Assembly (NCBI RefSeq): GCF_003867015.1
Contig: NZ_CP032548.1
Location: 1,493,001-1,557,000 of the forward strand
DNA: 64,000 nt
From: Tenacibaculum singaporense
GTDB taxonomy: Bacteria; Bacteroidota; Bacteroidia; Flavobacteriales; Flavobacteriaceae
Direction: 5' to 3'
Part shown: in pieces, positions 1-64,000 of the stretch
How the letters are laid out: each line of letters starts with the position of its first letter
Numbering within the stretch: position 1 is the first letter of the stretch
Translations under genes and position numbers: made by a program
The notes under the pieces: model-generated
What the model saw: the letters and a program-made list of their open reading frames with translations, nothing else
Database searches by the model: none
What the model was told of the DNA's origin: nothing

Positions 1-1
1 T

Positions 2-3000
2 ATCAATAGAGACGTAGCTCAATTCGATATCTCATTTATATTTTCAGAGAATGAAGAAAAATTGTCTTTAGATATTGATTATAATACAGATATTTATGAG
101 CAAGAGTTTATTCAACGAATTCACACACATTTTAATACACTTTTAAATGAGGTTATAAATAAAGCTGAAGAAGTTGTTGATTCAATTTCTTTATTAGTTG
201 AAGGAGAAGAAAAAGAAGAGTTACTTTCTATGAGTCAAAGCCCTGTAATAAAACAAAATTTTGACTGTAATGTTCTAGAACTATTTAAAGGCAAAGTTCA
301 AGCGAATCCAAGTGAAATTGCAATAGAATATAAAGAAAGAAAAATAAGTTATAATGAGTTAGATGTTTTATCTAATGAATTGGCTAATTTTTTGTTAAGT
401 AAAACAAATATCAGTGCAAACGATATTGTAATGATTTCATTAGAAAGAAATGAATGGCTTATAATATCAATTTTAGCTGTATTAAAAACAGGAGGAGCAT
501 ATTGTCCTATTGACCCAGATTTTCCAGACTTAAGAAAAACCTACATAAAAGATAATACAAAGTCAAAAATAGTCTTAGATGAGGTCTTATTAAATGATTT
601 TTTTGAATTTAAAGATAAGATTAGTTCAGCCATAAATCATAGGATTACTTCACAAGATCTAGCATATGTTATTTTTACTTCAGGATCTACTGGAAGACCT
701 AAAGGAGTGATGGTAACCCATGCCAGTTTAACTAATTTTATAGAGTTTTATAACCTAGAGAAGTCTAGAACATCATTAACATGCAATTTTGTTTTTGATG
801 TATCAGTAATGGAAATATTTTCAGCAATCACTTCAGGAAGTACTCTTGTTATTCCAGAGAAGCATATTGTTATGTCTCCAAGAGAGTATGCTTCTTTTCT
901 TTATGAAAAGGAAATAAATCATTGCTATATACATCCTATGCATTTAGAGGAAATAAGTGTGAACCTATCTTTATATGATAAGTTATATTTAAAAAGAATA
1001 CTTATTGGAGTAGAGGGAATTAAAAAGGAGGCAATACAATGGTATTTTGATAAAAATATTAGGATAATTAATGGTTATGGCCCTACAGAGGGAACTATTT
1101 GTTCTAGTTTTTATGAAGTGGAGGATATTGATAGTATTATCACAGCAAATTTACCAATAGGTATTCCTTTACCAAACTATCAGTTATTAGTTTTAGAAGA
1201 AAATACAAATGTGTTAGTTCCTAAAGGAGTTATTGGTGAACTGTGTATATCTGGAATAGGTTTGGCTAAAGGATATTTAAACGACTTAGAACTAACAAAT
1301 AAGAAGTTTCAAAACCACCCTTTTGCAGAAGATAAAAAGATTTATAGAACAGGAGATTTAGTAAGATGGCTTCCAAGTGGTAATCTTGAATTTATAGGAA
1401 GACGAGATTATCAAGTTAAAGTTAGAGGGTATAGAATTGAATTAGGAGAGATTGAACATGCTTTGCTAAAGCATCCCAATATTAAAAAGGCAGTTGTTCT
1501 CGTAAAAGAACAGGGAGATATCAAAGATATTGTTTCTTTTATTGTAGGAGATTTTTTACCAATAAATGAGATAAGAGAGTTTTTAAATAAAAGGTTGGCA
1601 AACTATATGCTACCAACTTATTATGCTTTTATTGATGAAATTCCATTAACTACAAATGGAAAGATAGATAAAAAACTATTGTTGGGTATTGAAAATCTTC
1701 AGAAAAGCACAACCGAATATATTGCTCCAACTACTGAGTTAGAAACTAAACTAGTAAAAATTTGGGAGGATATTCTAGAAACAAAAAACATTGGAATTAC
1801 TGATAATTTTTTTGAATTAGGAGGACATAGTTTAAAAAGTGTTAAGCTTATTAATAAAATAGAAAAGGAATTAAATTATCACATTAAAATAAAGGAAATA
1901 TTTGCTTTTCCAACTATTAAAGAATTAGTTACCAGATTAAGAGAGAAGACTTATGAACCAATCGAGAAGGTATCATCAGATTCTTTGGTAAAAGTTACTC
2001 CAGCACAAAAAAGACTTTGGGTTTTAAGTCAGTTTGATAAAGGGGCGGAAGCATATAATATTCCAGGGGTTTTAAAGTTAGAAGGTCCTTTGAATGTTGA
2101 TTTTTTGAAAAGATCAATTTATAAAGTAATTGAAAGGCACGAGAGTTTAAGAACTTATTTTGTTAATTATGATGATGATATTTATCAAAATGTTATGCCT
2201 TATGATGAAATTAAATTTGAGATAGATTATTTATGTTTTCAAGATAATAAAAGCATAAATACCCTAATAGAAAAGGTGAGTTCTAATAGGTTTGAGCTCT
2301 CAAAAGCTCCGTTGTTAAAATTGTGTCTAGCCTCAGTTTCAGAAGAAGAACATTATTTAATATTCAACCTTCATCATATTATAGGAGATGGTTGGTCTAT
2401 GGAGGTTTTTATAAAGGAAATAACTAAGTTTTATAATGAAGATCAGAATGAATTACATTCTTTAAATATTCAATACAGAGATTATGTTTATTGGTTAAAC
2501 CAACAAATTTTAAATAATAAACTTGATAATTTAAAAGAATATTGGTTAGGTAAATTTGCAGGAAGTATTCCAATATTAGACTTGCCTACTTATCAAAAAA
2601 GACCCGTAATTAAAACTTATAATGGGGCAAGAATTCATTATGATTTTTCTGAGAAAGTTTCCAATGAATTAGAGTTCTATATAGCTAAGAAAGAAGTAAC
2701 ATTGTTTATGTTACTAATGGCTGGATTGAATGGTATATTATATAGGTATACAGGGCAAACAGATATAGTTTTAGGAACTCCAGTTGCCGGTAGAGAGCAT
2801 CCTGACTTAGAGGATCAAATAGGTTTATATCTAAACACTTTAGCTATTAGAACAAGTTTTGATAAGAATCAGACCTTTGAAGATTTATTAAAAATTCAAA
2901 AGGACACTTTAATAGAGGCATACGAGCATCAGTTCTACCCGTTTGATACATTAATAGATGAATTAAAACTAAAAAGAGACCCAGCAAGATCAGCTTTGTT

Positions 3001-6000
3001 CGATGTTATGGTAGTTTTACAAGATGAGTTAAGTTCTATTGGTGGTTATGATAGTTTAAGAGGAGGAGTAAAAGTATCCTCAGTAGTAAAAGACTATAGA
3101 GATACGAGTCAATTTGACATTACATTTTCTTTTATTAATTCAATTAAGGGATTATCTGTTGTAATTGAATACAATACTGACTTGTATACTGAGAATTTTA
3201 TTAAGAAGTTAGGCGAACATTTAGATACCTTTTTAAGATATATTATCAATAACTCAAATACTAAACTTAACGAAGTAAATTATTTATCCGAAAAAGAAGA
3301 ATATGAACTAATTTCTGAGTTTAATAACACGAAATCTGATTATCAGGACAATAAAAATATCGTTTTATTATTTGAAGAACAGGTTACAAACTCTCCCAAT
3401 AATACGGCTTTAATATTCGAAGATAAATCCCTTACTTATTTAGAGTTGGATGAGTTATCCACTCAATTATCAAATTATATCTTACAGAATTATGAGATTG
3501 AAAGAGAAGATTTTATAGGGGTTAAGCTAGAAAGAAGTGAATGGTCTATTATATCAATATTAGCAGTCTTAAAATTAGGAGGAGCTTACGTACCAATAGA
3601 TGTTAACTATCCTCAGGAAAGAATTGAATATATAGAGAAGGATACTAATTGTAAACTAACAATTAACGAAGAAACAATATCAAGTTTTTTAGTTTCAGAC
3701 AAGGTTTCCAAAAAAATATATAGAGATATTTCTTCGTCAAATTTGGCTTATGTTATGTATACTTCAGGCTCAACAGGTAAGCCAAAGGGAGTTATGATCC
3801 CTCATAAAAGTATTATGCGTTTAGTAAAAGAATCTAATTATTATTGTTTTACTGAAAGTGATGTATTACTTTCAACAGGGGCCTTTTCGTTTGATGCAAC
3901 AACTTTTGAGTACTGGGGGCCATTATTAAATGGCGGAAAACTAATTCTCAGTTCAAGAGAAAAATTATTAGATTCAAATACATTACAAACTTTAATACTT
4001 CATAATAAGGTTAATGTTATGTGGTTTACATCTGGTTGGTTTAATCAATTAGTGGATGATCATATTGATGTGTTTAAAGGACTTTCAACTGTTCTTGTGG
4101 GAGGGGAAAAATTATCTTTTGAGCATATTAAAAAAGTACGTTCAAAGTATAGTAGTTTAAAAATTATCAATGGGTATGGACCAACAGAGAACACAACTTT
4201 TTCATTAACTTATGATATAACTGATGTAAAAGAGAATATTCCCATTGGTTATCCAATTAGTAATAGTACCGCATATATATTAGATGCATCAGGTAATTTA
4301 TTACCAAAAGGCTGTGTAGGAGAAATATATTTAGGAGGAGATGGACTTGCAAATGGTTATTTAAATTTTGACAGTTTGACAAAAGAAAAATTTGTAACAA
4401 GCCCATTCAATCCTAAAACTAAATTATATAAAACTGGAGACTTAGGAAAAAGACTACCTGATGGAAGTATCTGTTTTGAAGGTAGAATTGATAGTCAAGT
4501 TAAGGTAAGGGGGCATAGAATTGAGTTAGGAGAAATAGAGAATGTATTGTCTTCTTTTCCATATATAACTAATGCCGTTGTCATGTTAAATGATTTTAAA
4601 AATCAAAAAGTTATTGTGGCATATTTGACGACTCCTAATAAAATTGAGGTTTCAAAAATAAGAAGAGATTTGAAAGAAATCCTTCCAGATTATATGATTC
4701 CTAACTACTTCATATTTATAAATGAAATACCCTTAACACCAAACGGAAAAGTAGATAAAAAAGTATTACCTCCAATTGACGAAGAGTTTGAGTGTAATGG
4801 TGTTAATGAAAGTCCCAAAAATGAAACAGAAAGGAAAGTTCAAAACATATGGGAGTCAGTTTTAGGAGTAGCAAATATTAGTGTTAATAATAACTTTTTT
4901 GAACTAGGAGGACATAGTTTAAACGCTGCAAAACTAATTAATGAGTATAAGAGAGTTTTCAAAGTAAAATTATCTATGAAATTGATTTTTACTCATACCA
5001 GTATTAGAGAACAAGCTGAATTAATACTAAATACACCTAAGCTTGTTGAAACAAAAATACCTAAAGCAATTAATGCAAAATTGTACCCTGTAACTTCAAA
5101 CCAAAAAAATATTTGGATTGCAAGTCAATATAAGGAAGGATCAAAGGCTTATCATATGTCTTTTAACTTTGAGGTTACAATGGATGCTGAAAAGCTTGAA
5201 AAGTCTATAGAAGAAGTAATAAAGCGATACGAAATTTTACGAACTGTTTTTGTTGAATCAGAAGAAGGTGAAATATATCAAAGAGTTTTAACCTTTGAGG
5301 AATTGAGCTTTGGAATAAATCATGAAGATTATAGGTATTCTTCAGATATCTTAAGTTGTGTAAATGATTATGTTTCAAAAGAAAATGAAATATTATTTAG
5401 TTTAGAATCAGGTCCATTGATGAGAGTTTCAATGTTAAAGGTAAGTGACTCTAATTATATACTATACGTAAATATCCATCATATAATTTGTGATGCTTGG
5501 TCTATTGAAATCTTGATAAATGAAATATTGAATGAATACAAGGCTGGAGAAGACAATTCAATTTTAAAAAGAAAAGAATTACCAATACAGTTTAAGGATT
5601 ATTCTAGTTGGAAATTAAAACAAGAAATTAATTATGAAGAAGAACTTAAGGATTTCTGGACAAATCAATTTCAAGGAGAATTACCTAAAATAAAACTGTC
5701 AATATCGAATGATCGCCCAAGGATAAAAACATATAATGGAGGGATTTATTCAGGAGTTTTAGATACAAGAAACTCTGAAAAAGTATTGAACTTTATAACA
5801 AATAAAGGGGTGTCTTTATACATGCATGCTCTTGGGGTATTACAAATTTTACTTTATAAATATTCATTACAAAATGATATCATAATTGGTAGCCCAACAG
5901 CTGGTCGAGGTCATTTAGATCTAAAAGACCAAATAGGTTGTTTTATAAATACGATGGCTATTAGATTAAGATTTGATGAAAATGAATTCTACAGAACTAG

Positions 6001-6469
6001 CTTAGAGCGAATAAAAAACTCTGTATTAAAAGCTCAAAAGTATCAAGACTATCCATTTTATAAACTACTGAATGATATTCAGTATGAAAATGATCCATCT
6101 AGAAGTTCATTGTTTGATATAATGCTAGTTATGGTTCAAAGTGATATTACAGAGAAAAAATTTCCTTTAGAAAATTCAGTTTTAGGTCAGGTTACTAACC
6201 AAAAGGTAAGAAGTAAAGTAGATTTAACCTTTTTTATTAAGGAAAGTAAAGGGGGAATAGAAACTCAAATAGTTTATAATTCAGACTTGTATACGAATTC
6301 TGTTATAAAAAAACTGTATGCTGAATTTGAAACTTTATTGATAACCATTTCTGAAAAAGATAACCAGACTATAGGTAGTTATGTAGATGAAATTAGAGGG
6401 TCATCAGAAAAAAAAGAGCAAAATGAGTTTTCAGAATTGCTTAATGAAGCTTTAGAAGAAGACTTCTAG
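2..6469 (+). CDS. NRPS1, 5'-truncated: C'-A-T-C-A(Val)-T-C
   Basis: Non-ribosomal peptide synthetase entering from the left edge: the frame is open from nt 2 and its first ~55 residues are the tail of a condensation (C) domain, so the true start lies upstream; the TTG at 62 is not a start. Visible order (approximate residues of the visible 2155): C tail 1-55, A1 95-570, T1 580-650 (LGGHSLKS), C 665-1110 (HHIIGDG), A2 1125-1610, T2 1625-1690 (LGGHSLNA), C 1710-2140 (HHIICDA, last Gly replaced by Ala). Both A domains carry TSGSTGxPKG, YGPTE and the final 'NGKxDKK' lysine. By eye the pocket code of A1 is DVMYLGGIC (unassigned) and of A2 DAFWLGGTF, the classic valine code. The protein ends on a C domain without an A domain; NRPS2 downstream begins with A, so the two form a module split between proteins. 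The last residues are acidic, as in docking tails. Confidence 0.95.
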   Translation: MNRDVAQFDISFIFSENEEKLSLDIDYNTDIYEQEFIQRIHTHFNTLLNEVINKAEEVVDSISLLVEGEEKEELLSMSQSPVIKQNFDCNVLELFKGKVQANPSEIAIEYKERKISYNELDVLSNELANFLLSKTNISANDIVMISLERNEWLIISILAVLKTGGAYCPIDPDFPDLRKTYIKDNTKSKIVLDEVLLNDFFEFKDKISSAINHRITSQDLAYVIFTSGSTGRPKGVMVTHASLTNFIEFYNLEKSRTSLTCNFVFDVSVMEIFSAITSGSTLVIPEKHIVMSPREYASFLYEKEINHCYIHPMHLEEISVNLSLYDKLYLKRILIGVEGIKKEAIQWYFDKNIRIINGYGPTEGTICSSFYEVEDIDSIITANLPIGIPLPNYQLLVLEENTNVLVPKGVIGELCISGIGLAKGYLNDLELTNKKFQNHPFAEDKKIYRTGDLVRWLPSGNLEFIGRRDYQVKVRGYRIELGEIEHALLKHPNIKKAVVLVKEQGDIKDIVSFIVGDFLPINEIREFLNKRLANYMLPTYYAFIDEIPLTTNGKIDKKLLLGIENLQKSTTEYIAPTTELETKLVKIWEDILETKNIGITDNFFELGGHSLKSVKLINKIEKELNYHIKIKEIFAFPTIKELVTRLREKTYEPIEKVSSDSLVKVTPAQKRLWVLSQFDKGAEAYNIPGVLKLEGPLNVDFLKRSIYKVIERHESLRTYFVNYDDDIYQNVMPYDEIKFEIDYLCFQDNKSINTLIEKVSSNRFELSKAPLLKLCLASVSEEEHYLIFNLHHIIGDGWSMEVFIKEITKFYNEDQNELHSLNIQYRDYVYWLNQQILNNKLDNLKEYWLGKFAGSIPILDLPTYQKRPVIKTYNGARIHYDFSEKVSNELEFYIAKKEVTLFMLLMAGLNGILYRYTGQTDIVLGTPVAGREHPDLEDQIGLYLNTLAIRTSFDKNQTFEDLLKIQKDTLIEAYEHQFYPFDTLIDELKLKRDPARSALFDVMVVLQDELSSIGGYDSLRGGVKVSSVVKDYRDTSQFDITFSFINSIKGLSVVIEYNTDLYTENFIKKLGEHLDTFLRYIINNSNTKLNEVNYLSEKEEYELISEFNNTKSDYQDNKNIVLLFEEQVTNSPNNTALIFEDKSLTYLELDELSTQLSNYILQNYEIEREDFIGVKLERSEWSIISILAVLKLGGAYVPIDVNYPQERIEYIEKDTNCKLTINEETISSFLVSDKVSKKIYRDISSSNLAYVMYTSGSTGKPKGVMIPHKSIMRLVKESNYYCFTESDVLLSTGAFSFDATTFEYWGPLLNGGKLILSSREKLLDSNTLQTLILHNKVNVMWFTSGWFNQLVDDHIDVFKGLSTVLVGGEKLSFEHIKKVRSKYSSLKIINGYGPTENTTFSLTYDITDVKENIPIGYPISNSTAYILDASGNLLPKGCVGEIYLGGDGLANGYLNFDSLTKEKFVTSPFNPKTKLYKTGDLGKRLPDGSICFEGRIDSQVKVRGHRIELGEIENVLSSFPYITNAVVMLNDFKNQKVIVAYLTTPNKIEVSKIRRDLKEILPDYMIPNYFIFINEIPLTPNGKVDKKVLPPIDEEFECNGVNESPKNETERKVQNIWESVLGVANISVNNNFFELGGHSLNAAKLINEYKRVFKVKLSMKLIFTHTSIREQAELILNTPKLVETKIPKAINAKLYPVTSNQKNIWIASQYKEGSKAYHMSFNFEVTMDAEKLEKSIEEVIKRYEILRTVFVESEEGEIYQRVLTFEELSFGINHEDYRYSSDILSCVNDYVSKENEILFSLESGPLMRVSMLKVSDSNYILYVNIHHIICDAWSIEILINEILNEYKAGEDNSILKRKELPIQFKDYSSWKLKQEINYEEELKDFWTNQFQGELPKIKLSISNDRPRIKTYNGGIYSGVLDTRNSEKVLNFITNKGVSLYMHALGVLQILLYKYSLQNDIIIGSPTAGRGHLDLKDQIGCFINTMAIRLRFDENEFYRTSLERIKNSVLKAQKYQDYPFYKLLNDIQYENDPSRSSLFDIMLVMVQSDITEKKFPLENSVLGQVTNQKVRSKVDLTFFIKESKGGIETQIVYNSDLYTNSVIKKLYAEFETLLITISEKDNQTIGSYVDEIRGSSEKKEQNEFSELLNEALEEDF

Positions 6470-6515
6470 GAAAAAACAATCAAATTAAGAAATTGAATAA
6501 AACATACTTTAACAG

Positions 6516-7832
6516 ATGAGTAATAATATACGTAAGTACAAGGCATGGAGTTTACCAAACTTTTTAAAGATTCCACAGGTAAAAACATACCTTTCTGAAG
6601 GAGAGATTAAAGCAATCAAAACAGTAGGAAGTGTATTACCATTTAAAGTAAATAATTATGTGGTTGAAGAATTAATAGATTGGAATAACATTCCAAACGA
6701 TCCAATTTTTCAATTAACGTTTCCACAAAAAGAAATGCTTTCTGAAAAGCATTATAGGTCAGTTTCTGAAGCTATTGATAGTAATATGAATAAGCGTGAA
6801 ATGGTTGAGCTTATTAATGGAATTAGACGAGAACTAAACCCGCATTCAAGTTCTCAAATAGAAAATATTCCTTTTTTAGATGGAGTACCTCTAACGGGTA
6901 TTCAGCATAAGTATAAAGAAACAGTATTGTTTTTTCCAAGTAATAGTCAAACATGTCATGCATATTGTACATTTTGCTTCAGGTGGCCGCAGTTTGTTAA
7001 TCTTGATGCTGTAAAATTTGCGATGAAGGAAACTGATTTACTAATTAAATACATAGAAAATAATAAAGAGGTGACTGATTTATTATTTACGGGAGGAGAT
7101 CCGATGATAATGAAGACATCAATTTTTAAAAGATATTTAGAACCAATACTGAATAATAAAGTAGGGAACTTACAAAATATAAGAATTGGTACAAAAGCTC
7201 TAGGATATTGGCCATACAAATTCTTGACAGATGATGATGCCGATGAAATGATAGCCTTGTTCGAAGAAATTATAGCATCAGGATATAATTTAACTATTAT
7301 GGCTCATTTTAATCACCCTAATGAATTAAAAACAGAAGCGGTAAGAAAAGCTATTAAAAGAATACTCTCAACAGGGGCTCAGATACGAACTCAGTCTCCT
7401 ATTATGAAATATATAAATGATTCGAGTGAGATTTGGGAGGAGATGTGGAGAGAACAAGTAAAATTAGGATGTATTCCTTATTATATGTTTTTGGCAAGAG
7501 ATACTGGAGCCCAATCATATTTTGCAATTACACTAAGTGATGCTCTAGAAATTTATCAAAATGCATATAGAAAAGTAGGAGGTCTTGCTAGAACAGTAAA
7601 AGGGCCAGTTATGTCAGCTAACCAAGGGAAAGTTCAAGTATTAGGAGTTAATGAAATCAACAATGAAAAGTTATTTACTTTACGTTTCAATCAAGCAAGA
7701 AACCCCAATTGGGTGGGGGCACCTTTCTTTTCAAAATATAATGAAGGAGCAGTTTGGTTAAATGATTTAACTCCAGCTTTTGGTGCAGAAAGTTTCTTTT
7801 TTGAAAAGGAACAGTTATTTCAAAATATTTAA
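6516..7832 (+). CDS. KamA-family radical-SAM aminomutase-like enzyme
   Basis: 438 aa, lysine-2,3-aminomutase-like radical SAM/PLP protein. CxxxCxxC for the [4Fe-4S]-SAM cluster is at Cys147/151/154, followed by TGGDP (192-196). The KamA landmark HFNHPNE is at 264-270, then a 'TQSPIMKYIND' segment equivalent to NQSVLLRGVND. Lys372 in 'NQGKVQVLG' aligns with the PLP-binding lysine of KamA (GGGGK). The Asp that binds the lysine side-chain amine in clostridial KamA, seven residues before that Lys, is Val365 here, so L-lysine is an unlikely substrate. Members of the family move an alpha-amino group to the beta carbon. The gene sits 46 bp after NRPS1 and 28 bp before NRPS2, so it probably supplies a beta-amino acid to this line, perhaps for the NRPS2 A domain (inference). 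Family sure, substrate unknown. Confidence 0.85.
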   Translation: MSNNIRKYKAWSLPNFLKIPQVKTYLSEGEIKAIKTVGSVLPFKVNNYVVEELIDWNNIPNDPIFQLTFPQKEMLSEKHYRSVSEAIDSNMNKREMVELINGIRRELNPHSSSQIENIPFLDGVPLTGIQHKYKETVLFFPSNSQTCHAYCTFCFRWPQFVNLDAVKFAMKETDLLIKYIENNKEVTDLLFTGGDPMIMKTSIFKRYLEPILNNKVGNLQNIRIGTKALGYWPYKFLTDDDADEMIALFEEIIASGYNLTIMAHFNHPNELKTEAVRKAIKRILSTGAQIRTQSPIMKYINDSSEIWEEMWREQVKLGCIPYYMFLARDTGAQSYFAITLSDALEIYQNAYRKVGGLARTVKGPVMSANQGKVQVLGVNEINNEKLFTLRFNQARNPNWVGAPFFSKYNEGAVWLNDLTPAFGAESFFFEKEQLFQNI

Positions 7833-7860
7833 TACTCCTTAGAATAAATTACATAAGAAA

Positions 7861-10800
7861 ATGAATAAGAAAGTAATTTATACAGTATTTGAAAATACTG
7901 TAGCTAAATTTCCTACTAATATCGCGGTTAAAACAGAGAATAAATCACTTTCATATTTAAAGTTAAATGAGTTAGCTAATAGATTAGCTCATACTATAAA
8001 TTCACTGAATATTGATGATAAAGGTATAATATCTGTTTTGTTTGAAGAACGCCTTTATCAATTAATATCTCTTCTGGGAATTTTTAAAAGTGGAAAAGTA
8101 TATCTACCATTAGATAGTAAATACCATGAGAAACATTGGGAGGAGATGTATAAGCTAGCTCCTAGAGTAATGCTTACATCAAGTTTAAACCATGATAAAA
8201 TAAAATCTTTTAATAAGAAATTAAATTATCAAATTCCATTTGTTATTGATTTGTCTTTAGACGAAACTAATGAATTAAAAATTACATTATTTAAGCTAGT
8301 AAATGATGAGTATCATCAAGAAGACCTGTGTGTAGAAGAAAAATGTTATAACCCTGATTTTGATATTGATGGAGAGGATTCTAGTTATGTTTTCTTTACT
8401 TCAGGTTCAACTGGTACACCTAAAGCTGTTTTAGGGAAACATAAAAGTTTAAGTCATTATATTCATTGGGAGTCAAAAGAATTAGAAGTCAATGAAAACG
8501 ATAGACTAGGTCAAATTATATCTTACTCTTTTGATGCTTCTTTAAAAGATGTTTTTATTTCTTTAATAAATGGAGCAACATTATGCATTCCTTCAGAAGA
8601 TACGAAACAGGATACATTAAGGTTAATTGAGTGGATGTTGAAAGAAGAGATAACTCTTATGCATATGGTTCCTACTATGTTTAGGCTTCTTACAGGAGTA
8701 GGAATTGAAAAAGAAGGACAAGTAAAAGAGTTTCCAAGTTTAAAATATGTATTACTTGCAGGAGAAAAATTGTATAACAAAGATATTTTAAACTGGAGAA
8801 AGTTTCATGGAAATAAAACAGGAATATATAATTTTTATGGAACTACAGAATCTACAATTTTAAGTACTTATTATAAAATAGGAGATGAATTAAAAGGGAA
8901 ATTGTCTGATGTTTTATGTGTTGGTAAACCTATTTCTAACACAAGGGTGTTGATAGTGAATAGTAAGAATGAAATATGTAGAATTAACGAAAAAGGAAGC
9001 GTTTACATTAGAACTCCTTTTTTATCTAAAGGGTACTACAATAATGAAAAGCAAACATCAGAGAAGTTTATTCAGAACCCTCTTTCGAAAGAAAAGGAAA
9101 TAGTATATGATACGGGAGATTATGGAATGTATAATGAAGAAAGAGATATTGTAATCTTAGGAAGAAAAGACGGAATGGTTAAACTAAATGGGGTTAGGAT
9201 TGATGTGAACTCCATTGAAAAAATAATTCTTGAGATAGAAGATGTTTCTATGGTAAAATGTATGGTTTTTAAAGAAGGAAGTATAGATGCAACTTTAGTT
9301 TGTTTTTATAAATCTGACTATACAAAAGAAGGAATTGTCAAAGATTATTGTTCAAGGTTTTTATCGTTATACGAGGTGCCATCTATGATTTTTAAACTAG
9401 ATGAGTTTCCAATGACTGCTAATGGCAAGATTGATGGACAAGGTTTGTATGAAAGCATTTCAGAAAGAATAATAAAAAGAGAAATGATTGGACCTAAGAC
9501 TGAAATTGAAAAAGCTCTGGCAAAATTATGGAAAGAAGTGTTGGCGATAGAAAATGTAGGAATTAACGATAATTTTCTCTTTTTAGGAGGAAATAGCATT
9601 AAGCAAATACTTTTAAGAACAAGGATAAAAAAAGAGTTAGGTGTTGCTATTTCAATAGAGGAAATCTTTCTTAATCCTACTATACATGAATTAGGACAAT
9701 TTTTGCAAAATAAAATAAAGAAAGATGAGGGAAAAGTTGTTAAGAGTATTCCAAAATTAGAAGAAAATAGAGAAGAAGGGTATATTGTATCAAATGAACA
9801 AATGAGAATTTGGGTAACGTCTCAATCAGAAAAAGAATCAATAGCCCATAATATGCCTCATACATATAACATTGAAGGAGAATTAAATATAGAACTATTT
9901 AAAAAGGCGTTACAACAAGTTGTTAACAGACATGAGGTACTGAGAACATCATTTGAACTTAATAAAGAAGGAGATGTAGTGCAGAAAATAAATGAAGATA
10001 TAGATGTTAATTCTATTTTTTCTTATAATAGGTCTGATGATACAAATACATCACTTATAGATAAAACTATAGCAGATTTCGCTGAGACATTATTCAATTT
10101 TGAGCAAGCACCTTTATTTAGAGTAATGCTTATTCAACTAGATGAAACAAAGTTTAAACTTTGTACAGTAATGCATCACATTATAGGTGATTATACTTCG
10201 GATCAAATTCTAATTAAAGAAATTGTTAGTTTATACATAAATTATAAAGACAACAAAAATATTGATTTAACACCTCTAAAAATTCAATATAAAGATTATG
10301 CTAGTTGGATAAAGAAGCGTATACAATTAAATGAATTTATTAAGGAGAAGGAATTTTGGAGTAGTAGTTTAAAAAACATAAAGAGACAATCTAAATGGTA
10401 CAATATTTCTAAAGAACAGAATTTCAAAGGTGCCTATGTTATAAGACAATTACCAGAAAAATTAGTTGTAGATATTAAAGAATTATGCTTAAAGTATAAT
10501 TATAATTTAATGGGAATAATGTCAGCAGCTTTGGGAGTATTAGTTCATAAAACTACTTCTCAAAAAAATGTAGTTATTGGAGTTCCAGTAAATCTAAGAA
10601 ACCATCCTGATTTATTAAACCAAGTAGGGCTATATTTAAACTTATTACCATTAAATGTAGCAATTAAAGAAGAAAACTCTGTTAAAGATTTAGTAAAAGA
10701 TACTTTACAACAACAGATAAAAATGATAGACAATTCTTTTTACCCTTTCGATTTAATTGTAGATGATTTTGAAAAACAGTATAAAGAGAATTTAATTGAT

Positions 10801-11109
10801 AGAATTGATGTTTATGTAAATTACATCAATCATGAAGATTCTGATATAAACATTGAAAATCTAACAGTTTATCCAGAGATTAGAAAAATCAAAAAAAGTA
10901 AATTTCCTATCTGTTTTTATATAAGTAATTATGGGGAATCTATTTCCTTTAGAATAGAATACCAAGTAAGTATATTTAGTGAAACAGAGATAGAAAAAAT
11001 TGCCAACCGATTTATTAAATGCCTAGAAGAGTTTACCTACTCACCAGATAAAAAGATTGGCAAAATTGATGTAATAGATAAAGAGACCATTCCTTCTTTT
11101 AGCTTTTAA
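7861..11109 (+). CDS. NRPS2: A-T-C
   Basis: 1082-aa NRPS that starts directly with an A domain (residues ~1-535; FTSGSTGTPKA near 180), then T (~545-620, LGGNSIKQ, phosphopantetheine Ser ~578) and C (~640-1070). It has no N-terminal C domain and should be served by the terminal C of NRPS1. The A domain is atypical: motif A5 reads YGTTE instead of YGPTE, and the eye-read pocket code DAKHLAFIL matches no common code I know. Asp235 is kept, so an amino-acid substrate remains likely. The C-domain motif is HHIIGDY (residue ~772) rather than HHxxxDG; the catalytic second His is present but the Gly is replaced. The next protein, NRPS3, also starts with a C domain, so two C domains abut at this junction. 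Downstream of the aminomutase gene by 28 bp. Confidence 0.93.
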   Translation: MNKKVIYTVFENTVAKFPTNIAVKTENKSLSYLKLNELANRLAHTINSLNIDDKGIISVLFEERLYQLISLLGIFKSGKVYLPLDSKYHEKHWEEMYKLAPRVMLTSSLNHDKIKSFNKKLNYQIPFVIDLSLDETNELKITLFKLVNDEYHQEDLCVEEKCYNPDFDIDGEDSSYVFFTSGSTGTPKAVLGKHKSLSHYIHWESKELEVNENDRLGQIISYSFDASLKDVFISLINGATLCIPSEDTKQDTLRLIEWMLKEEITLMHMVPTMFRLLTGVGIEKEGQVKEFPSLKYVLLAGEKLYNKDILNWRKFHGNKTGIYNFYGTTESTILSTYYKIGDELKGKLSDVLCVGKPISNTRVLIVNSKNEICRINEKGSVYIRTPFLSKGYYNNEKQTSEKFIQNPLSKEKEIVYDTGDYGMYNEERDIVILGRKDGMVKLNGVRIDVNSIEKIILEIEDVSMVKCMVFKEGSIDATLVCFYKSDYTKEGIVKDYCSRFLSLYEVPSMIFKLDEFPMTANGKIDGQGLYESISERIIKREMIGPKTEIEKALAKLWKEVLAIENVGINDNFLFLGGNSIKQILLRTRIKKELGVAISIEEIFLNPTIHELGQFLQNKIKKDEGKVVKSIPKLEENREEGYIVSNEQMRIWVTSQSEKESIAHNMPHTYNIEGELNIELFKKALQQVVNRHEVLRTSFELNKEGDVVQKINEDIDVNSIFSYNRSDDTNTSLIDKTIADFAETLFNFEQAPLFRVMLIQLDETKFKLCTVMHHIIGDYTSDQILIKEIVSLYINYKDNKNIDLTPLKIQYKDYASWIKKRIQLNEFIKEKEFWSSSLKNIKRQSKWYNISKEQNFKGAYVIRQLPEKLVVDIKELCLKYNYNLMGIMSAALGVLVHKTTSQKNVVIGVPVNLRNHPDLLNQVGLYLNLLPLNVAIKEENSVKDLVKDTLQQQIKMIDNSFYPFDLIVDDFEKQYKENLIDRIDVYVNYINHEDSDINIENLTVYPEIRKIKKSKFPICFYISNYGESISFRIEYQVSIFSETEIEKIANRFIKCLEEFTYSPDKKIGKIDVIDKETIPSFSF

Positions 11110-11181
11110 AAAACAATTCTAAGTTACTATTCTTTGCTGTAGTACTTGTAAATCCATATACAATATTATCACCTTCGTTAT

Positions 11182-11202
11182 CCTGACATTTAAAATGTTA
11201 GG
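11182..11202 (+). other. Hairpin in NRPS2-NRPS3 gap
   Basis: CCTGACAT pairs with ATGTTAGG around a 5-nt TTAAA loop (one G-T wobble). No T-run follows, so it is not a typical terminator. The alternative ATG at 11195 lies inside this hairpin, which favours translation starting at 11228. Role unknown: attenuation, RNA processing or chance. Confidence 0.35.
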
Positions 11203-11227
11203 TAAGAATGGTTGTAAAAAAATAAAA

Positions 11228-14200
11228 ATGAAAATATTAAGTTCTTACCATCAACAAAGACTTTGGTTTATTGATTATTTTGAAAAAGGAGATTTATATC
11301 CTAATGGACCAGTTTATCACAATATACCATTAATATTTAGTGTTAAAAAACAACTGTCATATGAAGATATTGAAAAAGTTGTTTATCAACTATTATCAAA
11401 AAATGAAGTTTTAAGAACTAGTTTTTCTAGGTCTGAAGGAACAATCTTTCAAGAAATTCACAGCATAAATGAAGTTTTAATAGATAAAATATTAAAACAA
11501 GAAGTAAACTTGTTATCTAAGCTAAAGGATTTACAAGAGTTAGCTTTTACTTTCGATAATAATTTTCTAATAAAATGTTATTTTGAAAATTTAAAAGATA
11601 AAACCCTGATTTATTTTGTAATTCATCACGCATTAATTGATAGAAAAAGTATTGGGTTAATTAAAAATCAGTTGATATCAATCTTAGAGAATTCTACTTC
11701 AGAAGATGATAATAAAATTCAATTCCAACATTTTTCTAATTGGCAAAATAACTTAAGCAAGGAAGATTTAGAGTCACTGTTATTTTACTGGAGGTCAAAA
11801 CTGAATGATTTACAAGTATTGTATTATCCAACAGATTTTGAAAGAGAGCAAGTGCATATTTATAAAGCAAAGTCAACTTTAAGATTGCTAGATCGACAAG
11901 ACATATCTCAATTTGCTCATAGTCATAATCTAAATACAGAAACGTTGTTTTTAAGTGCTTATAAAATGGCATTGGCAAAATTAACAGGATTGAACGATAT
12001 TGTTATAGGAACTTTAATGGATTTGAGAAATGACCAAATTAAAGAATTAGTAGGTCCTATAGAGAACTTAGTTGTTTTACGTTCAAAAGTTGATAAAAAT
12101 AAAACTTTAGAAGAGCTATTATTTTTAATCGAGGAAGGAAGAAAGGAAGCAGAAAAATATAAAACAATGCCATTTGATAAATTGGTTCTAGAGCTCAACC
12201 CTAAGAAAGATATGAGTAGAACAGCATTGTTTGATATATTTTTCAACTATGAGAAAGAAGAAGCTTATGAAAGGAATTTTATTACCGAAAGTATAGTAAA
12301 TAAAGGTTTTGGTAAGTATGATTTTAACCTTTTAGTTACAGAAAGAAATGATTTTTTTCATTTAGGGCTAACATATAATGAACTATATTTTCAAGAAGAA
12401 ACTGCAAATTCATTACTAAATTTAACAATTGATATTCTAAATAGAATAGTCAAAAATAATAAGGTTATTTTAAAAGAAATACCTCTTGTTTCAGGACAAG
12501 AATATAATAGGGCTGTAGGAAGTACGTCAATTCAGGAAGTTTCAACCGATTCAATAATAGATGTATTTTCTAAACAAGTTAAAATGTTTGGTTCAAGGTT
12601 AGCGCTTAGTAGTTCGTTAGGAGAAGTAACCTATGAAGATTTAGATAATGAATCAACTAAGTTGGCGAACTATTTGATTAATAGTTGTGAGGTGTTACCT
12701 GAAGATCGAGTAGCAATTATGATTCCTAAATCTATTGAACTAATAGTTGCAATTATAGGTGTTTTAAAAACTGGTGCAGCTTATGTTCCTATAGATATTA
12801 ATTACCCTGATGAGCGAAAGAACTTTATGATAGAAGATTCTGAATGTAGATTAGTAATAGATGAAAGTTTTATTAATAAAACCAAAGAGAACATTAATCG
12901 AGAATCAATAGTTCTATCAAAGTCTCAAATAAGTTCTTCAAATTTAGCATATATCATTTACACTTCAGGAACAACTGGAAAACCTAAAGGAGTAATGATA
13001 GAACATAAGAATGTTTTGAGTTTGTTGACTTCTTGTTATGAGAAATTTGAATTTTCAGAAAATGACACTTGGACTTTTTTCCATTCTTATTGTTTTGATT
13101 TTTCTATTTGGGAAATATTTGGGGCGTTACTTACTGGGGCAAACGTGCTGATTTTAAATAATGATGAGGTAAGAGACCATGAGGTCTTTGTAAAATTAAT
13201 GAATAAGTACAATTCTACGGTTTTTAGTCAAACACCATCAGCATTCTATAATTTTATTGCATTAAACTATAAAGTGCCAACTTTACGCTATGTAGTTTTT
13301 GGAGGGGAAGCTTTACACCCTATCAAGTTAAAAAAATGGAGGGACGAAAATCCTGAAGTTTCTTTAGTAAATATGTATGGAATAACCGAAACAACTGTAC
13401 ATGTTACATTTAAAGAACTTTCAAATGATGATATGGATAAAGCAACAAGTAACATTGGTAAGCCTTTATCTTTTGCGAATAGCTATATTGTTGATCAAGA
13501 TGGTCAAATTGTACCTTTTGGAAGACCTGGTGAATTGTATGTTTCAGGGAATGGAGTAGCGAGAGGATATTTAAATAGACCAGATCAGCAAGAAGAGAAG
13601 TTTTTACCTTGTCCTTTTGATGAATACAGTACTATGTATAGAACTGGAGATTTAGCTAGATTTTTACCTTCAGGAGAGTTAGAATATTTGGGTAGGATTG
13701 ATGACCAAGTTAAAATTAGAGGGTATAGAATTGAGTTAGACGAAATAAAAAAACAAATTGATTCATACAAAGGAATTAAGGAGAGTGCAATTACCTTAGT
13801 AGAACTTTCTGATGGAGACAAAGTAATAGCAGCTTATGTGGTTCTTGATAAAAATGAAAGTATTAATAGTTTAAAACTTCATTTAGGTAGTAAAGTGCCA
13901 GAATATATGGTGCCTGCATTTTTTATTGAAATGGATCAAATTCCAATAAACTCTAATGGTAAAATTGATAAAGTAAATTTACCAAGTCCATTTGACAGTA
14001 TAGAAAAAAATGAAAAGGATATAAAAGAACCAATTACAGATGTACAAATTAAACTTTTTAATATTTGGAAAAATGTACTGAATACTGAGTCATTTGGAAT
14101 AGAGCATAATTTTTTCGAACTAGGGGGGCATAGCTTAAAAGCAACAAGGCTTATTAGTGCCATTCATAAAGAGTTTGAAGTAAGATTAGAGTTAAAGCAA

Positions 14201-17200
14201 ATATTTGCAAATCCAACTCTTGAACAACAGGCTTTATTGATTGAGGCTTCAGATAAAAATAACTTTACAGAAATAAAACTATTAGAGCAGCAAGAGTTTT
14301 ATCCAGTGTCAGATGGTCAGAAAAGATTATGGGTTCTAAGTCAATTTGAAGAGAGTTCGGTTGCTTATAACATGGCGTCTTATCTAGAATTAGATAGTGA
14401 TTATGATGTGTCAAAATTTGAAAAAGCTATTCAATTAGTTTTAGAGAGACACGAAATTTTAAGGACAGTTTTTAAAACAAATTCTAAAGGAGAAGTAGTA
14501 CAAAAGATACTTAAAAAAGATGATTTTGAATTTAAAGTAGCTCGCAAAGATTTTAGTTCTTTTGATAATCCTTATGAAGAGTTCTTAGAATTCATAAGAA
14601 AAGATAAGAATACTCCATTTAACTTAAGTTCTGGGCCTCTTTTTAGAGGATGTATTATTAAATTTTCTAATGAAAAAACTGTCTTTTATTACAATATGCA
14701 TCACATAATTAGTGATGGGTGGTCTATTGATATATTAAGAAGAGATGTATTAGCATATTACGAGAATTTGGCTAAAGCTAGTGAGCTTGATTTACCATCA
14801 TTGAAAATCCAATATAAAGATTATGCGTCGTGGCAGCAGGAGCAAGTAAGGGGAGTAAACTACAAAAAGTATAGAGATTTTTGGTTAGAAAAACTAAAAG
14901 GAGAATTACCATTACTTGATTTACCATATCAAAAAAACAGACCTAAAATTAAAACATACAATGGTGGTGCTTATCAAGGAGCTTTGAATTTAGAACAAAC
15001 AAAAAAAATAAAAGAATTTGTTCAAAAGAATCAAAGTACATTGTTTGTTGGATTAGTAAGTGTTTGGAATTTAATCCTTCATAAATATTCAGGGAACAAT
15101 GATATAGTTATAGGAACATCCGTAGCAGGAAGAGAGCATGAAGATTTAAAGGATCAGATAGGTTTTTTTGTAAACACAATAGCACTAAGAAATTATATTA
15201 ATCCTAAACAAAGCTATCAAGACATTTTTCAGCAAATAGATGAAAATACATTAGAAGCTCTTGAAAATCAAATGTATCCATTTGATAGGTTAATAGACGA
15301 GCTAGATGTAGAAAAAAGTTTAGATAGAAGCCCTGTGTTTGATGTAATGCTAGTATTACAAAATACTAGTGAAGTGGAAGAAACAAGAGAAAAAGAAGTA
15401 TTAAGTGAAACTATAGAAGTCTCTGAAGAAATTATATCAAAGTTTGATTTAGAAATATTTTTTCAGGAAAGAAAAGATCAATTATGGTTTCAAATCAATT
15501 ACAACAAAGATGTTTATAAAAATGAATTAATACCTCAATTAATAAAGCATTTTAAGCAGGTTTTAGATATAGTTATTTTTCAACCTGAAATTGAAATTGA
15601 AAATATAGAATACCTTTCTGAAGAGGAAGAAACTAGGTTATTAGAATCATATAACAATACTCAAGCTTATTTTTCAGAAAGCGCATCAGTAATTGATTTG
15701 TTTACCAAACAAGTTAATGAAAATTCAGATGCCATAGCCTTAAAGGATTTTAATGGAAAATCATTAAATTATAGGGAGTTAGATATTCTATCAAATAAGT
15801 TTGCTCATTATTTAATTGATAATCATGAAATAAAAAGGGGAGATTTAGTAGGAATAAACATAGATAGAAGTGTAGATACAATAGTTGTAATTTTAGGAAT
15901 TTTAAAAATAGGAGCTGCTTATCTTCCTTTAGATTCGAATTACCCTCAATCAAGAATAGATTATATTCAAAGTAATAGTAAATGTAAACTAAGTGTTGAT
16001 GAAATTATTTTAGTTGAATTTAATCAGAATAAAGCTAATTTTTCAGAATCAAAACAACTTCTTAAACCCCTAGCGACAGATTTAGCTTACGTTATTTATA
16101 CTTCAGGATCAACAGGAAAACCTAAAGGGGTTATGATAGAGCATGGGGCTCTGTTAAATTATTTAGAATGGGGACAAGGTTATTATTTGAAAGAATTAAA
16201 GGAGAAAACAGATTTTGGTTTATTTACATCATTGTCATTTGATCTTACTATAACTAGTTTGTTTTTGCCATTGATTTCAGGGGCTACTTTAAATGTGTTT
16301 TCGGGCAACGAAATAGTTTCCGATTCATTAAAGTATTATTTTGAAAGTGATATACCTTGTATTAAGCTAACTCCTGCCCATATCATTTTATTGGGAAGTA
16401 TGGAGTTTAATCCAGGGAAAAAAGAATTAATAATTGTTGGAGGGGAGGCTTTAACAAATCGTCATATAAATATTTTACGAAAGTATTATCCCAAAGCAAA
16501 GATTATTAATGAATATGGTCCTACTGAGGCTACTGTTGGATGTGTAGTTTGGAATACTATAAATTTAGAAGAAAAGATATTAATAGGAAAACCCATAGGC
16601 AATACAGCGGTTTATGTATTAGATGATTCGTTGAGTTTAGTAGCAGAAGGAGTTTTAGGAGAATTATATATATCAGGTTCAGGATTATCACGAGGATATT
16701 TACACCGTCCAGATTTAACAACAGAGCGTTTTATTCCACATCCATTTAAAGCTGGAGAGCGACTGTATAAAACAGGAGATGTTTGTCGCTGGTTACCAGG
16801 AGGAGTTTTAGAATATGTAGGACGGGTAGACGATCAGGTAAAAATACGAGGACATCGTATAGAGTTAGGGGAAATAGAAGGAGAGTTAGATAATATAGCA
16901 GGAGTAGAATCGTGTGTAGTATCGATTAAGGAAGTATCAGGAGAGAATGTATTAGTAGCCTATTTTGTAGGAGAAGTAGAAGGAATTACCTTACGTAAGG
17001 AGTTGGAATCACGATTGCCATCATATATGGTTCCTCATTATTATGTTTCTATAGACGTTATTCCGTTAACCTCAAATGGCAAGGTTTCACGATCATCATT
17101 ACCAGAGGTGAGTGATTCGGATATGCTTCGAGAAGAATTTTTATCAGCACGAAACGAAGAGGAAAAGGTATTACTAGAAGTTTGTGAATCGGTTTTACAA

Positions 17201-20200
17201 AGAGAAAGAATAAGTGTATTAGATAATTTTTACAATTTAGGAGGCGATTCGATAAAATCAATTCAAGTAGTATCTCGATTAAAAGCATTGGGATATCAAT
17301 TAGGAGTTTCAGATATTTTATCACATCCAGTCTTATCAGACTTATCATTATACATAAAAAAAGAAGTAACATCTCAAGATCAATCGGTTGTAAAAGGAGA
17401 CGTAGTTTTATCACCTATTCAACAACATTTTTTCAAAGACTCAGGTATCGTTAATACCAACCATTATAACCAATCAGTTTTACTAAAGAGTAAATTACCA
17501 ATAGATAAAGAGTTTTTAGGAGAGAGTATTTCAAAACTGTTGACTCATCATGATGCTTTACGTATGATTTTTAGTAAAGAATCTTCATGGAGTCAGTATA
17601 ATAGAGAGGAATTAGACTATTCATCAATAGTTCAATATTATGATTTAACAGGAGTAGAAGATTTAACTTCAGAAATAACGCGTGTAGGAGAAGAGTTACA
17701 AAGTAGTGTAAATATCCTTACAGGAGATTTAGTAAAAGTAGCTCATATAGCAACATCAGAAGGAGATTACTTGGGTATCATTATCCATCACTTGGTTGTA
17801 GATGGTGTTTCATGGCGAATTTTATTAGAAGACTTATCAAGTTTATACACCAATTTGGTTAAAGGGATAAAAGAAGAATTGCCTTTAAAAACAAGTTCTT
17901 ATCAGCAATGGAGTAAGGAGCAGTATAAGTACAGTAAAGAGACATTAGTAGCAAAAGAGTTATCTTATTGGGAGAATTTATTAGCAAAAGAATTAACTAC
18001 TTTTCCAGTAGATCATACTACAAAAACACCTATTGTAATTGATAGTAAGCAAGGTTTTAGATTATCTGAAGTTTATACGAACTTGCTAGAAGGAGAAATT
18101 CATAGTCACTATTCTACCAATATTCAAGACGTTTTATTAGCATGTTTAGGAGTGAGTTTATCCAAGACATTTGGGGTTAAAGAAACGTTACTTGAATTAG
18201 AAGGACATGGAAGGTTGTCTTTTACAGAAGATGTAGATGTAACAAGAACAGTAGGTTGGTTTACAAGTTTATATCCTTATTTATTAAATGTAGACTCAAC
18301 GGAAGATTTATCTAATGTTTTAATAGCAACAAAAGACTCTTTACGAAACATACCCAACAATGGTATGGGCTATGGTATGTTACACTATTTATCAGAAGCT
18401 ACTTTACAAGAAATACACCCAACAATTCAGTTTAATTATTTAGGAACATTTGGAAATGAATTTAAGAAGGAAGATGGAGGTTTATTTAGTTTTAGTGATA
18501 TAAGTTTAGGCAAAGATGTTTCTTCAGAAGAATCAAGTAATATACCACTTCGTATCTCAGGAGCAATAGTTTCAGGGCAATTACAGCTATCTGTCCATTA
18601 TAGTTCTTTACAATATGAGGAATCTACGATAAAAGCGCTGGTAGACTCTTATGAATCAAGTTTAAAGAATTTAATAAGTCAATTAGAAGAAACAGAAGGA
18701 CATCATTTAACCCCGTCAGATTTAACATATAAATCCCTATCGTTACCATCGTTATCAACTATAACAAAGAATTACGAGGTATTAGATGTTTATGAGTTGT
18801 CGCCATTACAACAAGGTATGTACTATCATTGGCTTCAAGATGTTTCATCGAGTTTATATTTTGAGCAGTTATCGTATAAATTATCATCAGAATCTTTAGA
18901 TCTAGCCCATGCAAAAAAGGCGTATGAGATACTACAATCACGTCATGATGTTTTACGTACAGGTTTTACGAATGATTATAATGGTATTCCTTTACAGATT
19001 GTATATAAAGAAGGCGACGTTAACTTTAAAGTAGCGCAAGTAACCGAAGGTTCATTTGATAGTTGTGTGAAAAAGTTGAAAGAAGAAGATCGCTTGTTAG
19101 GTTTTGACTTATCATCACGTTCACAGATGCGATTAACCGTTTTAGATTACGGTTTGGGTGATTATGAGTTTATTTGGAGTTTCCATCATATTTTAATGGA
19201 TGGATGGTGTATCAGTATTTTACTTAATGAATACTATCAAATTTTAAACTCTATCCAAAAAGGAACTCCCCATAATTTAAATAAGCCATTAGCTTACTCA
19301 CGTTATATAGAGTGGTTAGGTCAATTAGATCAAAGCCAATCGTTATCTTATTGGAAAGATTATTTATCATCTTACGATGAGATAGCAAGCTTACCTTATA
19401 AAGGTAGTGGAGATATAGCTCAACAAGGAATTCGAGGAAGTGAAGACATTGTTATTGAATCTTCTTTATACGAATCACTATCGACTTTATGTAAACAACA
19501 CTCTATAACGCAGAATACTTTTATACAAGGAGTTTGGGGATATTTATTATCAAAATATAACAATAGCCAAGATGTAGTTTTTGGAAGTGTAGTTTCAGGA
19601 AGGCCAGGATCTTTATCAGGCGTAGAACATATGGTTGGACTATTTATAAATACAATTCCAGTTCGAGTAAAGTACGATTCATTAACTACTGGGTTAGATT
19701 TATTAAACCAAGTTCATCAGGATTCAATATCAGGACAATCACATCATTATTTAAATCTATCTGAAGTTCAGTCCAATAGTGGTTTAGGCATGGATTTAAT
19801 AAACCATGTTTTAGTGTTTGAGAATTTTGCTTTACAAGAATCGATAAAACAAGGCGAATCAGATTTATCATTAACTATAACAGAGGCAGATAGTTTTGAG
19901 CAAACCCATTATGATTTTGGAATATTAGTTCATCCTCAAGGAGACAGTTTACACGTTCGATTAGAATATGATTTAGGAGTTTATTCAAGTTCTCGAATGA
20001 GTATGATAAAGTCTCACTTCGAACAAATATTAACAAGTTTTATAACAGCCCCAGATTTAAGATTATCATCATTAGAATATTTAACAACAGAAGAAAAACA
20101 TGAACAGTTAGAATTATTTAATGCCACCAAAATGTCTTATGATTTAGAATCTACTTTGGTTAGTTTATTTAAATCACAAGTTTTATCAACCCCAGATTTG

Positions 20201-23200
20201 ATAGCTGTTTCTTATGAAGAAGAAAGTTTAACTTATCAAGAGTTAGATGAGTTATCAAACAGTTTTGCTCATTATTTACAATCAGTTCATGGAGTAGAAC
20301 GAGGAGAGTTAGTGGGATTAAAACTAGGGAGAGGTTTATGGATGATTGTAGGTATTTTAGGAGTATTAAAAACAGGAGGAGCTTATGTTCCAATAGATAC
20401 CCATTATCCAGAGTCGAGAAAGGCATATATTATAGAAGATAGTGGATGTAATGTTTGTATAGACGATGTTTTATTAGAGGGTTTTAAACATACTCAAGAA
20501 GAATACTCAAAACAAGATTTAGCAGAGCAACCATTGGCTGAAGATTTGGCTTATATAATTTATACCTCAGGATCAACAGGGAAGCCTAAAGGGGTAATGA
20601 TTGAACACAGAAATGTGGTGAATCTAATAATTTCTCAGACTAATAAATTCAAAATAGATGAGACGGAAAAAGTATTGCAGTTTTCAAACATTTCGTTTGA
20701 TGCATCTGTAGAGCAAATATTTTTAGCGATTTTAAATGGTTCTGAATTGGTTTTAGTATCACGAGAGGATATTTTAGAGCCAACAGCTTTTGAGAAAATA
20801 ATTATAAAAAAAGAGATAACACATTTACATGCGACTCCAAGTTATTTGAAAGCTTTAACATTAACAAGTGATACAAAACTGAAAAGAATTATTGCAGGAG
20901 GAGAGGCTTGTTCATCTGAGTTAGCAAAGAAATTGGGAGAAGTAGCTTATTTCTATAATGAGTACGGACCTACAGAAACTACAGTTACCTCAATAGAATA
21001 TCATTTTGAAAATCAATATATCAATAATAATATATATCCAATCGGAAAACCTATAGGCAATACAGCGGTTTATGTATTAGATGATTCGTTGAGTTTAGTA
21101 GCAGAAGGAGTTTTAGGAGAATTATATATATCAGGTTCAGGATTATCACGAGGATATTTACACCGTCCAGATTTAACAACAGAGCGTTTTATTCCACATC
21201 CATTTAAAGCTGGAGAACGACTGTATAAAACAGGAGATGTTTGTCGCTGGTTACCAGGAGGAGTTTTAGAATATGTAGGACGGATAGACGATCAGGTAAA
21301 AATACGAGGACATCGTATAGAGTTAGGGGAAATAGAAGGAGAGTTAGATACTATAGCAGGAGTGGAGTCGTGTGTAGTATCGATTAAAGAAGTATCAGGA
21401 GAGGATGTATTAGTAGCCTATTTTGTAGGGGATGTAGAAGGAATTATCTTACGTAAAGAGTTAGAATCACGATTACCATCATATATGGTTCCCCATTATT
21501 ATGTTTCTATAGACGCTATTCCGTTAACCTCAAATGGTAAAGTTTCACGGTCATCATTACCAGAGGTGAGTGATTCAGACATGCTACGAGAAGAATTTTT
21601 ATCAGCACGAAACGAAGAGGAAAAGGTATTACTAGAAGTTTGTGAATCGGTTTTACAACGAGAAAGAATAAGTGTATTAGATAATTTTTACAATTTAGGA
21701 GGCGATTCGATAAAATCAATTCAAGTAGTATCTCGATTAAAAGCATTGGGATATCAATTAGGAGTTTCAGATATTTTATCACATCCAGTTTTATCAGATT
21801 TATCATTATACATAAAAAAAGAAGTAAGATCTCAAGATCAATCGGTTGTAAAAGGAGATGTAGTTTTATCACCTATTCAACAACATTTTTTCAAAGACTC
21901 AGGTATCGTTAATACCAACCATTATAACCAATCAGTTTTACTAAAGAGTAAATTACCAATAGATAAAGAGTTTTTAGGAGAGAGTATTTCAAAACTGTTG
22001 ACTCATCATGATGCTTTACGTATGATTTTTAGTAAAGAATCTTCATGGAGTCAGTATAATAGAGAGGAATTAGACTATTCATCAATAGTTCAATATTATG
22101 ATTTAACAGGAGTAGAAGATTTAACTTCAGAAATAACGCGTGTAGGAGAAGAGTTACAAAGTAGTGTAAATATCCTTACAGGAGATTTAGTAAAAGTAGC
22201 TCATATAGCAACATCAGAAGGAGATTACTTGGGTATCATTATCCATCACTTGGTTGTAGATGGTGTTTCATGGCGAATTTTATTAGAAGACTTATCAAGT
22301 TTATACACCAATTTGGTTAAAGGGATAAAAGAAGAATTGCCTTTAAAAACAAGTTCTTATCAGCAATGGAGTAAGGAGCAGTATAAGTACAGTAAAGAGA
22401 CATTAGTAGCAAAAGAGTTATCTTATTGGGAGAATTTATTAGCAAAAGAATTAACTACTTTTCCAGTAGATCATACTACAAAAACACCTATTGTAATTGA
22501 TAGTAAGCAAGGTTTTAGATTATCTGAAGTTTATACGAACTTGCTAGAAGGAGAAATTCATAGTCACTATTCTACCAATATTCAAGACGTTTTATTAGCA
22601 TGTTTAGGAGTGAGTTTATCCAAGACATTTGGGGTTAAAGAAACGTTACTTGAATTAGAAGGACATGGAAGGTTGTCTTTTACAGAAGATGTAGATGTAA
22701 CAAGAACAGTAGGTTGGTTTACAAGTTTATATCCTTATTTATTAAATGTAGACTCAACGGAAGATTTATCTAATGTTTTAATAGCAACAAAAGACTCTTT
22801 ACGAAACAGACCCAACAATGGTATGGGCTATGGTATGTTACACTATTTATCAGAAGCTACTTTACAAGAAATACACCCAACAATTCAGTTTAATTATTTA
22901 GGAACATTTGGAAATGAATTTAAGAAGGAAGATGGAGGTTTATTTAGTTTTAGTGATATAAGTTTAGGCAAAGATGTTTCTTCAGAAGAATCAAGTAATA
23001 TACCACTTCGTATCTCAGGAGCAATAGTTTCAGGGCAATTACAGCTATCTGTCCATTATAGTTCTTTACAATATGAGGAATCTACGATAAAAGCGCTGGT
23101 AGACTCTTATGAATCAAGTTTAAAGAATTTAATAAGTCAATTAGAAGAAACAGAAGGACATCATTTAACCCCGTCAGATTTAACATATAAATCCCTATCG

Positions 23201-26200
23201 TTACCATCGTTATCAACTATAACAAAGAATTACGAGGTATTAGATGTTTATGAGTTGTCGCCATTACAACAAGGTATGTACTATCATTGGCTTCAAGATG
23301 TTTCATCGAGTTTATATTTTGAGCAGTTATCGTATAAATTATCATCAGAATCTTTAGATCTAGCCCATGCAAAAAAGGCGTATGAGATACTACAATCACG
23401 TCATGATGTTTTACGTACAGGTTTTACGAATGATTATAATGGTATTCCTTTACAGATTGTATATAAAGAAGGCGACGTTAACTTTAAAGTAGCGCAAGTA
23501 ACCGAAGGTTCATTTGATAGTTGTGTGAAAAAGTTGAAAGAAGAAGATCGCTTGTTAGGTTTTGACTTATCATCACGTTCACAGATGCGATTAACCGTTT
23601 TAGATTACGGTTTGGGTGATTATGAGTTTATTTGGAGTTTCCATCATATTTTAATGGATGGATGGTGTATCAGTATTTTACTTAATGAATACTATCAAAT
23701 TTTAAACTCTATCCAAAAAGGAACTCCCCATAATTTAAATAAGCCATTAGCTTACTCACGTTATATAGAGTGGTTAGGTCAATTAGATCAAAGCCAATCG
23801 TTATCTTATTGGAAAGATTATTTATCATCTTACGATGAGATAGCAAGCTTACCTTATAAAGGTAGTGGAGATATAGCTCAACAAGGAATTCGAGGAAGTG
23901 AAGACATTGTTATTGAATCTTCTTTATACGAATCACTATCGACTTTATGTAAACAACACTCTATAACGCAGAATACTTTTATACAAGGAGTTTGGGGATA
24001 TTTATTATCAAAATATAACAATAGCCAAGATGTAGTTTTTGGAAGTGTAGTTTCAGGAAGGCCAGGATCTTTATCAGGCGTAGAACATATGGTTGGACTA
24101 TTTATAAATACAATTCCAGTTCGAGTAAAGTACGATTCATTAACTACTGGGTTAGATTTATTAAACCAAGTTCATCAGGATTCAATATCAGGACAATCAC
24201 ATCATTATTTAAATCTATCTGAAGTTCAGTCCAATAGTGGTTTAGGCATGGATTTAATAAACCATGTTTTAGTGTTTGAGAATTTTGCTTTACAAGAATC
24301 GATAAAACAAGGCGAATCAGATTTATCATTAACTATAACAGAGGCAGATAGTTTTGAGCAAACCCATTATGATTTTGGAATATTAGTTCATCCTCAAGGA
24401 GACAGTTTACACGTTCGATTAGAATATGATTTAGGAGTTTATTCAAGTTCTCGAATGAGTATGATAAAGTCTCACTTCGAACAAATATTAACAAGTTTTA
24501 TAACAGCCCCAGATTTAAGATTATCATCATTAGAATATTTAACAACAGAAGAAAAACATGAACAGTTAGAATTATTTAATGCCACCAAAATGTCTTATGA
24601 TTTAGAATCTACTTTGGTTAGTTTATTTAAATCACAAGTTTTATCAACCCCAGATTTGATAGCTGTTTCTTATGAAGAAGAAAGTTTAACTTATCAAGAG
24701 TTAGATGAGTTATCAAACAGTTTTGCTCATTATTTACAATCAGTTCATGGAGTAGAACGAGGAGAGTTAGTGGGATTAAAACTAGGGAGAGGTTTATGGA
24801 TGATTGTAGGTATTTTAGGAGTATTAAAAACAGGAGGAGCTTATGTTCCAATAGATATCCATTATCCAGAGTCGAGAAAGGCATATATTATAGAAGATAG
24901 TGGATGTAATGTTTGTATAGACGATGTTTTATTAGAGGATTTTAAACATACTCAAGAAGAATACTCAAAACAAGATTTAGCAGAGCAACCATTTGCTGAA
25001 GATTTGGCTTATATAATTTATACCTCAGGATCAACAGGGAAACCTAAAGGGGTAATGATTGAACACAGAAATGTGGTGAATACAATCTTATCTCAAATTG
25101 AAATCTTTAATTTGAAAGATTGTAATAGCAGTTTACAGTTTGCATCTTTTTCATTTGATGCTTCAGTTTCAGAGATATTTATAAGCTTATTATCAGGAAC
25201 AAGCCTTCATATAGCAACTGATGAAATAAGAGAAAATCCGAAAAATTTAGAAGAGTTTATAATTGATAGAAGTATTGATATAGCAACAATACCTCCTGTA
25301 TATCTAAAATATATGGATGTTAATTCATTAGAAGGCATGGTTTCTTTAATAACTGCTGGTGAATCTCCTGATTATAATAAGGTTAAAGAGTACCTTGAAA
25401 TGAAGACAGGTGATTATTTTAATGCTTATGGTCCAACAGAAGCAAGTATTTGCGGTACAGTTTTAAAAATAGGAAAAGAAACAGGTTTAAATCCTAGAAA
25501 CCTTTCAATAGGTAAACCTATACATAATGTAAACATGTATGTGGTAGATAATGAAGGGTGTATTGTACCTAAGGAGGTTGTAGGAGAAATTTGTATTAGT
25601 GGTTATGGAGTAGCAAGAGGCTATTTAAATAAACCAGAGTTAACTAAAGAGAAATTTATTGAAACCTTGTATGCAAAAGATGGTCTTCTTTATAAAACAG
25701 GTGATTTAGGTTATTGGACATCTGAAGGAAATATTGTTTTTATTGGAAGAAAAGATGATCAGGTTAAAATTAATGGATATAGGATAGAGTTAGAAGAAAT
25801 AGCGGCTAAACTTAGAGAAAAGAGCGATATTAAACAGTGTTATATTACAGTATTTAATAATGAAAATGAAGATAAAGAGTTAATTGCATACGTAATTTCG
25901 AATAATAAACAGAAATCTTCAGAATTAAGAAAGTATCTAGTAGATAGGTTACCAACATATATGATACCATCTTATTTTATTCAAATAGATGAATTACCTA
26001 TAACTACAAATGGAAAAATTGATAAAAAGTCTTTACCGCTACCCGATGCTAAGAATACGGTAATTGGGGTAGAATATGTTGCTCCTCAAAATGGTAATGA
26101 AGAAGACTTAATAAAAATACTATCAACTCAATTGGGAATAGATGGTAATAAAATAGGAGTGCTAGATAACTTCTTTGACCTAGGAATGAATTCCATTAAA

Positions 26201-26389
26201 CTAATGAGATTTATTAATGTTTTAAATCAACAGTTTAATTTAAAAGTTAAACCAGTAGTATTATTTCAGTATCCTAATATTAAAGAACTTACACTTTATC
26301 TTTTCAAAAATGAAGAAGAAAATGAAGATTTACAAGATGAAAATATAGCACAAGAGTTTGAAGATATGCTGGATTTAATGGAAGAATAA
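11228..26389 (+). CDS. NRPS3: C-A(Thr)-T-C-A(Asn)-T-E-C-A-T-E-C-A(Tyr)-T
   Basis: Giant four-module NRPS, 5053 aa from the preferred ATG at 11228; an in-frame ATG at 11195 would add 11 residues, but 11228 places Met just before C motif C1 and follows an A-rich leader. Approximate residues: C1 1-430 (HHALIDR, non-canonical), A1 450-900, T1 935-1005, C2 1020-1450 (HHIISDG), A2 1475-1950, T2 1970-2040 (LGGDSIKS), E1 2055-2490 (HHLVVDG), C3 2515-2945 (HHILMDG, D-accepting type), A3 2965-3440, T3 3455-3525, E2 3540-3980, C4 4000-4430, A4 4450-4930, T4 4955-5025 (LGMNSIKL). Codes by eye: A1 DFWSVGMVH (Thr-like), A2 DLTKIGEVG (Asn), A3 DAEHIGEVT (unresolved), A4 DASTIAAIC (Tyr/Phe-like, Tyr favoured). 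E domains predict D-Asn and a second D-residue. The segments 16584-20623 and 21042-25081 are near-identical copies. Confidence 0.95.
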   Translation: MKILSSYHQQRLWFIDYFEKGDLYPNGPVYHNIPLIFSVKKQLSYEDIEKVVYQLLSKNEVLRTSFSRSEGTIFQEIHSINEVLIDKILKQEVNLLSKLKDLQELAFTFDNNFLIKCYFENLKDKTLIYFVIHHALIDRKSIGLIKNQLISILENSTSEDDNKIQFQHFSNWQNNLSKEDLESLLFYWRSKLNDLQVLYYPTDFEREQVHIYKAKSTLRLLDRQDISQFAHSHNLNTETLFLSAYKMALAKLTGLNDIVIGTLMDLRNDQIKELVGPIENLVVLRSKVDKNKTLEELLFLIEEGRKEAEKYKTMPFDKLVLELNPKKDMSRTALFDIFFNYEKEEAYERNFITESIVNKGFGKYDFNLLVTERNDFFHLGLTYNELYFQEETANSLLNLTIDILNRIVKNNKVILKEIPLVSGQEYNRAVGSTSIQEVSTDSIIDVFSKQVKMFGSRLALSSSLGEVTYEDLDNESTKLANYLINSCEVLPEDRVAIMIPKSIELIVAIIGVLKTGAAYVPIDINYPDERKNFMIEDSECRLVIDESFINKTKENINRESIVLSKSQISSSNLAYIIYTSGTTGKPKGVMIEHKNVLSLLTSCYEKFEFSENDTWTFFHSYCFDFSIWEIFGALLTGANVLILNNDEVRDHEVFVKLMNKYNSTVFSQTPSAFYNFIALNYKVPTLRYVVFGGEALHPIKLKKWRDENPEVSLVNMYGITETTVHVTFKELSNDDMDKATSNIGKPLSFANSYIVDQDGQIVPFGRPGELYVSGNGVARGYLNRPDQQEEKFLPCPFDEYSTMYRTGDLARFLPSGELEYLGRIDDQVKIRGYRIELDEIKKQIDSYKGIKESAITLVELSDGDKVIAAYVVLDKNESINSLKLHLGSKVPEYMVPAFFIEMDQIPINSNGKIDKVNLPSPFDSIEKNEKDIKEPITDVQIKLFNIWKNVLNTESFGIEHNFFELGGHSLKATRLISAIHKEFEVRLELKQIFANPTLEQQALLIEASDKNNFTEIKLLEQQEFYPVSDGQKRLWVLSQFEESSVAYNMASYLELDSDYDVSKFEKAIQLVLERHEILRTVFKTNSKGEVVQKILKKDDFEFKVARKDFSSFDNPYEEFLEFIRKDKNTPFNLSSGPLFRGCIIKFSNEKTVFYYNMHHIISDGWSIDILRRDVLAYYENLAKASELDLPSLKIQYKDYASWQQEQVRGVNYKKYRDFWLEKLKGELPLLDLPYQKNRPKIKTYNGGAYQGALNLEQTKKIKEFVQKNQSTLFVGLVSVWNLILHKYSGNNDIVIGTSVAGREHEDLKDQIGFFVNTIALRNYINPKQSYQDIFQQIDENTLEALENQMYPFDRLIDELDVEKSLDRSPVFDVMLVLQNTSEVEETREKEVLSETIEVSEEIISKFDLEIFFQERKDQLWFQINYNKDVYKNELIPQLIKHFKQVLDIVIFQPEIEIENIEYLSEEEETRLLESYNNTQAYFSESASVIDLFTKQVNENSDAIALKDFNGKSLNYRELDILSNKFAHYLIDNHEIKRGDLVGINIDRSVDTIVVILGILKIGAAYLPLDSNYPQSRIDYIQSNSKCKLSVDEIILVEFNQNKANFSESKQLLKPLATDLAYVIYTSGSTGKPKGVMIEHGALLNYLEWGQGYYLKELKEKTDFGLFTSLSFDLTITSLFLPLISGATLNVFSGNEIVSDSLKYYFESDIPCIKLTPAHIILLGSMEFNPGKKELIIVGGEALTNRHINILRKYYPKAKIINEYGPTEATVGCVVWNTINLEEKILIGKPIGNTAVYVLDDSLSLVAEGVLGELYISGSGLSRGYLHRPDLTTERFIPHPFKAGERLYKTGDVCRWLPGGVLEYVGRVDDQVKIRGHRIELGEIEGELDNIAGVESCVVSIKEVSGENVLVAYFVGEVEGITLRKELESRLPSYMVPHYYVSIDVIPLTSNGKVSRSSLPEVSDSDMLREEFLSARNEEEKVLLEVCESVLQRERISVLDNFYNLGGDSIKSIQVVSRLKALGYQLGVSDILSHPVLSDLSLYIKKEVTSQDQSVVKGDVVLSPIQQHFFKDSGIVNTNHYNQSVLLKSKLPIDKEFLGESISKLLTHHDALRMIFSKESSWSQYNREELDYSSIVQYYDLTGVEDLTSEITRVGEELQSSVNILTGDLVKVAHIATSEGDYLGIIIHHLVVDGVSWRILLEDLSSLYTNLVKGIKEELPLKTSSYQQWSKEQYKYSKETLVAKELSYWENLLAKELTTFPVDHTTKTPIVIDSKQGFRLSEVYTNLLEGEIHSHYSTNIQDVLLACLGVSLSKTFGVKETLLELEGHGRLSFTEDVDVTRTVGWFTSLYPYLLNVDSTEDLSNVLIATKDSLRNIPNNGMGYGMLHYLSEATLQEIHPTIQFNYLGTFGNEFKKEDGGLFSFSDISLGKDVSSEESSNIPLRISGAIVSGQLQLSVHYSSLQYEESTIKALVDSYESSLKNLISQLEETEGHHLTPSDLTYKSLSLPSLSTITKNYEVLDVYELSPLQQGMYYHWLQDVSSSLYFEQLSYKLSSESLDLAHAKKAYEILQSRHDVLRTGFTNDYNGIPLQIVYKEGDVNFKVAQVTEGSFDSCVKKLKEEDRLLGFDLSSRSQMRLTVLDYGLGDYEFIWSFHHILMDGWCISILLNEYYQILNSIQKGTPHNLNKPLAYSRYIEWLGQLDQSQSLSYWKDYLSSYDEIASLPYKGSGDIAQQGIRGSEDIVIESSLYESLSTLCKQHSITQNTFIQGVWGYLLSKYNNSQDVVFGSVVSGRPGSLSGVEHMVGLFINTIPVRVKYDSLTTGLDLLNQVHQDSISGQSHHYLNLSEVQSNSGLGMDLINHVLVFENFALQESIKQGESDLSLTITEADSFEQTHYDFGILVHPQGDSLHVRLEYDLGVYSSSRMSMIKSHFEQILTSFITAPDLRLSSLEYLTTEEKHEQLELFNATKMSYDLESTLVSLFKSQVLSTPDLIAVSYEEESLTYQELDELSNSFAHYLQSVHGVERGELVGLKLGRGLWMIVGILGVLKTGGAYVPIDTHYPESRKAYIIEDSGCNVCIDDVLLEGFKHTQEEYSKQDLAEQPLAEDLAYIIYTSGSTGKPKGVMIEHRNVVNLIISQTNKFKIDETEKVLQFSNISFDASVEQIFLAILNGSELVLVSREDILEPTAFEKIIIKKEITHLHATPSYLKALTLTSDTKLKRIIAGGEACSSELAKKLGEVAYFYNEYGPTETTVTSIEYHFENQYINNNIYPIGKPIGNTAVYVLDDSLSLVAEGVLGELYISGSGLSRGYLHRPDLTTERFIPHPFKAGERLYKTGDVCRWLPGGVLEYVGRIDDQVKIRGHRIELGEIEGELDTIAGVESCVVSIKEVSGEDVLVAYFVGDVEGIILRKELESRLPSYMVPHYYVSIDAIPLTSNGKVSRSSLPEVSDSDMLREEFLSARNEEEKVLLEVCESVLQRERISVLDNFYNLGGDSIKSIQVVSRLKALGYQLGVSDILSHPVLSDLSLYIKKEVRSQDQSVVKGDVVLSPIQQHFFKDSGIVNTNHYNQSVLLKSKLPIDKEFLGESISKLLTHHDALRMIFSKESSWSQYNREELDYSSIVQYYDLTGVEDLTSEITRVGEELQSSVNILTGDLVKVAHIATSEGDYLGIIIHHLVVDGVSWRILLEDLSSLYTNLVKGIKEELPLKTSSYQQWSKEQYKYSKETLVAKELSYWENLLAKELTTFPVDHTTKTPIVIDSKQGFRLSEVYTNLLEGEIHSHYSTNIQDVLLACLGVSLSKTFGVKETLLELEGHGRLSFTEDVDVTRTVGWFTSLYPYLLNVDSTEDLSNVLIATKDSLRNRPNNGMGYGMLHYLSEATLQEIHPTIQFNYLGTFGNEFKKEDGGLFSFSDISLGKDVSSEESSNIPLRISGAIVSGQLQLSVHYSSLQYEESTIKALVDSYESSLKNLISQLEETEGHHLTPSDLTYKSLSLPSLSTITKNYEVLDVYELSPLQQGMYYHWLQDVSSSLYFEQLSYKLSSESLDLAHAKKAYEILQSRHDVLRTGFTNDYNGIPLQIVYKEGDVNFKVAQVTEGSFDSCVKKLKEEDRLLGFDLSSRSQMRLTVLDYGLGDYEFIWSFHHILMDGWCISILLNEYYQILNSIQKGTPHNLNKPLAYSRYIEWLGQLDQSQSLSYWKDYLSSYDEIASLPYKGSGDIAQQGIRGSEDIVIESSLYESLSTLCKQHSITQNTFIQGVWGYLLSKYNNSQDVVFGSVVSGRPGSLSGVEHMVGLFINTIPVRVKYDSLTTGLDLLNQVHQDSISGQSHHYLNLSEVQSNSGLGMDLINHVLVFENFALQESIKQGESDLSLTITEADSFEQTHYDFGILVHPQGDSLHVRLEYDLGVYSSSRMSMIKSHFEQILTSFITAPDLRLSSLEYLTTEEKHEQLELFNATKMSYDLESTLVSLFKSQVLSTPDLIAVSYEEESLTYQELDELSNSFAHYLQSVHGVERGELVGLKLGRGLWMIVGILGVLKTGGAYVPIDIHYPESRKAYIIEDSGCNVCIDDVLLEDFKHTQEEYSKQDLAEQPFAEDLAYIIYTSGSTGKPKGVMIEHRNVVNTILSQIEIFNLKDCNSSLQFASFSFDASVSEIFISLLSGTSLHIATDEIRENPKNLEEFIIDRSIDIATIPPVYLKYMDVNSLEGMVSLITAGESPDYNKVKEYLEMKTGDYFNAYGPTEASICGTVLKIGKETGLNPRNLSIGKPIHNVNMYVVDNEGCIVPKEVVGEICISGYGVARGYLNKPELTKEKFIETLYAKDGLLYKTGDLGYWTSEGNIVFIGRKDDQVKINGYRIELEEIAAKLREKSDIKQCYITVFNNENEDKELIAYVISNNKQKSSELRKYLVDRLPTYMIPSYFIQIDELPITTNGKIDKKSLPLPDAKNTVIGVEYVAPQNGNEEDLIKILSTQLGIDGNKIGVLDNFFDLGMNSIKLMRFINVLNQQFNLKVKPVVLFQYPNIKELTLYLFKNEEENEDLQDENIAQEFEDMLDLMEE
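16584..20623 (+). repeat. 4.04-kb intragenic tandem duplication, copy 1
   Basis: Copy 1 spans the C-terminal part of A2, T2, E1, C3 and the N-terminal part of A3 up to just after the TSGSTGKPKG motif. It aligns with copy 2 at a constant offset of 4458 bp. I count about a dozen amino-acid differences over ~1345 residues. The nucleotide changes cluster in the first ~0.8 kb and the last ~0.2 kb; between about 17405 and 20395 I see only one (ATA/AGA, Ile/Arg). Borders are read by eye and may be off by a few bases. Confidence 0.92.
21042..25081 (+). repeat. 4.04-kb intragenic tandem duplication, copy 2
   Basis: Copy 2 covers the C-terminal part of A3, T3, E2, C4 and the N-terminal part of A4. It is separated from copy 1 by a unique 418-bp segment (20624-21041) encoding the substrate-binding core of A3. 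After 25081 the sequence diverges abruptly into the A4 core. Both borders therefore fall inside A domains, not in interdomain linkers. Confidence 0.92.
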
Positions 26390-26398
26390 AAAGAAATC

Positions 26399-29300
26399 AT
26401 GGAAAAACAGAGACAAATTAATAAAAAGGACATTGCTGTAATAGGTATTTCTTGTGAATTCCCACAGTCTAAGAATATATCTGAGTTCTGGGAAAACTTA
26501 GTTGAAGGGAATGAGTTACTTCATTTTTATTCTGATAATGAGTTGGAAGAATTTGGTATTTCAGACGCTACAATTAAAAATAATGAGTTTATAAAAGTAA
26601 AAGCTGAAATAGAAGGAGTAGGTGGTTTTGATTACACTTTTTTTGGATACACAAAAGAAGAGGCAAGCTGTATGGATCCGCAAACTAGAATGTTACATCA
26701 ATTAACATGGACGGCATTAGAAGATGCTGGATGTAATATTGATACTTATAAAGGTAAAATAGGAATGTATACATCTATTTCTGACAATTTAAATTGGCAG
26801 GTACATTCTATGTTACATCCCAATTCTAAAGTAAATTCTTTTTACCAATCTCAACTGTCAAATAAAAATTTCGCTCACACTTTAGTGTCGTACAATTTTG
26901 ATTTTAAAGGACCTAGCTTGTTAATTGACACGGCTTGTTCAAGTTCGTTGGTTTCATTACATGTTGCTTGCAGAAGTCTATTATTAAAAGAGTGTAATGT
27001 AGCAATGGCAGCTGGTATTAGCCTTGATAGTACAAAAAACAAGGGCTACTTTTATCAAGAAGGAATGATTTCTTCTAAAGATGGACATTGCAGACCTTTT
27101 GATCAGAATTCTTCTGGAACTGTTGGAGGAAATGGAGGAGCTGTTGTAGTTTTAAAAAGATTAGAAGAAGCCATAAATGATAGAGATAATATTTATGCCA
27201 TAATAAAATCATCAGCTGTAAATAATGATGGTAGAGAAAAGATTGGTTATACGGCTCCAAGTGTTAAAGGACAATCCACATGTATAAAGTTGGCTCATCG
27301 AATAGCTAATATACCTTTAGAATCAATTTCATATATAGAAACACATGGTACAGCAACAAAGTTGGGTGATCCAATAGAAATAGAAGCTCTTAATAAAGCG
27401 TTTAATTATAATACAGAACATAAATGTGCTATTGGTTCGGTTAAGTCCAATATGGGACATTTAGATGCTGCAGCGGGAATAGCAGGCTTGTTAAAAACAA
27501 CATTGGCTCTGAAGAATAAAAAAATTCCTAAATCTTTACATTTTAATACCCCAAACCAAGAAATTAATTTTAATGAAGGGCCATTTTATGTAAATGATCA
27601 GTTAAAGAATTGGGAGTCAGATAATGAATATCCATTAAGAGCTGGAGTAAGTAGTTTTGGAATTGGAGGTACTAATGTACATGTTGTTATGGAGGAACCT
27701 CCAGTTTTATCTAAAATAAATAAAGAAAAAGATTTTTATATAGTTCCGTTTTCTGCAAAAACGAAAAAGTCTCTTTTATCATATCAAAGAAAAATATCAG
27801 AGTTTTTAAAGGAAGGAAAAGGGGATTTGAAAGATTTAGCTTATACTTTAAGTATAGGAAGAAAACCCTTTACTTATAGAAATACGATAGTAGCAAAGGA
27901 TTCTACGTCTGTTCTTAAAATGTTAGAGCAAACAGAGGTCATTGAAAATTCTATTACAAAGGCAAAACAGAGACCAATCATTTTTCTATTTTCTGGGCAA
28001 GGGAGTCAGTATTTTGGAATGGCAGAAAGGCTTTATAAAGAAAGTTCTTATTTCAAAAGTATAATTAACAGTGGGCTAAATTATTTAGAAGCTTTGACTG
28101 GAGAAAGCTATAAAGAAATACTAGGGTATGAATCAAAAGAATCATTCGATAAAAATTTAATAAACGAAACAAAATACACGCAGCCACTCTTGTTTTTGGT
28201 AGAGTATGCACTAGCTAAGCAAATGATATTGTTTGGAATTGAGCCAACAGCAATGATTGGTCATAGCTTAGGAGAATATGTTGCAGCATGTATCAGTGAG
28301 GTTTTTACATTAGAAGATGCATTAAGAATTATTGTAAAAAGAGCTGAGTTGATGAATGCTTTGCCGAAAGGAGTAATGTTAGCTGTAGGAGAATCTTCAG
28401 ATAAAATAGAAGAATCTTTACCAAAAGAATTGAGCATTGCAGCAATAAACACGATAACTTCCTGTGTTGTTTCTGGAGAAGAAAAAAATATTGAAGATTA
28501 TGCTACCTATTTGGAAAGTATAAATGTACCTCACAAAAAATTAAAAACATCTCATGCATTTCACTCAAAAATGATGAACCCTATTTTAGATGTTTTTGGA
28601 GAGTTTTTAAAAGAGGTGAAGTTTTCTAGTCCAAAATACAAAATCGTATCTAACTTGACAGGTAAAATAATCTCTTCAAATGAGATGATATCACCAGAAT
28701 ATTGGTGTCGTCATCTAAGAGAGACTGTGTGTTTTTATGACGGGGTTACAACTATTTTAAGTAATTATAAAGAATCAGTATTCATTGAATTAGGTCCAGG
28801 CAATACTTTAGGAATGTTTAGTAAGCAACATCCAAATTTTAACTCAGGCTCGGAATGTACAATATCAATGATTTCTCATCCTAAAAATATTGAAAGGGAA
28901 GTGAGTTTATTTGAATCTTCTCTAGCCAAACTGTGGGCTTTAGGATGTTCAGTTAATTGGGAAGAGTATTATAGTGATGATAAAAGAAATAAAATTTCGG
29001 CACCTACATATTGCTTTGATGAAAAGAATTTTGAAAGCAGTGTAAACCCACTAGAAGAAATAAAAGGAAAGGTAGAACTTTTTCCAGGAATGAAAAGGAA
29101 TATATCTGAGTGGTTTTATATTCCAAATTGGAAAAGAAGTACTTTTTTAAATTTAGAAGTTGCCCAAGATAAATCTAAAAAATATGTGGCTTTCATAAAT
29201 GATGAACCACTAATTGAAGATGTGGTTAAAATTTTAGAAAATGAAGGGAATCAGGTTGTTAAAGTTACACAAGGAGAAGAGTTTTTAAAATATGATGATT

Positions 29301-30844
29301 ATAATTATTGTATAAGCTTTCAAAACAAGGAGAATTATTTAGCCCTTTATGAAGAGCTAAAAAGTAATTTTAATAGAATAGATCATTTTATTTATAGTTG
29401 GAAAACAAAAGATGAAATAACCGTAACTGATTATTTTATTCATCTTATTGAGGTGGGTAAACTAACAATAAACTTAGCAGGAGAAATTGGTAATAAGGTT
29501 ACTTTTTTATTAGAATATGGTAATAATATTTATGGAGATGAAATATTAGACTCCAAAGCAGTAATATCTAATAGTTTACTACAGGTATTAGAACAGGAAA
29601 ACCCTAAAATTAAAGTTTCTAGTATTGATATTTTTAACAACCAGTTTAATGTAAGTGCTACAAGTATAATTAATGAAATTAAAGGTGATAAAAGCTCAAT
29701 TAACATAGCATATAGGAAAGACCAAAGATGGGAATTGTTCTATGATAATGTAAAGCTACCTAAGCATTCAAATGAAGAGACTTTAAAAGAGAATGGACTT
29801 TATATAATTACTGGAGGACTAGGAAAGCTAGGAGGAATATTAACAAGGTATTTAAGTGAAAAATATAATGGAACAATTATCTTATTAGGAAGAACAAACA
29901 TTGAAGGTTACGAGGTAGGAAAGAATCCAAAAGTAGATAGTAAAATTAGCTTGTTAAAAAATTTACAGGAAGAATTTGAAAATATTTATTACTACCAAGT
30001 TGATGTATCAGATAACGATTCATTACACAAGGTATTTGAAAACATAACTAATGAGCATGGAGATATAACAGGTGTTATTCATGCAGCAGGTGTAATAGAG
30101 CATGATAGTTTTAAAACTTTTGAGAATATTTCACAAAGTGATGTTGAACAGCAATTCACTCCAAAAGTTTTAGGAGTAAATAATATATATTCATTAAGTA
30201 AGCAATTTCCTATAGATTTTGTCTGGATTGCATCTAGTTTATCTTCAATTTTAGGAGGACTTACTTTTACTTCTTATGCAAGTGCAAATAGGTATTTAGA
30301 CGCGTTTATTCAACAAAAAAGAAATAAACTTACTAACTGGTTTTCTGTTAATCTAGATGGCTTAGTAGAGGAGAGAATAAGTGATGCTGAAATGATAGAA
30401 GTTTTCGAAAAATCTTTTATGATAGGGAAAGAACCTCAGTTAATTACATCTGTTAGAGAAATTAAAGCAATAAATGAAATTGAGAAGGAAGAAGAATTTC
30501 ATAATGAAAATTTAGAAGATGACTTTATTACTGAAAGGCCAGATATTAGTACAGCATATCAAGAGCCAGAAAATGAGATACAAAGAAAAATATGCTCTAT
30601 TTGGGAAACCTTTTTCGGATATAAGAAAATAGGGGTTTTGGATGACTTTTTCGATTTAGGAGGAGACTCTTTAAAGGCAATGACTTTATTAAAAAAAATA
30701 CAAAAGGCTTTTTCGGTAGAAATAAAATTACAAGAGTTTTATACAAAATCAACTGTTAAAGATATTGCTGAACAAGTTGAAATTCTTAAAAAAGTAGAGT
30801 TGATGCAAAACCAAAGTAAGAAAAAAAACACAATAAAAATATAG
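26399..30844 (+). CDS. Type I PKS module: KS-AT-KR-ACP
   Basis: 1481-aa single-module polyketide synthase that adds one malonate unit to the peptide from NRPS3 and reduces the beta-ketone. KS residues ~10-435 with Cys180 (DTACSSS), His316 (ETHGTAT) and His354 (NMGHLDAAAG). AT ~525-820 with GHSLGEY (Ser623) and HAFH at 719-722, the malonyl-CoA signature. A degenerate KR structural half precedes KR ~1130-1320 (TGGLGKLGG cofactor motif; Ser1280, Tyr1293, Asn1297). ACP ~1395-1465 with LGGDSLKA, Ser1424. There is no DH, ER or MT, so the product should be a beta-hydroxy acyl group. The canonical LDD stereo motif of B-type KRs is not seen (VIEHD instead), so hydroxyl configuration is left open. It starts 9 bp after NRPS3 and ends 2 bp before NRPS4, whose TubC-like docking domain probably receives it. 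If A4 loads Tyr, the unit formed would be a statine-like 4-amino-3-hydroxy-5-arylpentanoate (inference). Confidence 0.95.
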   Translation: MEKQRQINKKDIAVIGISCEFPQSKNISEFWENLVEGNELLHFYSDNELEEFGISDATIKNNEFIKVKAEIEGVGGFDYTFFGYTKEEASCMDPQTRMLHQLTWTALEDAGCNIDTYKGKIGMYTSISDNLNWQVHSMLHPNSKVNSFYQSQLSNKNFAHTLVSYNFDFKGPSLLIDTACSSSLVSLHVACRSLLLKECNVAMAAGISLDSTKNKGYFYQEGMISSKDGHCRPFDQNSSGTVGGNGGAVVVLKRLEEAINDRDNIYAIIKSSAVNNDGREKIGYTAPSVKGQSTCIKLAHRIANIPLESISYIETHGTATKLGDPIEIEALNKAFNYNTEHKCAIGSVKSNMGHLDAAAGIAGLLKTTLALKNKKIPKSLHFNTPNQEINFNEGPFYVNDQLKNWESDNEYPLRAGVSSFGIGGTNVHVVMEEPPVLSKINKEKDFYIVPFSAKTKKSLLSYQRKISEFLKEGKGDLKDLAYTLSIGRKPFTYRNTIVAKDSTSVLKMLEQTEVIENSITKAKQRPIIFLFSGQGSQYFGMAERLYKESSYFKSIINSGLNYLEALTGESYKEILGYESKESFDKNLINETKYTQPLLFLVEYALAKQMILFGIEPTAMIGHSLGEYVAACISEVFTLEDALRIIVKRAELMNALPKGVMLAVGESSDKIEESLPKELSIAAINTITSCVVSGEEKNIEDYATYLESINVPHKKLKTSHAFHSKMMNPILDVFGEFLKEVKFSSPKYKIVSNLTGKIISSNEMISPEYWCRHLRETVCFYDGVTTILSNYKESVFIELGPGNTLGMFSKQHPNFNSGSECTISMISHPKNIEREVSLFESSLAKLWALGCSVNWEEYYSDDKRNKISAPTYCFDEKNFESSVNPLEEIKGKVELFPGMKRNISEWFYIPNWKRSTFLNLEVAQDKSKKYVAFINDEPLIEDVVKILENEGNQVVKVTQGEEFLKYDDYNYCISFQNKENYLALYEELKSNFNRIDHFIYSWKTKDEITVTDYFIHLIEVGKLTINLAGEIGNKVTFLLEYGNNIYGDEILDSKAVISNSLLQVLEQENPKIKVSSIDIFNNQFNVSATSIINEIKGDKSSINIAYRKDQRWELFYDNVKLPKHSNEETLKENGLYIITGGLGKLGGILTRYLSEKYNGTIILLGRTNIEGYEVGKNPKVDSKISLLKNLQEEFENIYYYQVDVSDNDSLHKVFENITNEHGDITGVIHAAGVIEHDSFKTFENISQSDVEQQFTPKVLGVNNIYSLSKQFPIDFVWIASSLSSILGGLTFTSYASANRYLDAFIQQKRNKLTNWFSVNLDGLVEERISDAEMIEVFEKSFMIGKEPQLITSVREIKAINEIEKEEEFHNENLEDDFITERPDISTAYQEPENEIQRKICSIWETFFGYKKIGVLDDFFDLGGDSLKAMTLLKKIQKAFSVEIKLQEFYTKSTVKDIAEQVEILKKVELMQNQSKKKNTIKI

Positions 30845-30846
30845 TT

Positions 30847-33800
30847 ATGATTGATTTGATAAATGAACTAGAAGAAAATAAAATCCAAATATCTTTAGAT
30901 GGAGAGGATTTAGAGTTAAGTTTTGATAGTCAAGATATTAGTTTGGAGTTGGTTGATAAGGTAAAGACAAATAAAAAAGAATTATTGTCTTTTCTGAAGA
31001 GAAAAAATAAGACCAAACTATACGATGATATTCCAGTAATAGAAAGTAAAGAGTATTATCCAATTTCACATAACCAAAAAAGAATATGGATTCTAAATCA
31101 ATTTGAGGGAGGTTCTGTTGTTTGGAATATGCCTGTAACTATTAAGTTAAAAGGAGAGTATTCTGTAGAAATTTTTCAAGAAGCATTAGAAAATATTATT
31201 GAGAGACATGAAATTCTTAGAACTGTATTTGTAAAGAAAGAGGACGGTGAGGTATATCAAAAAGTCTTAACCTCTAAAGAGTTTAATTTTCATTTGAACT
31301 ATTTAGATTTAAAAGGGAGAGATAATGCAATAATTAAAGCGGAGGAATACATAAATAAAGATTCATCTTTAACGTTTAATTTAGAGAAAGGTCCTTTGCT
31401 GAGATGTTCTTTGTTAAGAATTGACAATAATGAGTATTTATTTTACTTGAATATACATCATATAATTAGTGATGGTTGGTCATTAGAGGTTCTTCAAAGA
31501 GATATCATGGCTATGTATAAAGCAAGTGAAAAAAAGGAGGTAATAAATTTACCAAATTTACCTATTCAGTATAAAGATTTTACTTCATGGCAGTTAAATC
31601 AATTAAATAATGCCATAGTAAGTAAAGAGGCAAAGTATTGGAAGAATGAGTTAGTAACACCACTACCAAGTCTAAATTTACCTACCCTTAAAAAGCGTCC
31701 TAAAATATTAACCTATAATGGAGGGCATTATAGAACTTATCTTGGAAAAGAAACGACCAAGAAATTAAGGGAGTTTTGTAAGGAAAATGGAGGAAGCTTA
31801 TTCATGTTGTTACTGGCTAATTGGAATGTTTTATTTCATAGGTATTTGGGGCAAAAAGATATTATAATAGGAACCTTAGTTGCTGGAAGAGATCATCCTG
31901 ATTTAGAAAATCAAGTAGGGTATTATGTTAATACATTAGCACTTAGGAATAAAATAGAACCAGAGAGTAGTTTCCTTTCTTTTTATCAAAAGGTGAAAGA
32001 TAAAACCATAAATGCGTTTGAACATCAAATGTACCCTTTTGACAATTTATTAGAAGAGTTAGATGTAGAAAGAGATGTTAGTAGAACGCCTATTTTTGAT
32101 GTTCTATTGGTGTTGCATAACATAAAAGAAGGAGCAAAAGAGTATGAGAATCTCAATAAAAACCAAATAGAAGATATCAGCAATTTGGGAAAGACTTTTT
32201 CTAAATTTCCTTTAGAGATTGAATTTAAGGAACTAGGAGATTATATATCATTTGATATTAAATTCAATTCAGATATATATGAAGAGAGTTTTATTAAAAA
32301 CTGTATGATTCATTATAAAAAACTTATAAATGAACTTTTATTTGCTCCCCAAAAAAAAATAAATAAAGTAGAGTTTCTAACAGAAGAAGAACGTTATAGA
32401 TTATTGCATACTTTCAATAGTAATAAAGGAGACTACCCTAAAAATAAGAGAGTCATTGATTTTTTCAAAGAGCAAGTTTTTAAAACGCCAAATAAAGTTT
32501 CTGTAGTTTATGAAAAGACAAAATTAACCTTTCAAGAATTAGATAAATTATCAGATGAGTATGCTACTATTCTTTCTGGAGAGTACGGTTTAAAAACTGG
32601 GCAAAATATAGTAGTAAGTCTACCCCATGACTGTGATTTAATGGCAATATTATTAGCCGTAATGAAAATTGGAGCTATTTATATTCCTGTAGACCCAAAA
32701 TCACCAAATGAAAGAGTTAATTATATTTCGGAGTTAAGCTCCAGTGTAAATATAATTGACAAAACTTTACTGAATGAAATTAAAAGAAAGCAGGTTGTTT
32801 TAGAGGAAGTAAAGACTAATTGGGATAAAGAGGTTGATAGTGAAATTGAGTTTATAATTTATACTTCGGGATCAACCGGTGTTCCCAAAGGGGTTTTAAT
32901 AAAAACATCTAGTGTAAATAATAGATTGAACTGGATGTGGAAAAAATATCCTTTTGAGAAAGATGAAGTTTGTTGTGCCAAAACATCAATAAGCTTTGTA
33001 GATCATATTTGGGAGTTTTTTGGTCCTTTGTTAAAAGGAATCCCATTAGTATTTTATAGGAAAGAGGATATAATTGATATCCCCTCATTTATAGAAAGTT
33101 TAGGAGAAGAAAAAATAACAAGAATAGTTTTAGTTCCTTCACTTCTAAGAGCAATATTGGAGTTTCCAGAGTTATGTAGAGTTAAATTAGAAAATTTAAG
33201 AGTCTGTATTAGTAGTGGAGAAACCCTGAAAAAAAGAGATGTATCAAGGTTTTATAAAGTATTAAAAAGAAATAATGTTAGATTAATAAATATTTATGGA
33301 TCTACTGAAGTAACTGCTGATGCAACTTATTATGATACCTATAATGATTATTTTACAGAGTCTTCCTTTAAACTTTTCAATACTACAATTAGAGATTCTG
33401 TTAATGAATTAATTGAGCATCAGGATAGTAGTTTGAAAATAGTATCGAGTTCGTTAAACGAATTATTAGAGAATGATAATTTTCAGAAGGTTGATTTTAG
33501 CAAAGGGATAAATGAAGAAAAATATATTGAGTTTCTAAAAAAAGATATTTTACCTAATGTAGTAAATGTAGCTTCACCTAATTACATAGGGCATATGACA
33601 GGGCCTGTTCCTGAATTTATTAGAGAAATTAATGCATTAATAGTTGCTCTAAATCAGAATCAGGTAAAAATAGAAACATCTTTGGTAGCTACGCTTATTG
33701 AAAATCAAGTAATAGGAACATTTCATAAGTTAGTTTTCGAAAAAGGACCTTCTTTTTATGAAGAATATGTTCAAAGTCCAGAAGAGGCTTTAGGAGTTAT

Positions 33801-36800
33801 TACTAATGGAGGAACAATGTCTAATATAATGGCCATGAGCTATGCTTTAAATAATTCGTTAAAACCTAAAGAAGGTTTTAGAGGAATATCAGAAGAAGGG
33901 CTAATGGAAGCAATGAAAGCATATGAATATGAGAAAGTTGTAATAATTGGTTCTGAATGGTGTCATTATTCATTTGGCAAAGCGTTAAAAATATTAGGTT
34001 TAGGTAAAAAATCTTTTGTGCCCATTAGTTTTGAAGATAAGACTTATGAAGAACTTAAAGATGAACTTAGAAGTAAAATTAAGCGATTACGAGAAGAGAG
34101 AACATTAATACTAAGTATTATTGGGGTTGCAGGAACGACTGAATCTGGAAATATCGATCCTTTAAAAATTTTAGGAGAAATAGCTGCCGAATTTAATATT
34201 CATTATCATGTTGATGCTGCATTTGGAGGAAGTTTTTTAATGGATGATTCATTAAAATTAAAATTTGAAGGAATTCAAATGGCTGATACCGTTTCAATCT
34301 GCGCACATAAACAACTTTACATTCCTATAGGGCTAAGTCTATGTTTGTTTAAAGATATTGATTTTGCTTCATTTTCAGAAAATAACACACATTATCAAGC
34401 AAGAAAAGGGAGTTATGATTTAGGAAAATATACGGTTGAAGGTTCAAGGAATTTTATGAGTTTAACACTTCATGCAATTTTTCATGTATTAGGAAAAGAA
34501 GGTTTTGCAGAAGTAGTAAAGCACAATTATAATACTGCTCAGTACTTTGCTGAATTAGTTGAAAAAAGCGTTGATTTTGAATTAGTATTACAGCCAGATT
34601 TAAATATTGTATTATATAGATACATACCAGAAAAGTATAGAGGAAAATTAAAGTTTACAGAAAAAGAAATAGAAGAACTAAATGAATTAAACGAACAAAT
34701 TCAGAATAAACAATTTGAGGAAGGAAATACTTTTGTTTCGTATACTAAAATTAAGAATAAAGAAAATTCAAATAGACATCTTGTTTTCCGAACGGTATTT
34801 ATGAATCCGTTTACAAATGAAGGTAACTTAGAAGCAGTTTTAGATGAACAAAGACAAATAGCTTTTTCAATAGAAAATAAAGCTGAGTTTGAAGAAATAG
34901 ATGAAAGAGGAACAGTTCCAATTGGTATTCCTATAGAGAATGTAAAGGTTTTTATATTAGATGAGTATCTGAATATATTACCTATTGGTGTTGTGGGAGA
35001 AATATGTATCAGCGGAGACTGTGTTTCAGAAGGATATATTAATTTATCAAAAGAAGAATCATCTAGGTTTATAGATAGTCCGTTTGAAAAGGAAGAAAAA
35101 TTATTTAAAACAGGTGATTTAGGAAGAAGACTAGAAGATGGAAATATTGAGTTTATTTCTAGAAAGGATGATCAAGTAAAAATAAGAGGAAATAGGGTAG
35201 AATTAGGAGAGGTTGAAAATAATTTACAAAAGCATAAAAAAGTAAAAAATGCTGTAGTTGTCCCAAAGGAGAGAGACAATGGGGAAGTCTTTTTGGTGGG
35301 GTATTTTGAATCGTCGATAGAAATTTCATCGGTTGAGTTAAGAAATTTCATGAAAGAATTTCTTCCAGACTACATGATACCACAATATTTTGTAAAGCTT
35401 GATAAAATTCCTTTAACTACAAGTGGGAAGATAAATAAACAAGAGTTACCGAATGTAGATTATAATACTTTTCAGCAGGTAAATAATTATGTAGCGCCAA
35501 GAAATGATATAGAGATAGAATTGGTAGATGTATGGAAAAGAGTACTTAAGAAGGGAAAAGTTAGTGTTTATGATGACTTTTTTGTCTTAGGAGGTCATAG
35601 TTTAAAAGCAACAAACTTAATAAACGAATACCAGAAAATTTTTAATGTTAAGTTGGGAATTAATGAGATATTTTTAAATACTACACTTTACTCTCATATC
35701 AGCTTATTAAATAAAGCACCAAAAAGTAATTATTTAAAAATTGAAAAGGCAATAGAAAAAGAGAGTTATGCATTATCAGGATCTCAAAAGAGATTATGGA
35801 TTGCAAGTCAGTTTTCTAATAGTTCGGCTTCTTACAATATGCCTTTTTCTATTGAACTAAATGAGGTTTCTGATATTGAAATATTTAGAAAGGCAATAGT
35901 AGCTTTAGTCGAAAGGCATGAAATATTGAGAACAATTTTTAAAGAGAACGAGCAAGGTGAACTGTCTCAATGGGTGTTGCCAAAAGAAACTTTATCATTT
36001 GAAATTCCATGTTTTGACTATTCTGACCAAGATTATGCTGTTGATAAAGTAAAGGAATTAATAAAAGAAGATTCTTATCAGGATTTTGATTTAGAAAAGG
36101 GACCATTATTTAGAGTAATGTTGTTCAAAATATATGATAATAAATACATCTTTTACTACAATATGCACCATATTATTGGGGATGGTGTTTCTTTAGAAAT
36201 TATAAAACGAGACGTTTTATCTTATTATAACGCTTTTATAAAGAATGAAGTCCCTCAATTGCCAGATTTGACCGTTCAATATAAAGATTATGCAGAATGG
36301 CAAAACTCTAAAAATAAAAGCGAAGAGTTTAAGGAGTATAGTAAATTTTGGAGACAAAAATTGAATGGTAAACTCACAAGATTAAAATTCCCTGGAGAAA
36401 AATCGAGACCAAATACAATAACACATGATGGTAGGAATTTGTATTCATATATTGATTCAGAGTTAACAAATAATCTGAAGAAGATATGTAAGGTTAATGG
36501 AGCTACCTTATATGTTGGTGTTTTAACAGTATGGAAAATACTTTTCTTAAAATATACTAACCAAACAGATATTATTATAGGTACTCCAGTATCAGGTAGA
36601 TATCATGATGATTTGAAAGATCAAATAGGATGTTATATCAATACTATTGTTTTAAGAGATAGATTAAATTTTGAAGAAACATTCATTGAGACTTTTGAGA
36701 AAATTAAAAAGAATGTTCTTGAAAGTTTTGAAAATCAAGAATACCCATTTGAGAAGATTGTTGAAGATTTAGAAGTTAGTAGACTGACTGATAGAAATGC

Positions 36801-37143
36801 AATTTTTGATGTAATGTTTTCATTTCATAACACAGCAGAAAATATAAAGGAAAAGAAAGTTTATGACACAGAAAATATTGAGGATAGAGGGAATGTTCAA
36901 GTTAAATTAGATCTTTTAATAAATTTTGCAGAAGAAGGCAACTTTTTCTATATGGATATAGATTATAATACCTCAATTTTTGAATCATCTTTTGTAAGGA
37001 AAATGATGAGAGATTATAAGTATTTATTAAGAAAATTAATAAACGAACCAAATAAAAAGCTGAGAGATATTGATTTTGAGGAAAAACAAAGAAATCAATT
37101 AAAACAAAAGAGACAACAAAAACTAAAAAACTTGTTAAAATAA
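30847..37143 (+). CDS. NRPS4: docking-C-A(beta-Ala) interrupted by PLP decarboxylase-T-C
   Basis: 2098 aa. Order: TubC-type docking domain 1-55, C 65-495 (HHIISDG), A N-part 505-830, inserted PLP-dependent decarboxylase ~831-1355, A C-part 1355-1555, T 1565-1635 (LGGHSLKA), C 1655-2080 (HHIIGDG), then a Lys/Gln-rich tail. The A4 motif is FVDHIWE, with Val at position 235 and Asp at 236. The eye-read code VDWVISIAD matches the known beta-alanine code VDWVISLAD. A5 is YGSTE at nt ~33297; A6 (GEICISG), A7 (FKTGDLG), A8 (DDQVKIRG) and the A10 lysine (SGKINK) resume after the insert, so the A domain is complete around it. The frame is continuous through both junctions. It ends on a C domain, while NRPS5 begins with a degenerate C, so the NRPS4 terminal C probably serves NRPS5. 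It overlaps nothing and lies 2 bp after the PKS. Confidence 0.95.
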   Translation: MIDLINELEENKIQISLDGEDLELSFDSQDISLELVDKVKTNKKELLSFLKRKNKTKLYDDIPVIESKEYYPISHNQKRIWILNQFEGGSVVWNMPVTIKLKGEYSVEIFQEALENIIERHEILRTVFVKKEDGEVYQKVLTSKEFNFHLNYLDLKGRDNAIIKAEEYINKDSSLTFNLEKGPLLRCSLLRIDNNEYLFYLNIHHIISDGWSLEVLQRDIMAMYKASEKKEVINLPNLPIQYKDFTSWQLNQLNNAIVSKEAKYWKNELVTPLPSLNLPTLKKRPKILTYNGGHYRTYLGKETTKKLREFCKENGGSLFMLLLANWNVLFHRYLGQKDIIIGTLVAGRDHPDLENQVGYYVNTLALRNKIEPESSFLSFYQKVKDKTINAFEHQMYPFDNLLEELDVERDVSRTPIFDVLLVLHNIKEGAKEYENLNKNQIEDISNLGKTFSKFPLEIEFKELGDYISFDIKFNSDIYEESFIKNCMIHYKKLINELLFAPQKKINKVEFLTEEERYRLLHTFNSNKGDYPKNKRVIDFFKEQVFKTPNKVSVVYEKTKLTFQELDKLSDEYATILSGEYGLKTGQNIVVSLPHDCDLMAILLAVMKIGAIYIPVDPKSPNERVNYISELSSSVNIIDKTLLNEIKRKQVVLEEVKTNWDKEVDSEIEFIIYTSGSTGVPKGVLIKTSSVNNRLNWMWKKYPFEKDEVCCAKTSISFVDHIWEFFGPLLKGIPLVFYRKEDIIDIPSFIESLGEEKITRIVLVPSLLRAILEFPELCRVKLENLRVCISSGETLKKRDVSRFYKVLKRNNVRLINIYGSTEVTADATYYDTYNDYFTESSFKLFNTTIRDSVNELIEHQDSSLKIVSSSLNELLENDNFQKVDFSKGINEEKYIEFLKKDILPNVVNVASPNYIGHMTGPVPEFIREINALIVALNQNQVKIETSLVATLIENQVIGTFHKLVFEKGPSFYEEYVQSPEEALGVITNGGTMSNIMAMSYALNNSLKPKEGFRGISEEGLMEAMKAYEYEKVVIIGSEWCHYSFGKALKILGLGKKSFVPISFEDKTYEELKDELRSKIKRLREERTLILSIIGVAGTTESGNIDPLKILGEIAAEFNIHYHVDAAFGGSFLMDDSLKLKFEGIQMADTVSICAHKQLYIPIGLSLCLFKDIDFASFSENNTHYQARKGSYDLGKYTVEGSRNFMSLTLHAIFHVLGKEGFAEVVKHNYNTAQYFAELVEKSVDFELVLQPDLNIVLYRYIPEKYRGKLKFTEKEIEELNELNEQIQNKQFEEGNTFVSYTKIKNKENSNRHLVFRTVFMNPFTNEGNLEAVLDEQRQIAFSIENKAEFEEIDERGTVPIGIPIENVKVFILDEYLNILPIGVVGEICISGDCVSEGYINLSKEESSRFIDSPFEKEEKLFKTGDLGRRLEDGNIEFISRKDDQVKIRGNRVELGEVENNLQKHKKVKNAVVVPKERDNGEVFLVGYFESSIEISSVELRNFMKEFLPDYMIPQYFVKLDKIPLTTSGKINKQELPNVDYNTFQQVNNYVAPRNDIEIELVDVWKRVLKKGKVSVYDDFFVLGGHSLKATNLINEYQKIFNVKLGINEIFLNTTLYSHISLLNKAPKSNYLKIEKAIEKESYALSGSQKRLWIASQFSNSSASYNMPFSIELNEVSDIEIFRKAIVALVERHEILRTIFKENEQGELSQWVLPKETLSFEIPCFDYSDQDYAVDKVKELIKEDSYQDFDLEKGPLFRVMLFKIYDNKYIFYYNMHHIIGDGVSLEIIKRDVLSYYNAFIKNEVPQLPDLTVQYKDYAEWQNSKNKSEEFKEYSKFWRQKLNGKLTRLKFPGEKSRPNTITHDGRNLYSYIDSELTNNLKKICKVNGATLYVGVLTVWKILFLKYTNQTDIIIGTPVSGRYHDDLKDQIGCYINTIVLRDRLNFEETFIETFEKIKKNVLESFENQEYPFEKIVEDLEVSRLTDRNAIFDVMFSFHNTAENIKEKKVYDTENIEDRGNVQVKLDLLINFAEEGNFFYMDIDYNTSIFESSFVRKMMRDYKYLLRKLINEPNKKLRDIDFEEKQRNQLKQKRQQKLKNLLK
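33340..34910 (+). other. PanP-like aspartate 1-decarboxylase domain inside the NRPS4 A domain
   Basis: About 525 residues of a group II PLP-dependent decarboxylase embedded between A5 and A6 of NRPS4, near the stand-alone length of PanP (~545). Landmarks: 'NYIGHMTGPVPEF' and 'ALNQNQVKIETS' as in PanP-type enzymes, TNGGTMSN (phosphate binding), GVAGTTESGNIDP, HVDAAFGG with Asp1123 for the pyridine nitrogen, and CAHKQLYIP with Lys1155 as PLP Schiff-base lysine. PanP decarboxylates L-aspartate to beta-alanine, the very substrate predicted for the host A domain. Glutamate decarboxylase-type activity is the main alternative. Family assignment is firm; substrate is inferred from resemblance recalled from memory plus the A-domain code. 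Borders are approximate. Confidence 0.9.
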
Positions 37144-37146
37144 GCC

Positions 37147-38142
37147 ATGAGAGATCGATTGAATAAGTTAAAAAATATTAGTGCTAAAAGTATAAATGTT
37201 GAGGAAGAAAATATTATTGAAAGGGTAAAAGATACTACTCAAGGGTTTCCTTTAGTGATTGAAACACAAAATGCAAATCTTAATTTGAAATCTTGGATAC
37301 ACAACAATAAAGAAAAGTTTGAGCAAGATATAATAAACTATGGGGGAGTTTTGTTTAGAGGTTTTGAAATTAACTCAGTAGATAAGTTTCAAGACTTAAT
37401 GAATGTTTTTCCAAATGAGTTATTAGAGTATAAGTTAAGGTCATCTCCAAGACACTCTATATCTGGTAATGTATATGTGTCTACTACTTATCCTAATGAT
37501 CAAATAATAAATATGCATTCAGAAAGTTCGTATGCACCAGTTCATCCATCAAGAATAATTTTTTGCTGTGTAACCCCTGCGTTAAAAAATGGAGAAACTC
37601 CTATCGCTGATACAAGGAAAGTATTAAAAAATTTATCTAAAGAAACAGTTGAGTTATTTAAAGAAAAAGGAATAAAGTATAGAAGAAACCTTAATGGGGT
37701 TCTTGGGTTAACTTGGCAGGAAGTTTTTCAAACAAATGAAAAAAAAGATGTAGAAGAAGAGTGTCTAAACAATGGAATGCAATTTTGCTGGAAAGGAGAC
37801 AATGAACTTGTAATTAGTTGGACAAAAAAAGCGATTTGGGAACATCCCATTACAAATGAAGAAATATGGTTTAATCATGGCTTATTTTTTAATAAATACA
37901 TGTTAAATAAAGGAGTATTGAGTTCAATTTCTGATGATGAACAACTACCTAACAATACTTTTTTTGGAGACGGTACAGAAATATCTAAAGAAATTATAGA
38001 AGAAATTAATAATGCATTTATAAAGTCAACTGTTTCTTTTCCGTGGGAAAAAGGCGATGTACTTTTTTTAGATAATTTATTAATGGCTCATGGAAGAAAT
38101 ACTTACGAAGGAGAAAGAAAAGTTATAGTATCAATGTATTAA
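37147..38142 (+). CDS. TauD/SyrP-like Fe(II)/2-oxoglutarate dioxygenase
   Basis: 331 aa, TauD/TfdA-fold oxygenase. The metal triad reads as His124-x-Glu126 (NMHSESSY) and His315 (AHGRNTYEGER), with Arg324 suited to 2-oxoglutarate binding. The HxE form and the segment 'PSRIIFCCVTPALKNGETPIAD' resemble SyrP-type enzymes, which beta-hydroxylate an amino acid (Asp in syringomycin) bound to an NRPS carrier. It starts 3 bp after NRPS4 and is followed by NRPS5, predicted to load Asn, so Asn or Asp on this line is a plausible target (inference). Other possible targets are Tyr or the aliphatic residues. Cytoplasmic, no signal peptide. Confidence 0.88.
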   Translation: MRDRLNKLKNISAKSINVEEENIIERVKDTTQGFPLVIETQNANLNLKSWIHNNKEKFEQDIINYGGVLFRGFEINSVDKFQDLMNVFPNELLEYKLRSSPRHSISGNVYVSTTYPNDQIINMHSESSYAPVHPSRIIFCCVTPALKNGETPIADTRKVLKNLSKETVELFKEKGIKYRRNLNGVLGLTWQEVFQTNEKKDVEEECLNNGMQFCWKGDNELVISWTKKAIWEHPITNEEIWFNHGLFFNKYMLNKGVLSSISDDEQLPNNTFFGDGTEISKEIIEEINNAFIKSTVSFPWEKGDVLFLDNLLMAHGRNTYEGERKVIVSMY

Positions 38143-38196
38143 AAACTTTTTGTTGCTTAGAAAAGAAAGAATAAAATTCTAACTATTAAAAATCAA

Positions 38197-38222
38197 GGTT
38201 AATTATAAAAAAATAGTTAACC
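38197..38222 (+). other. Hairpin in the TauD-NRPS5 gap
   Basis: GGTTAATTAT pairs with ATAGTTAACC (10 bp, one wobble) around an A6 loop, in the 183-bp gap between the dioxygenase and NRPS5, one of the larger gaps in the locus. No T-run follows. It could be a processing or attenuation site; I see no convincing flavobacterial promoter (TAnnTTTG) next to it. Confidence 0.4.
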
Positions 38223-38325
38223 ATCTGTTATCAATCTAATCTTATAAAGAATACAACTATCAACACATAGCCTTATATGTGATGATATAGTACTGCATAA
38301 ATTTAACTAAAAAGAAACTTTTATT

Positions 38326-41300
38326 ATGAATTTAGAATTAAGCGGAAATGGATATGAATTTTCCGAAAATCAAAAAAATCTCTGGTTAATCGGAAACAAA
38401 AACTTAAACAATTTTTTTAATGAAATAGTTCTTCAATTCTCTGATAAAGTAAAGTCAGAAGTTTTAATGAACTCGTTGAGAAAACTTCTTAATGAGAATG
38501 AAGTGTTGAGAGCTAGAGTTTTAAGTCTTGATAATTATAAATATCCACTTCAAAAAATAGAGGATGTCAAATTAGAAGTTTATGAATCAGCTGATCCAGA
38601 TTATAATAAAGCTTATAATCCAGAAAACGATTCTCCTATTCGCTTTAAAATAGTAAAAAAAGATGATTTTATTGATGAATTGCATGTAAAGATATACTCG
38701 TTGTGGGCAGATAGTTTTTCAATTGTAAACTTTACAAATCAATTATCAAGTTTTTTAGAGAGTAAAAAAGAAGAAGAAAAAGAAAAGATTGAGTATACAA
38801 AATTTTGTGCTTGGCAAAATGAGCTACTTAAAGAGGAAGATGAAGAAGCAAGACTTTTTTGGAAGAACAAAAAGTATAATTTCAATGAGAAGGTATATCC
38901 ATTTGTTAATACAAAGAAAGGTGATTTTGCTGTAGAGAAAAGAAAGTTGGTGAAAATTGTTGGTAAAAAATATGAAGACTTAAAAAAAATAGTAAAGGAA
39001 CATAACTCAAGTATCGAAGATTTTCTTTTTTATAAATGGTCAGAATATTTACGATTATTTAAAAAACAGGAATTAACAATTGGTTACATACCGTTTCTTA
39101 GAAATTATGATGAATTAAAAAACACTTTTGGTTATGTTAATAAAACAGTTCCAATAACTTGTTTTAAAAATGAAGGAGATACTCAGAATGAGAGTATTGA
39201 AAACTTAATTAAAGAAGTTAAAGAAGTTAAAGAATGGTCTGACTATTTTACTTTAAATAGAGAAATAAACTCAAATGATAACGAAGCAAGAATTTTTAAA
39301 TACTGTTTTGAATATATAGAGTTTACCGACCAAAAAAAAATAGTAGTAAAAGACTTTTCTTCTATACAAGACCCTTTTGAGTTAAAACTTAGTTGTGTTG
39401 ATTATGGAGATAGAATTGAACTGGAATTATACTTTAATATAGGTAATATACATGAAAAGGATTGTGAAGTTATAACAAGTCAAACTAAAGAATATTTTCA
39501 AAGTTTAGCTCAAAAAACAGTTATTACAAATGTAGAAAATGAAATAATAAATAAAGTTAACAATACTAATAAAGAATTAGTTGTAGGTAAAAATGTAATT
39601 AATTTAATAGAAGAAAGAGCTGATGAATGCCCAAATGATGTTGCTTTAATAGTAGAGGGTAAGAATATTTCTTACAAAGAACTTGAAGAGAAAGTAAATA
39701 GGCTAGCTAATTATTTAGTAAGTAAAAAAAACATTATACCAGGTAAAGGAGTTGCTATATTGATGAAACCATCGGAGTGGTCTATTATAAGTGCATTATC
39801 AGTTTTAAAAGCGGGAGCCTATTATATACCAATAGATGAGAGTTATCCAAAAGATAGGGTTAATTATATTTTGAATGATGTACAATGTGAGTTACTTATT
39901 TCTTGTGACGAATCAGTAGATAGGTTTGAATTTGAAAATATAAATATTCTTATTCCTAATAAAATACAAGATTATGATAATGATTCTACTTATCCTATTA
40001 ATCTTATAAGAGAAGATAGCATTGCATATTGTATTTATACTTCAGGGTCAACAGGGAAACCAAAGGGATGTTTAGTCTCGCATAAGAACTTATATAATTA
40101 TATAAACTGGGCTAACGAATTTTATTTTTCTAATGACAACTTGGGGAATTTTGGATTTATAACGTCAATGTCTTTTGATTTAACAGTTACAAGTGTTTTC
40201 TCTCCGTTAACAAGAGGTAAACGAATAACTATTTTTAATGAAGAATCAATAGTTAATACTATTAAAAAAGCATTTATAGATTTTAACATAGACACTTTAA
40301 AATTAACTCCAGCTCACTTAACCTTACTCAATGAGCTTAATTTAGAGTCAACACCTATTAAGAAAATAATTTGTGGGGGTGAACAGTTAAAGGCAAACCA
40401 TATAGATGTTGTAAAAAAAATATCCAATACTATTCAATTGTATAATGAGTATGGGCCTACAGAAACAACAGTTGGTTGTGTGGCAAAAAAAATTGATTTA
40501 GAATCAAAAGAGAAAATACTTATAGGAAAACCAATAGCCAATACTCAAGTTACAATTTTAAATGAAGAAGGAGAGAGATGTCCTATTGGTGTATCAGGAG
40601 AGATTTTAATATCGGGTAATGGAGTAGCTCAAGGATACTTAAATAACAATGAATTAACATCAGAGAAGTTTATTAAATCTAATTTTTCAGAAGAAGAAAG
40701 AAGTTATAAATCTGGTGATATAGGAAGATGGCTGTCAAATGGGGAAATTGAATATGTAGGTAGAATTGATAATCAAGTTAAAGTAAATGGTTACAGAATA
40801 GAACTTCAAGAGATAGAAAATTTACTAAATAAAAGAGAGAATATAAACGAAGCAATAGTTTTAGTAAAGCAGAATAATGATTTAGAAAAGGAAATCATAG
40901 CTTTTATTAAAACAGAAGAAGAATTATCAGAAAATGAATTAAGAGGTTTTTTAGAGAATTCGCTTCCTGAGTATATGATTCCAGATCTATTTATAAAAGT
41001 CGAAAACTTTCCTTTAACAATAAATGGAAAAATAGACACTATAAAACTATTGTCAACTACATCGGAAAATGTAATAACAAGTTCAATGTATGTTGCTCCA
41101 TCTAATGAAATTGAAGAAAAGTTAGTTGAAATATGGGAAAATATTTTAAGAAGAGAAAAAATTGGTGTAGAAGATGATTTTTTCAGTATAGGAGGAGATA
41201 GTATTAAAGCAGTAAGGATAGTTTCCGAAATACAACAACAGTTTAATGCAAAAGTGGATCTTATTGTACTATTTCAGGAGCCAACAATAAAAGGATTGGC

Positions 41301-41376
41301 AGAAATGGTAAAAAATGAACTTTGGCATGAAGTAGAAGAAAATCAAAACGAAATAGTAGATAAAACAGTTATTTAA
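38326..41376 (+). CDS. NRPS5: degenerate C-A(Asn)-T
   Basis: 1016-aa NRPS. Residues ~1-430 are a C-domain fold in which the HHxxxDG motif is replaced by YSLWADS (near residue 125), so both histidines are lost and condensation activity is unlikely. A ~440-900 with YTSGSTGKPKG and YGPTE; eye-read code DLTKIGEVG, identical to the Asn domain of NRPS3. T ~925-995 with IGGDSIKA, phosphopantetheine Ser ~959. The active C domain at the end of NRPS4 could supply condensation in trans. The gene lies between a TauD-like oxygenase and a CmlA-type hydroxylase, 19 bp before the latter, so its carrier-bound Asn is a candidate for beta-hydroxylation (inference). Ends with a T domain and an acidic tail. Confidence 0.92.
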   Translation: MNLELSGNGYEFSENQKNLWLIGNKNLNNFFNEIVLQFSDKVKSEVLMNSLRKLLNENEVLRARVLSLDNYKYPLQKIEDVKLEVYESADPDYNKAYNPENDSPIRFKIVKKDDFIDELHVKIYSLWADSFSIVNFTNQLSSFLESKKEEEKEKIEYTKFCAWQNELLKEEDEEARLFWKNKKYNFNEKVYPFVNTKKGDFAVEKRKLVKIVGKKYEDLKKIVKEHNSSIEDFLFYKWSEYLRLFKKQELTIGYIPFLRNYDELKNTFGYVNKTVPITCFKNEGDTQNESIENLIKEVKEVKEWSDYFTLNREINSNDNEARIFKYCFEYIEFTDQKKIVVKDFSSIQDPFELKLSCVDYGDRIELELYFNIGNIHEKDCEVITSQTKEYFQSLAQKTVITNVENEIINKVNNTNKELVVGKNVINLIEERADECPNDVALIVEGKNISYKELEEKVNRLANYLVSKKNIIPGKGVAILMKPSEWSIISALSVLKAGAYYIPIDESYPKDRVNYILNDVQCELLISCDESVDRFEFENINILIPNKIQDYDNDSTYPINLIREDSIAYCIYTSGSTGKPKGCLVSHKNLYNYINWANEFYFSNDNLGNFGFITSMSFDLTVTSVFSPLTRGKRITIFNEESIVNTIKKAFIDFNIDTLKLTPAHLTLLNELNLESTPIKKIICGGEQLKANHIDVVKKISNTIQLYNEYGPTETTVGCVAKKIDLESKEKILIGKPIANTQVTILNEEGERCPIGVSGEILISGNGVAQGYLNNNELTSEKFIKSNFSEEERSYKSGDIGRWLSNGEIEYVGRIDNQVKVNGYRIELQEIENLLNKRENINEAIVLVKQNNDLEKEIIAFIKTEEELSENELRGFLENSLPEYMIPDLFIKVENFPLTINGKIDTIKLLSTTSENVITSSMYVAPSNEIEEKLVEIWENILRREKIGVEDDFFSIGGDSIKAVRIVSEIQQQFNAKVDLIVLFQEPTIKGLAEMVKNELWHEVEENQNEIVDKTVI

Positions 41377-41395
41377 CTATTTAAAAAATAAAGAA

Positions 41396-42991
41396 ATGAA
41401 TACTAAATATTATTTAAAGTCAAATGTAGCAATTGAAGCTCTTATAGATAGATGGTACGCTTGGTCACATTTAATGTATCCTCCTACAGCAGGGTTAAAC
41501 ATTAAAGAAAGACATTTAAAAATAATGGAATCATACATAAAAAACCCAAGAATTCATGCAGCAGCAGTAAAAAAAACTGAAATGTTGGGAGGACCATTTA
41601 TAGATTATGATGGAGGTAGAGTAGAAGAAATAGAAGAGTTGTATAAAGAAACACTAAACAAAAGAGCTAGTCTTTTAGAACTTAACACTGCATTTGAAGA
41701 ATTAAATGAAATGTTAAAAAGTGAAGCCATTGGTTACTCTTTAGATCCATTATATGAAAAGGTTCCAGATCTATTAAAAGGATATGTTGAGTTGTATTAT
41801 GATTTAAATAATAGAGCAAATTTTAGAATCTATGAATCTCTTTTTTATAGTAGTGAATATTATGATGAAAGTACACAATCTATTTCTCTTCAGTTGGTAG
41901 AGTCTGATAATGCTAGATCTTTTGTTTTAAGTACTCCAAGACTAGACGATGAAAATTTAATTCATCTTCAAATAGCATTTAAAGAGAAGGTTATAGATGA
42001 ACTTTTTAAGATGAAGAAGATACCTGGAGACTATGATTATATAAAAAATGCTTTAGGAATAAAACCAGAACAAGAAGAGCTTTTTAAAAGTTTTTTTACA
42101 ACGGAACCACCTAAAAACTTCAAAAAATATACAGGTTCAGGAATTCGAACTAGATATTTTGGACATGCAAGTGTTTTAGTAGAAACTAATGAAATCTCGA
42201 TTTTAGTTGATCCAGTTATTAGTTATGATGGTTACGAAACAGACATAAGCAGGTATACAGTTAATGATTTACCAGAAATGATAGACTATGTACTTATCAC
42301 TCATAACCATCAAGACCATATTTTATTTGAAACTTTATTACAATTAAGACATAGAATAAAAAATATAGTTGTTCCAAGTGGAAGTAAAGGAAATATTCAA
42401 GACCCTAGTTTAAGATTAATGTTAAATAAGATAGGTTTTTTTAATGTTATTGAGTTAGATGAAATGGAGTCTATAGAGTTAGATAGGTGTAGTATTACAG
42501 GTTTACCTTTTTTAGGAGAGCATTGTGATTTAGATATCAGAAGTAAACTTTGTTTTCACGTTGGTCTTCATAATAATTTTAATGTTCTTTTTGTAGCTGA
42601 TTCATGTAATATAGAACCAAAAATATATGAAAGAGTTCAAAAAGTTATCGGTAATGTAGATGTATTGTTTTTAGGAATGGAATGTGATGGTGCGCCTTTA
42701 TCATGGGTGTATGGACCATTATTATATGATAAATTAGAAAGAGATAAAGATCTTTCTAGACGTTTGGCAGGAAGTGATTACGAACAAGGTATGTCATTAA
42801 TTAACATATTTAATCCTAAGAATGTTTTTGTCTATGCTATGGGATTAGAACCATGGCTTGAATTTATAAGCTCTATCAGATATACAGACGAATCTAGACC
42901 AATAAAAGAATCAAACAAACTCGTGGCTAAGTGTATTGAAATGGGGAAAGATGCTGAAAGATTGTTTGGAGAAAAAACAATAGAATACTAA
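41396..42991 (+). CDS. CmlA-type diiron beta-hydroxylase (metallo-beta-lactamase fold)
   Basis: 531 aa, essentially the length of CmlA of chloramphenicol biosynthesis (532 aa), which beta-hydroxylates an aminoacyl group on an NRPS carrier domain. An N-terminal ~240-residue all-new domain precedes a metallo-beta-lactamase fold. Metal ligands seen: His303, His305, Asp307, His308 in HNHQDH, Glu375 in LGEHCD and Asp402 in VADSC. These correspond in order and spacing to the diiron ligands known for CmlA. The presence of the Glu ligand and the CmlA-length N-terminus argues against an ordinary MBL hydrolase. Located 19 bp after NRPS5, so carrier-bound Asn is the first candidate; Tyr of NRPS3 is an alternative. 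Two chemically different beta-hydroxylases flank one A-T protein here. Confidence 0.88.
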   Translation: MNTKYYLKSNVAIEALIDRWYAWSHLMYPPTAGLNIKERHLKIMESYIKNPRIHAAAVKKTEMLGGPFIDYDGGRVEEIEELYKETLNKRASLLELNTAFEELNEMLKSEAIGYSLDPLYEKVPDLLKGYVELYYDLNNRANFRIYESLFYSSEYYDESTQSISLQLVESDNARSFVLSTPRLDDENLIHLQIAFKEKVIDELFKMKKIPGDYDYIKNALGIKPEQEELFKSFFTTEPPKNFKKYTGSGIRTRYFGHASVLVETNEISILVDPVISYDGYETDISRYTVNDLPEMIDYVLITHNHQDHILFETLLQLRHRIKNIVVPSGSKGNIQDPSLRLMLNKIGFFNVIELDEMESIELDRCSITGLPFLGEHCDLDIRSKLCFHVGLHNNFNVLFVADSCNIEPKIYERVQKVIGNVDVLFLGMECDGAPLSWVYGPLLYDKLERDKDLSRRLAGSDYEQGMSLINIFNPKNVFVYAMGLEPWLEFISSIRYTDESRPIKESNKLVAKCIEMGKDAERLFGEKTIEY

Positions 42992-43020
42992 TAACCTATT
43001 TCAATTAATACATAGATATT

Positions 43021-46000
43021 ATGGAAACAGCAAAAAAAATAATCTCTGAATTAAGGGAAGAAAAAATTCATTTAAAGTTAAACTCTGATGATACAATAGA
43101 AATTGCTTCATATGATAAAGGTTTAACCCCAGAACTCATAGAAAAAATTAAAACTAATAAAGAAATTTTAGTTACGTTTTTAAAAAGTAAAAGTTCTGGT
43201 TTTAGTAAAATTCAAAAATTATCAGAAACTGAAAAATATGAATTGTCTTCAGCTCAAATGAGGCTATGGGTAATAGATCGTTTTGAAGGTAAAACATCTG
43301 CATTTAATATGCCTTTTCATATGCCTCTAAAAGAAAAAATTGATATAACGAGTTTTAATAAGGCTATTCTTTCAGTAATAGAAAGACATGAAATTTTAAG
43401 AACAGTTTTTCAAGAAGATGAAGATGGGAAGGTATGGCAAAAAATAATTCCAGTCCAAGGTTTAAATTTTTCTGTGGATTATAAAGACTTTAGGCGAAGT
43501 GGTTCCCCTCAAAAAGAAGTTGAAGACTATATAAAAAATGATTCAATTTTACCTTTTGATTTAGAAAAAGGCCCTTTGCTAAGAATATCGTTGCTTCAAA
43601 CGTCTGATGAATATTTTGAACTGTATTATAATATGCATCATATAATAAGTGACGGATGGTCTTTACTAGTTTTATCTAAGGACGTTTTAGCGTTTTATAA
43701 TAGCTACAAAAATAACGTTAAAGTAGAGTTAGAACCTCTAGAGATTCAGTATAAAGATTACGCTGCATGGCAATTAGATAAGTTAAGTAACGATGAAACT
43801 GAAAAAGCAAAGACATATTGGTTAAATAAACTTTCTGGAGATATCCCTATACTTGATTTGCCTACAGATAAAGATCGCCCTAAATCTAAGACATATAAAG
43901 GGAACAGTTTAGAGGCATATATAAGCCCTAAAGTAACCAGAGAAATAAAAGAAATAACTCAAAAACAAGGAGGAAGCTTGTTTATGGGGATTGTAGCAGC
44001 TTTGAAGATATTACTATATAAATATACATCTGAAAAAGATATTACTATTGGAACACCTGTACATGGTAGGGATAGAACTGAATTAGAAAACCAAATTGGT
44101 TTCTATTTAAATATTCTACCATTAAGAAATCAAGTAATTCCAGATGAAACTTTCGAAGAATTTTTTGGCAGAATAAAACAAACAACTCTAGAGGCTTATA
44201 AATATCAAGCATATCCATTTGATCGTTTAGTCCAGGATTTAAAAGTGAGTTATGACATGAGTCGTAGTCCAATTTTTGATATCTCAGTAACTTATAACAA
44301 TATTGCTTCAAACTTAGATACGGTAAGCGAAAGTGAGTTAGATGAAATTAAAGTATTGGGAGATAGTCAATGTAAAAATGACTTAGAGTTGCATTTTCAA
44401 GAAGTTGATGGTTGTATTTCTTTTGGAGTAAATTATAACTCAGATGTTTATGAACAGGATATTATTATGAACTTTATGAATCATTTTAAAAATATCCTAA
44501 GTAATATCTCAGATAATCCTTCTATAAAAACAAAAGATGTAGAATATTTGTCTAAAAATGAAACTGAAAAACTTCTAAGTGCTTTTAATAGCAATGAAAT
44601 AGATGTAGACACATCTAAGACAGTTTTAACATTGTTTAGTGAGTTTTCATCAGTAAACCCGGACAAAAGGGCGATTCAATTCAAGGATAAAAGTTTATCA
44701 TATAAAGAACTCGATTTAGCATCAAATAAAGTAGCAAACTTTTTAAAAGAAGAATTTAATATTAAGCCAAACGATATTGTTGGAATTCAACTTGACCGTA
44801 ATGAGTGGATGATAATTGCAATTTTAGGTGTGATGAAATCAGGAGCAGCTTATGTTCCCATAAATCCAATGTTGCCTACATCTCGAAAGAAACATATTGT
44901 AAAAGAAACAAATTCAAAAGCATTAATCACTGAAGCAAATTATATTTTTGATTTAGATTTTTTTGATGGAAATGTTTTTGCAATTGATGTTGAGTTTGAT
45001 TCATTAGAAAATGATGAAGCTATTGTAGAAGAGAGCTCAGATAGTGATTTAGCTTATGTTATTTATACATCTGGATCAACAGGAGACCCTAAAGGAGTTA
45101 TGGTATCTCATGGCAGTTTATTAAATTCTATAATATCTCGAAATGAATTTTATACAAGTATAGATTCAATACTTGCCATAACCCCATTTTCATTTGATGC
45201 TTCAATTGGGTTATATTGGAATGCTTTAACTACAGGGGCAGTATACCATATTTTAGATGAGGGGAGCTTAAAGAACCCAGATTTTATTGTAAAGTATTTA
45301 ATAGAAAATAGAATTAAATGTTTATGCAATCCGCCTTCGCTTTATCAACTTATTATAAAAGAAGAATCTTACACAAATATAAATTTAGAAAGAGTTATTC
45401 TAGGAGGAGAGGTAATTCATACTAATTTGGTCGATAAGCATTTTGAAATAATTCCTGAATGTAGAATGTTTAATGAATATGGACCAAGTGAAAATACTAT
45501 TTGGACAACAGTAAAAGAAATTACAAAAGGAGGAAGTGTAAATATTGGTAAGCCAATACATAATAACTATATCTATATTTTAGATGAGGAAAAAAAATTA
45601 ATACCAATAAAAGGGAAAGGAGAAATTTATGTTGGCGGACAAAATTTGGCTAAAGGATACATCAATAATACAAAATTAACAGAAGAGAAGTTTATTGAAA
45701 ACCCATTCCGAAAAGGAGAATTAATGTATAGAACTGGAGATTTTGGGAAATGGACAAAAAATGGAGAAATTGAATTCATAGGAAGAGAAGATAACCAAGT
45801 AAAAGTAAGAGGTTTTAGAGTTGAATTAGGTGAAATAGAGAGAGAGCTCCAAAAGAAAGAGGAAATTAATGAGTCTAAAGTTTTAGTTTATAAAAATAAT
45901 GTAAATCAGAATGAACTAATAGCATACTTCGTTGGAGAAAAAGACCAAAGTTTAAAAGAACTAAAAGAGTTTTTGTTGGAAAAATTACCTGAATATATGA

Positions 46001-46362
46001 TTCCAGATAAATACGTTAAACTGGATAAATTTCCACTAACAAGAAATGGTAAAATTGACAGTAAAAAATTATTAGAACTAAAAGGTAATTTAATTTTAAG
46101 TGGAGTTGAGTACATCGCACCAGAAACAGAAACAGAAAAATTGTTAGAAGAGGTAATTAAAAATATTTTGGGAGTCGAAAAAGTTAGTATGGAGGATGAT
46201 TTTTTCTTTTTAGGAGGAAATTCTTTGAAGTTAATCGAACTTATATCAAAATTAAAACAATTAGGATTTAATTTAAATATAGCAGAAGTAGTTAAAAAAC
46301 CAAAAGTAAAGCAAATAGCTAGTCTTTTAGAGGAAGTTGTTTTCGAGGAAAATATAATTTAA
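43021..46362 (+). CDS. NRPS6: docking-C-A-T
   Basis: 1113-aa single-module NRPS. A TubC-type docking domain occupies residues ~1-55 (like NRPS4), then C ~70-500 (HHIISDG near 205), A ~520-990 and T ~1020-1090 (LGGNSLKL, Ser ~1067). Motifs TSGSTGDPKG, YGPSE and NGKIDSKK are intact. The eye-read pocket code DAGCIGEIW matches no common code I recall, so no substrate is assigned. The docking domain indicates that it receives a chain from another protein, plausibly NRPS5, whose gene lies upstream across the CmlA-like gene. It ends on a T domain with no C, TE or reductase. Confidence 0.93.
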   Translation: METAKKIISELREEKIHLKLNSDDTIEIASYDKGLTPELIEKIKTNKEILVTFLKSKSSGFSKIQKLSETEKYELSSAQMRLWVIDRFEGKTSAFNMPFHMPLKEKIDITSFNKAILSVIERHEILRTVFQEDEDGKVWQKIIPVQGLNFSVDYKDFRRSGSPQKEVEDYIKNDSILPFDLEKGPLLRISLLQTSDEYFELYYNMHHIISDGWSLLVLSKDVLAFYNSYKNNVKVELEPLEIQYKDYAAWQLDKLSNDETEKAKTYWLNKLSGDIPILDLPTDKDRPKSKTYKGNSLEAYISPKVTREIKEITQKQGGSLFMGIVAALKILLYKYTSEKDITIGTPVHGRDRTELENQIGFYLNILPLRNQVIPDETFEEFFGRIKQTTLEAYKYQAYPFDRLVQDLKVSYDMSRSPIFDISVTYNNIASNLDTVSESELDEIKVLGDSQCKNDLELHFQEVDGCISFGVNYNSDVYEQDIIMNFMNHFKNILSNISDNPSIKTKDVEYLSKNETEKLLSAFNSNEIDVDTSKTVLTLFSEFSSVNPDKRAIQFKDKSLSYKELDLASNKVANFLKEEFNIKPNDIVGIQLDRNEWMIIAILGVMKSGAAYVPINPMLPTSRKKHIVKETNSKALITEANYIFDLDFFDGNVFAIDVEFDSLENDEAIVEESSDSDLAYVIYTSGSTGDPKGVMVSHGSLLNSIISRNEFYTSIDSILAITPFSFDASIGLYWNALTTGAVYHILDEGSLKNPDFIVKYLIENRIKCLCNPPSLYQLIIKEESYTNINLERVILGGEVIHTNLVDKHFEIIPECRMFNEYGPSENTIWTTVKEITKGGSVNIGKPIHNNYIYILDEEKKLIPIKGKGEIYVGGQNLAKGYINNTKLTEEKFIENPFRKGELMYRTGDFGKWTKNGEIEFIGREDNQVKVRGFRVELGEIERELQKKEEINESKVLVYKNNVNQNELIAYFVGEKDQSLKELKEFLLEKLPEYMIPDKYVKLDKFPLTRNGKIDSKKLLELKGNLILSGVEYIAPETETEKLLEEVIKNILGVEKVSMEDDFFFLGGNSLKLIELISKLKQLGFNLNIAEVVKKPKVKQIASLLEEVVFEENII

Positions 46363-46387
46363 AAATATAGGCATTAAACATATAAAG

Positions 46388-46414
46388 TCAATCCTTGTTT
46401 TGGAAACGAGTTGA
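46388..46414 (+). other. Hairpin in the gap after NRPS6
   Basis: TCAA and CTTGTTT (with a 2-nt bulge between) pair with AAACGAG and TTGA around a TGG loop, in the 75-bp gap before the stand-alone C-like gene. No T-tract. Third such hairpin in a gap of this locus; function unproven. Confidence 0.3.
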
Positions 46415-46437
46415 TTAATGCAGAAAATAATTGAAGA

Positions 46438-47760
46438 ATGATTGAAAATAAAAAAGAAAGTAAAACTACTTTTCAAAACGATTTGAATATTGGTGATATA
46501 TTTTCTATTTCTGAAAATCAAAAGTCCTTATTAAAAGATTTAAAGGCAGTTTCTATTTTATCACCTACAAGAGTACCATATTTCAATGAAGAGGAATTAG
46601 AAATTAAAATACGTGAATTCCTAGCTGTTTACCCTGAATTGTGTGTAAAGTATATAAATAAAGAGGGAGAAATAAAACAGCAATTTGTAGGAGCTGAAAA
46701 GGTTTTATTAGACATAACTTATAAAAAAATAGACAAAGAGATTGATGAACAAAAATTAATCTCTGAAGGGACTTCTTTTTTGAAAAGAGATTGTGATTTT
46801 TTTAAAGGGGAGCTAATACGGGTTATTATTTATGATGATGTACGTAAAAAGGATGAGTTAGTTATTGTTTTAGGAATTCATTATTCTCTAATAGATATGC
46901 AAACGAATATGATGTTAAGTAAAAACCTTTTTACATTCTTCAACAATCAAAAATATGATCAAAATTATATATCAAGTTTATTTTTTGCTGAGTGGCAAAA
47001 AAAGTATCTCGAAACAGAAAAAGCAAAAGAAAAAAAGCAGTTTTGGATTGACTTAGTAAAGAAGGCTAATTTAACTAAAGATAAGAATCATGATTTTGAA
47101 AGTCAACAAACATTTGTTTCTCAAAAATTAATAATAAAGGGAAGTGATTTTGAAAATATGAGATTTTTAGTAAGAGAAGTTAACTTACCCTTAACAGGAA
47201 TTTTAATGACACTACATCAAAGAATATTGAACATAGCTTTTCCTAACAATAGAGGGATACAGTTGATAAGGGTAGACGGACGAGAACAAGTTTTTGATGA
47301 TTTTGATATTAAAAAAGTACTAGGAATGGTAGCCAATTCATTACCTATACCAATAGTAAAAGAAAATAAGATGTCACGAAGCTTAATTTTTGACGTATAT
47401 ATAGCATATTGTAATGCAAGATTAAATCAAGATATTCCTTATGAAGTAATTAAGAATGAAATTTTGTCAAAAGACAAAGTAAATATAGATAATCACATTT
47501 TAGGACTTTATAATTATATATCACTTGAGCATATAAAAAGAGAGTATGATAAAGAAACGTTTTTAGGTAATCAGCTGTTTTATGAAAAAAAGAAACAACT
47601 GAATCAAGAAAAACCAATAAACCTTTACAATATCTTATATGAAAATTCTCTTGAGGTAGAAATGACTTGTAGATTAGATGTTTACGAGAAAAATAAGAGT
47701 TTACTTAATTTAAATTATTTGATATCAAACGAATTAATCAATGCCCTACAAAAGGATTAA
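46438..47760 (+). CDS. Stand-alone condensation-like protein with altered active site
   Basis: 440 aa, the length of one C domain, with a C-domain layout: 'SENQKSLLKD' near residue 24-33 at the C1 position, the catalytic-loop region 'GIHYSLIDMQTN' (~residues 155-166) in place of HHxxxDG, a 'FFAEWQKKYLE..KKQFW' stretch as in C domains, and 'VLGMVANSLPI' matching the 'QIGxxxNTLxL' motif. The second, catalytic His is Tyr and the Gly is Met, so ordinary peptide-bond formation is doubtful. It has no A or T domain. Options: a scaffold or recruitment platform for the tailoring oxygenases, a trans-acting acyltransferase with another base, or a decayed domain. It lies between NRPS6 and the receptor gene in the same orientation and looks intact. 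Function not known. Confidence 0.75.
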   Translation: MIENKKESKTTFQNDLNIGDIFSISENQKSLLKDLKAVSILSPTRVPYFNEEELEIKIREFLAVYPELCVKYINKEGEIKQQFVGAEKVLLDITYKKIDKEIDEQKLISEGTSFLKRDCDFFKGELIRVIIYDDVRKKDELVIVLGIHYSLIDMQTNMMLSKNLFTFFNNQKYDQNYISSLFFAEWQKKYLETEKAKEKKQFWIDLVKKANLTKDKNHDFESQQTFVSQKLIIKGSDFENMRFLVREVNLPLTGILMTLHQRILNIAFPNNRGIQLIRVDGREQVFDDFDIKKVLGMVANSLPIPIVKENKMSRSLIFDVYIAYCNARLNQDIPYEVIKNEILSKDKVNIDNHILGLYNYISLEHIKREYDKETFLGNQLFYEKKKQLNQEKPINLYNILYENSLEVEMTCRLDVYEKNKSLLNLNYLISNELINALQKD

Positions 47761-47802
47761 TAATTATTTAAACTATAAACTAAAAATTAACTTAAAAATC
47801 TT

Positions 47803-50283
47803 ATGATTAACCTGAAAAACAAATTACATAAAGCAGTTGTTTTATGTATGTATATAATACCAATTGTAGTTTTTTCACAAAAAAAAATAAAAGAAAAAGA
47901 TGAAGTAAAAACCATATCAAACTCCAATACTATTTTTTCACAAAAAAAAATAAAAGGAAAAGTAAAAGATGAAGTGGGAGCTGTACCATATGCCAATGTT
48001 GTTTTGATGAATGGTAAAGATGAAATTATAGCAGGAAGCGTTACCTCTGAAGATGGTAGTTTTGAAATAGAAGCGAATAAAGGAGTGTATGTATTATCAA
48101 TAACTTATGTTGGATATAAAGTTTACAAACAACAATTAGAATTATTAGAAAATATGGAGTTACAACCAATTTTTTTAGAGGAAGAAAAAACCGAATTAGG
48201 AGAAGTAACAGTTGTAGCTAAAAGAAAATTGATTAGGAGAAAAACTGATAGATTAGTATATAATATTGAAAGTAATATAGCAGCAGCAGGTGGTGATGCT
48301 TTAGATGCTTTAAAGATAGCACCAGGAGTGACAGTCAATGGAAACAATATTTCAATTATAGGGAAAAGTAATATGAGAGTGATGATTGATGGAAGAATCA
48401 TTCAACTCTCTGGAGAAGCTTTAATGAGTTTTATATCATCTATACCCACAGATGATATAAAAGAAATAGAAATAATTACCAACCCACCAGCTAAGTATGA
48501 AGCTGAAGGAAATAGTGGTTTGATTAACATTATTTACAAGAAAGGAAGAAAAAATTCTTGGAATAACAGAACATCATTAACTTATTTCCAGTCTTTTTTA
48601 CCACGATTTACTTTGAGAAATAATTTCACTTACCAAAAAGACAAATTAAGTTTGATTTTAAGTCTGAGTGGTACTAAAGGAAATACAATTATTGATAGAG
48701 AAGGAAAAATTTTTTATTCTTCAGGACCTTGGGTAATTTCAAGAAGAGATAAATGGAACAATGAAAATTTATCAGGTAGATTGATGCTTGATTACGACGT
48801 AAGTAAAAATTCTACAATTGGTTTTCAGTATTTAGGTAATCTAAGTAATCCAGATCCAAGTCAAACAACCTCTTCGAAAACAAAGATCTTTAATAACGCA
48901 ATGGTAGTTGACTCTTTATTAAATAATAAAGGTAGAAGTAAACAGCAAAAGTATAATCATTCATTAAACTTACATTTTAAGACGAAAATTGATGAAAAAG
49001 GAAAAAACTTATCTACAGATTTAGATTATTTTACATACAATTCTGATAATGATAGAAATGTAAATACAAAGAGTTATACCAACGATGGAGATTTCTTAAA
49101 TAATATTTTTTCAAACAAGAATGTTTCTAATCAAAAAATTGAAAACTTTAGTGTAAAGCTGGATATGGAGTATCCTTTAAGAGCATTCAATTTATCTTAT
49201 GGAGTTAAAGCTAGTTTTACTAAAAGCGAGTATAAAACGGATAATTTTAATACTTTATCAGGGACACCAGAATTAATTGTAAATGATTCTGATGATTTTG
49301 AATATACAGAGAATAATCAAGCAGTATATATCAATGGTTCTAAAAAGTTTAATGAAAAATGGAATGGACAGTTAGGATTGAGAATGGAAAACACTCAAAC
49401 TAAAGGAATATCAAACGTGTTAAATCAGACAAATACTAATGATTATATTAGGGTTTTTCCTACTTTATATATTAGTTATAAAATGAATGAGAAAAACAAT
49501 TTTTCTTTTAACTATGGAAGGAGAATAAGCAGACCTTTATATTATCAATTAAATCCAGCGAGAACATATATTAGTAATGTTAATTTTATAGAAGGGAATC
49601 CTCAATTAAAACCTTCATTTACTGATAATTTAGAGTTTATTCATACTTATAAAAGTAATTGGATTACAACTTTATTTTTTAGTGTAGAGAATGATGGATT
49701 TGGGGAAATAGCTGATATTGACGATACTACTAATGAGCAATTTTTTAAGCATCAGAATTTCTATACCCATTACAATTATGGAATATCTGAATATTACACT
49801 TTTGATAAGCTCTCATGGTGGGAAAGTCAAAATAGTGTATACTTAATAGGAAATAAAACAAATTTATCTATTTCAGAAGGAATCATAGCTAAGCCTCAAA
49901 ACGGATTTAGATTTTATGGATCAACAAATAATACCTTCACTTTAAACTCTAAAAGAACAATTAAAGCCCAAATAAATTATTGGTATAGTTCAGCATTCAA
50001 GAATAATCTATTTGAATATAGTGAGAGTCATGAGTTAGATCTAGCACTAAAGTTTAATATCTCAAAAAATAGTTGGCAATTATCAATGGGAGTATATGAT
50101 ATATTTAATACAAGCCCTAGAAAATCGACTTCTTTTACTAATAATATTAAACAAACCCAAAAGATGTTTCCAAGTAATAGGAATTTTAGAGCGACATTGA
50201 CTTACAATTTCGGAAATAAAAAAGTAAGAGTAAATCAAAGAAATTTTGGTAATGAAGAAGAAAAAGGAAGGGCCGGAAATTAA
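47803..50283 (+). CDS. Outer-membrane beta-barrel, TonB-dependent receptor-like
   Basis: 826 aa. N-terminal signal peptide (hydrophobic stretch to ~25, cleavage near FSQ), a carboxypeptidase-D regulatory-like beta-sandwich (~50-130: 'GKVKDEVGAVPYANVVL', 'VTSEDGSFEI', 'SITYVGYK'), a plug-like region (~135-235, 'LGEVTVVAKR', 'ITNPPAKYEAEGNSG') and a C-terminal barrel rich in alternating aromatic strands, ending 'RATLTYNFGNKK'. This layout fits the outer-membrane beta-barrel family of Bacteroidota related to TonB-dependent receptors. Embedded in an NRPS operon beside an exporter, it may take up the metal-loaded or free product, or act in self-recognition (inference). A 63-bp-spaced repeat sits just after the signal peptide. 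Confidence 0.88.
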   Translation: MINLKNKLHKAVVLCMYIIPIVVFSQKKIKEKDEVKTISNSNTIFSQKKIKGKVKDEVGAVPYANVVLMNGKDEIIAGSVTSEDGSFEIEANKGVYVLSITYVGYKVYKQQLELLENMELQPIFLEEEKTELGEVTVVAKRKLIRRKTDRLVYNIESNIAAAGGDALDALKIAPGVTVNGNNISIIGKSNMRVMIDGRIIQLSGEALMSFISSIPTDDIKEIEIITNPPAKYEAEGNSGLINIIYKKGRKNSWNNRTSLTYFQSFLPRFTLRNNFTYQKDKLSLILSLSGTKGNTIIDREGKIFYSSGPWVISRRDKWNNENLSGRLMLDYDVSKNSTIGFQYLGNLSNPDPSQTTSSKTKIFNNAMVVDSLLNNKGRSKQQKYNHSLNLHFKTKIDEKGKNLSTDLDYFTYNSDNDRNVNTKSYTNDGDFLNNIFSNKNVSNQKIENFSVKLDMEYPLRAFNLSYGVKASFTKSEYKTDNFNTLSGTPELIVNDSDDFEYTENNQAVYINGSKKFNEKWNGQLGLRMENTQTKGISNVLNQTNTNDYIRVFPTLYISYKMNEKNNFSFNYGRRISRPLYYQLNPARTYISNVNFIEGNPQLKPSFTDNLEFIHTYKSNWITTLFFSVENDGFGEIADIDDTTNEQFFKHQNFYTHYNYGISEYYTFDKLSWWESQNSVYLIGNKTNLSISEGIIAKPQNGFRFYGSTNNTFTLNSKRTIKAQINYWYSSAFKNNLFEYSESHELDLALKFNISKNSWQLSMGVYDIFNTSPRKSTSFTNNIKQTQKMFPSNRNFRATLTYNFGNKKVRVNQRNFGNEEEKGRAGN
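47870..47956 (+). repeat. Direct repeat with A9 tracts in the receptor N-terminus
   Basis: Two 24-bp copies (47870-47893 and 47933-47956; six T, CAC, nine A, TAAAAG) lie 63 bp apart, so FSQKKIK is encoded twice and 21 residues are inserted in frame after the signal peptide. Each copy contains a coding A9 homopolymer, a potential slippage site. Read directly from the sequence. Confidence 0.85.
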
Positions 50284-50295
50284 AAAATAAAAATA

Positions 50296-51033
50296 ATGGA
50301 GAATAAGATAGTAAAGGTTTTTCTCCTGCATTTTGCAGGAGGAAGCTCGTACTCGTTTGATTTTTTGAGACCATTTTTGCCTAATTGTTTTGAATTTATT
50401 CCTTTAGAACTACCAGGAAGGGGAAAAAGAATTGGAGAAGAGTTAATCAAAAATAAAGAGGTAGCTATAGAGGATTATGTGAAACAAATTAAGCTTTTAC
50501 ACGAAGGTGTACCGTTTATAATTTTTGGTCACAGTATGGGAGCAGATTTAGGTTTTTATGTAACAAAAGAATTAGAAAAAAGTTTCCTGTTTCCTGAATA
50601 TTTATTTGTATCAGGGAACCCTGGTCCTCAAAAAGAAGCTCATGATTTGAAAAATCAAAAATCAAAAAAAACTCGATATAAATTAAGTGATGATGATTTA
50701 AAAGAAGAGTTAAGAAAAATAGGAGGAATGCCAGAGGAAGTCCTTCAAGATGACGATATTTTTGATTTTTTTAAACCCATTATTAGAGCAGACTTTCAAG
50801 TTCTAGAAGATGAAAATACACTATCAAAAGATATAGTGATTAAAAGCCCTATACATGCTTTCATGGGAGATGAAGAGGAACACGCGTCCAGAATTGATAA
50901 CTGGAAAAATCATACATTATCAAGTTTTAATAGCTCTTTGTTTAAAGGGAATCATTTTTTTATATATGATTATCCAGAAAACATTTCAGTAATTATTAAA
51001 AAAGCTTTAAGTAACGTTCTTATTAGCAGCTAG
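50296..51033 (+). CDS. Type II thioesterase
   Basis: 245-aa alpha/beta hydrolase of the external (type II) thioesterase family found with NRPS/PKS systems, which clears wrongly loaded or stalled acyl groups from carrier domains. Catalytic triad: Ser80 in FGHSMG, Asp192 in FMGDEEE, His220 in KGNHFF; the start 'FLLHFAGGSSYSF' and 'LPGRGKR' are typical of the family. Length is normal, no signal peptide, cytoplasmic. It starts 12 bp after the receptor gene. Since no in-cis TE domain is visible, a role in release cannot be excluded, but editing is the usual job. Confidence 0.93.
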   Translation: MENKIVKVFLLHFAGGSSYSFDFLRPFLPNCFEFIPLELPGRGKRIGEELIKNKEVAIEDYVKQIKLLHEGVPFIIFGHSMGADLGFYVTKELEKSFLFPEYLFVSGNPGPQKEAHDLKNQKSKKTRYKLSDDDLKEELRKIGGMPEEVLQDDDIFDFFKPIIRADFQVLEDENTLSKDIVIKSPIHAFMGDEEEHASRIDNWKNHTLSSFNSSLFKGNHFFIYDYPENISVIIKKALSNVLISS

Positions 51034-51283
51034 TAACTTAGATTATAGATTTAAGTATAATCAATCACCATCTACTAAAAACCATAGTTATTTCTCTATA
51101 ACTTTCTTCAAAAAAAATGTAGGAAACTACAGTTTACTTGGAACTTTCTTGTTTAAAAAATTGTTAAAAAAACATAAAAGATTCAAGGAAGAGACATCAA
51201 AATAAATAAACGGAATTATAAAATCACTTAAGTGGTATAGTATCACGTATCACTTTTTTTAACTAAAAATTAAAAAAAATAGA

Positions 51284-52921
51284 ATGTTAAAACTTAAACC
51301 AAAAAATATCATTTTTTTGATATTATATGCTTTGCCTAATACAATATTAAGCTTTGGAATTGTATATATAATAAACAATGTATTAGCAGGAAAAGAAGAT
51401 TTTCTACATGATTACATGGGGATTGTTTTCCTATCTCTTGTAATTTATACTTACCTATTAAATGTGGTATATCAAAAATGGCTAAACAAATTTTCCTTCA
51501 ATTTACTTTATGCTAATGAAAAGAAAGTTTTTGATCATATAATAAAAGCGCCTTTACTCAAATTAGAAAAGTTTGGATCAAAACGCTTTTTTACTGTTGT
51601 TGAAGACTTAAGAACATTTGCAATGCTACCTTACACAATAACTCATACAATCAATTCATTATTAATGCTGGTATTGTGTTTAGTTTATATGTTCACACTA
51701 TCTATAGTTTCAGCATTAATAGTTATTGGATTAATTATTGTTGTGGCAGCTTGTTATTTTATAGTAATGAACTCAATGTCTAAAAAAGTAGCTGCTTTAA
51801 GAGAATATAATGAACATTATTATCAATATGTTGATGATGTAATGAAAGGATTTAAAGAACTTAAACTAAGTTTTTTTAGAAGAAAAAACTTAATGAATAG
51901 ATTTTTAATCCCAAATAGAAATGAAGCTAGAGATTTAGATTTTCGAATTAATTACATCTTTTTGTCTATTAACCTAATAAGCCAATATGGGCTATATTTT
52001 GTAATAGCAGCTATTTTGTTTGTGCTCCCTGAGTTTGAATTATTAAAAAGAGATGATGTAATTTCATATGTTGTTATAATCTTATTTATATCAGGACCTA
52101 TAAATAACTTAATCAATTTGCAGCAAATGTATACACGCTTTTTAGTTGCTAATTCAAGAATTAAAAAGTTTATGCAAGATTTTGCTGTAGTGAAAAAGGA
52201 TGAAAACAACATTCAAATAATGCCAGATAATGATTTTAAATCTGTAAAGTTTAATGATATCTCATTTTCTTATAATGATGAAAAAAGTGACTCAACATTT
52301 TCTTTAGGTCCCATTAATATGGAAATAAATAAAGGAGAAACTATATTTATTGTAGGAGGTAATGGTTCAGGTAAAAGTACATTTATAAATGTTTTAACAG
52401 GATTGTATAACTCAACAGAAGGAGAAATATATTTGAATGACTCTAAAGAGTTAGGAGGAAAAGAAAAATTACAAAATATGATAGCGGCTGTTTTTACAGA
52501 TAATCATATTTTTTCACATAATTACGAGGATTATGAGATAGAGAATAATGAGGAGTATCTTAGTTTGTTAGAAACAATGAAGTTAGATAAAGTCATTGAA
52601 GATGATAAAGATGCGTCAGCTAGAAGGCAGTTCTCAAAAGGACAGAGTAAAAGAATGTCTTTAATATTTGCTATCCTAGAAAAAAAGCCAATTTTAGTTC
52701 TTGATGAATGGGCTGCCGATCAAGATCCTCATTTTAGAAAATTCTTTTACGAAGAGTTAATTCCAAGGTTAAAAGATTCTGGAAAAACAATCATTGCTGT
52801 TACACACGATGATGCATATTTTCAACAAGCTGATAGAATTATTAAGTTTGATTATGGAAAAATAGTGAAAGACGTTACAGTCAATAAAGAAGCTATGTTG
52901 ACAGAAAATCTCTGGGCTTAA
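51284..52921 (+). CDS. PvdE/SyrD-family cyclic-peptide ABC exporter
   Basis: 545-aa half-size ABC transporter with an N-terminal membrane domain (about six segments within residues 1-290) fused to one nucleotide-binding domain: Walker A GGNGSGKS, signature SKGQSKR, Walker B 'PILVLDEWAADQDP' and switch His in THDD. 'DEWAADQDPHFRKFFYEEL' is the hallmark of the PvdE/SyrD group that exports NRPS products or their precursors across the inner membrane. Likely moves the product to the periplasm, where the downstream signal-peptide hydrolase could act. The 250-bp gap before it (51034-51283) is the second largest inside the locus and holds a 10-bp palindrome (CACTTAAGTG, 51225-51234); an internal promoter is possible but I see no convincing -7/-33 elements. 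Confidence 0.93.
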   Translation: MLKLKPKNIIFLILYALPNTILSFGIVYIINNVLAGKEDFLHDYMGIVFLSLVIYTYLLNVVYQKWLNKFSFNLLYANEKKVFDHIIKAPLLKLEKFGSKRFFTVVEDLRTFAMLPYTITHTINSLLMLVLCLVYMFTLSIVSALIVIGLIIVVAACYFIVMNSMSKKVAALREYNEHYYQYVDDVMKGFKELKLSFFRRKNLMNRFLIPNRNEARDLDFRINYIFLSINLISQYGLYFVIAAILFVLPEFELLKRDDVISYVVIILFISGPINNLINLQQMYTRFLVANSRIKKFMQDFAVVKKDENNIQIMPDNDFKSVKFNDISFSYNDEKSDSTFSLGPINMEINKGETIFIVGGNGSGKSTFINVLTGLYNSTEGEIYLNDSKELGGKEKLQNMIAAVFTDNHIFSHNYEDYEIENNEEYLSLLETMKLDKVIEDDKDASARRQFSKGQSKRMSLIFAILEKKPILVLDEWAADQDPHFRKFFYEELIPRLKDSGKTIIAVTHDDAYFQQADRIIKFDYGKIVKDVTVNKEAMLTENLWA

Positions 52922-52982
52922 TAAAGCATTATTTGCCAAGAAATATCACATTAATTTATCACAACTTATTTCTAAATTAAAA

Positions 52983-55900
52983 ATGAAATTGACACTTCCA
53001 CAACAAGATGTCTATTTTGAGCAATTGTTATATACAAATGACCCTATATATAACATAGGAGCTAAAATAGTCATTGACGGACCAATTATATATGAGATTT
53101 TAAATGGAGCATATAAAGGGCTTATAAATCAACATGATGCTTTTAGGACTAGAATTTTTGCTAATGAAGATCAAGTATCTTTTGAAATACAAGAAGGTTT
53201 TGAAGAAGATTTGAAGTTTCTTGATTTTTCCTATATGGTGAATGCAAATGAAGAAGCTATTAGTTATATGGATAATTCATTTGCAATAAGTTTTGATTTA
53301 ACAAAAAATGAATTATTACATGAGTTTGTTTTAATTAAAGTTTCAGATACATTTTATTATTTGTTTTCAAAGTATCATCACATAATTACTGATGGTTGGG
53401 GAACATCTTTAATGTTTCAAAGACTGGTTAAAAATTATAATGAGCTATTAGATAGTAACCAGCTTCTTTCAAGTTACCCATATTCATATACAAATTTTGT
53501 AAGTGATGATAGATTATATGAAAATTCTGAAGACTTTAAAAAAGACGAAAGTTATTGGATAGATAGATTTAAAACATTACCCAAGCGTTTTTTAGAAAAA
53601 AATAAAATAAATAAAGGATTGAATGAGAGTAAGAGACAGGATTTATATATAAAAAGGGAAACATATTCGAAATTAGAAAAGATAGCAAAATCTAATAATT
53701 GTTCTACTTTCCATGTAATCTTAGGGGTGTTTTATCTTTATTTTTCAAAGAAGCATGAAATAAATGATTTTGCAATTGGATTGCCAGTATTGAATAGAGG
53801 AAAATCTATGTTTAAAAAAACAGTTGGACTTTTTATGGGAGTTTCAGCTCTAAGAATGAAGATAGATTCAGAATTTACGTTTGAAGAATTAATAAAAGAA
53901 ATTAAATCTCAACTTAGAAAAGATTATAGGCATCAGCGCTTTCCAATGGGGAAAATAGTTCAAAAACTAAAGGCTTTTGAAGAAAAGGATAGGATATATA
54001 ATGTAACACTATCGTATGAAAAACAAAATTATTCAGATCATTTTAGAAATACTAGTACTCGTGTTATTCCAATGACTCATAAATCTGAACGCGTTGCTTT
54101 GGCAGTGTACATAAGAGAGTTTGATAAGGATGAAGATGTTAAGGTTGATTTTGATTATAATTTAAACTATTTCGACAATTATACAGTATCTCAGGTAGTA
54201 AAACATTTTGAAAAGCTGATTTATGAAGTAATCAAATATCCAAATAGTAAGTTGAATACTTTTAATTTTCTAACTAATGAAGAGGAAGAGTTACTAGACT
54301 CTTTTAATCAAACTGATTTTGAGTATCCTAAAAAGGAAACGTTTTTGTCAATAGTAAAAGAAAGAGCCAAAGAAAAACCTGATAAAATAGCTATTAGAGA
54401 CGAGTATAACTCATACTCGTTTGAAGATTTAGAATATTTATCCGATGCAATAGCAGAATCTATAACTAAACTAAATATAGAAAAATCACCTATAGCTGTT
54501 TTAATGCCTAGGTCAGCAAAAATGCTAGTAACGTTTTTAGGTGTTTTGAAATCAGGGAATTCCTACATTCCATTAGATCCAGAGTTTCCAGAAAAAAGAT
54601 TAAATTATATTTTGGAACATAGTGGTGCATCTTATGTTTTAGGAACTAAAGAAACAAAAAAGGAAAACTTAACGCATAGTCATTTTTTAGATGTAGAAGA
54701 GTTTTTCATAAAAGAGAATAGTTTTAAAGTTTCTAAATCAAGTAAAATAATTGCTCCAAATGAGACTGCCTATATTATATATACTTCTGGATCAACAGGT
54801 AACCCTAAAGGAGTAGAAATAAGCCATAAGTCACTTTTAAATTTCTTAATTAGTATTAGAAATAATCAAAATTTTACCTCAGAGGATGTCCTTTTTTCAG
54901 TAACAACCCAGTCTTTTGATATTTCAATTTTAGAGTTTTATGCGCCATTAATAAGTGGTGCCTCTGTTTATATAGCTAATAAAAGAGTGCTTAACGAACC
55001 AAAAATCTTAAAAGAAAAGATAAAAGAGGTAGGCACAACATTAATTCAAGGCACCCCTAGTTTCTATCAATTTTTACTTAATTCTGGATGGCAGGGCAAT
55101 AAAAGTATAAAGGCGTTATGTGGAGGGGATTTACTAAGTAATAAATTAACGAGTAAATTATTAGAAAACTTTTCTGAGGTTTGGAATATGTATGGGCCAA
55201 CAGAAACAACGATATGGTCAAGTGCAAAAAAAATAGAAAAAGAAGATGATGCAAATAATATTGGTAAACCAATAAACAATACAAAATTCTTTATTTTAAA
55301 TAAAAACTTAGAAAGAGTTTCAATTGGTGTTTTAGGATCAATATATATAGGAGGAGATGGTTTAGCAAAAGGTTATTATAAAAACAAAGAGCTAAGTAAA
55401 AAGAAGTTTATTATAAGTCCTTTTAATGCAAAAGAGAGAATCTATGAGACTGGAGATATGGGTAAGTGGAATAAAGAAGGAGAAATATTTTTCCATGGAA
55501 GAAATGATTTTCAAGTTAAGGTTAGAGGCTATCGTATAGAAACAGGAGAGATAGAATGTAAATTAAACGAGTTAGAAAAAATAGATTCATCTGTTGTTTT
55601 AGCTAAAGAATTAGAGAATCAAGAATCATATCTAATTGCTTTTGTATCATTAAAAAGAGGAGTTACATTAGATACAAAAACGATAAAAGAGAAATTAAGA
55701 GAAACTCTACCAGAATATATGATTCCTTCTATGATATTGAAAGTGGATGAGTTTCCTTTAACACCAAATAATAAAGTAGATAGAAAAAAATTACTGAGCT
55801 TAGAAGTAAATCATAAAATTATAAAAGAGGAAATTGGTATTGAAACTGAAATGACCAATAAATTAAATGAGTACTTCAGGTTAGTGTTAGGGTTGAAAAG

Positions 55901-57413
55901 AAAAATTAGTTTACAAGAAAACTTTTTTTCTCTAGGAGGGCATTCTATCAATGCTGTCAGGTTGTCTAGTATTATTGAAAAAGAGCTTAATGTGAATGTT
56001 AGTTTGAAAGATATTTTCAATAATTCTACTATTCAAAAGTTGTCTTTATTTATAGAAAATCAAAAAGAAGGTAAAGCAAATAAGATTCCTCTTACTGAAG
56101 AAAAAGACAATTACCCATTAACTTTTCCTCAATATAGCATATGGTTAGCGTCTCAAAATGAAGCAATATCTAAGGCGTATAATATGAATGCTGTATATGA
56201 GATTTTTGGAGATATAAATAAGTCTGCTTTGGAGTCTTCACTCAAGAAGTTAATTGAAAAATATGAAATACTCCGAACTAATTTTATTGAGATAAATGGA
56301 GAGCCAAGACAAAAAATAAATTTAGAAAAAGAATTTCATCTCGAAGAAAAAAAAATAATAGAAGAAGAGATTAACGACTTTATATTGGATTATGTAAATA
56401 GAGAATTTAAATTTGAGAAAGATGTCTTAATTCGTGGGGTAATCTTAAATACTTCCGCTAGAAAGTACTTTATATTTTCTGGGCACCATTTAATATTAGA
56501 TGGATGGTCTATGGAAGTTTTAATAAAAGAGATATTAACAAATTATAAATCTAATCTGGTAGGGGCAAATTCTAATCAAGAAAAACTACCTATTCAATTT
56601 AAAGATTATAGTGTTTGGCAAGAGAATATAAAAAAGAAAAATATAGAAAAGAGAGAAAATTATTGGAAGGAATATTTGAACGGTTACTCTTGGAAATCAA
56701 TAATTCCCCAAAAGAATGGAATTCAAAGTGGTTTGAATAAAGCCGATGAGTTTAGTTTTAAAATTGATTTAGAACAAAAAATAATAATAAGTGATTATTT
56801 AAAAGAACAAGAACTAACATTACACTCTTTTTTAGTTGGAGCATTCAATATACTTCTTTATAAATTATATAATCATACAGATGTGTGTATTGGAGTAGTA
56901 AACTCAGGAAGAGGAAAAGCTGAGTTAAATAATCAGTTAGGTATGTTTGTAAAGACATTGCCACAAAGGACAAGAATTGATGAGAAAAAAAGTATAAATA
57001 ATTTTTTAAAGGAAATACAGTATGATTTATTGAAAGAAGATGATTACCAAAATTTACCTGAAATTATTTATAAAGATTTAAATTTTGAGGTTTTAATAGC
57101 TATACAAGCACCATCGTTTAATTATAGTAGTATAGAAGTTACTTCTGGATTAACTCTTAAAGAATATCAAATTTCATCATCTTATACTAGGGTGCCACTT
57201 CTGTTAAATTTTATCCAAAATTCTGAAGGAATTATAGCAACGTTTGAATATAACGAGGCTATTTATGAAAGGAATACAATAGAATTACTAGCATTAAGAT
57301 ATAAAGCGCTTATTGCCAATTTAATTAGTAATACTGACACTATAGTTGATAAGCTAGATGCTTGTCTAGAATTTGAAAAAGAACCAATAATAGATATAGA
57401 ATTTAATTTTTAA
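52983..57413 (+). CDS. NRPS7: C-A(Gly)-T-C
   Basis: 1476-aa NRPS. C ~1-430 (HHIITDG near 132), A ~455-930 (TSGSTGNPKG, YGPTE, 'NNKVDRKK'), T ~955-1020 (LGGHSINA, Ser ~988), C ~1040-1465 (HHLILDG near 1168). The eye-read code DILQLGMIW closely matches the glycine code. The protein ends on a C domain with no A, T or TE after it. As the last synthetase in the locus, its terminal C could release or cyclise the chain, or could feed another A-starting protein outside the window. The first C starts with motif C1 directly at the N-terminus and has no docking domain. It lies 61 bp after the exporter gene and 8 bp before the hydrolase gene. Confidence 0.94.
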   Translation: MKLTLPQQDVYFEQLLYTNDPIYNIGAKIVIDGPIIYEILNGAYKGLINQHDAFRTRIFANEDQVSFEIQEGFEEDLKFLDFSYMVNANEEAISYMDNSFAISFDLTKNELLHEFVLIKVSDTFYYLFSKYHHIITDGWGTSLMFQRLVKNYNELLDSNQLLSSYPYSYTNFVSDDRLYENSEDFKKDESYWIDRFKTLPKRFLEKNKINKGLNESKRQDLYIKRETYSKLEKIAKSNNCSTFHVILGVFYLYFSKKHEINDFAIGLPVLNRGKSMFKKTVGLFMGVSALRMKIDSEFTFEELIKEIKSQLRKDYRHQRFPMGKIVQKLKAFEEKDRIYNVTLSYEKQNYSDHFRNTSTRVIPMTHKSERVALAVYIREFDKDEDVKVDFDYNLNYFDNYTVSQVVKHFEKLIYEVIKYPNSKLNTFNFLTNEEEELLDSFNQTDFEYPKKETFLSIVKERAKEKPDKIAIRDEYNSYSFEDLEYLSDAIAESITKLNIEKSPIAVLMPRSAKMLVTFLGVLKSGNSYIPLDPEFPEKRLNYILEHSGASYVLGTKETKKENLTHSHFLDVEEFFIKENSFKVSKSSKIIAPNETAYIIYTSGSTGNPKGVEISHKSLLNFLISIRNNQNFTSEDVLFSVTTQSFDISILEFYAPLISGASVYIANKRVLNEPKILKEKIKEVGTTLIQGTPSFYQFLLNSGWQGNKSIKALCGGDLLSNKLTSKLLENFSEVWNMYGPTETTIWSSAKKIEKEDDANNIGKPINNTKFFILNKNLERVSIGVLGSIYIGGDGLAKGYYKNKELSKKKFIISPFNAKERIYETGDMGKWNKEGEIFFHGRNDFQVKVRGYRIETGEIECKLNELEKIDSSVVLAKELENQESYLIAFVSLKRGVTLDTKTIKEKLRETLPEYMIPSMILKVDEFPLTPNNKVDRKKLLSLEVNHKIIKEEIGIETEMTNKLNEYFRLVLGLKRKISLQENFFSLGGHSINAVRLSSIIEKELNVNVSLKDIFNNSTIQKLSLFIENQKEGKANKIPLTEEKDNYPLTFPQYSIWLASQNEAISKAYNMNAVYEIFGDINKSALESSLKKLIEKYEILRTNFIEINGEPRQKINLEKEFHLEEKKIIEEEINDFILDYVNREFKFEKDVLIRGVILNTSARKYFIFSGHHLILDGWSMEVLIKEILTNYKSNLVGANSNQEKLPIQFKDYSVWQENIKKKNIEKRENYWKEYLNGYSWKSIIPQKNGIQSGLNKADEFSFKIDLEQKIIISDYLKEQELTLHSFLVGAFNILLYKLYNHTDVCIGVVNSGRGKAELNNQLGMFVKTLPQRTRIDEKKSINNFLKEIQYDLLKEDDYQNLPEIIYKDLNFEVLIAIQAPSFNYSSIEVTSGLTLKEYQISSSYTRVPLLLNFIQNSEGIIATFEYNEAIYERNTIELLALRYKALIANLISNTDTIVDKLDACLEFEKEPIIDIEFNF

Positions 57414-57421
57414 TAAAGAAA

Positions 57422-59359
57422 ATGAAATTACAAAGAACAATAATATTAGTAATAGTTTTTAATATTCTTTCTTTTACAATAGTAAATGCTCAAAGCGTAA
57501 GAAAAGAAGAAAGAGAATCACCTTTTCCTAATTCAAAATTTTTAGAAGGAGAAAATATTCAATGGGGAAATCTCATAGTACCTGAGAATTGGGAAGTATT
57601 AAAAGGAGAGGTTAAAATTGCTTACTCTGTTTTACAAAACAAAAAGAGAAATAATAACTCTGAAGCAGTTGTATTTATACAAGGAGGTCCAGGAGCAAGT
57701 GGAACAGAAACCATTTGGCAATGGGTAAATCATCCTATTAGAGAGGATAAAGATATCATCCTTTTTGATATAAGAGGAACAGGACTATCAGAACCAAGAC
57801 TTTGTCCTGATTTAGGAAAGAAAATACTTGAAATTTTGAGTGAAAATCAAAGTGAAGAAGAGGATGAGAAAGAAAAGATAAACGCAGTAATTTCTTGTAA
57901 AACAGCTTTAATAAGCAAAGGAATAGATATATCGTCATACAATAGCTTGTCAGTAGCGAAGGATATGAATGCACTTAAAGCGTCTTTAGGGTATAAAAAA
58001 TGGTCCGTTTATGGGGTTTCTTATGGTACTCATGTAGCTCAGGTTTACGCTAGTAATTATCCAAATGATGTTGAATCATTAATTTTAGATTCCCCCATTT
58101 CTAGTATAAGCAGTTATTACGAGAAAAATACTGATGGTTTTATGAACAGCTTGTTAAAAGTTTTCAAAAAATGCAAAGATGATCCAGCATGTAATTCTAG
58201 GTATAACAATATAGAAACCATGTTTTTCGATGTAATAAGAGATTTAGAAACTAATCCAATTACTGTAAAAGTCGATGCTAAGTTTTTAAAATCTGGAAAG
58301 TTTACATTTAATTCAGAAGACTTCAAAGTAGTTATACAACAAGCCCTTTATCATAAACAAATGATTGAGATTGTTCCGTTATTAATTTCTCAGTTTAAAG
58401 AAAGAAATAAAAAAGCTTTAAGTAACCTAGTTCCTTCTTTCGCAAGTTTGTTAAGCATGGATTATGGCGTTTATTATTGCTTTAGCTGTGAAGAGATTTT
58501 ACCATTAAATAGTATTTCTAAATTTAATAAAGAATCATATAAATACAAAGGACTCGATGGCGGGGTAGCATTTTATGAATCCGATTTCAAGGTATGTGAA
58601 AAATGGGGTGAAATAGAAAAGGATAGCCTTTTTAAGGTGAATAATTCTACCAAAAACCTAAAAATAAATATACCAACAATCATAATTTCTGGAGAGTACG
58701 ACCCAATAACTCCATCTACTAATGGAAGTGAGTTAAAAGCAAAATTAACAGAATCGAAATTTTTAGAAATTCCCACTTATGGACATTCTGCAAGTTTTAC
58801 CAAAAAAGGAACTAAATTAGTTAGTGACTTTTTATCTGATAAAGAGATTAAAAGCGATGCAAAACTTTTTTCAGATATAAAACCAGTTTATTTAGTGAAT
58901 GACATAACTATTAATTCAGGAGTGTTTGAAATGGGAAATAGTTTTAATAATCTAGATCCTGTTTTTTTATCGCCATTGGTAATTGCGCTTATACTAATGG
59001 TCTTTTTTATAATTAATTATACTATAAAAATCTTTAAAAAAGAGTATTCAAAAAGAGCAGATAGTATTATTCGCTTTATGGGGGTTTTTACTTCCATAAT
59101 AGGGATTCTATGCTTTGTTTTATTATTGAAAGGAATGAATGAAACTGCAGCGAATAATTATTTTATTTTAGCTTTTGGGCTGCCAAGTAGTTTTGATTAT
59201 GTATTCACAGGAATTACTGTTTTTGCCTTTCTTTTGATTCTTTCTTTTGCTTACTATTTTTTAAAATTAAAATCGATAAGAGATAGAAGTATTGTTTTTT
59301 CCTTACTGTTTTCAAATCTTTTGTGCATTGTTTATCTAATGTATTGGGGAATAATATAG
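57422..59359 (+). CDS. Secreted, membrane-anchored S33-type alpha/beta-hydrolase
   Basis: 645 aa. An N-terminal signal peptide (~1-23, ending VNAQS) leads into an alpha/beta-hydrolase of the tripeptidyl/prolyl aminopeptidase (S33) type: oxyanion motif GGPG at 88-91, 'DIRGTGLSEP' at 116-125 and nucleophile Ser200 in GVSYGTH; late in the domain 'SGEYDPITP' and 'YGHSAS' give the acid and His. About 130 C-terminal residues form roughly four hydrophobic segments, an unusual membrane anchor for this family. The topology (periplasmic catalytic domain plus C-terminal helices) resembles in layout, not in family, prodrug peptidases such as ClbP. Sitting 8 bp after NRPS7, it may trim a peptide precursor after export or give self-protection (inference). 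Substrate unknown. Confidence 0.85.
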   Translation: MKLQRTIILVIVFNILSFTIVNAQSVRKEERESPFPNSKFLEGENIQWGNLIVPENWEVLKGEVKIAYSVLQNKKRNNNSEAVVFIQGGPGASGTETIWQWVNHPIREDKDIILFDIRGTGLSEPRLCPDLGKKILEILSENQSEEEDEKEKINAVISCKTALISKGIDISSYNSLSVAKDMNALKASLGYKKWSVYGVSYGTHVAQVYASNYPNDVESLILDSPISSISSYYEKNTDGFMNSLLKVFKKCKDDPACNSRYNNIETMFFDVIRDLETNPITVKVDAKFLKSGKFTFNSEDFKVVIQQALYHKQMIEIVPLLISQFKERNKKALSNLVPSFASLLSMDYGVYYCFSCEEILPLNSISKFNKESYKYKGLDGGVAFYESDFKVCEKWGEIEKDSLFKVNNSTKNLKINIPTIIISGEYDPITPSTNGSELKAKLTESKFLEIPTYGHSASFTKKGTKLVSDFLSDKEIKSDAKLFSDIKPVYLVNDITINSGVFEMGNSFNNLDPVFLSPLVIALILMVFFIINYTIKIFKKEYSKRADSIIRFMGVFTSIIGILCFVLLLKGMNETAANNYFILAFGLPSSFDYVFTGITVFAFLLILSFAYYFLKLKSIRDRSIVFSLLFSNLLCIVYLMYWGII

Positions 59360-59381
59360 TTTAATACTAAGAAATAATATT

Positions 59382-59579
59382 ATGAATAACATGATTTTAA
59401 AGGAAAGATATAATTCTTTTACTAGAAATAGAATTATAAAAGAAAAAACAGTAAAAACAAATAATGATTTAGTCCCGGAGATTTTTCATAATTATGATGT
59501 GCCTATTAGTACATGGCCAGTTCTTTTAGATAAAAGTCAAAAGAAGCTTAAAAAAATAGTAAATGAAAGAAGTATATAA
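59382..59579 (+). CDS. 65-aa N-terminal fragment paralogous to the next two genes
   Basis: A short frame whose whole length resembles the first ~65 residues of the two following proteins: 'FHNYDVPISTWPVLLD' here corresponds to 'FKNYDYEVCSWPIIID' and 'FREYEYPVCSWPVLIE'. It stops where the paralogues continue and overlaps the next start by 17 bp, so translation is coupled. It is either a remnant of a third paralogue left after deletion, or a small functional leader or adaptor. The catalytic ATP-grasp-like part is absent. Confidence 0.6.
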   Translation: MNNMILKERYNSFTRNRIIKEKTVKTNNDLVPEIFHNYDVPISTWPVLLDKSQKKLKKIVNERSI

Positions 59580-60942
59580 TAAAGCGAGCTATAAAAACTC
59601 TATTCTAGGAGAGTTTCATGAAGAGTTTACAGAAAACAAAAAAGTGTCTTCTCCAAGACTTAACATAAATGAGATAAACAAAGAAGAAATTCCAGATTTA
59701 TTTAAAAATTATGATTATGAGGTGTGTTCATGGCCAATTATAATAGATAGTTATAAATCAAGTCTATTAGAAGAATTAACGTTTAAAATTCCAAAATTAA
59801 TATCTAAAATACCCGAGTTATATTTTAAAAATGATATTAAAAAGATAGCAGACTATTATTATGAAGGAAATCAAATTATGGCCCAATTAGGATTAATCTC
59901 TCTCCAGATGAATCCAAACTCAAGTATAAGACTTGATTTGAGTTTGCCAGAAACTGACTTTAAAGTGTTAGAGGTAAATGCGGGCTCTTTATTGGGAGGT
60001 TTTGAATTGAGTAGTTTTGAGAGTGTATTAAGAGATTTACATCCTTCATTTTTAAATTTTCCAAGGGAAAAATTTAAGTCTTACAATGTGCAGCAAAAAT
60101 ATTTTCAGTTTTTAATTAATGAAGTCCTTAATTATACTGGAGAAAAGAATGAAGTAAATATTTTTATAGGGCTGACAGATAAAGAAGATTCGGTAAGACA
60201 AAATGCAATGAAGTTTATTAACGGTTTAGTGAAAAAAGAATTTACAAAATTTAAAATAAAAGGGAAAGCATTTACGGGAGATGTTTCAGAGCTAAAAAAT
60301 GAAAATGGAGCTGTAACTTATAGGGGAATCCCAATTCACGGAATAACATTACTAGGAAAGAATATTCCATTAGATAAAACTATATATAGAAGTTTTATAC
60401 AAAAAAAAGTGTACTTAACAACACATTTTGGATATGCTATTTTAGGAGATAAAAGGAGTCTAGTATTATTAAGAAAACTTGCGTTACAAAATAGCTTTAG
60501 CAAAGAAGAAAACGAACTAATTTTAAGAAGTATTCCGTTTACTGAAAGTTTAAGTGAAAAAATAACTGTTTTTAAAGGTAAGGAATATGATGTATTGGAG
60601 TTGATTAAAGAGCAAAAAAATAACTTTGTAATAAAAGATGCTGTTGGAGCTCAGGGTGATAATGTTTTTATTGGTGAATTTGAGACGGAGAAAAGTTGGA
60701 ATGAGATAATTAACTTAGGACTTGAGAAAAACTATATTATTCAAGAATATTGTGCTTCAAAAAACTACTTGGCTCCAAATAAAAATAATTTATGGGTTGA
60801 TCATAAACTAATTTGGGGGGCGTTTGGTTTTGGCGAAGAATATGGTGGTGTTTGGGGAAGGCTTTCTGAGACAATAAATGATGTTGGTGTGATTAATTCA
60901 GCTAAAGGAGCCGTAGAGGCTATTATTTTTGAGTATAACTAA
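59563..60942 (+). CDS. ATP-grasp-like (circularly permuted type) putative ligase, paralogue 1
   Basis: 459 aa, no signal peptide. The C-terminal third has ATP-grasp-like signals: 'NNFVIKDAVGAQGDNVFIG' near residue 353, 'YIIQEYC' near 395, 'HKLIWGAFGFGEEYGGVWGRLSE' in halves around 415-435, and a final 'GVINSAKGAVEAI'. The middle has 'RLDLSLPETDFKVLEVNAG' near 125. Order and motifs recall circularly permuted ATP-grasp and glutathionylspermidine-synthase-like enzymes, which join a carboxylate to an amine via acyl phosphate. Start ATG at 59563 lies inside the preceding short frame. Possible roles: adding or capping with an amino acid or polyamine, or making a dipeptide precursor (inference). No characterised homologue is recognised; fold assignment is moderate. 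Confidence 0.65.
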   Translation: MKEVYNKASYKNSILGEFHEEFTENKKVSSPRLNINEINKEEIPDLFKNYDYEVCSWPIIIDSYKSSLLEELTFKIPKLISKIPELYFKNDIKKIADYYYEGNQIMAQLGLISLQMNPNSSIRLDLSLPETDFKVLEVNAGSLLGGFELSSFESVLRDLHPSFLNFPREKFKSYNVQQKYFQFLINEVLNYTGEKNEVNIFIGLTDKEDSVRQNAMKFINGLVKKEFTKFKIKGKAFTGDVSELKNENGAVTYRGIPIHGITLLGKNIPLDKTIYRSFIQKKVYLTTHFGYAILGDKRSLVLLRKLALQNSFSKEENELILRSIPFTESLSEKITVFKGKEYDVLELIKEQKNNFVIKDAVGAQGDNVFIGEFETEKSWNEIINLGLEKNYIIQEYCASKNYLAPNKNNLWVDHKLIWGAFGFGEEYGGVWGRLSETINDVGVINSAKGAVEAIIFEYN

Positions 60943-60974
60943 AGGTAAAAGCTCTAAAAACAAAAGAAATAAAA

Positions 60975-62348
60975 ATGACTATAAATAAATCAATTTCAAT
61001 CTTATCAAGTAAGCATAACTCTTTTATAGAAAGCAAAAGAAAACTAACTGAATCGAGAATAAATACAAATTTAGAAGAAATAGATCCTGTTTTTCGTGAA
61101 TATGAATACCCTGTTTGTTCTTGGCCTGTTTTAATAGAGCCAGATGATGTTCAGAGTTTAGAAGAAATGTGTTTAAAAATCCCTAAACTGCTATCACAAG
61201 TACCTGAATTATATTTTAAAAATGATGTGTCAAGAATAGCACAGTTTTACTATGATAACAATTACATGCTGGCTGAGTTTGGCATGATGTGCTATCAAAA
61301 AAAATTGGCGACAAGCTCAAGACTTGATTTGGCGAGAACAAGTAAAGGTTTTAAGATATTAGAAGTAAACATGGGACCTTCATTAGGAGGTTTTCAAGTT
61401 CAGAGTTTTGAGAAAGTAATAAGAAGTCTTCACAATAATTTACTTCAAGATAACTCCAACACATACCATTGTAGAAATATTCAAACATCATATTTTAAGT
61501 TTTTAGTAGGAGAAATAGTAAAGCAAGTGTCTGAAATTGATAAAGATAGTGAGGTGAATATTTTTGTAGGAATGGACATGATAGGTGAAGACTTAACCAT
61601 TAATACAATGAATTTTTTTAATAATTTATGGGAAGGTGAACTAAATTCTATTGGTTTAAAAGGAAAAGCAATAACAGGAAACTTAAATGATCTAGAGTAT
61701 GTAAAAGGAAATATTTTGTATAAAAAAAATAGAATTCATGCCGTAACATTATTAAACAGTGATTTATACTTAAAACCAGAAGTATTTAGAGCTTATGTTT
61801 TAAATAACTTATATATAACTTCTCCAATTGATATTCAGATGATAGAAGATAAAAGAAATTTAGCAATTTTGAGAAATTTGGCAGAAGAGGAAAAATTCAA
61901 AGATGATGAAAATAAGCTTATTTTGGACTCAATACCTTATACGGAAATAGTAGAAGATAAAAATGTTTTTTATAAAGGTAAAGAGGTAAATCTTCCCCAG
62001 TTATTAAAAAATCAAAAAAATAACTTTGTAGTAAAAGACGCTACGGGTTCACAAGGGAAAAATGTTTTTGTAGGAAAGTTTATGAGTGCAAAAGAATGGG
62101 AAGAAGCTATAAGCTATGCAGTTAAAAATACAAAGTATATTGTTCAAGAATTTTGTGATTCGATTGATTTTATAGCTCCAAACTTTCAGAACGAATGGAG
62201 TAAACATAAACTTATTTGGGGAGCTTTTGGTTTTGGAGATATTTATGGAGGAGTATGGGTTAGAATGTCTGAAGTAAAAACTGATGTTGGGGTAATTAAT
62301 TCGGCTAAAGGAGCTGTTGAAGCTATAGTTTTAGAAACAGGTGTTTAA
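60975..62348 (+). CDS. ATP-grasp-like (circularly permuted type) putative ligase, paralogue 2
   Basis: 457 aa, clearly paralogous to the preceding protein along its whole length: 'NNFVVKDATGSQGKNVFVG', 'YIVQEFCDS', 'HKLIWGAFGFGDIYGGVW', and 'GVINSAKGAVEAIV' at the end. The C-terminal ATP-site region is much better conserved between the two than the N-terminal and middle regions, which fits two enzymes with one chemistry but different substrates, or a heteromer. It begins 32 bp after paralogue 1 and is the last gene before the terminator. Substrates are unknown. Confidence 0.65.
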   Translation: MTINKSISILSSKHNSFIESKRKLTESRINTNLEEIDPVFREYEYPVCSWPVLIEPDDVQSLEEMCLKIPKLLSQVPELYFKNDVSRIAQFYYDNNYMLAEFGMMCYQKKLATSSRLDLARTSKGFKILEVNMGPSLGGFQVQSFEKVIRSLHNNLLQDNSNTYHCRNIQTSYFKFLVGEIVKQVSEIDKDSEVNIFVGMDMIGEDLTINTMNFFNNLWEGELNSIGLKGKAITGNLNDLEYVKGNILYKKNRIHAVTLLNSDLYLKPEVFRAYVLNNLYITSPIDIQMIEDKRNLAILRNLAEEEKFKDDENKLILDSIPYTEIVEDKNVFYKGKEVNLPQLLKNQKNNFVVKDATGSQGKNVFVGKFMSAKEWEEAISYAVKNTKYIVQEFCDSIDFIAPNFQNEWSKHKLIWGAFGFGDIYGGVWVRMSEVKTDVGVINSAKGAVEAIVLETGV

Positions 62349-62829
62349 TTTTTATTTAATTATGTTTAATAAGTGTTCCTGCAATACAATTGTTAATATA
62401 AGAGGAAGTGAAATTTTTTATATGTTCAGAAAGTAATATATTCAGTTACAATCATAATAAGCCTTACTAGGAATAGTAAGGCTTTTTTGTTGTTTAATGT
62501 TTCCGTTTTGTAATTATCAAACTACCTAAAAACTCAATTATTTCAACATATAAAAATAGTTACTCCCTAGGGGAATTTACCTGATAATAAAGAAGAATAA
62601 AAGTAGGGTTTACCAAAATCAATATTTTTTCACTAAATTGTAAGAGGTTAGTATGTTGTAAATCAGTTTGTTTTAGGTGTTTCTTCAAATCTATCGCCTT
62701 TTAGCTATGAAGACAGTGCTGATATAATGCCTTTACCTACTCGATAGAACATCAAAATTTAATTTATTAATAAAATTTAATTAAATGGAATAATGATTAC
62801 AAAGAAGTCCCACCCAAACAAAGAAACTA
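62349..62829 (+). other. 481-bp gap between the NRPS locus and the surface-protein gene
   Basis: Contains the terminator at 62459-62488 and otherwise AT-rich sequence leading to the next start. A start-less open stretch at 62652-62747 could encode '...SPFSYEDSADIMPLPTR' and then stop; it may be a gene remnant or chance. No RNA gene is visible. A promoter for the downstream gene must lie here, but I cannot place the -7/-33 elements with confidence. Confidence 0.6.
62459..62488 (+). terminator. Rho-independent terminator closing the locus
   Basis: AAGCCTTACTA (62459-62469) pairs perfectly with TAGTAAGGCTT (62474-62484) around a GGAA loop and runs into a six-T tract (62483-62488). It lies 111 bp after the last ATP-grasp-like gene and is the only classic terminator I see in the window, consistent with one long + strand transcription unit or several overlapping ones. 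Confidence 0.88.
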
Positions 62830-64000
62830 ATGAAAAAAGTAACTACCCTCGTACTCTTAATTTTAAGCGTAGCAATTACTGCACAAGTAGGAATAGGAAC
62901 CTTAACACCTAATCTATCTGCTCAGTTAGATATTAAGTCAGATACCAAAGGCTTATTAATTCCCAGATTAAATATTGATAATTTAAGTACAGCTTCACCA
63001 GTAAGTAGTACGACAATTAATGAAAGCTTATTAGTTTATAATACTAATAATACTTCAGGAAAAGGATTTTATTATTGGAATGGAACGCTATGGGAACAAT
63101 TAGTAGATATAACCACAGTCTCAAATTTGATTGCTACACAAGCAGATAATCAACAAATAAAAAATTTCTTTTTAAATAGTTCTAACATTCTTACTCTCGA
63201 GTTAGAAAATGCAAGTTCCAAGTCAGTTGATTTATCATCTCTTTTAGGAGAAAATGAGTTATTAACGGGTACAGGATCTCCTATTAGTAGCTCTGTAGAT
63301 CCTGCCACAGGTGCTTTATATGTAGATACTAATTCCGGAGAGGTTTATAGTTCGGATGGTAGCACATGGAGTTCAGTTGTATCGTCAGGAGCTGATGGAA
63401 AATCCGCCTATCAAATATGGTTAGATGCCGGAAACAGTGGTACTGAAGCCGACTTTATCACCTCTTTAAAAGGAGATACCGGAGTAACAGGAGCAAACGG
63501 AACCGATGGAGCCGATGGAAAATCCGCTTATCAAACATGGTTAGATGCCGGAAACAGCGGAACCGAAGCTGACTTTATTACCTCTTTAAAAGGAGACACC
63601 GGAGCAACGGGAGCAAACGGAACTGATGGAGCAGACGGAAAGTCCGCCTATCAAATATGGTTAGATGCTGGAAACAGTGGTACTGAAGCGGACTTTATTA
63701 CCTCTCTAAAAGGAGATACCGGAGTAACAGGAGCAAACGGAACCGATGGAGTTGATGGAAAATCTGCCTATCAAACATGGCTGGATGCCGGAAACAGTGG
63801 TACTGAAGCGGACTTTATTACCTCTCTAAAAGGAGATACCGGAGCAACGGGAGCAAACGGAACCGATGGAGTTGATGGAAAATCTGCCTATCAAACATGG
63901 CTTGATGCCGGAAACAGCGGCACCGAAGCTGACTTTATTACTTCTTTAAAAGGAGACACTGGAGCAACAGGAGCCAACGGAGCTAATGGAACAGATGGAA
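62830..64000 (+). CDS. Collagen-like repeat surface protein, 3'-truncated by window
   Basis: Starts ATG at 62830 and remains open to the window end (390 codons visible). Signal peptide 'MKKVTTLVLLILSVAITAQ', then 'VGIGTLTPNLSAQLDIKSD' and 'GLLIPRLN', a typical N-terminus of flavobacterial secreted surface proteins, then a linker domain and from residue ~188 a series of 40-residue repeats. Each repeat has a 'GKSAYQxWLDAGNSGTEADF' part, written as in several phage-tail and surface proteins, and a Gly-x-y collagen-like part (GDTGxTGANGTDG). Probably a cell-surface or adhesion fibre. It follows the terminator and is unlikely to belong to the NRPS locus. Its repeat region is visibly richer in GC than the rest of the window. 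Confidence 0.9.
   Translation, partial: MKKVTTLVLLILSVAITAQVGIGTLTPNLSAQLDIKSDTKGLLIPRLNIDNLSTASPVSSTTINESLLVYNTNNTSGKGFYYWNGTLWEQLVDITTVSNLIATQADNQQIKNFFLNSSNILTLELENASSKSVDLSSLLGENELLTGTGSPISSSVDPATGALYVDTNSGEVYSSDGSTWSSVVSSGADGKSAYQIWLDAGNSGTEADFITSLKGDTGVTGANGTDGADGKSAYQTWLDAGNSGTEADFITSLKGDTGATGANGTDGADGKSAYQIWLDAGNSGTEADFITSLKGDTGVTGANGTDGVDGKSAYQTWLDAGNSGTEADFITSLKGDTGATGANGTDGVDGKSAYQTWLDAGNSGTEADFITSLKGDTGATGANGANGTDG
63391..64000 (+). repeat. 120-bp in-frame tandem repeats
   Basis: Five full units start at 63391, 63511, 63631, 63751 and 63871, and a sixth begins at 63991. Units differ by only a few, mostly synonymous, bases (for example V/A in GDTGVTG versus GDTGATG and I/T before WLDAG). 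The array continues beyond the window. Such repeats readily change copy number. Confidence 0.95.

Follow-up and report, generated by a model that had tools for sequence, protein, structure and literature searches.

NRPS4 of Tenacibaculum singaporense is encoded by a single open reading frame (2098 aa) without internal stops, in a 64,000-nucleotide stretch of the genome that we refer to as the window (Table 1). Pfam assigns two Condensation stretches (best, residues 69–519), two AMP-binding stretches (best, 540–830), AMP-binding_C (1455–1528) and PP-binding (1559–1614) to the protein, and the core motifs of the A, T and C domains are all intact where they were checked. The PKS module directly upstream would pass its chain on to NRPS4. 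All nine pocket positions, numbered in what we take to be the GrsA register, sit in the N-terminal part of the A domain (residues 540–833).

Table 1 Features of the NRPS4 locus, in positions of the window
Feature	Position	Strand	Basis or remark
PKS module KS-AT-KR-ACP, directly upstream of NRPS4	26399..30844	+	Pfam
NRPS4: docking-like region, C, A with inserted decarboxylase, T, C	30847..37143	+	ORF, Pfam
TubC_N-like docking domain (residues 3-51)	30853..30999	+	23.9 bits, under curated cut-off of 26
Condensation domain 1 (residues 69-519), HHIISDG at 204	31051..32403	+	Pfam, motif
A domain, N-terminal part (residues 540-833): YTSGSTG, SFVDHIW, NIYGSTE	32464..33345	+	Pfam, motifs
A5 and pocket positions 322/330/331 (I, A, D), right before the insert	33289..33327	+	Motif reading
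Inserted PanP-like group II PLP decarboxylase (residues ~834-1354)	33346..34908	+	Pfam, NCBIfam, motifs, model
His1040 (WCHYSF)	33964..33966	+	Kept in 65/65 inserts
Asp1123 (HVDAAFGG)	34213..34215	+	Kept in 65/65 inserts
Lys1155 (CAHKQ)	34309..34311	+	Kept in 65/65 inserts
Arg1315 (FRTVFMNP)	34789..34791	+	Kept in 65/65 inserts
A domain, C-terminal part (residues 1355-1535): PIGIPIEN, TGDLGRR, DQVKIRG, SGKINK	34909..35451	+	Pfam, NCBIfam, motifs
T domain (residues 1559-1614), GGHSL	35521..35688	+	Pfam, motif
Condensation domain 2 (~residues 1636-2080, approximate ends), HHIIGDG at 1774	35752..37086	+	Profiles, motif

Read directly, the A5 motif of NRPS4 is NIYGSTEVTADAT at residues 815–827, followed by YYDTYN (828–833), and the A domain restarts with GTVPIGIP at 1355, so that the insert covers approximately residues 834–1354. 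The original prediction had placed a complete, in-frame group II PLP decarboxylase between A5 and A6, at 33340..34910, with A6–A10 intact behind it. Pfam, the motifs and the open reading frame agree with this account, the insert being located at 33346–34908, and the AMP-binding_C match and the motifs past residue 1355 confirm the integrity of the distal part. Both A-domain halves are present, in frame and with core motifs (A3, A5, A7, A8 and A10 located by script, the remaining A motifs by eye only), and A5 and A6 are separated by a second, catalytic domain, as in interrupted A domains. The A5-to-A6 spacing is 544 residues, compared with 24–29 in eight of the nine other A domains that our domain-finding script located in the window; the ninth looks normal by eye, and a tenth (ORF 7861–11109) escaped the script. 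In the predicted model of NRPS4, whose pTM of 0.53 does not fix how the decarboxylase and adenylation sites are arranged or how far apart they lie, the A fold runs uninterrupted across the insert, with 484 residues superposing on EntF at 2.2 Å.

The same A5–A6 insertion was also found elsewhere: 64 of 66 database matches carry the decarboxylase at the same place in the A domain, as does a separate assembly, that of T. gallaicum (L009), where the insert is 94% identical. Because the arrangement is shared in this way, an assembly chimera or frameshift artefact is ruled out. The other two of the 66 matches (P0066, and P0067, whose name refers to the alga Haptolina brevifila) were excluded: their decarboxylase precedes an A-type C-terminal stretch and is not part of an A domain.

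Within the insert, Pfam Pyridoxal_deC (PF00282) matches residues 898–1259 with 132.5 bits against a cut-off of 27. The top decarboxylase family in NCBIfam is TIGR03799 (PanP), which matches residues 877–1338 with 463.5 bits, spans profile positions 55–522 of 522 and leads the runner-up, diaminobutyrate decarboxylase (120.2 bits), by 343 bits. The earlier description as PanP-like is supported, with the qualification that the insert does not reach the curated score of 606.1 (467.5 bits in the genome search); we therefore call it PanP-like only. In addition to the motifs TNGGTMSN at 986 and GTTESGNIDP at 1096, the insert has four residues that we take, from family knowledge, to be the PLP-stacking histidine (His1040), the partner of the PLP ring nitrogen (Asp1123), the Schiff-base lysine (Lys1155) and the substrate-binding arginine for the alpha-carboxylate (Arg1315). 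These are kept in 25/25 free-standing relatives (the remainder of 119 after thinning) as they are in the 65 inserts, which comprise NRPS4 and the 64 matches and include some near-copies. By its Pfam score and these invariant Lys, Asp, His and Arg residues the insert is a group II PLP decarboxylase, and its model resembles such enzymes (DfoJ, TMt 0.87–0.89; GADL1, TMt 0.84–0.86). Like PanP of Vibrio and relatives, it keeps the catalytic residues, and it is 41–43% identical to Vibrio proteins named PanP; unlike PanP, it sits inside an NRPS and scores under the curated cut-off, and these data do not tie it to pantothenate supply.

Direct extraction of the A-domain pocket gave VDWVISIAD, as originally read. 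We take VDWVISLAD to be the beta-alanine specificity code, from which NRPS4 departs by one conservative change, L to I (8/9 identical), and this match supports the earlier claim of a beta-alanine-type pocket; the A domain is predicted to select beta-alanine. A text search of the open-licence literature found no paper linking VDWVISLAD to beta-alanine. Asp236, Ser301 and Asp331 are present in all 65 interrupted A domains, none of which has a basic residue (R, K, H) at the nine pocket positions. Position 239 is Ala or Ser in one interrupted clade and Cys or Gly in a few others, so the substrate of some interrupted A domains may differ. We consider it very improbable that the insert acts on glutamate, 2,4-diaminobutyrate or cysteine sulfinate, or that it is an inactive dimerisation module: the score under the PanP cut-off would suit either reading, and the solved structures nearest by sequence, several of which are decarboxylases that act on other amino acids, would suit a different substrate, but the lead of PanP over the next family, the invariant catalytic residues and the retention of Asp236, Ser301 and Asp331 throughout all argue against both.

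The pairing of decarboxylase insert and beta-alanine-type pocket is conserved and recurs across phyla. The script located 293 A domains. Asp236 is present in every one of the 54 that are interrupted, and a decarboxylase interruption occurs in 0/172 A domains lacking Asp236 (167 of these with Asp235), giving a Fisher p of 2.5e-25 with kinship ignored; 13 of the 65 proteins known to be interrupted escaped the script and were re-added for the A-domain tree. The 67 uninterrupted Asp236-type A domains all combine Ser301 with Asp331 and lack a basic residue in the pocket. In three further, seemingly interrupted A domains the motif pattern had overlooked TGDV; two of them are normal and the third, P0247, has no such decarboxylase insert. 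Relatives of the insert (E up to 1e-60) were found in 2/397 genomes of the family (its own and one more) and 1/395 genomes of the phylum (its own), and an A-domain search of the class (E up to 1e-55) returned only its own genome among 395; all of these counts are lower bounds, with few candidates scored per genome, and the same sampling of family, phylum and class yielded no uninterrupted neighbours.

On the A-domain tree, the interrupted or uninterrupted state changed 14 times by parsimony, with at least five changes forced, in trees from quick searches that carry SH-aLRT support only and have long branches and many open forks. Uninterrupted P0237 (VDWVISIAD) is nested in an interrupted clade (support 96), uninterrupted P0227 groups with interrupted P0022 (both VDCVISIAD; support 82) and uninterrupted P0252 with interrupted P0030 (both VDWVTSIAD; support 80), and some uninterrupted relatives differ from their interrupted neighbours at variable pocket positions. 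On these trees, repeated gain or loss of the insert left the type of pocket unchanged.

Homologues of the insert also occur as free-standing proteins. Among the best 80 named loci, 71 are free-standing. Some of the entries scored as free-standing lie on short contigs, and a few might be truncated. For eight of the 71, the locus, taken to extend up to 10 kb to either side, contains an A domain, and in five of the eight the free-standing homologue lies near an uninterrupted Asp236-type A domain; one of these five trans cases, in Fischerella, has Asn instead of Asp at 331. An NRPS4-like A domain (E up to 1e-20) is encoded in 9 of 13 genomes with free-standing homologues. Six of the 13 had been selected as having no NRPS-like ORF close to the homologue; four of these have no NRPS4-like A domain, and in the other two the best A matches are coded DVWHVSFIE and DVWHVSLID, which are not Asp236-type. 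The genome that encodes NRPS4 also has a stand-alone pyruvoyl PanD (panD; 166.6 bits), through which free beta-alanine could be available to the A domain even if the insert contributed nothing. With panD in the same genome and the two active sites not fixed by the model, the independence from a free beta-alanine pool that was originally proposed is no more than possible. The insert might also be read as a source of cytosolic beta-alanine whose location reflects only the evolutionary fixing of two co-inherited genes. Such uncoupled supply seems improbable to us, although it is consistent with panD and with repeated gain and loss of the insert, and fusion is evidently not essential, since free-standing homologues occur close to uninterrupted Asp236-type A domains. 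Set against it is the insertion place, which is A5–A6 in 65/65 proteins across both main branches of the A-domain tree and suggests more than random fusion, but which would equally follow from a single old insertion plus losses.

NRPS4 has a complete PanP-like decarboxylase inside its A domain, and the reading that we prefer, and consider probable, is that the two act in series. Beta-alanine would be formed by the insert from free L-aspartate and would then serve as the substrate that the host A domain adenylates and transfers to its own T domain; the product might pass straight from one site to the other, which is not required, as local supply would suffice. Because the active site of group II decarboxylases forms at the interface of a dimer, we infer that NRPS4 would dimerise through its insert, just as we infer the L-Asp substrate, decarboxylation as the first step and the loading of beta-alanine. 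This series mechanism draws, at the sequence level, on PanP as top family, the catalytic residues in 65/65, the pocket type and the recurrent pairing. A stronger version, in which a self-supplying A domain makes its unusual amino acid from a common one and passes it directly to its pocket, the cassette has repeatedly moved in and out of the A5–A6 loop in different phyla and the NRPS module has become an obligate dimer, has in our view an even chance of being right.

Adenylating enzymes and PLP decarboxylases also act jointly elsewhere. VinN/VinO (vicenistatin) resemble AfcQ/AfcP and, as predicted for NRPS4, lead to a carrier-bound beta-amino acid; VinN/VinO and AfcQ/AfcK/AfcP differ from NRPS4 in being separate proteins with an arginine-bearing pocket, where the amino acid is activated first and decarboxylated on the carrier. 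According to excerpts of PMC12186527, AfcQ/AfcK/AfcP (AFC-BC11) start from L-Asp, as NRPS4 is predicted to do: the substrate of AfcQ is L-Asp rather than beta-alanine, and it is the Asp loaded on AfcK that AfcP decarboxylates. By this precedent, the side-chain carboxylate of L-Asp would be activated in NRPS4, beta-aspartyl would be formed on T, and the insert would remove the alpha-carboxylate to give beta-alanyl-S-T; inserted methyltransferases, too, are reported to act only once T has been loaded (excerpts of PMC11355689). The AfcP precedent and the post-loading methyltransferases count against the series mechanism, as do the sub-cut-off PanP score and panD. The carrier-bound route is nonetheless unlikely. 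In AfcQ-type pockets, as modelled in the same excerpts of PMC12186527, Arg311 (VinN Arg331) holds the alpha-carboxylate; this basic residue, by the criterion described there, is absent in 65/65 interrupted A domains, with no Arg, Lys or His at any of the nine pocket positions. The pocket type is, moreover, identical with and without the insert, and free-standing homologues near such pockets suit a free substrate no less than a carrier-bound one.

An a6–a7 insert site in interrupted A domains is reportedly included in the Lundy 2020 survey. Excerpts of PMC8795117 and PMC11355689 place known inserts mostly at a8–a9 or a2–a3, with methyltransferases (TioS, TioN, KtzH) and oxidases (EpoB, IndC) that tailor the residue, and A4–A5 is also mentioned as a site (excerpt of PMC8097286). 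The NRPS4 insert differs from all of these as a PLP decarboxylase at A5–A6 that would make the substrate before activation. BmdA (bacillamide) is a stand-alone decarboxylase preparing an NRPS substrate (excerpt of PMC8795117) and DtxS4 (destruxin) an aspartate decarboxylase supplying beta-alanine to an NRPS (excerpt of PMC6737921); both act in trans, whereas the NRPS4 enzyme is embedded in the A domain that its product would feed. The claim that no A domain with a decarboxylase insert is known held among the matches listed in the open-licence literature, whose titles and abstract openings report none, and there is none in the excerpts of PMC9248904, PMC8795117, PMC11355689, PMC8949500, PMC8097286, PMC10127204, PMC12568646, PMC6737921 and PMC12186527. 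The decarboxylase thus appears to be new among interrupted A domains.

The A-domain inserts described in these excerpts modify an amino acid that has already been selected, while that of NRPS4 would create the selected one. If this is true, a single portable unit would both supply a building block and select it, which would explain its coming and going between clusters. Genome mining would gain a signature for beta-alanine residues, and the engineering of self-supplied NRPS modules a natural A5–A6 entry point; NRPS4 also allows substrate channelling in an NRPS to be tested directly.

NRPS4 is stop-free and runs from a docking-like N terminus through C, the first part of A, a PLP decarboxylase and the second part of A to T and C. 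The insert is delimited by the A5 motif and the point where the A domain resumes (table); it lies in frame between A5 and A6, as originally predicted, with motifs intact on both sides: HHxxxDG in both C domains, GGHSL in T, and A3, A7, A8 and A10. By script, A5 and A6 are 544 residues apart in NRPS4 versus 24–29 in 8 of 9 A domains elsewhere in the window, and no break in base composition was seen by eye across the insert. In a predicted model of residues 530–1547 (mean pLDDT 84.9, pTM 0.53), the A fold is continuous over the insert (484 residues align to EntF at 2.2 Å, model range 1–1014) and the insert resembles DfoJ and GADL1 (TMt 0.84–0.89).

Features of NRPS4 and its surroundings
Feature	NRPS4 residues	Window position	Detail
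KamA-type radical SAM aminomutase-like protein		6516-7832	subthreshold matches
Two consecutive modules of the giant NRPS		11195-26389	
NRPS4		30847-37143 (+)	2098 aa
A5 motif	815-827		NIYGSTEVTADAT
Insert	~834-1354	33346-34908	
A domain resumption	1355		GTVPIGIP
TauD-type dioxygenase		37147-38142	immediately past NRPS4
CmlA-type diiron hydroxylase		41396-42991	
TonB-type outer-membrane receptor		47803-50283	within cluster
ABC transporter		51284-52921	within cluster
ORF past NRPS genes		59563-60942	459 aa; 0 Pfam matches
Neighbouring ORF		60975-62348	457 aa; 0 Pfam matches

The insert matched PF00282 at 132.5 bits (cut-off 27). Its top NCBIfam decarboxylase model was PanP (TIGR03799, 463.5 bits, profile 55–522; second-best model, 120.2 bits); because this score is under the curated cut-off of 606.1 bits, we name the insert PanP-like, as in the original prediction, and not PanP. 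Lys1155, Asp1123, His1040 and Arg1315, to which we assign catalytic roles from family knowledge, were unvarying in 65/65 inserts and in all 25 free-standing relatives (thinned from 119).

A database search scored on the insert alone (proteins 0.55–1.75 times NRPS4 length) returned 66 matches among 7990 scored candidates, and the same A5–A6 placement recurred in 64 of the 66; the interrupted arrangement is conserved. The sources that carry a name include Tenacibaculum, Kordia, Dokdonia, Flavobacterium, Aquimarina, Chryseobacterium, Pedobacter, Chitinophaga, Flavitalea, a cyanobacterial MAG and Candidatus Electrothrix. A scan of named genomes gave 551 loci; of the best 80, nine were inserted, and these come from T. 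gallaicum, Kordia periserrulae, Chitinophaga, Flavitalea and Hyella patelloides and from MAGs of Saprospiraceae, Acaryochloris, Richelia and Fibrobacter. The arrangement is rare, with relatives in at least 2 of 397 family genomes and at least 1 of 395 phylum genomes (lower bounds, window's own genome included). Two large proteins (P0066 and P0067, one from the alga Haptolina brevifila) also have a decarboxylase related to the insert, but it precedes an A-type stretch and is not within an A domain.

In the GrsA register, set on A4 and A5, the pocket of NRPS4 reads VDWVISIAD, reproducing the original reading. VDWVISLAD is the beta-alanine code; a text search that required three of four terms found no paper on this. 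Asp236, Ser301 and Asp331 were present in 65/65 interrupted domains, with VDWVISIAD (n = 21) and VDWVTSIAD (n = 15) among the codes and Trp239 replaced by Ala, Ser, Cys or Gly in some others. A set of 293 script-found A domains held 54 interrupted (all Asp236), 67 uninterrupted with Asp236 and 172 without Asp236, none interrupted; since it was picked by similarity to the NRPS4 A domain and its neighbours, these counts give an association, not a rate.

In a tree combining the 65 inserts with 25 free-standing relatives and 5 further sequences, the inserted state switched seven times, every switch being forced by well-supported branches. A second tree, built from Asp236-type A domains (67 interrupted, 67 uninterrupted), showed 14 switches, of which at least 5 were forced. 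Uninterrupted P0237 (Puia) groups with interrupted P0010 and P0016 (SH-aLRT 96) and still has VDWVISIAD; the pairs P0227/P0022 (SH-aLRT 82) and P0252/P0030 (80) likewise share a code across the divide, and codes of other such pairs diverge at variable positions. Pocket type does not track insert presence; most likely, therefore, interrupted and uninterrupted domains use their pockets for the same substrate.

No basic residue occurred at the nine pocket positions in NRPS4 and 64 relatives. Because of this, and because uninterrupted relatives have the same pocket type, we consider it probable that the insert would first decarboxylate free L-Asp and the host A domain would then adenylate beta-alanine. 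Loading of L-Asp before decarboxylation on the carrier has a precedent in AFC-BC11, where AfcQ activates L-Asp, not beta-alanine, and AfcP decarboxylates carrier-bound Asp (PMC12186527); however, the AfcQ pocket arginine has no counterpart here, and with the pocket type shared by uninterrupted relatives this route appears unlikely. Uncoupled supply of beta-alanine by the insert seems less likely still. Beta-alanine may pass directly from the insert to the A domain, but the model's pTM is low and the genome encodes PanD (166.6 bits), so a free beta-alanine pool probably exists.

Free-standing decarboxylases made up 71 of the best 80 of 551 named loci. Eight of these 71 loci also contain an A domain, and five of the eight include one of Asp236 type: Chitinophaga sp. 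YR573 (VDWVTSIAD, separated from the decarboxylase by ~3.3 kb), Xenorhabdus mauleonii (VDTVISFGD), X. hominickii (IDTVVSFGD), Burkholderia sp. SRS-46 (VDWVTSLAD) and Fischerella muscicola (VDWIISLAN, Asn at 331). Of the remaining three, two lie on contigs of ~9 and ~10 kb, and in the third the A domain is of a different type. The free-standing PanP-like decarboxylase P0068 begins with a stretch resembling a docking domain (TubC_N 21.9 bits, below the cut-off of 26) and is a possible docked trans version. In a record titled Akkermansia muciniphila MAG (L066), a PanP-like gene lies near an A domain coded DISHGTL on a 45-kb contig; a binning error may account for the species name.

Elsewhere in the cluster, two consecutive modules of the giant NRPS share 1217/1225 residues, gap-free, starting at A6; they stem from an internal duplication or from gene conversion that took place very recently. 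The KamA-, TauD- and CmlA-type proteins suggest additional unusual residues, and the receptor and transporter hint at product uptake or export.

Known A-domain inserts include methyltransferases, oxidases and ketoreductases, typically at a8–a9 and sometimes a2–a3 (PMC11355689); A4–A5 is given as a further site (PMC8097286). Neither a decarboxylase insert nor an A5–A6 site appeared in the excerpts of the open-literature matches listed. Whereas inserts in known interrupted A domains modify the loaded residue, that of NRPS4 would make the substrate, a new principle of production rather than tailoring.
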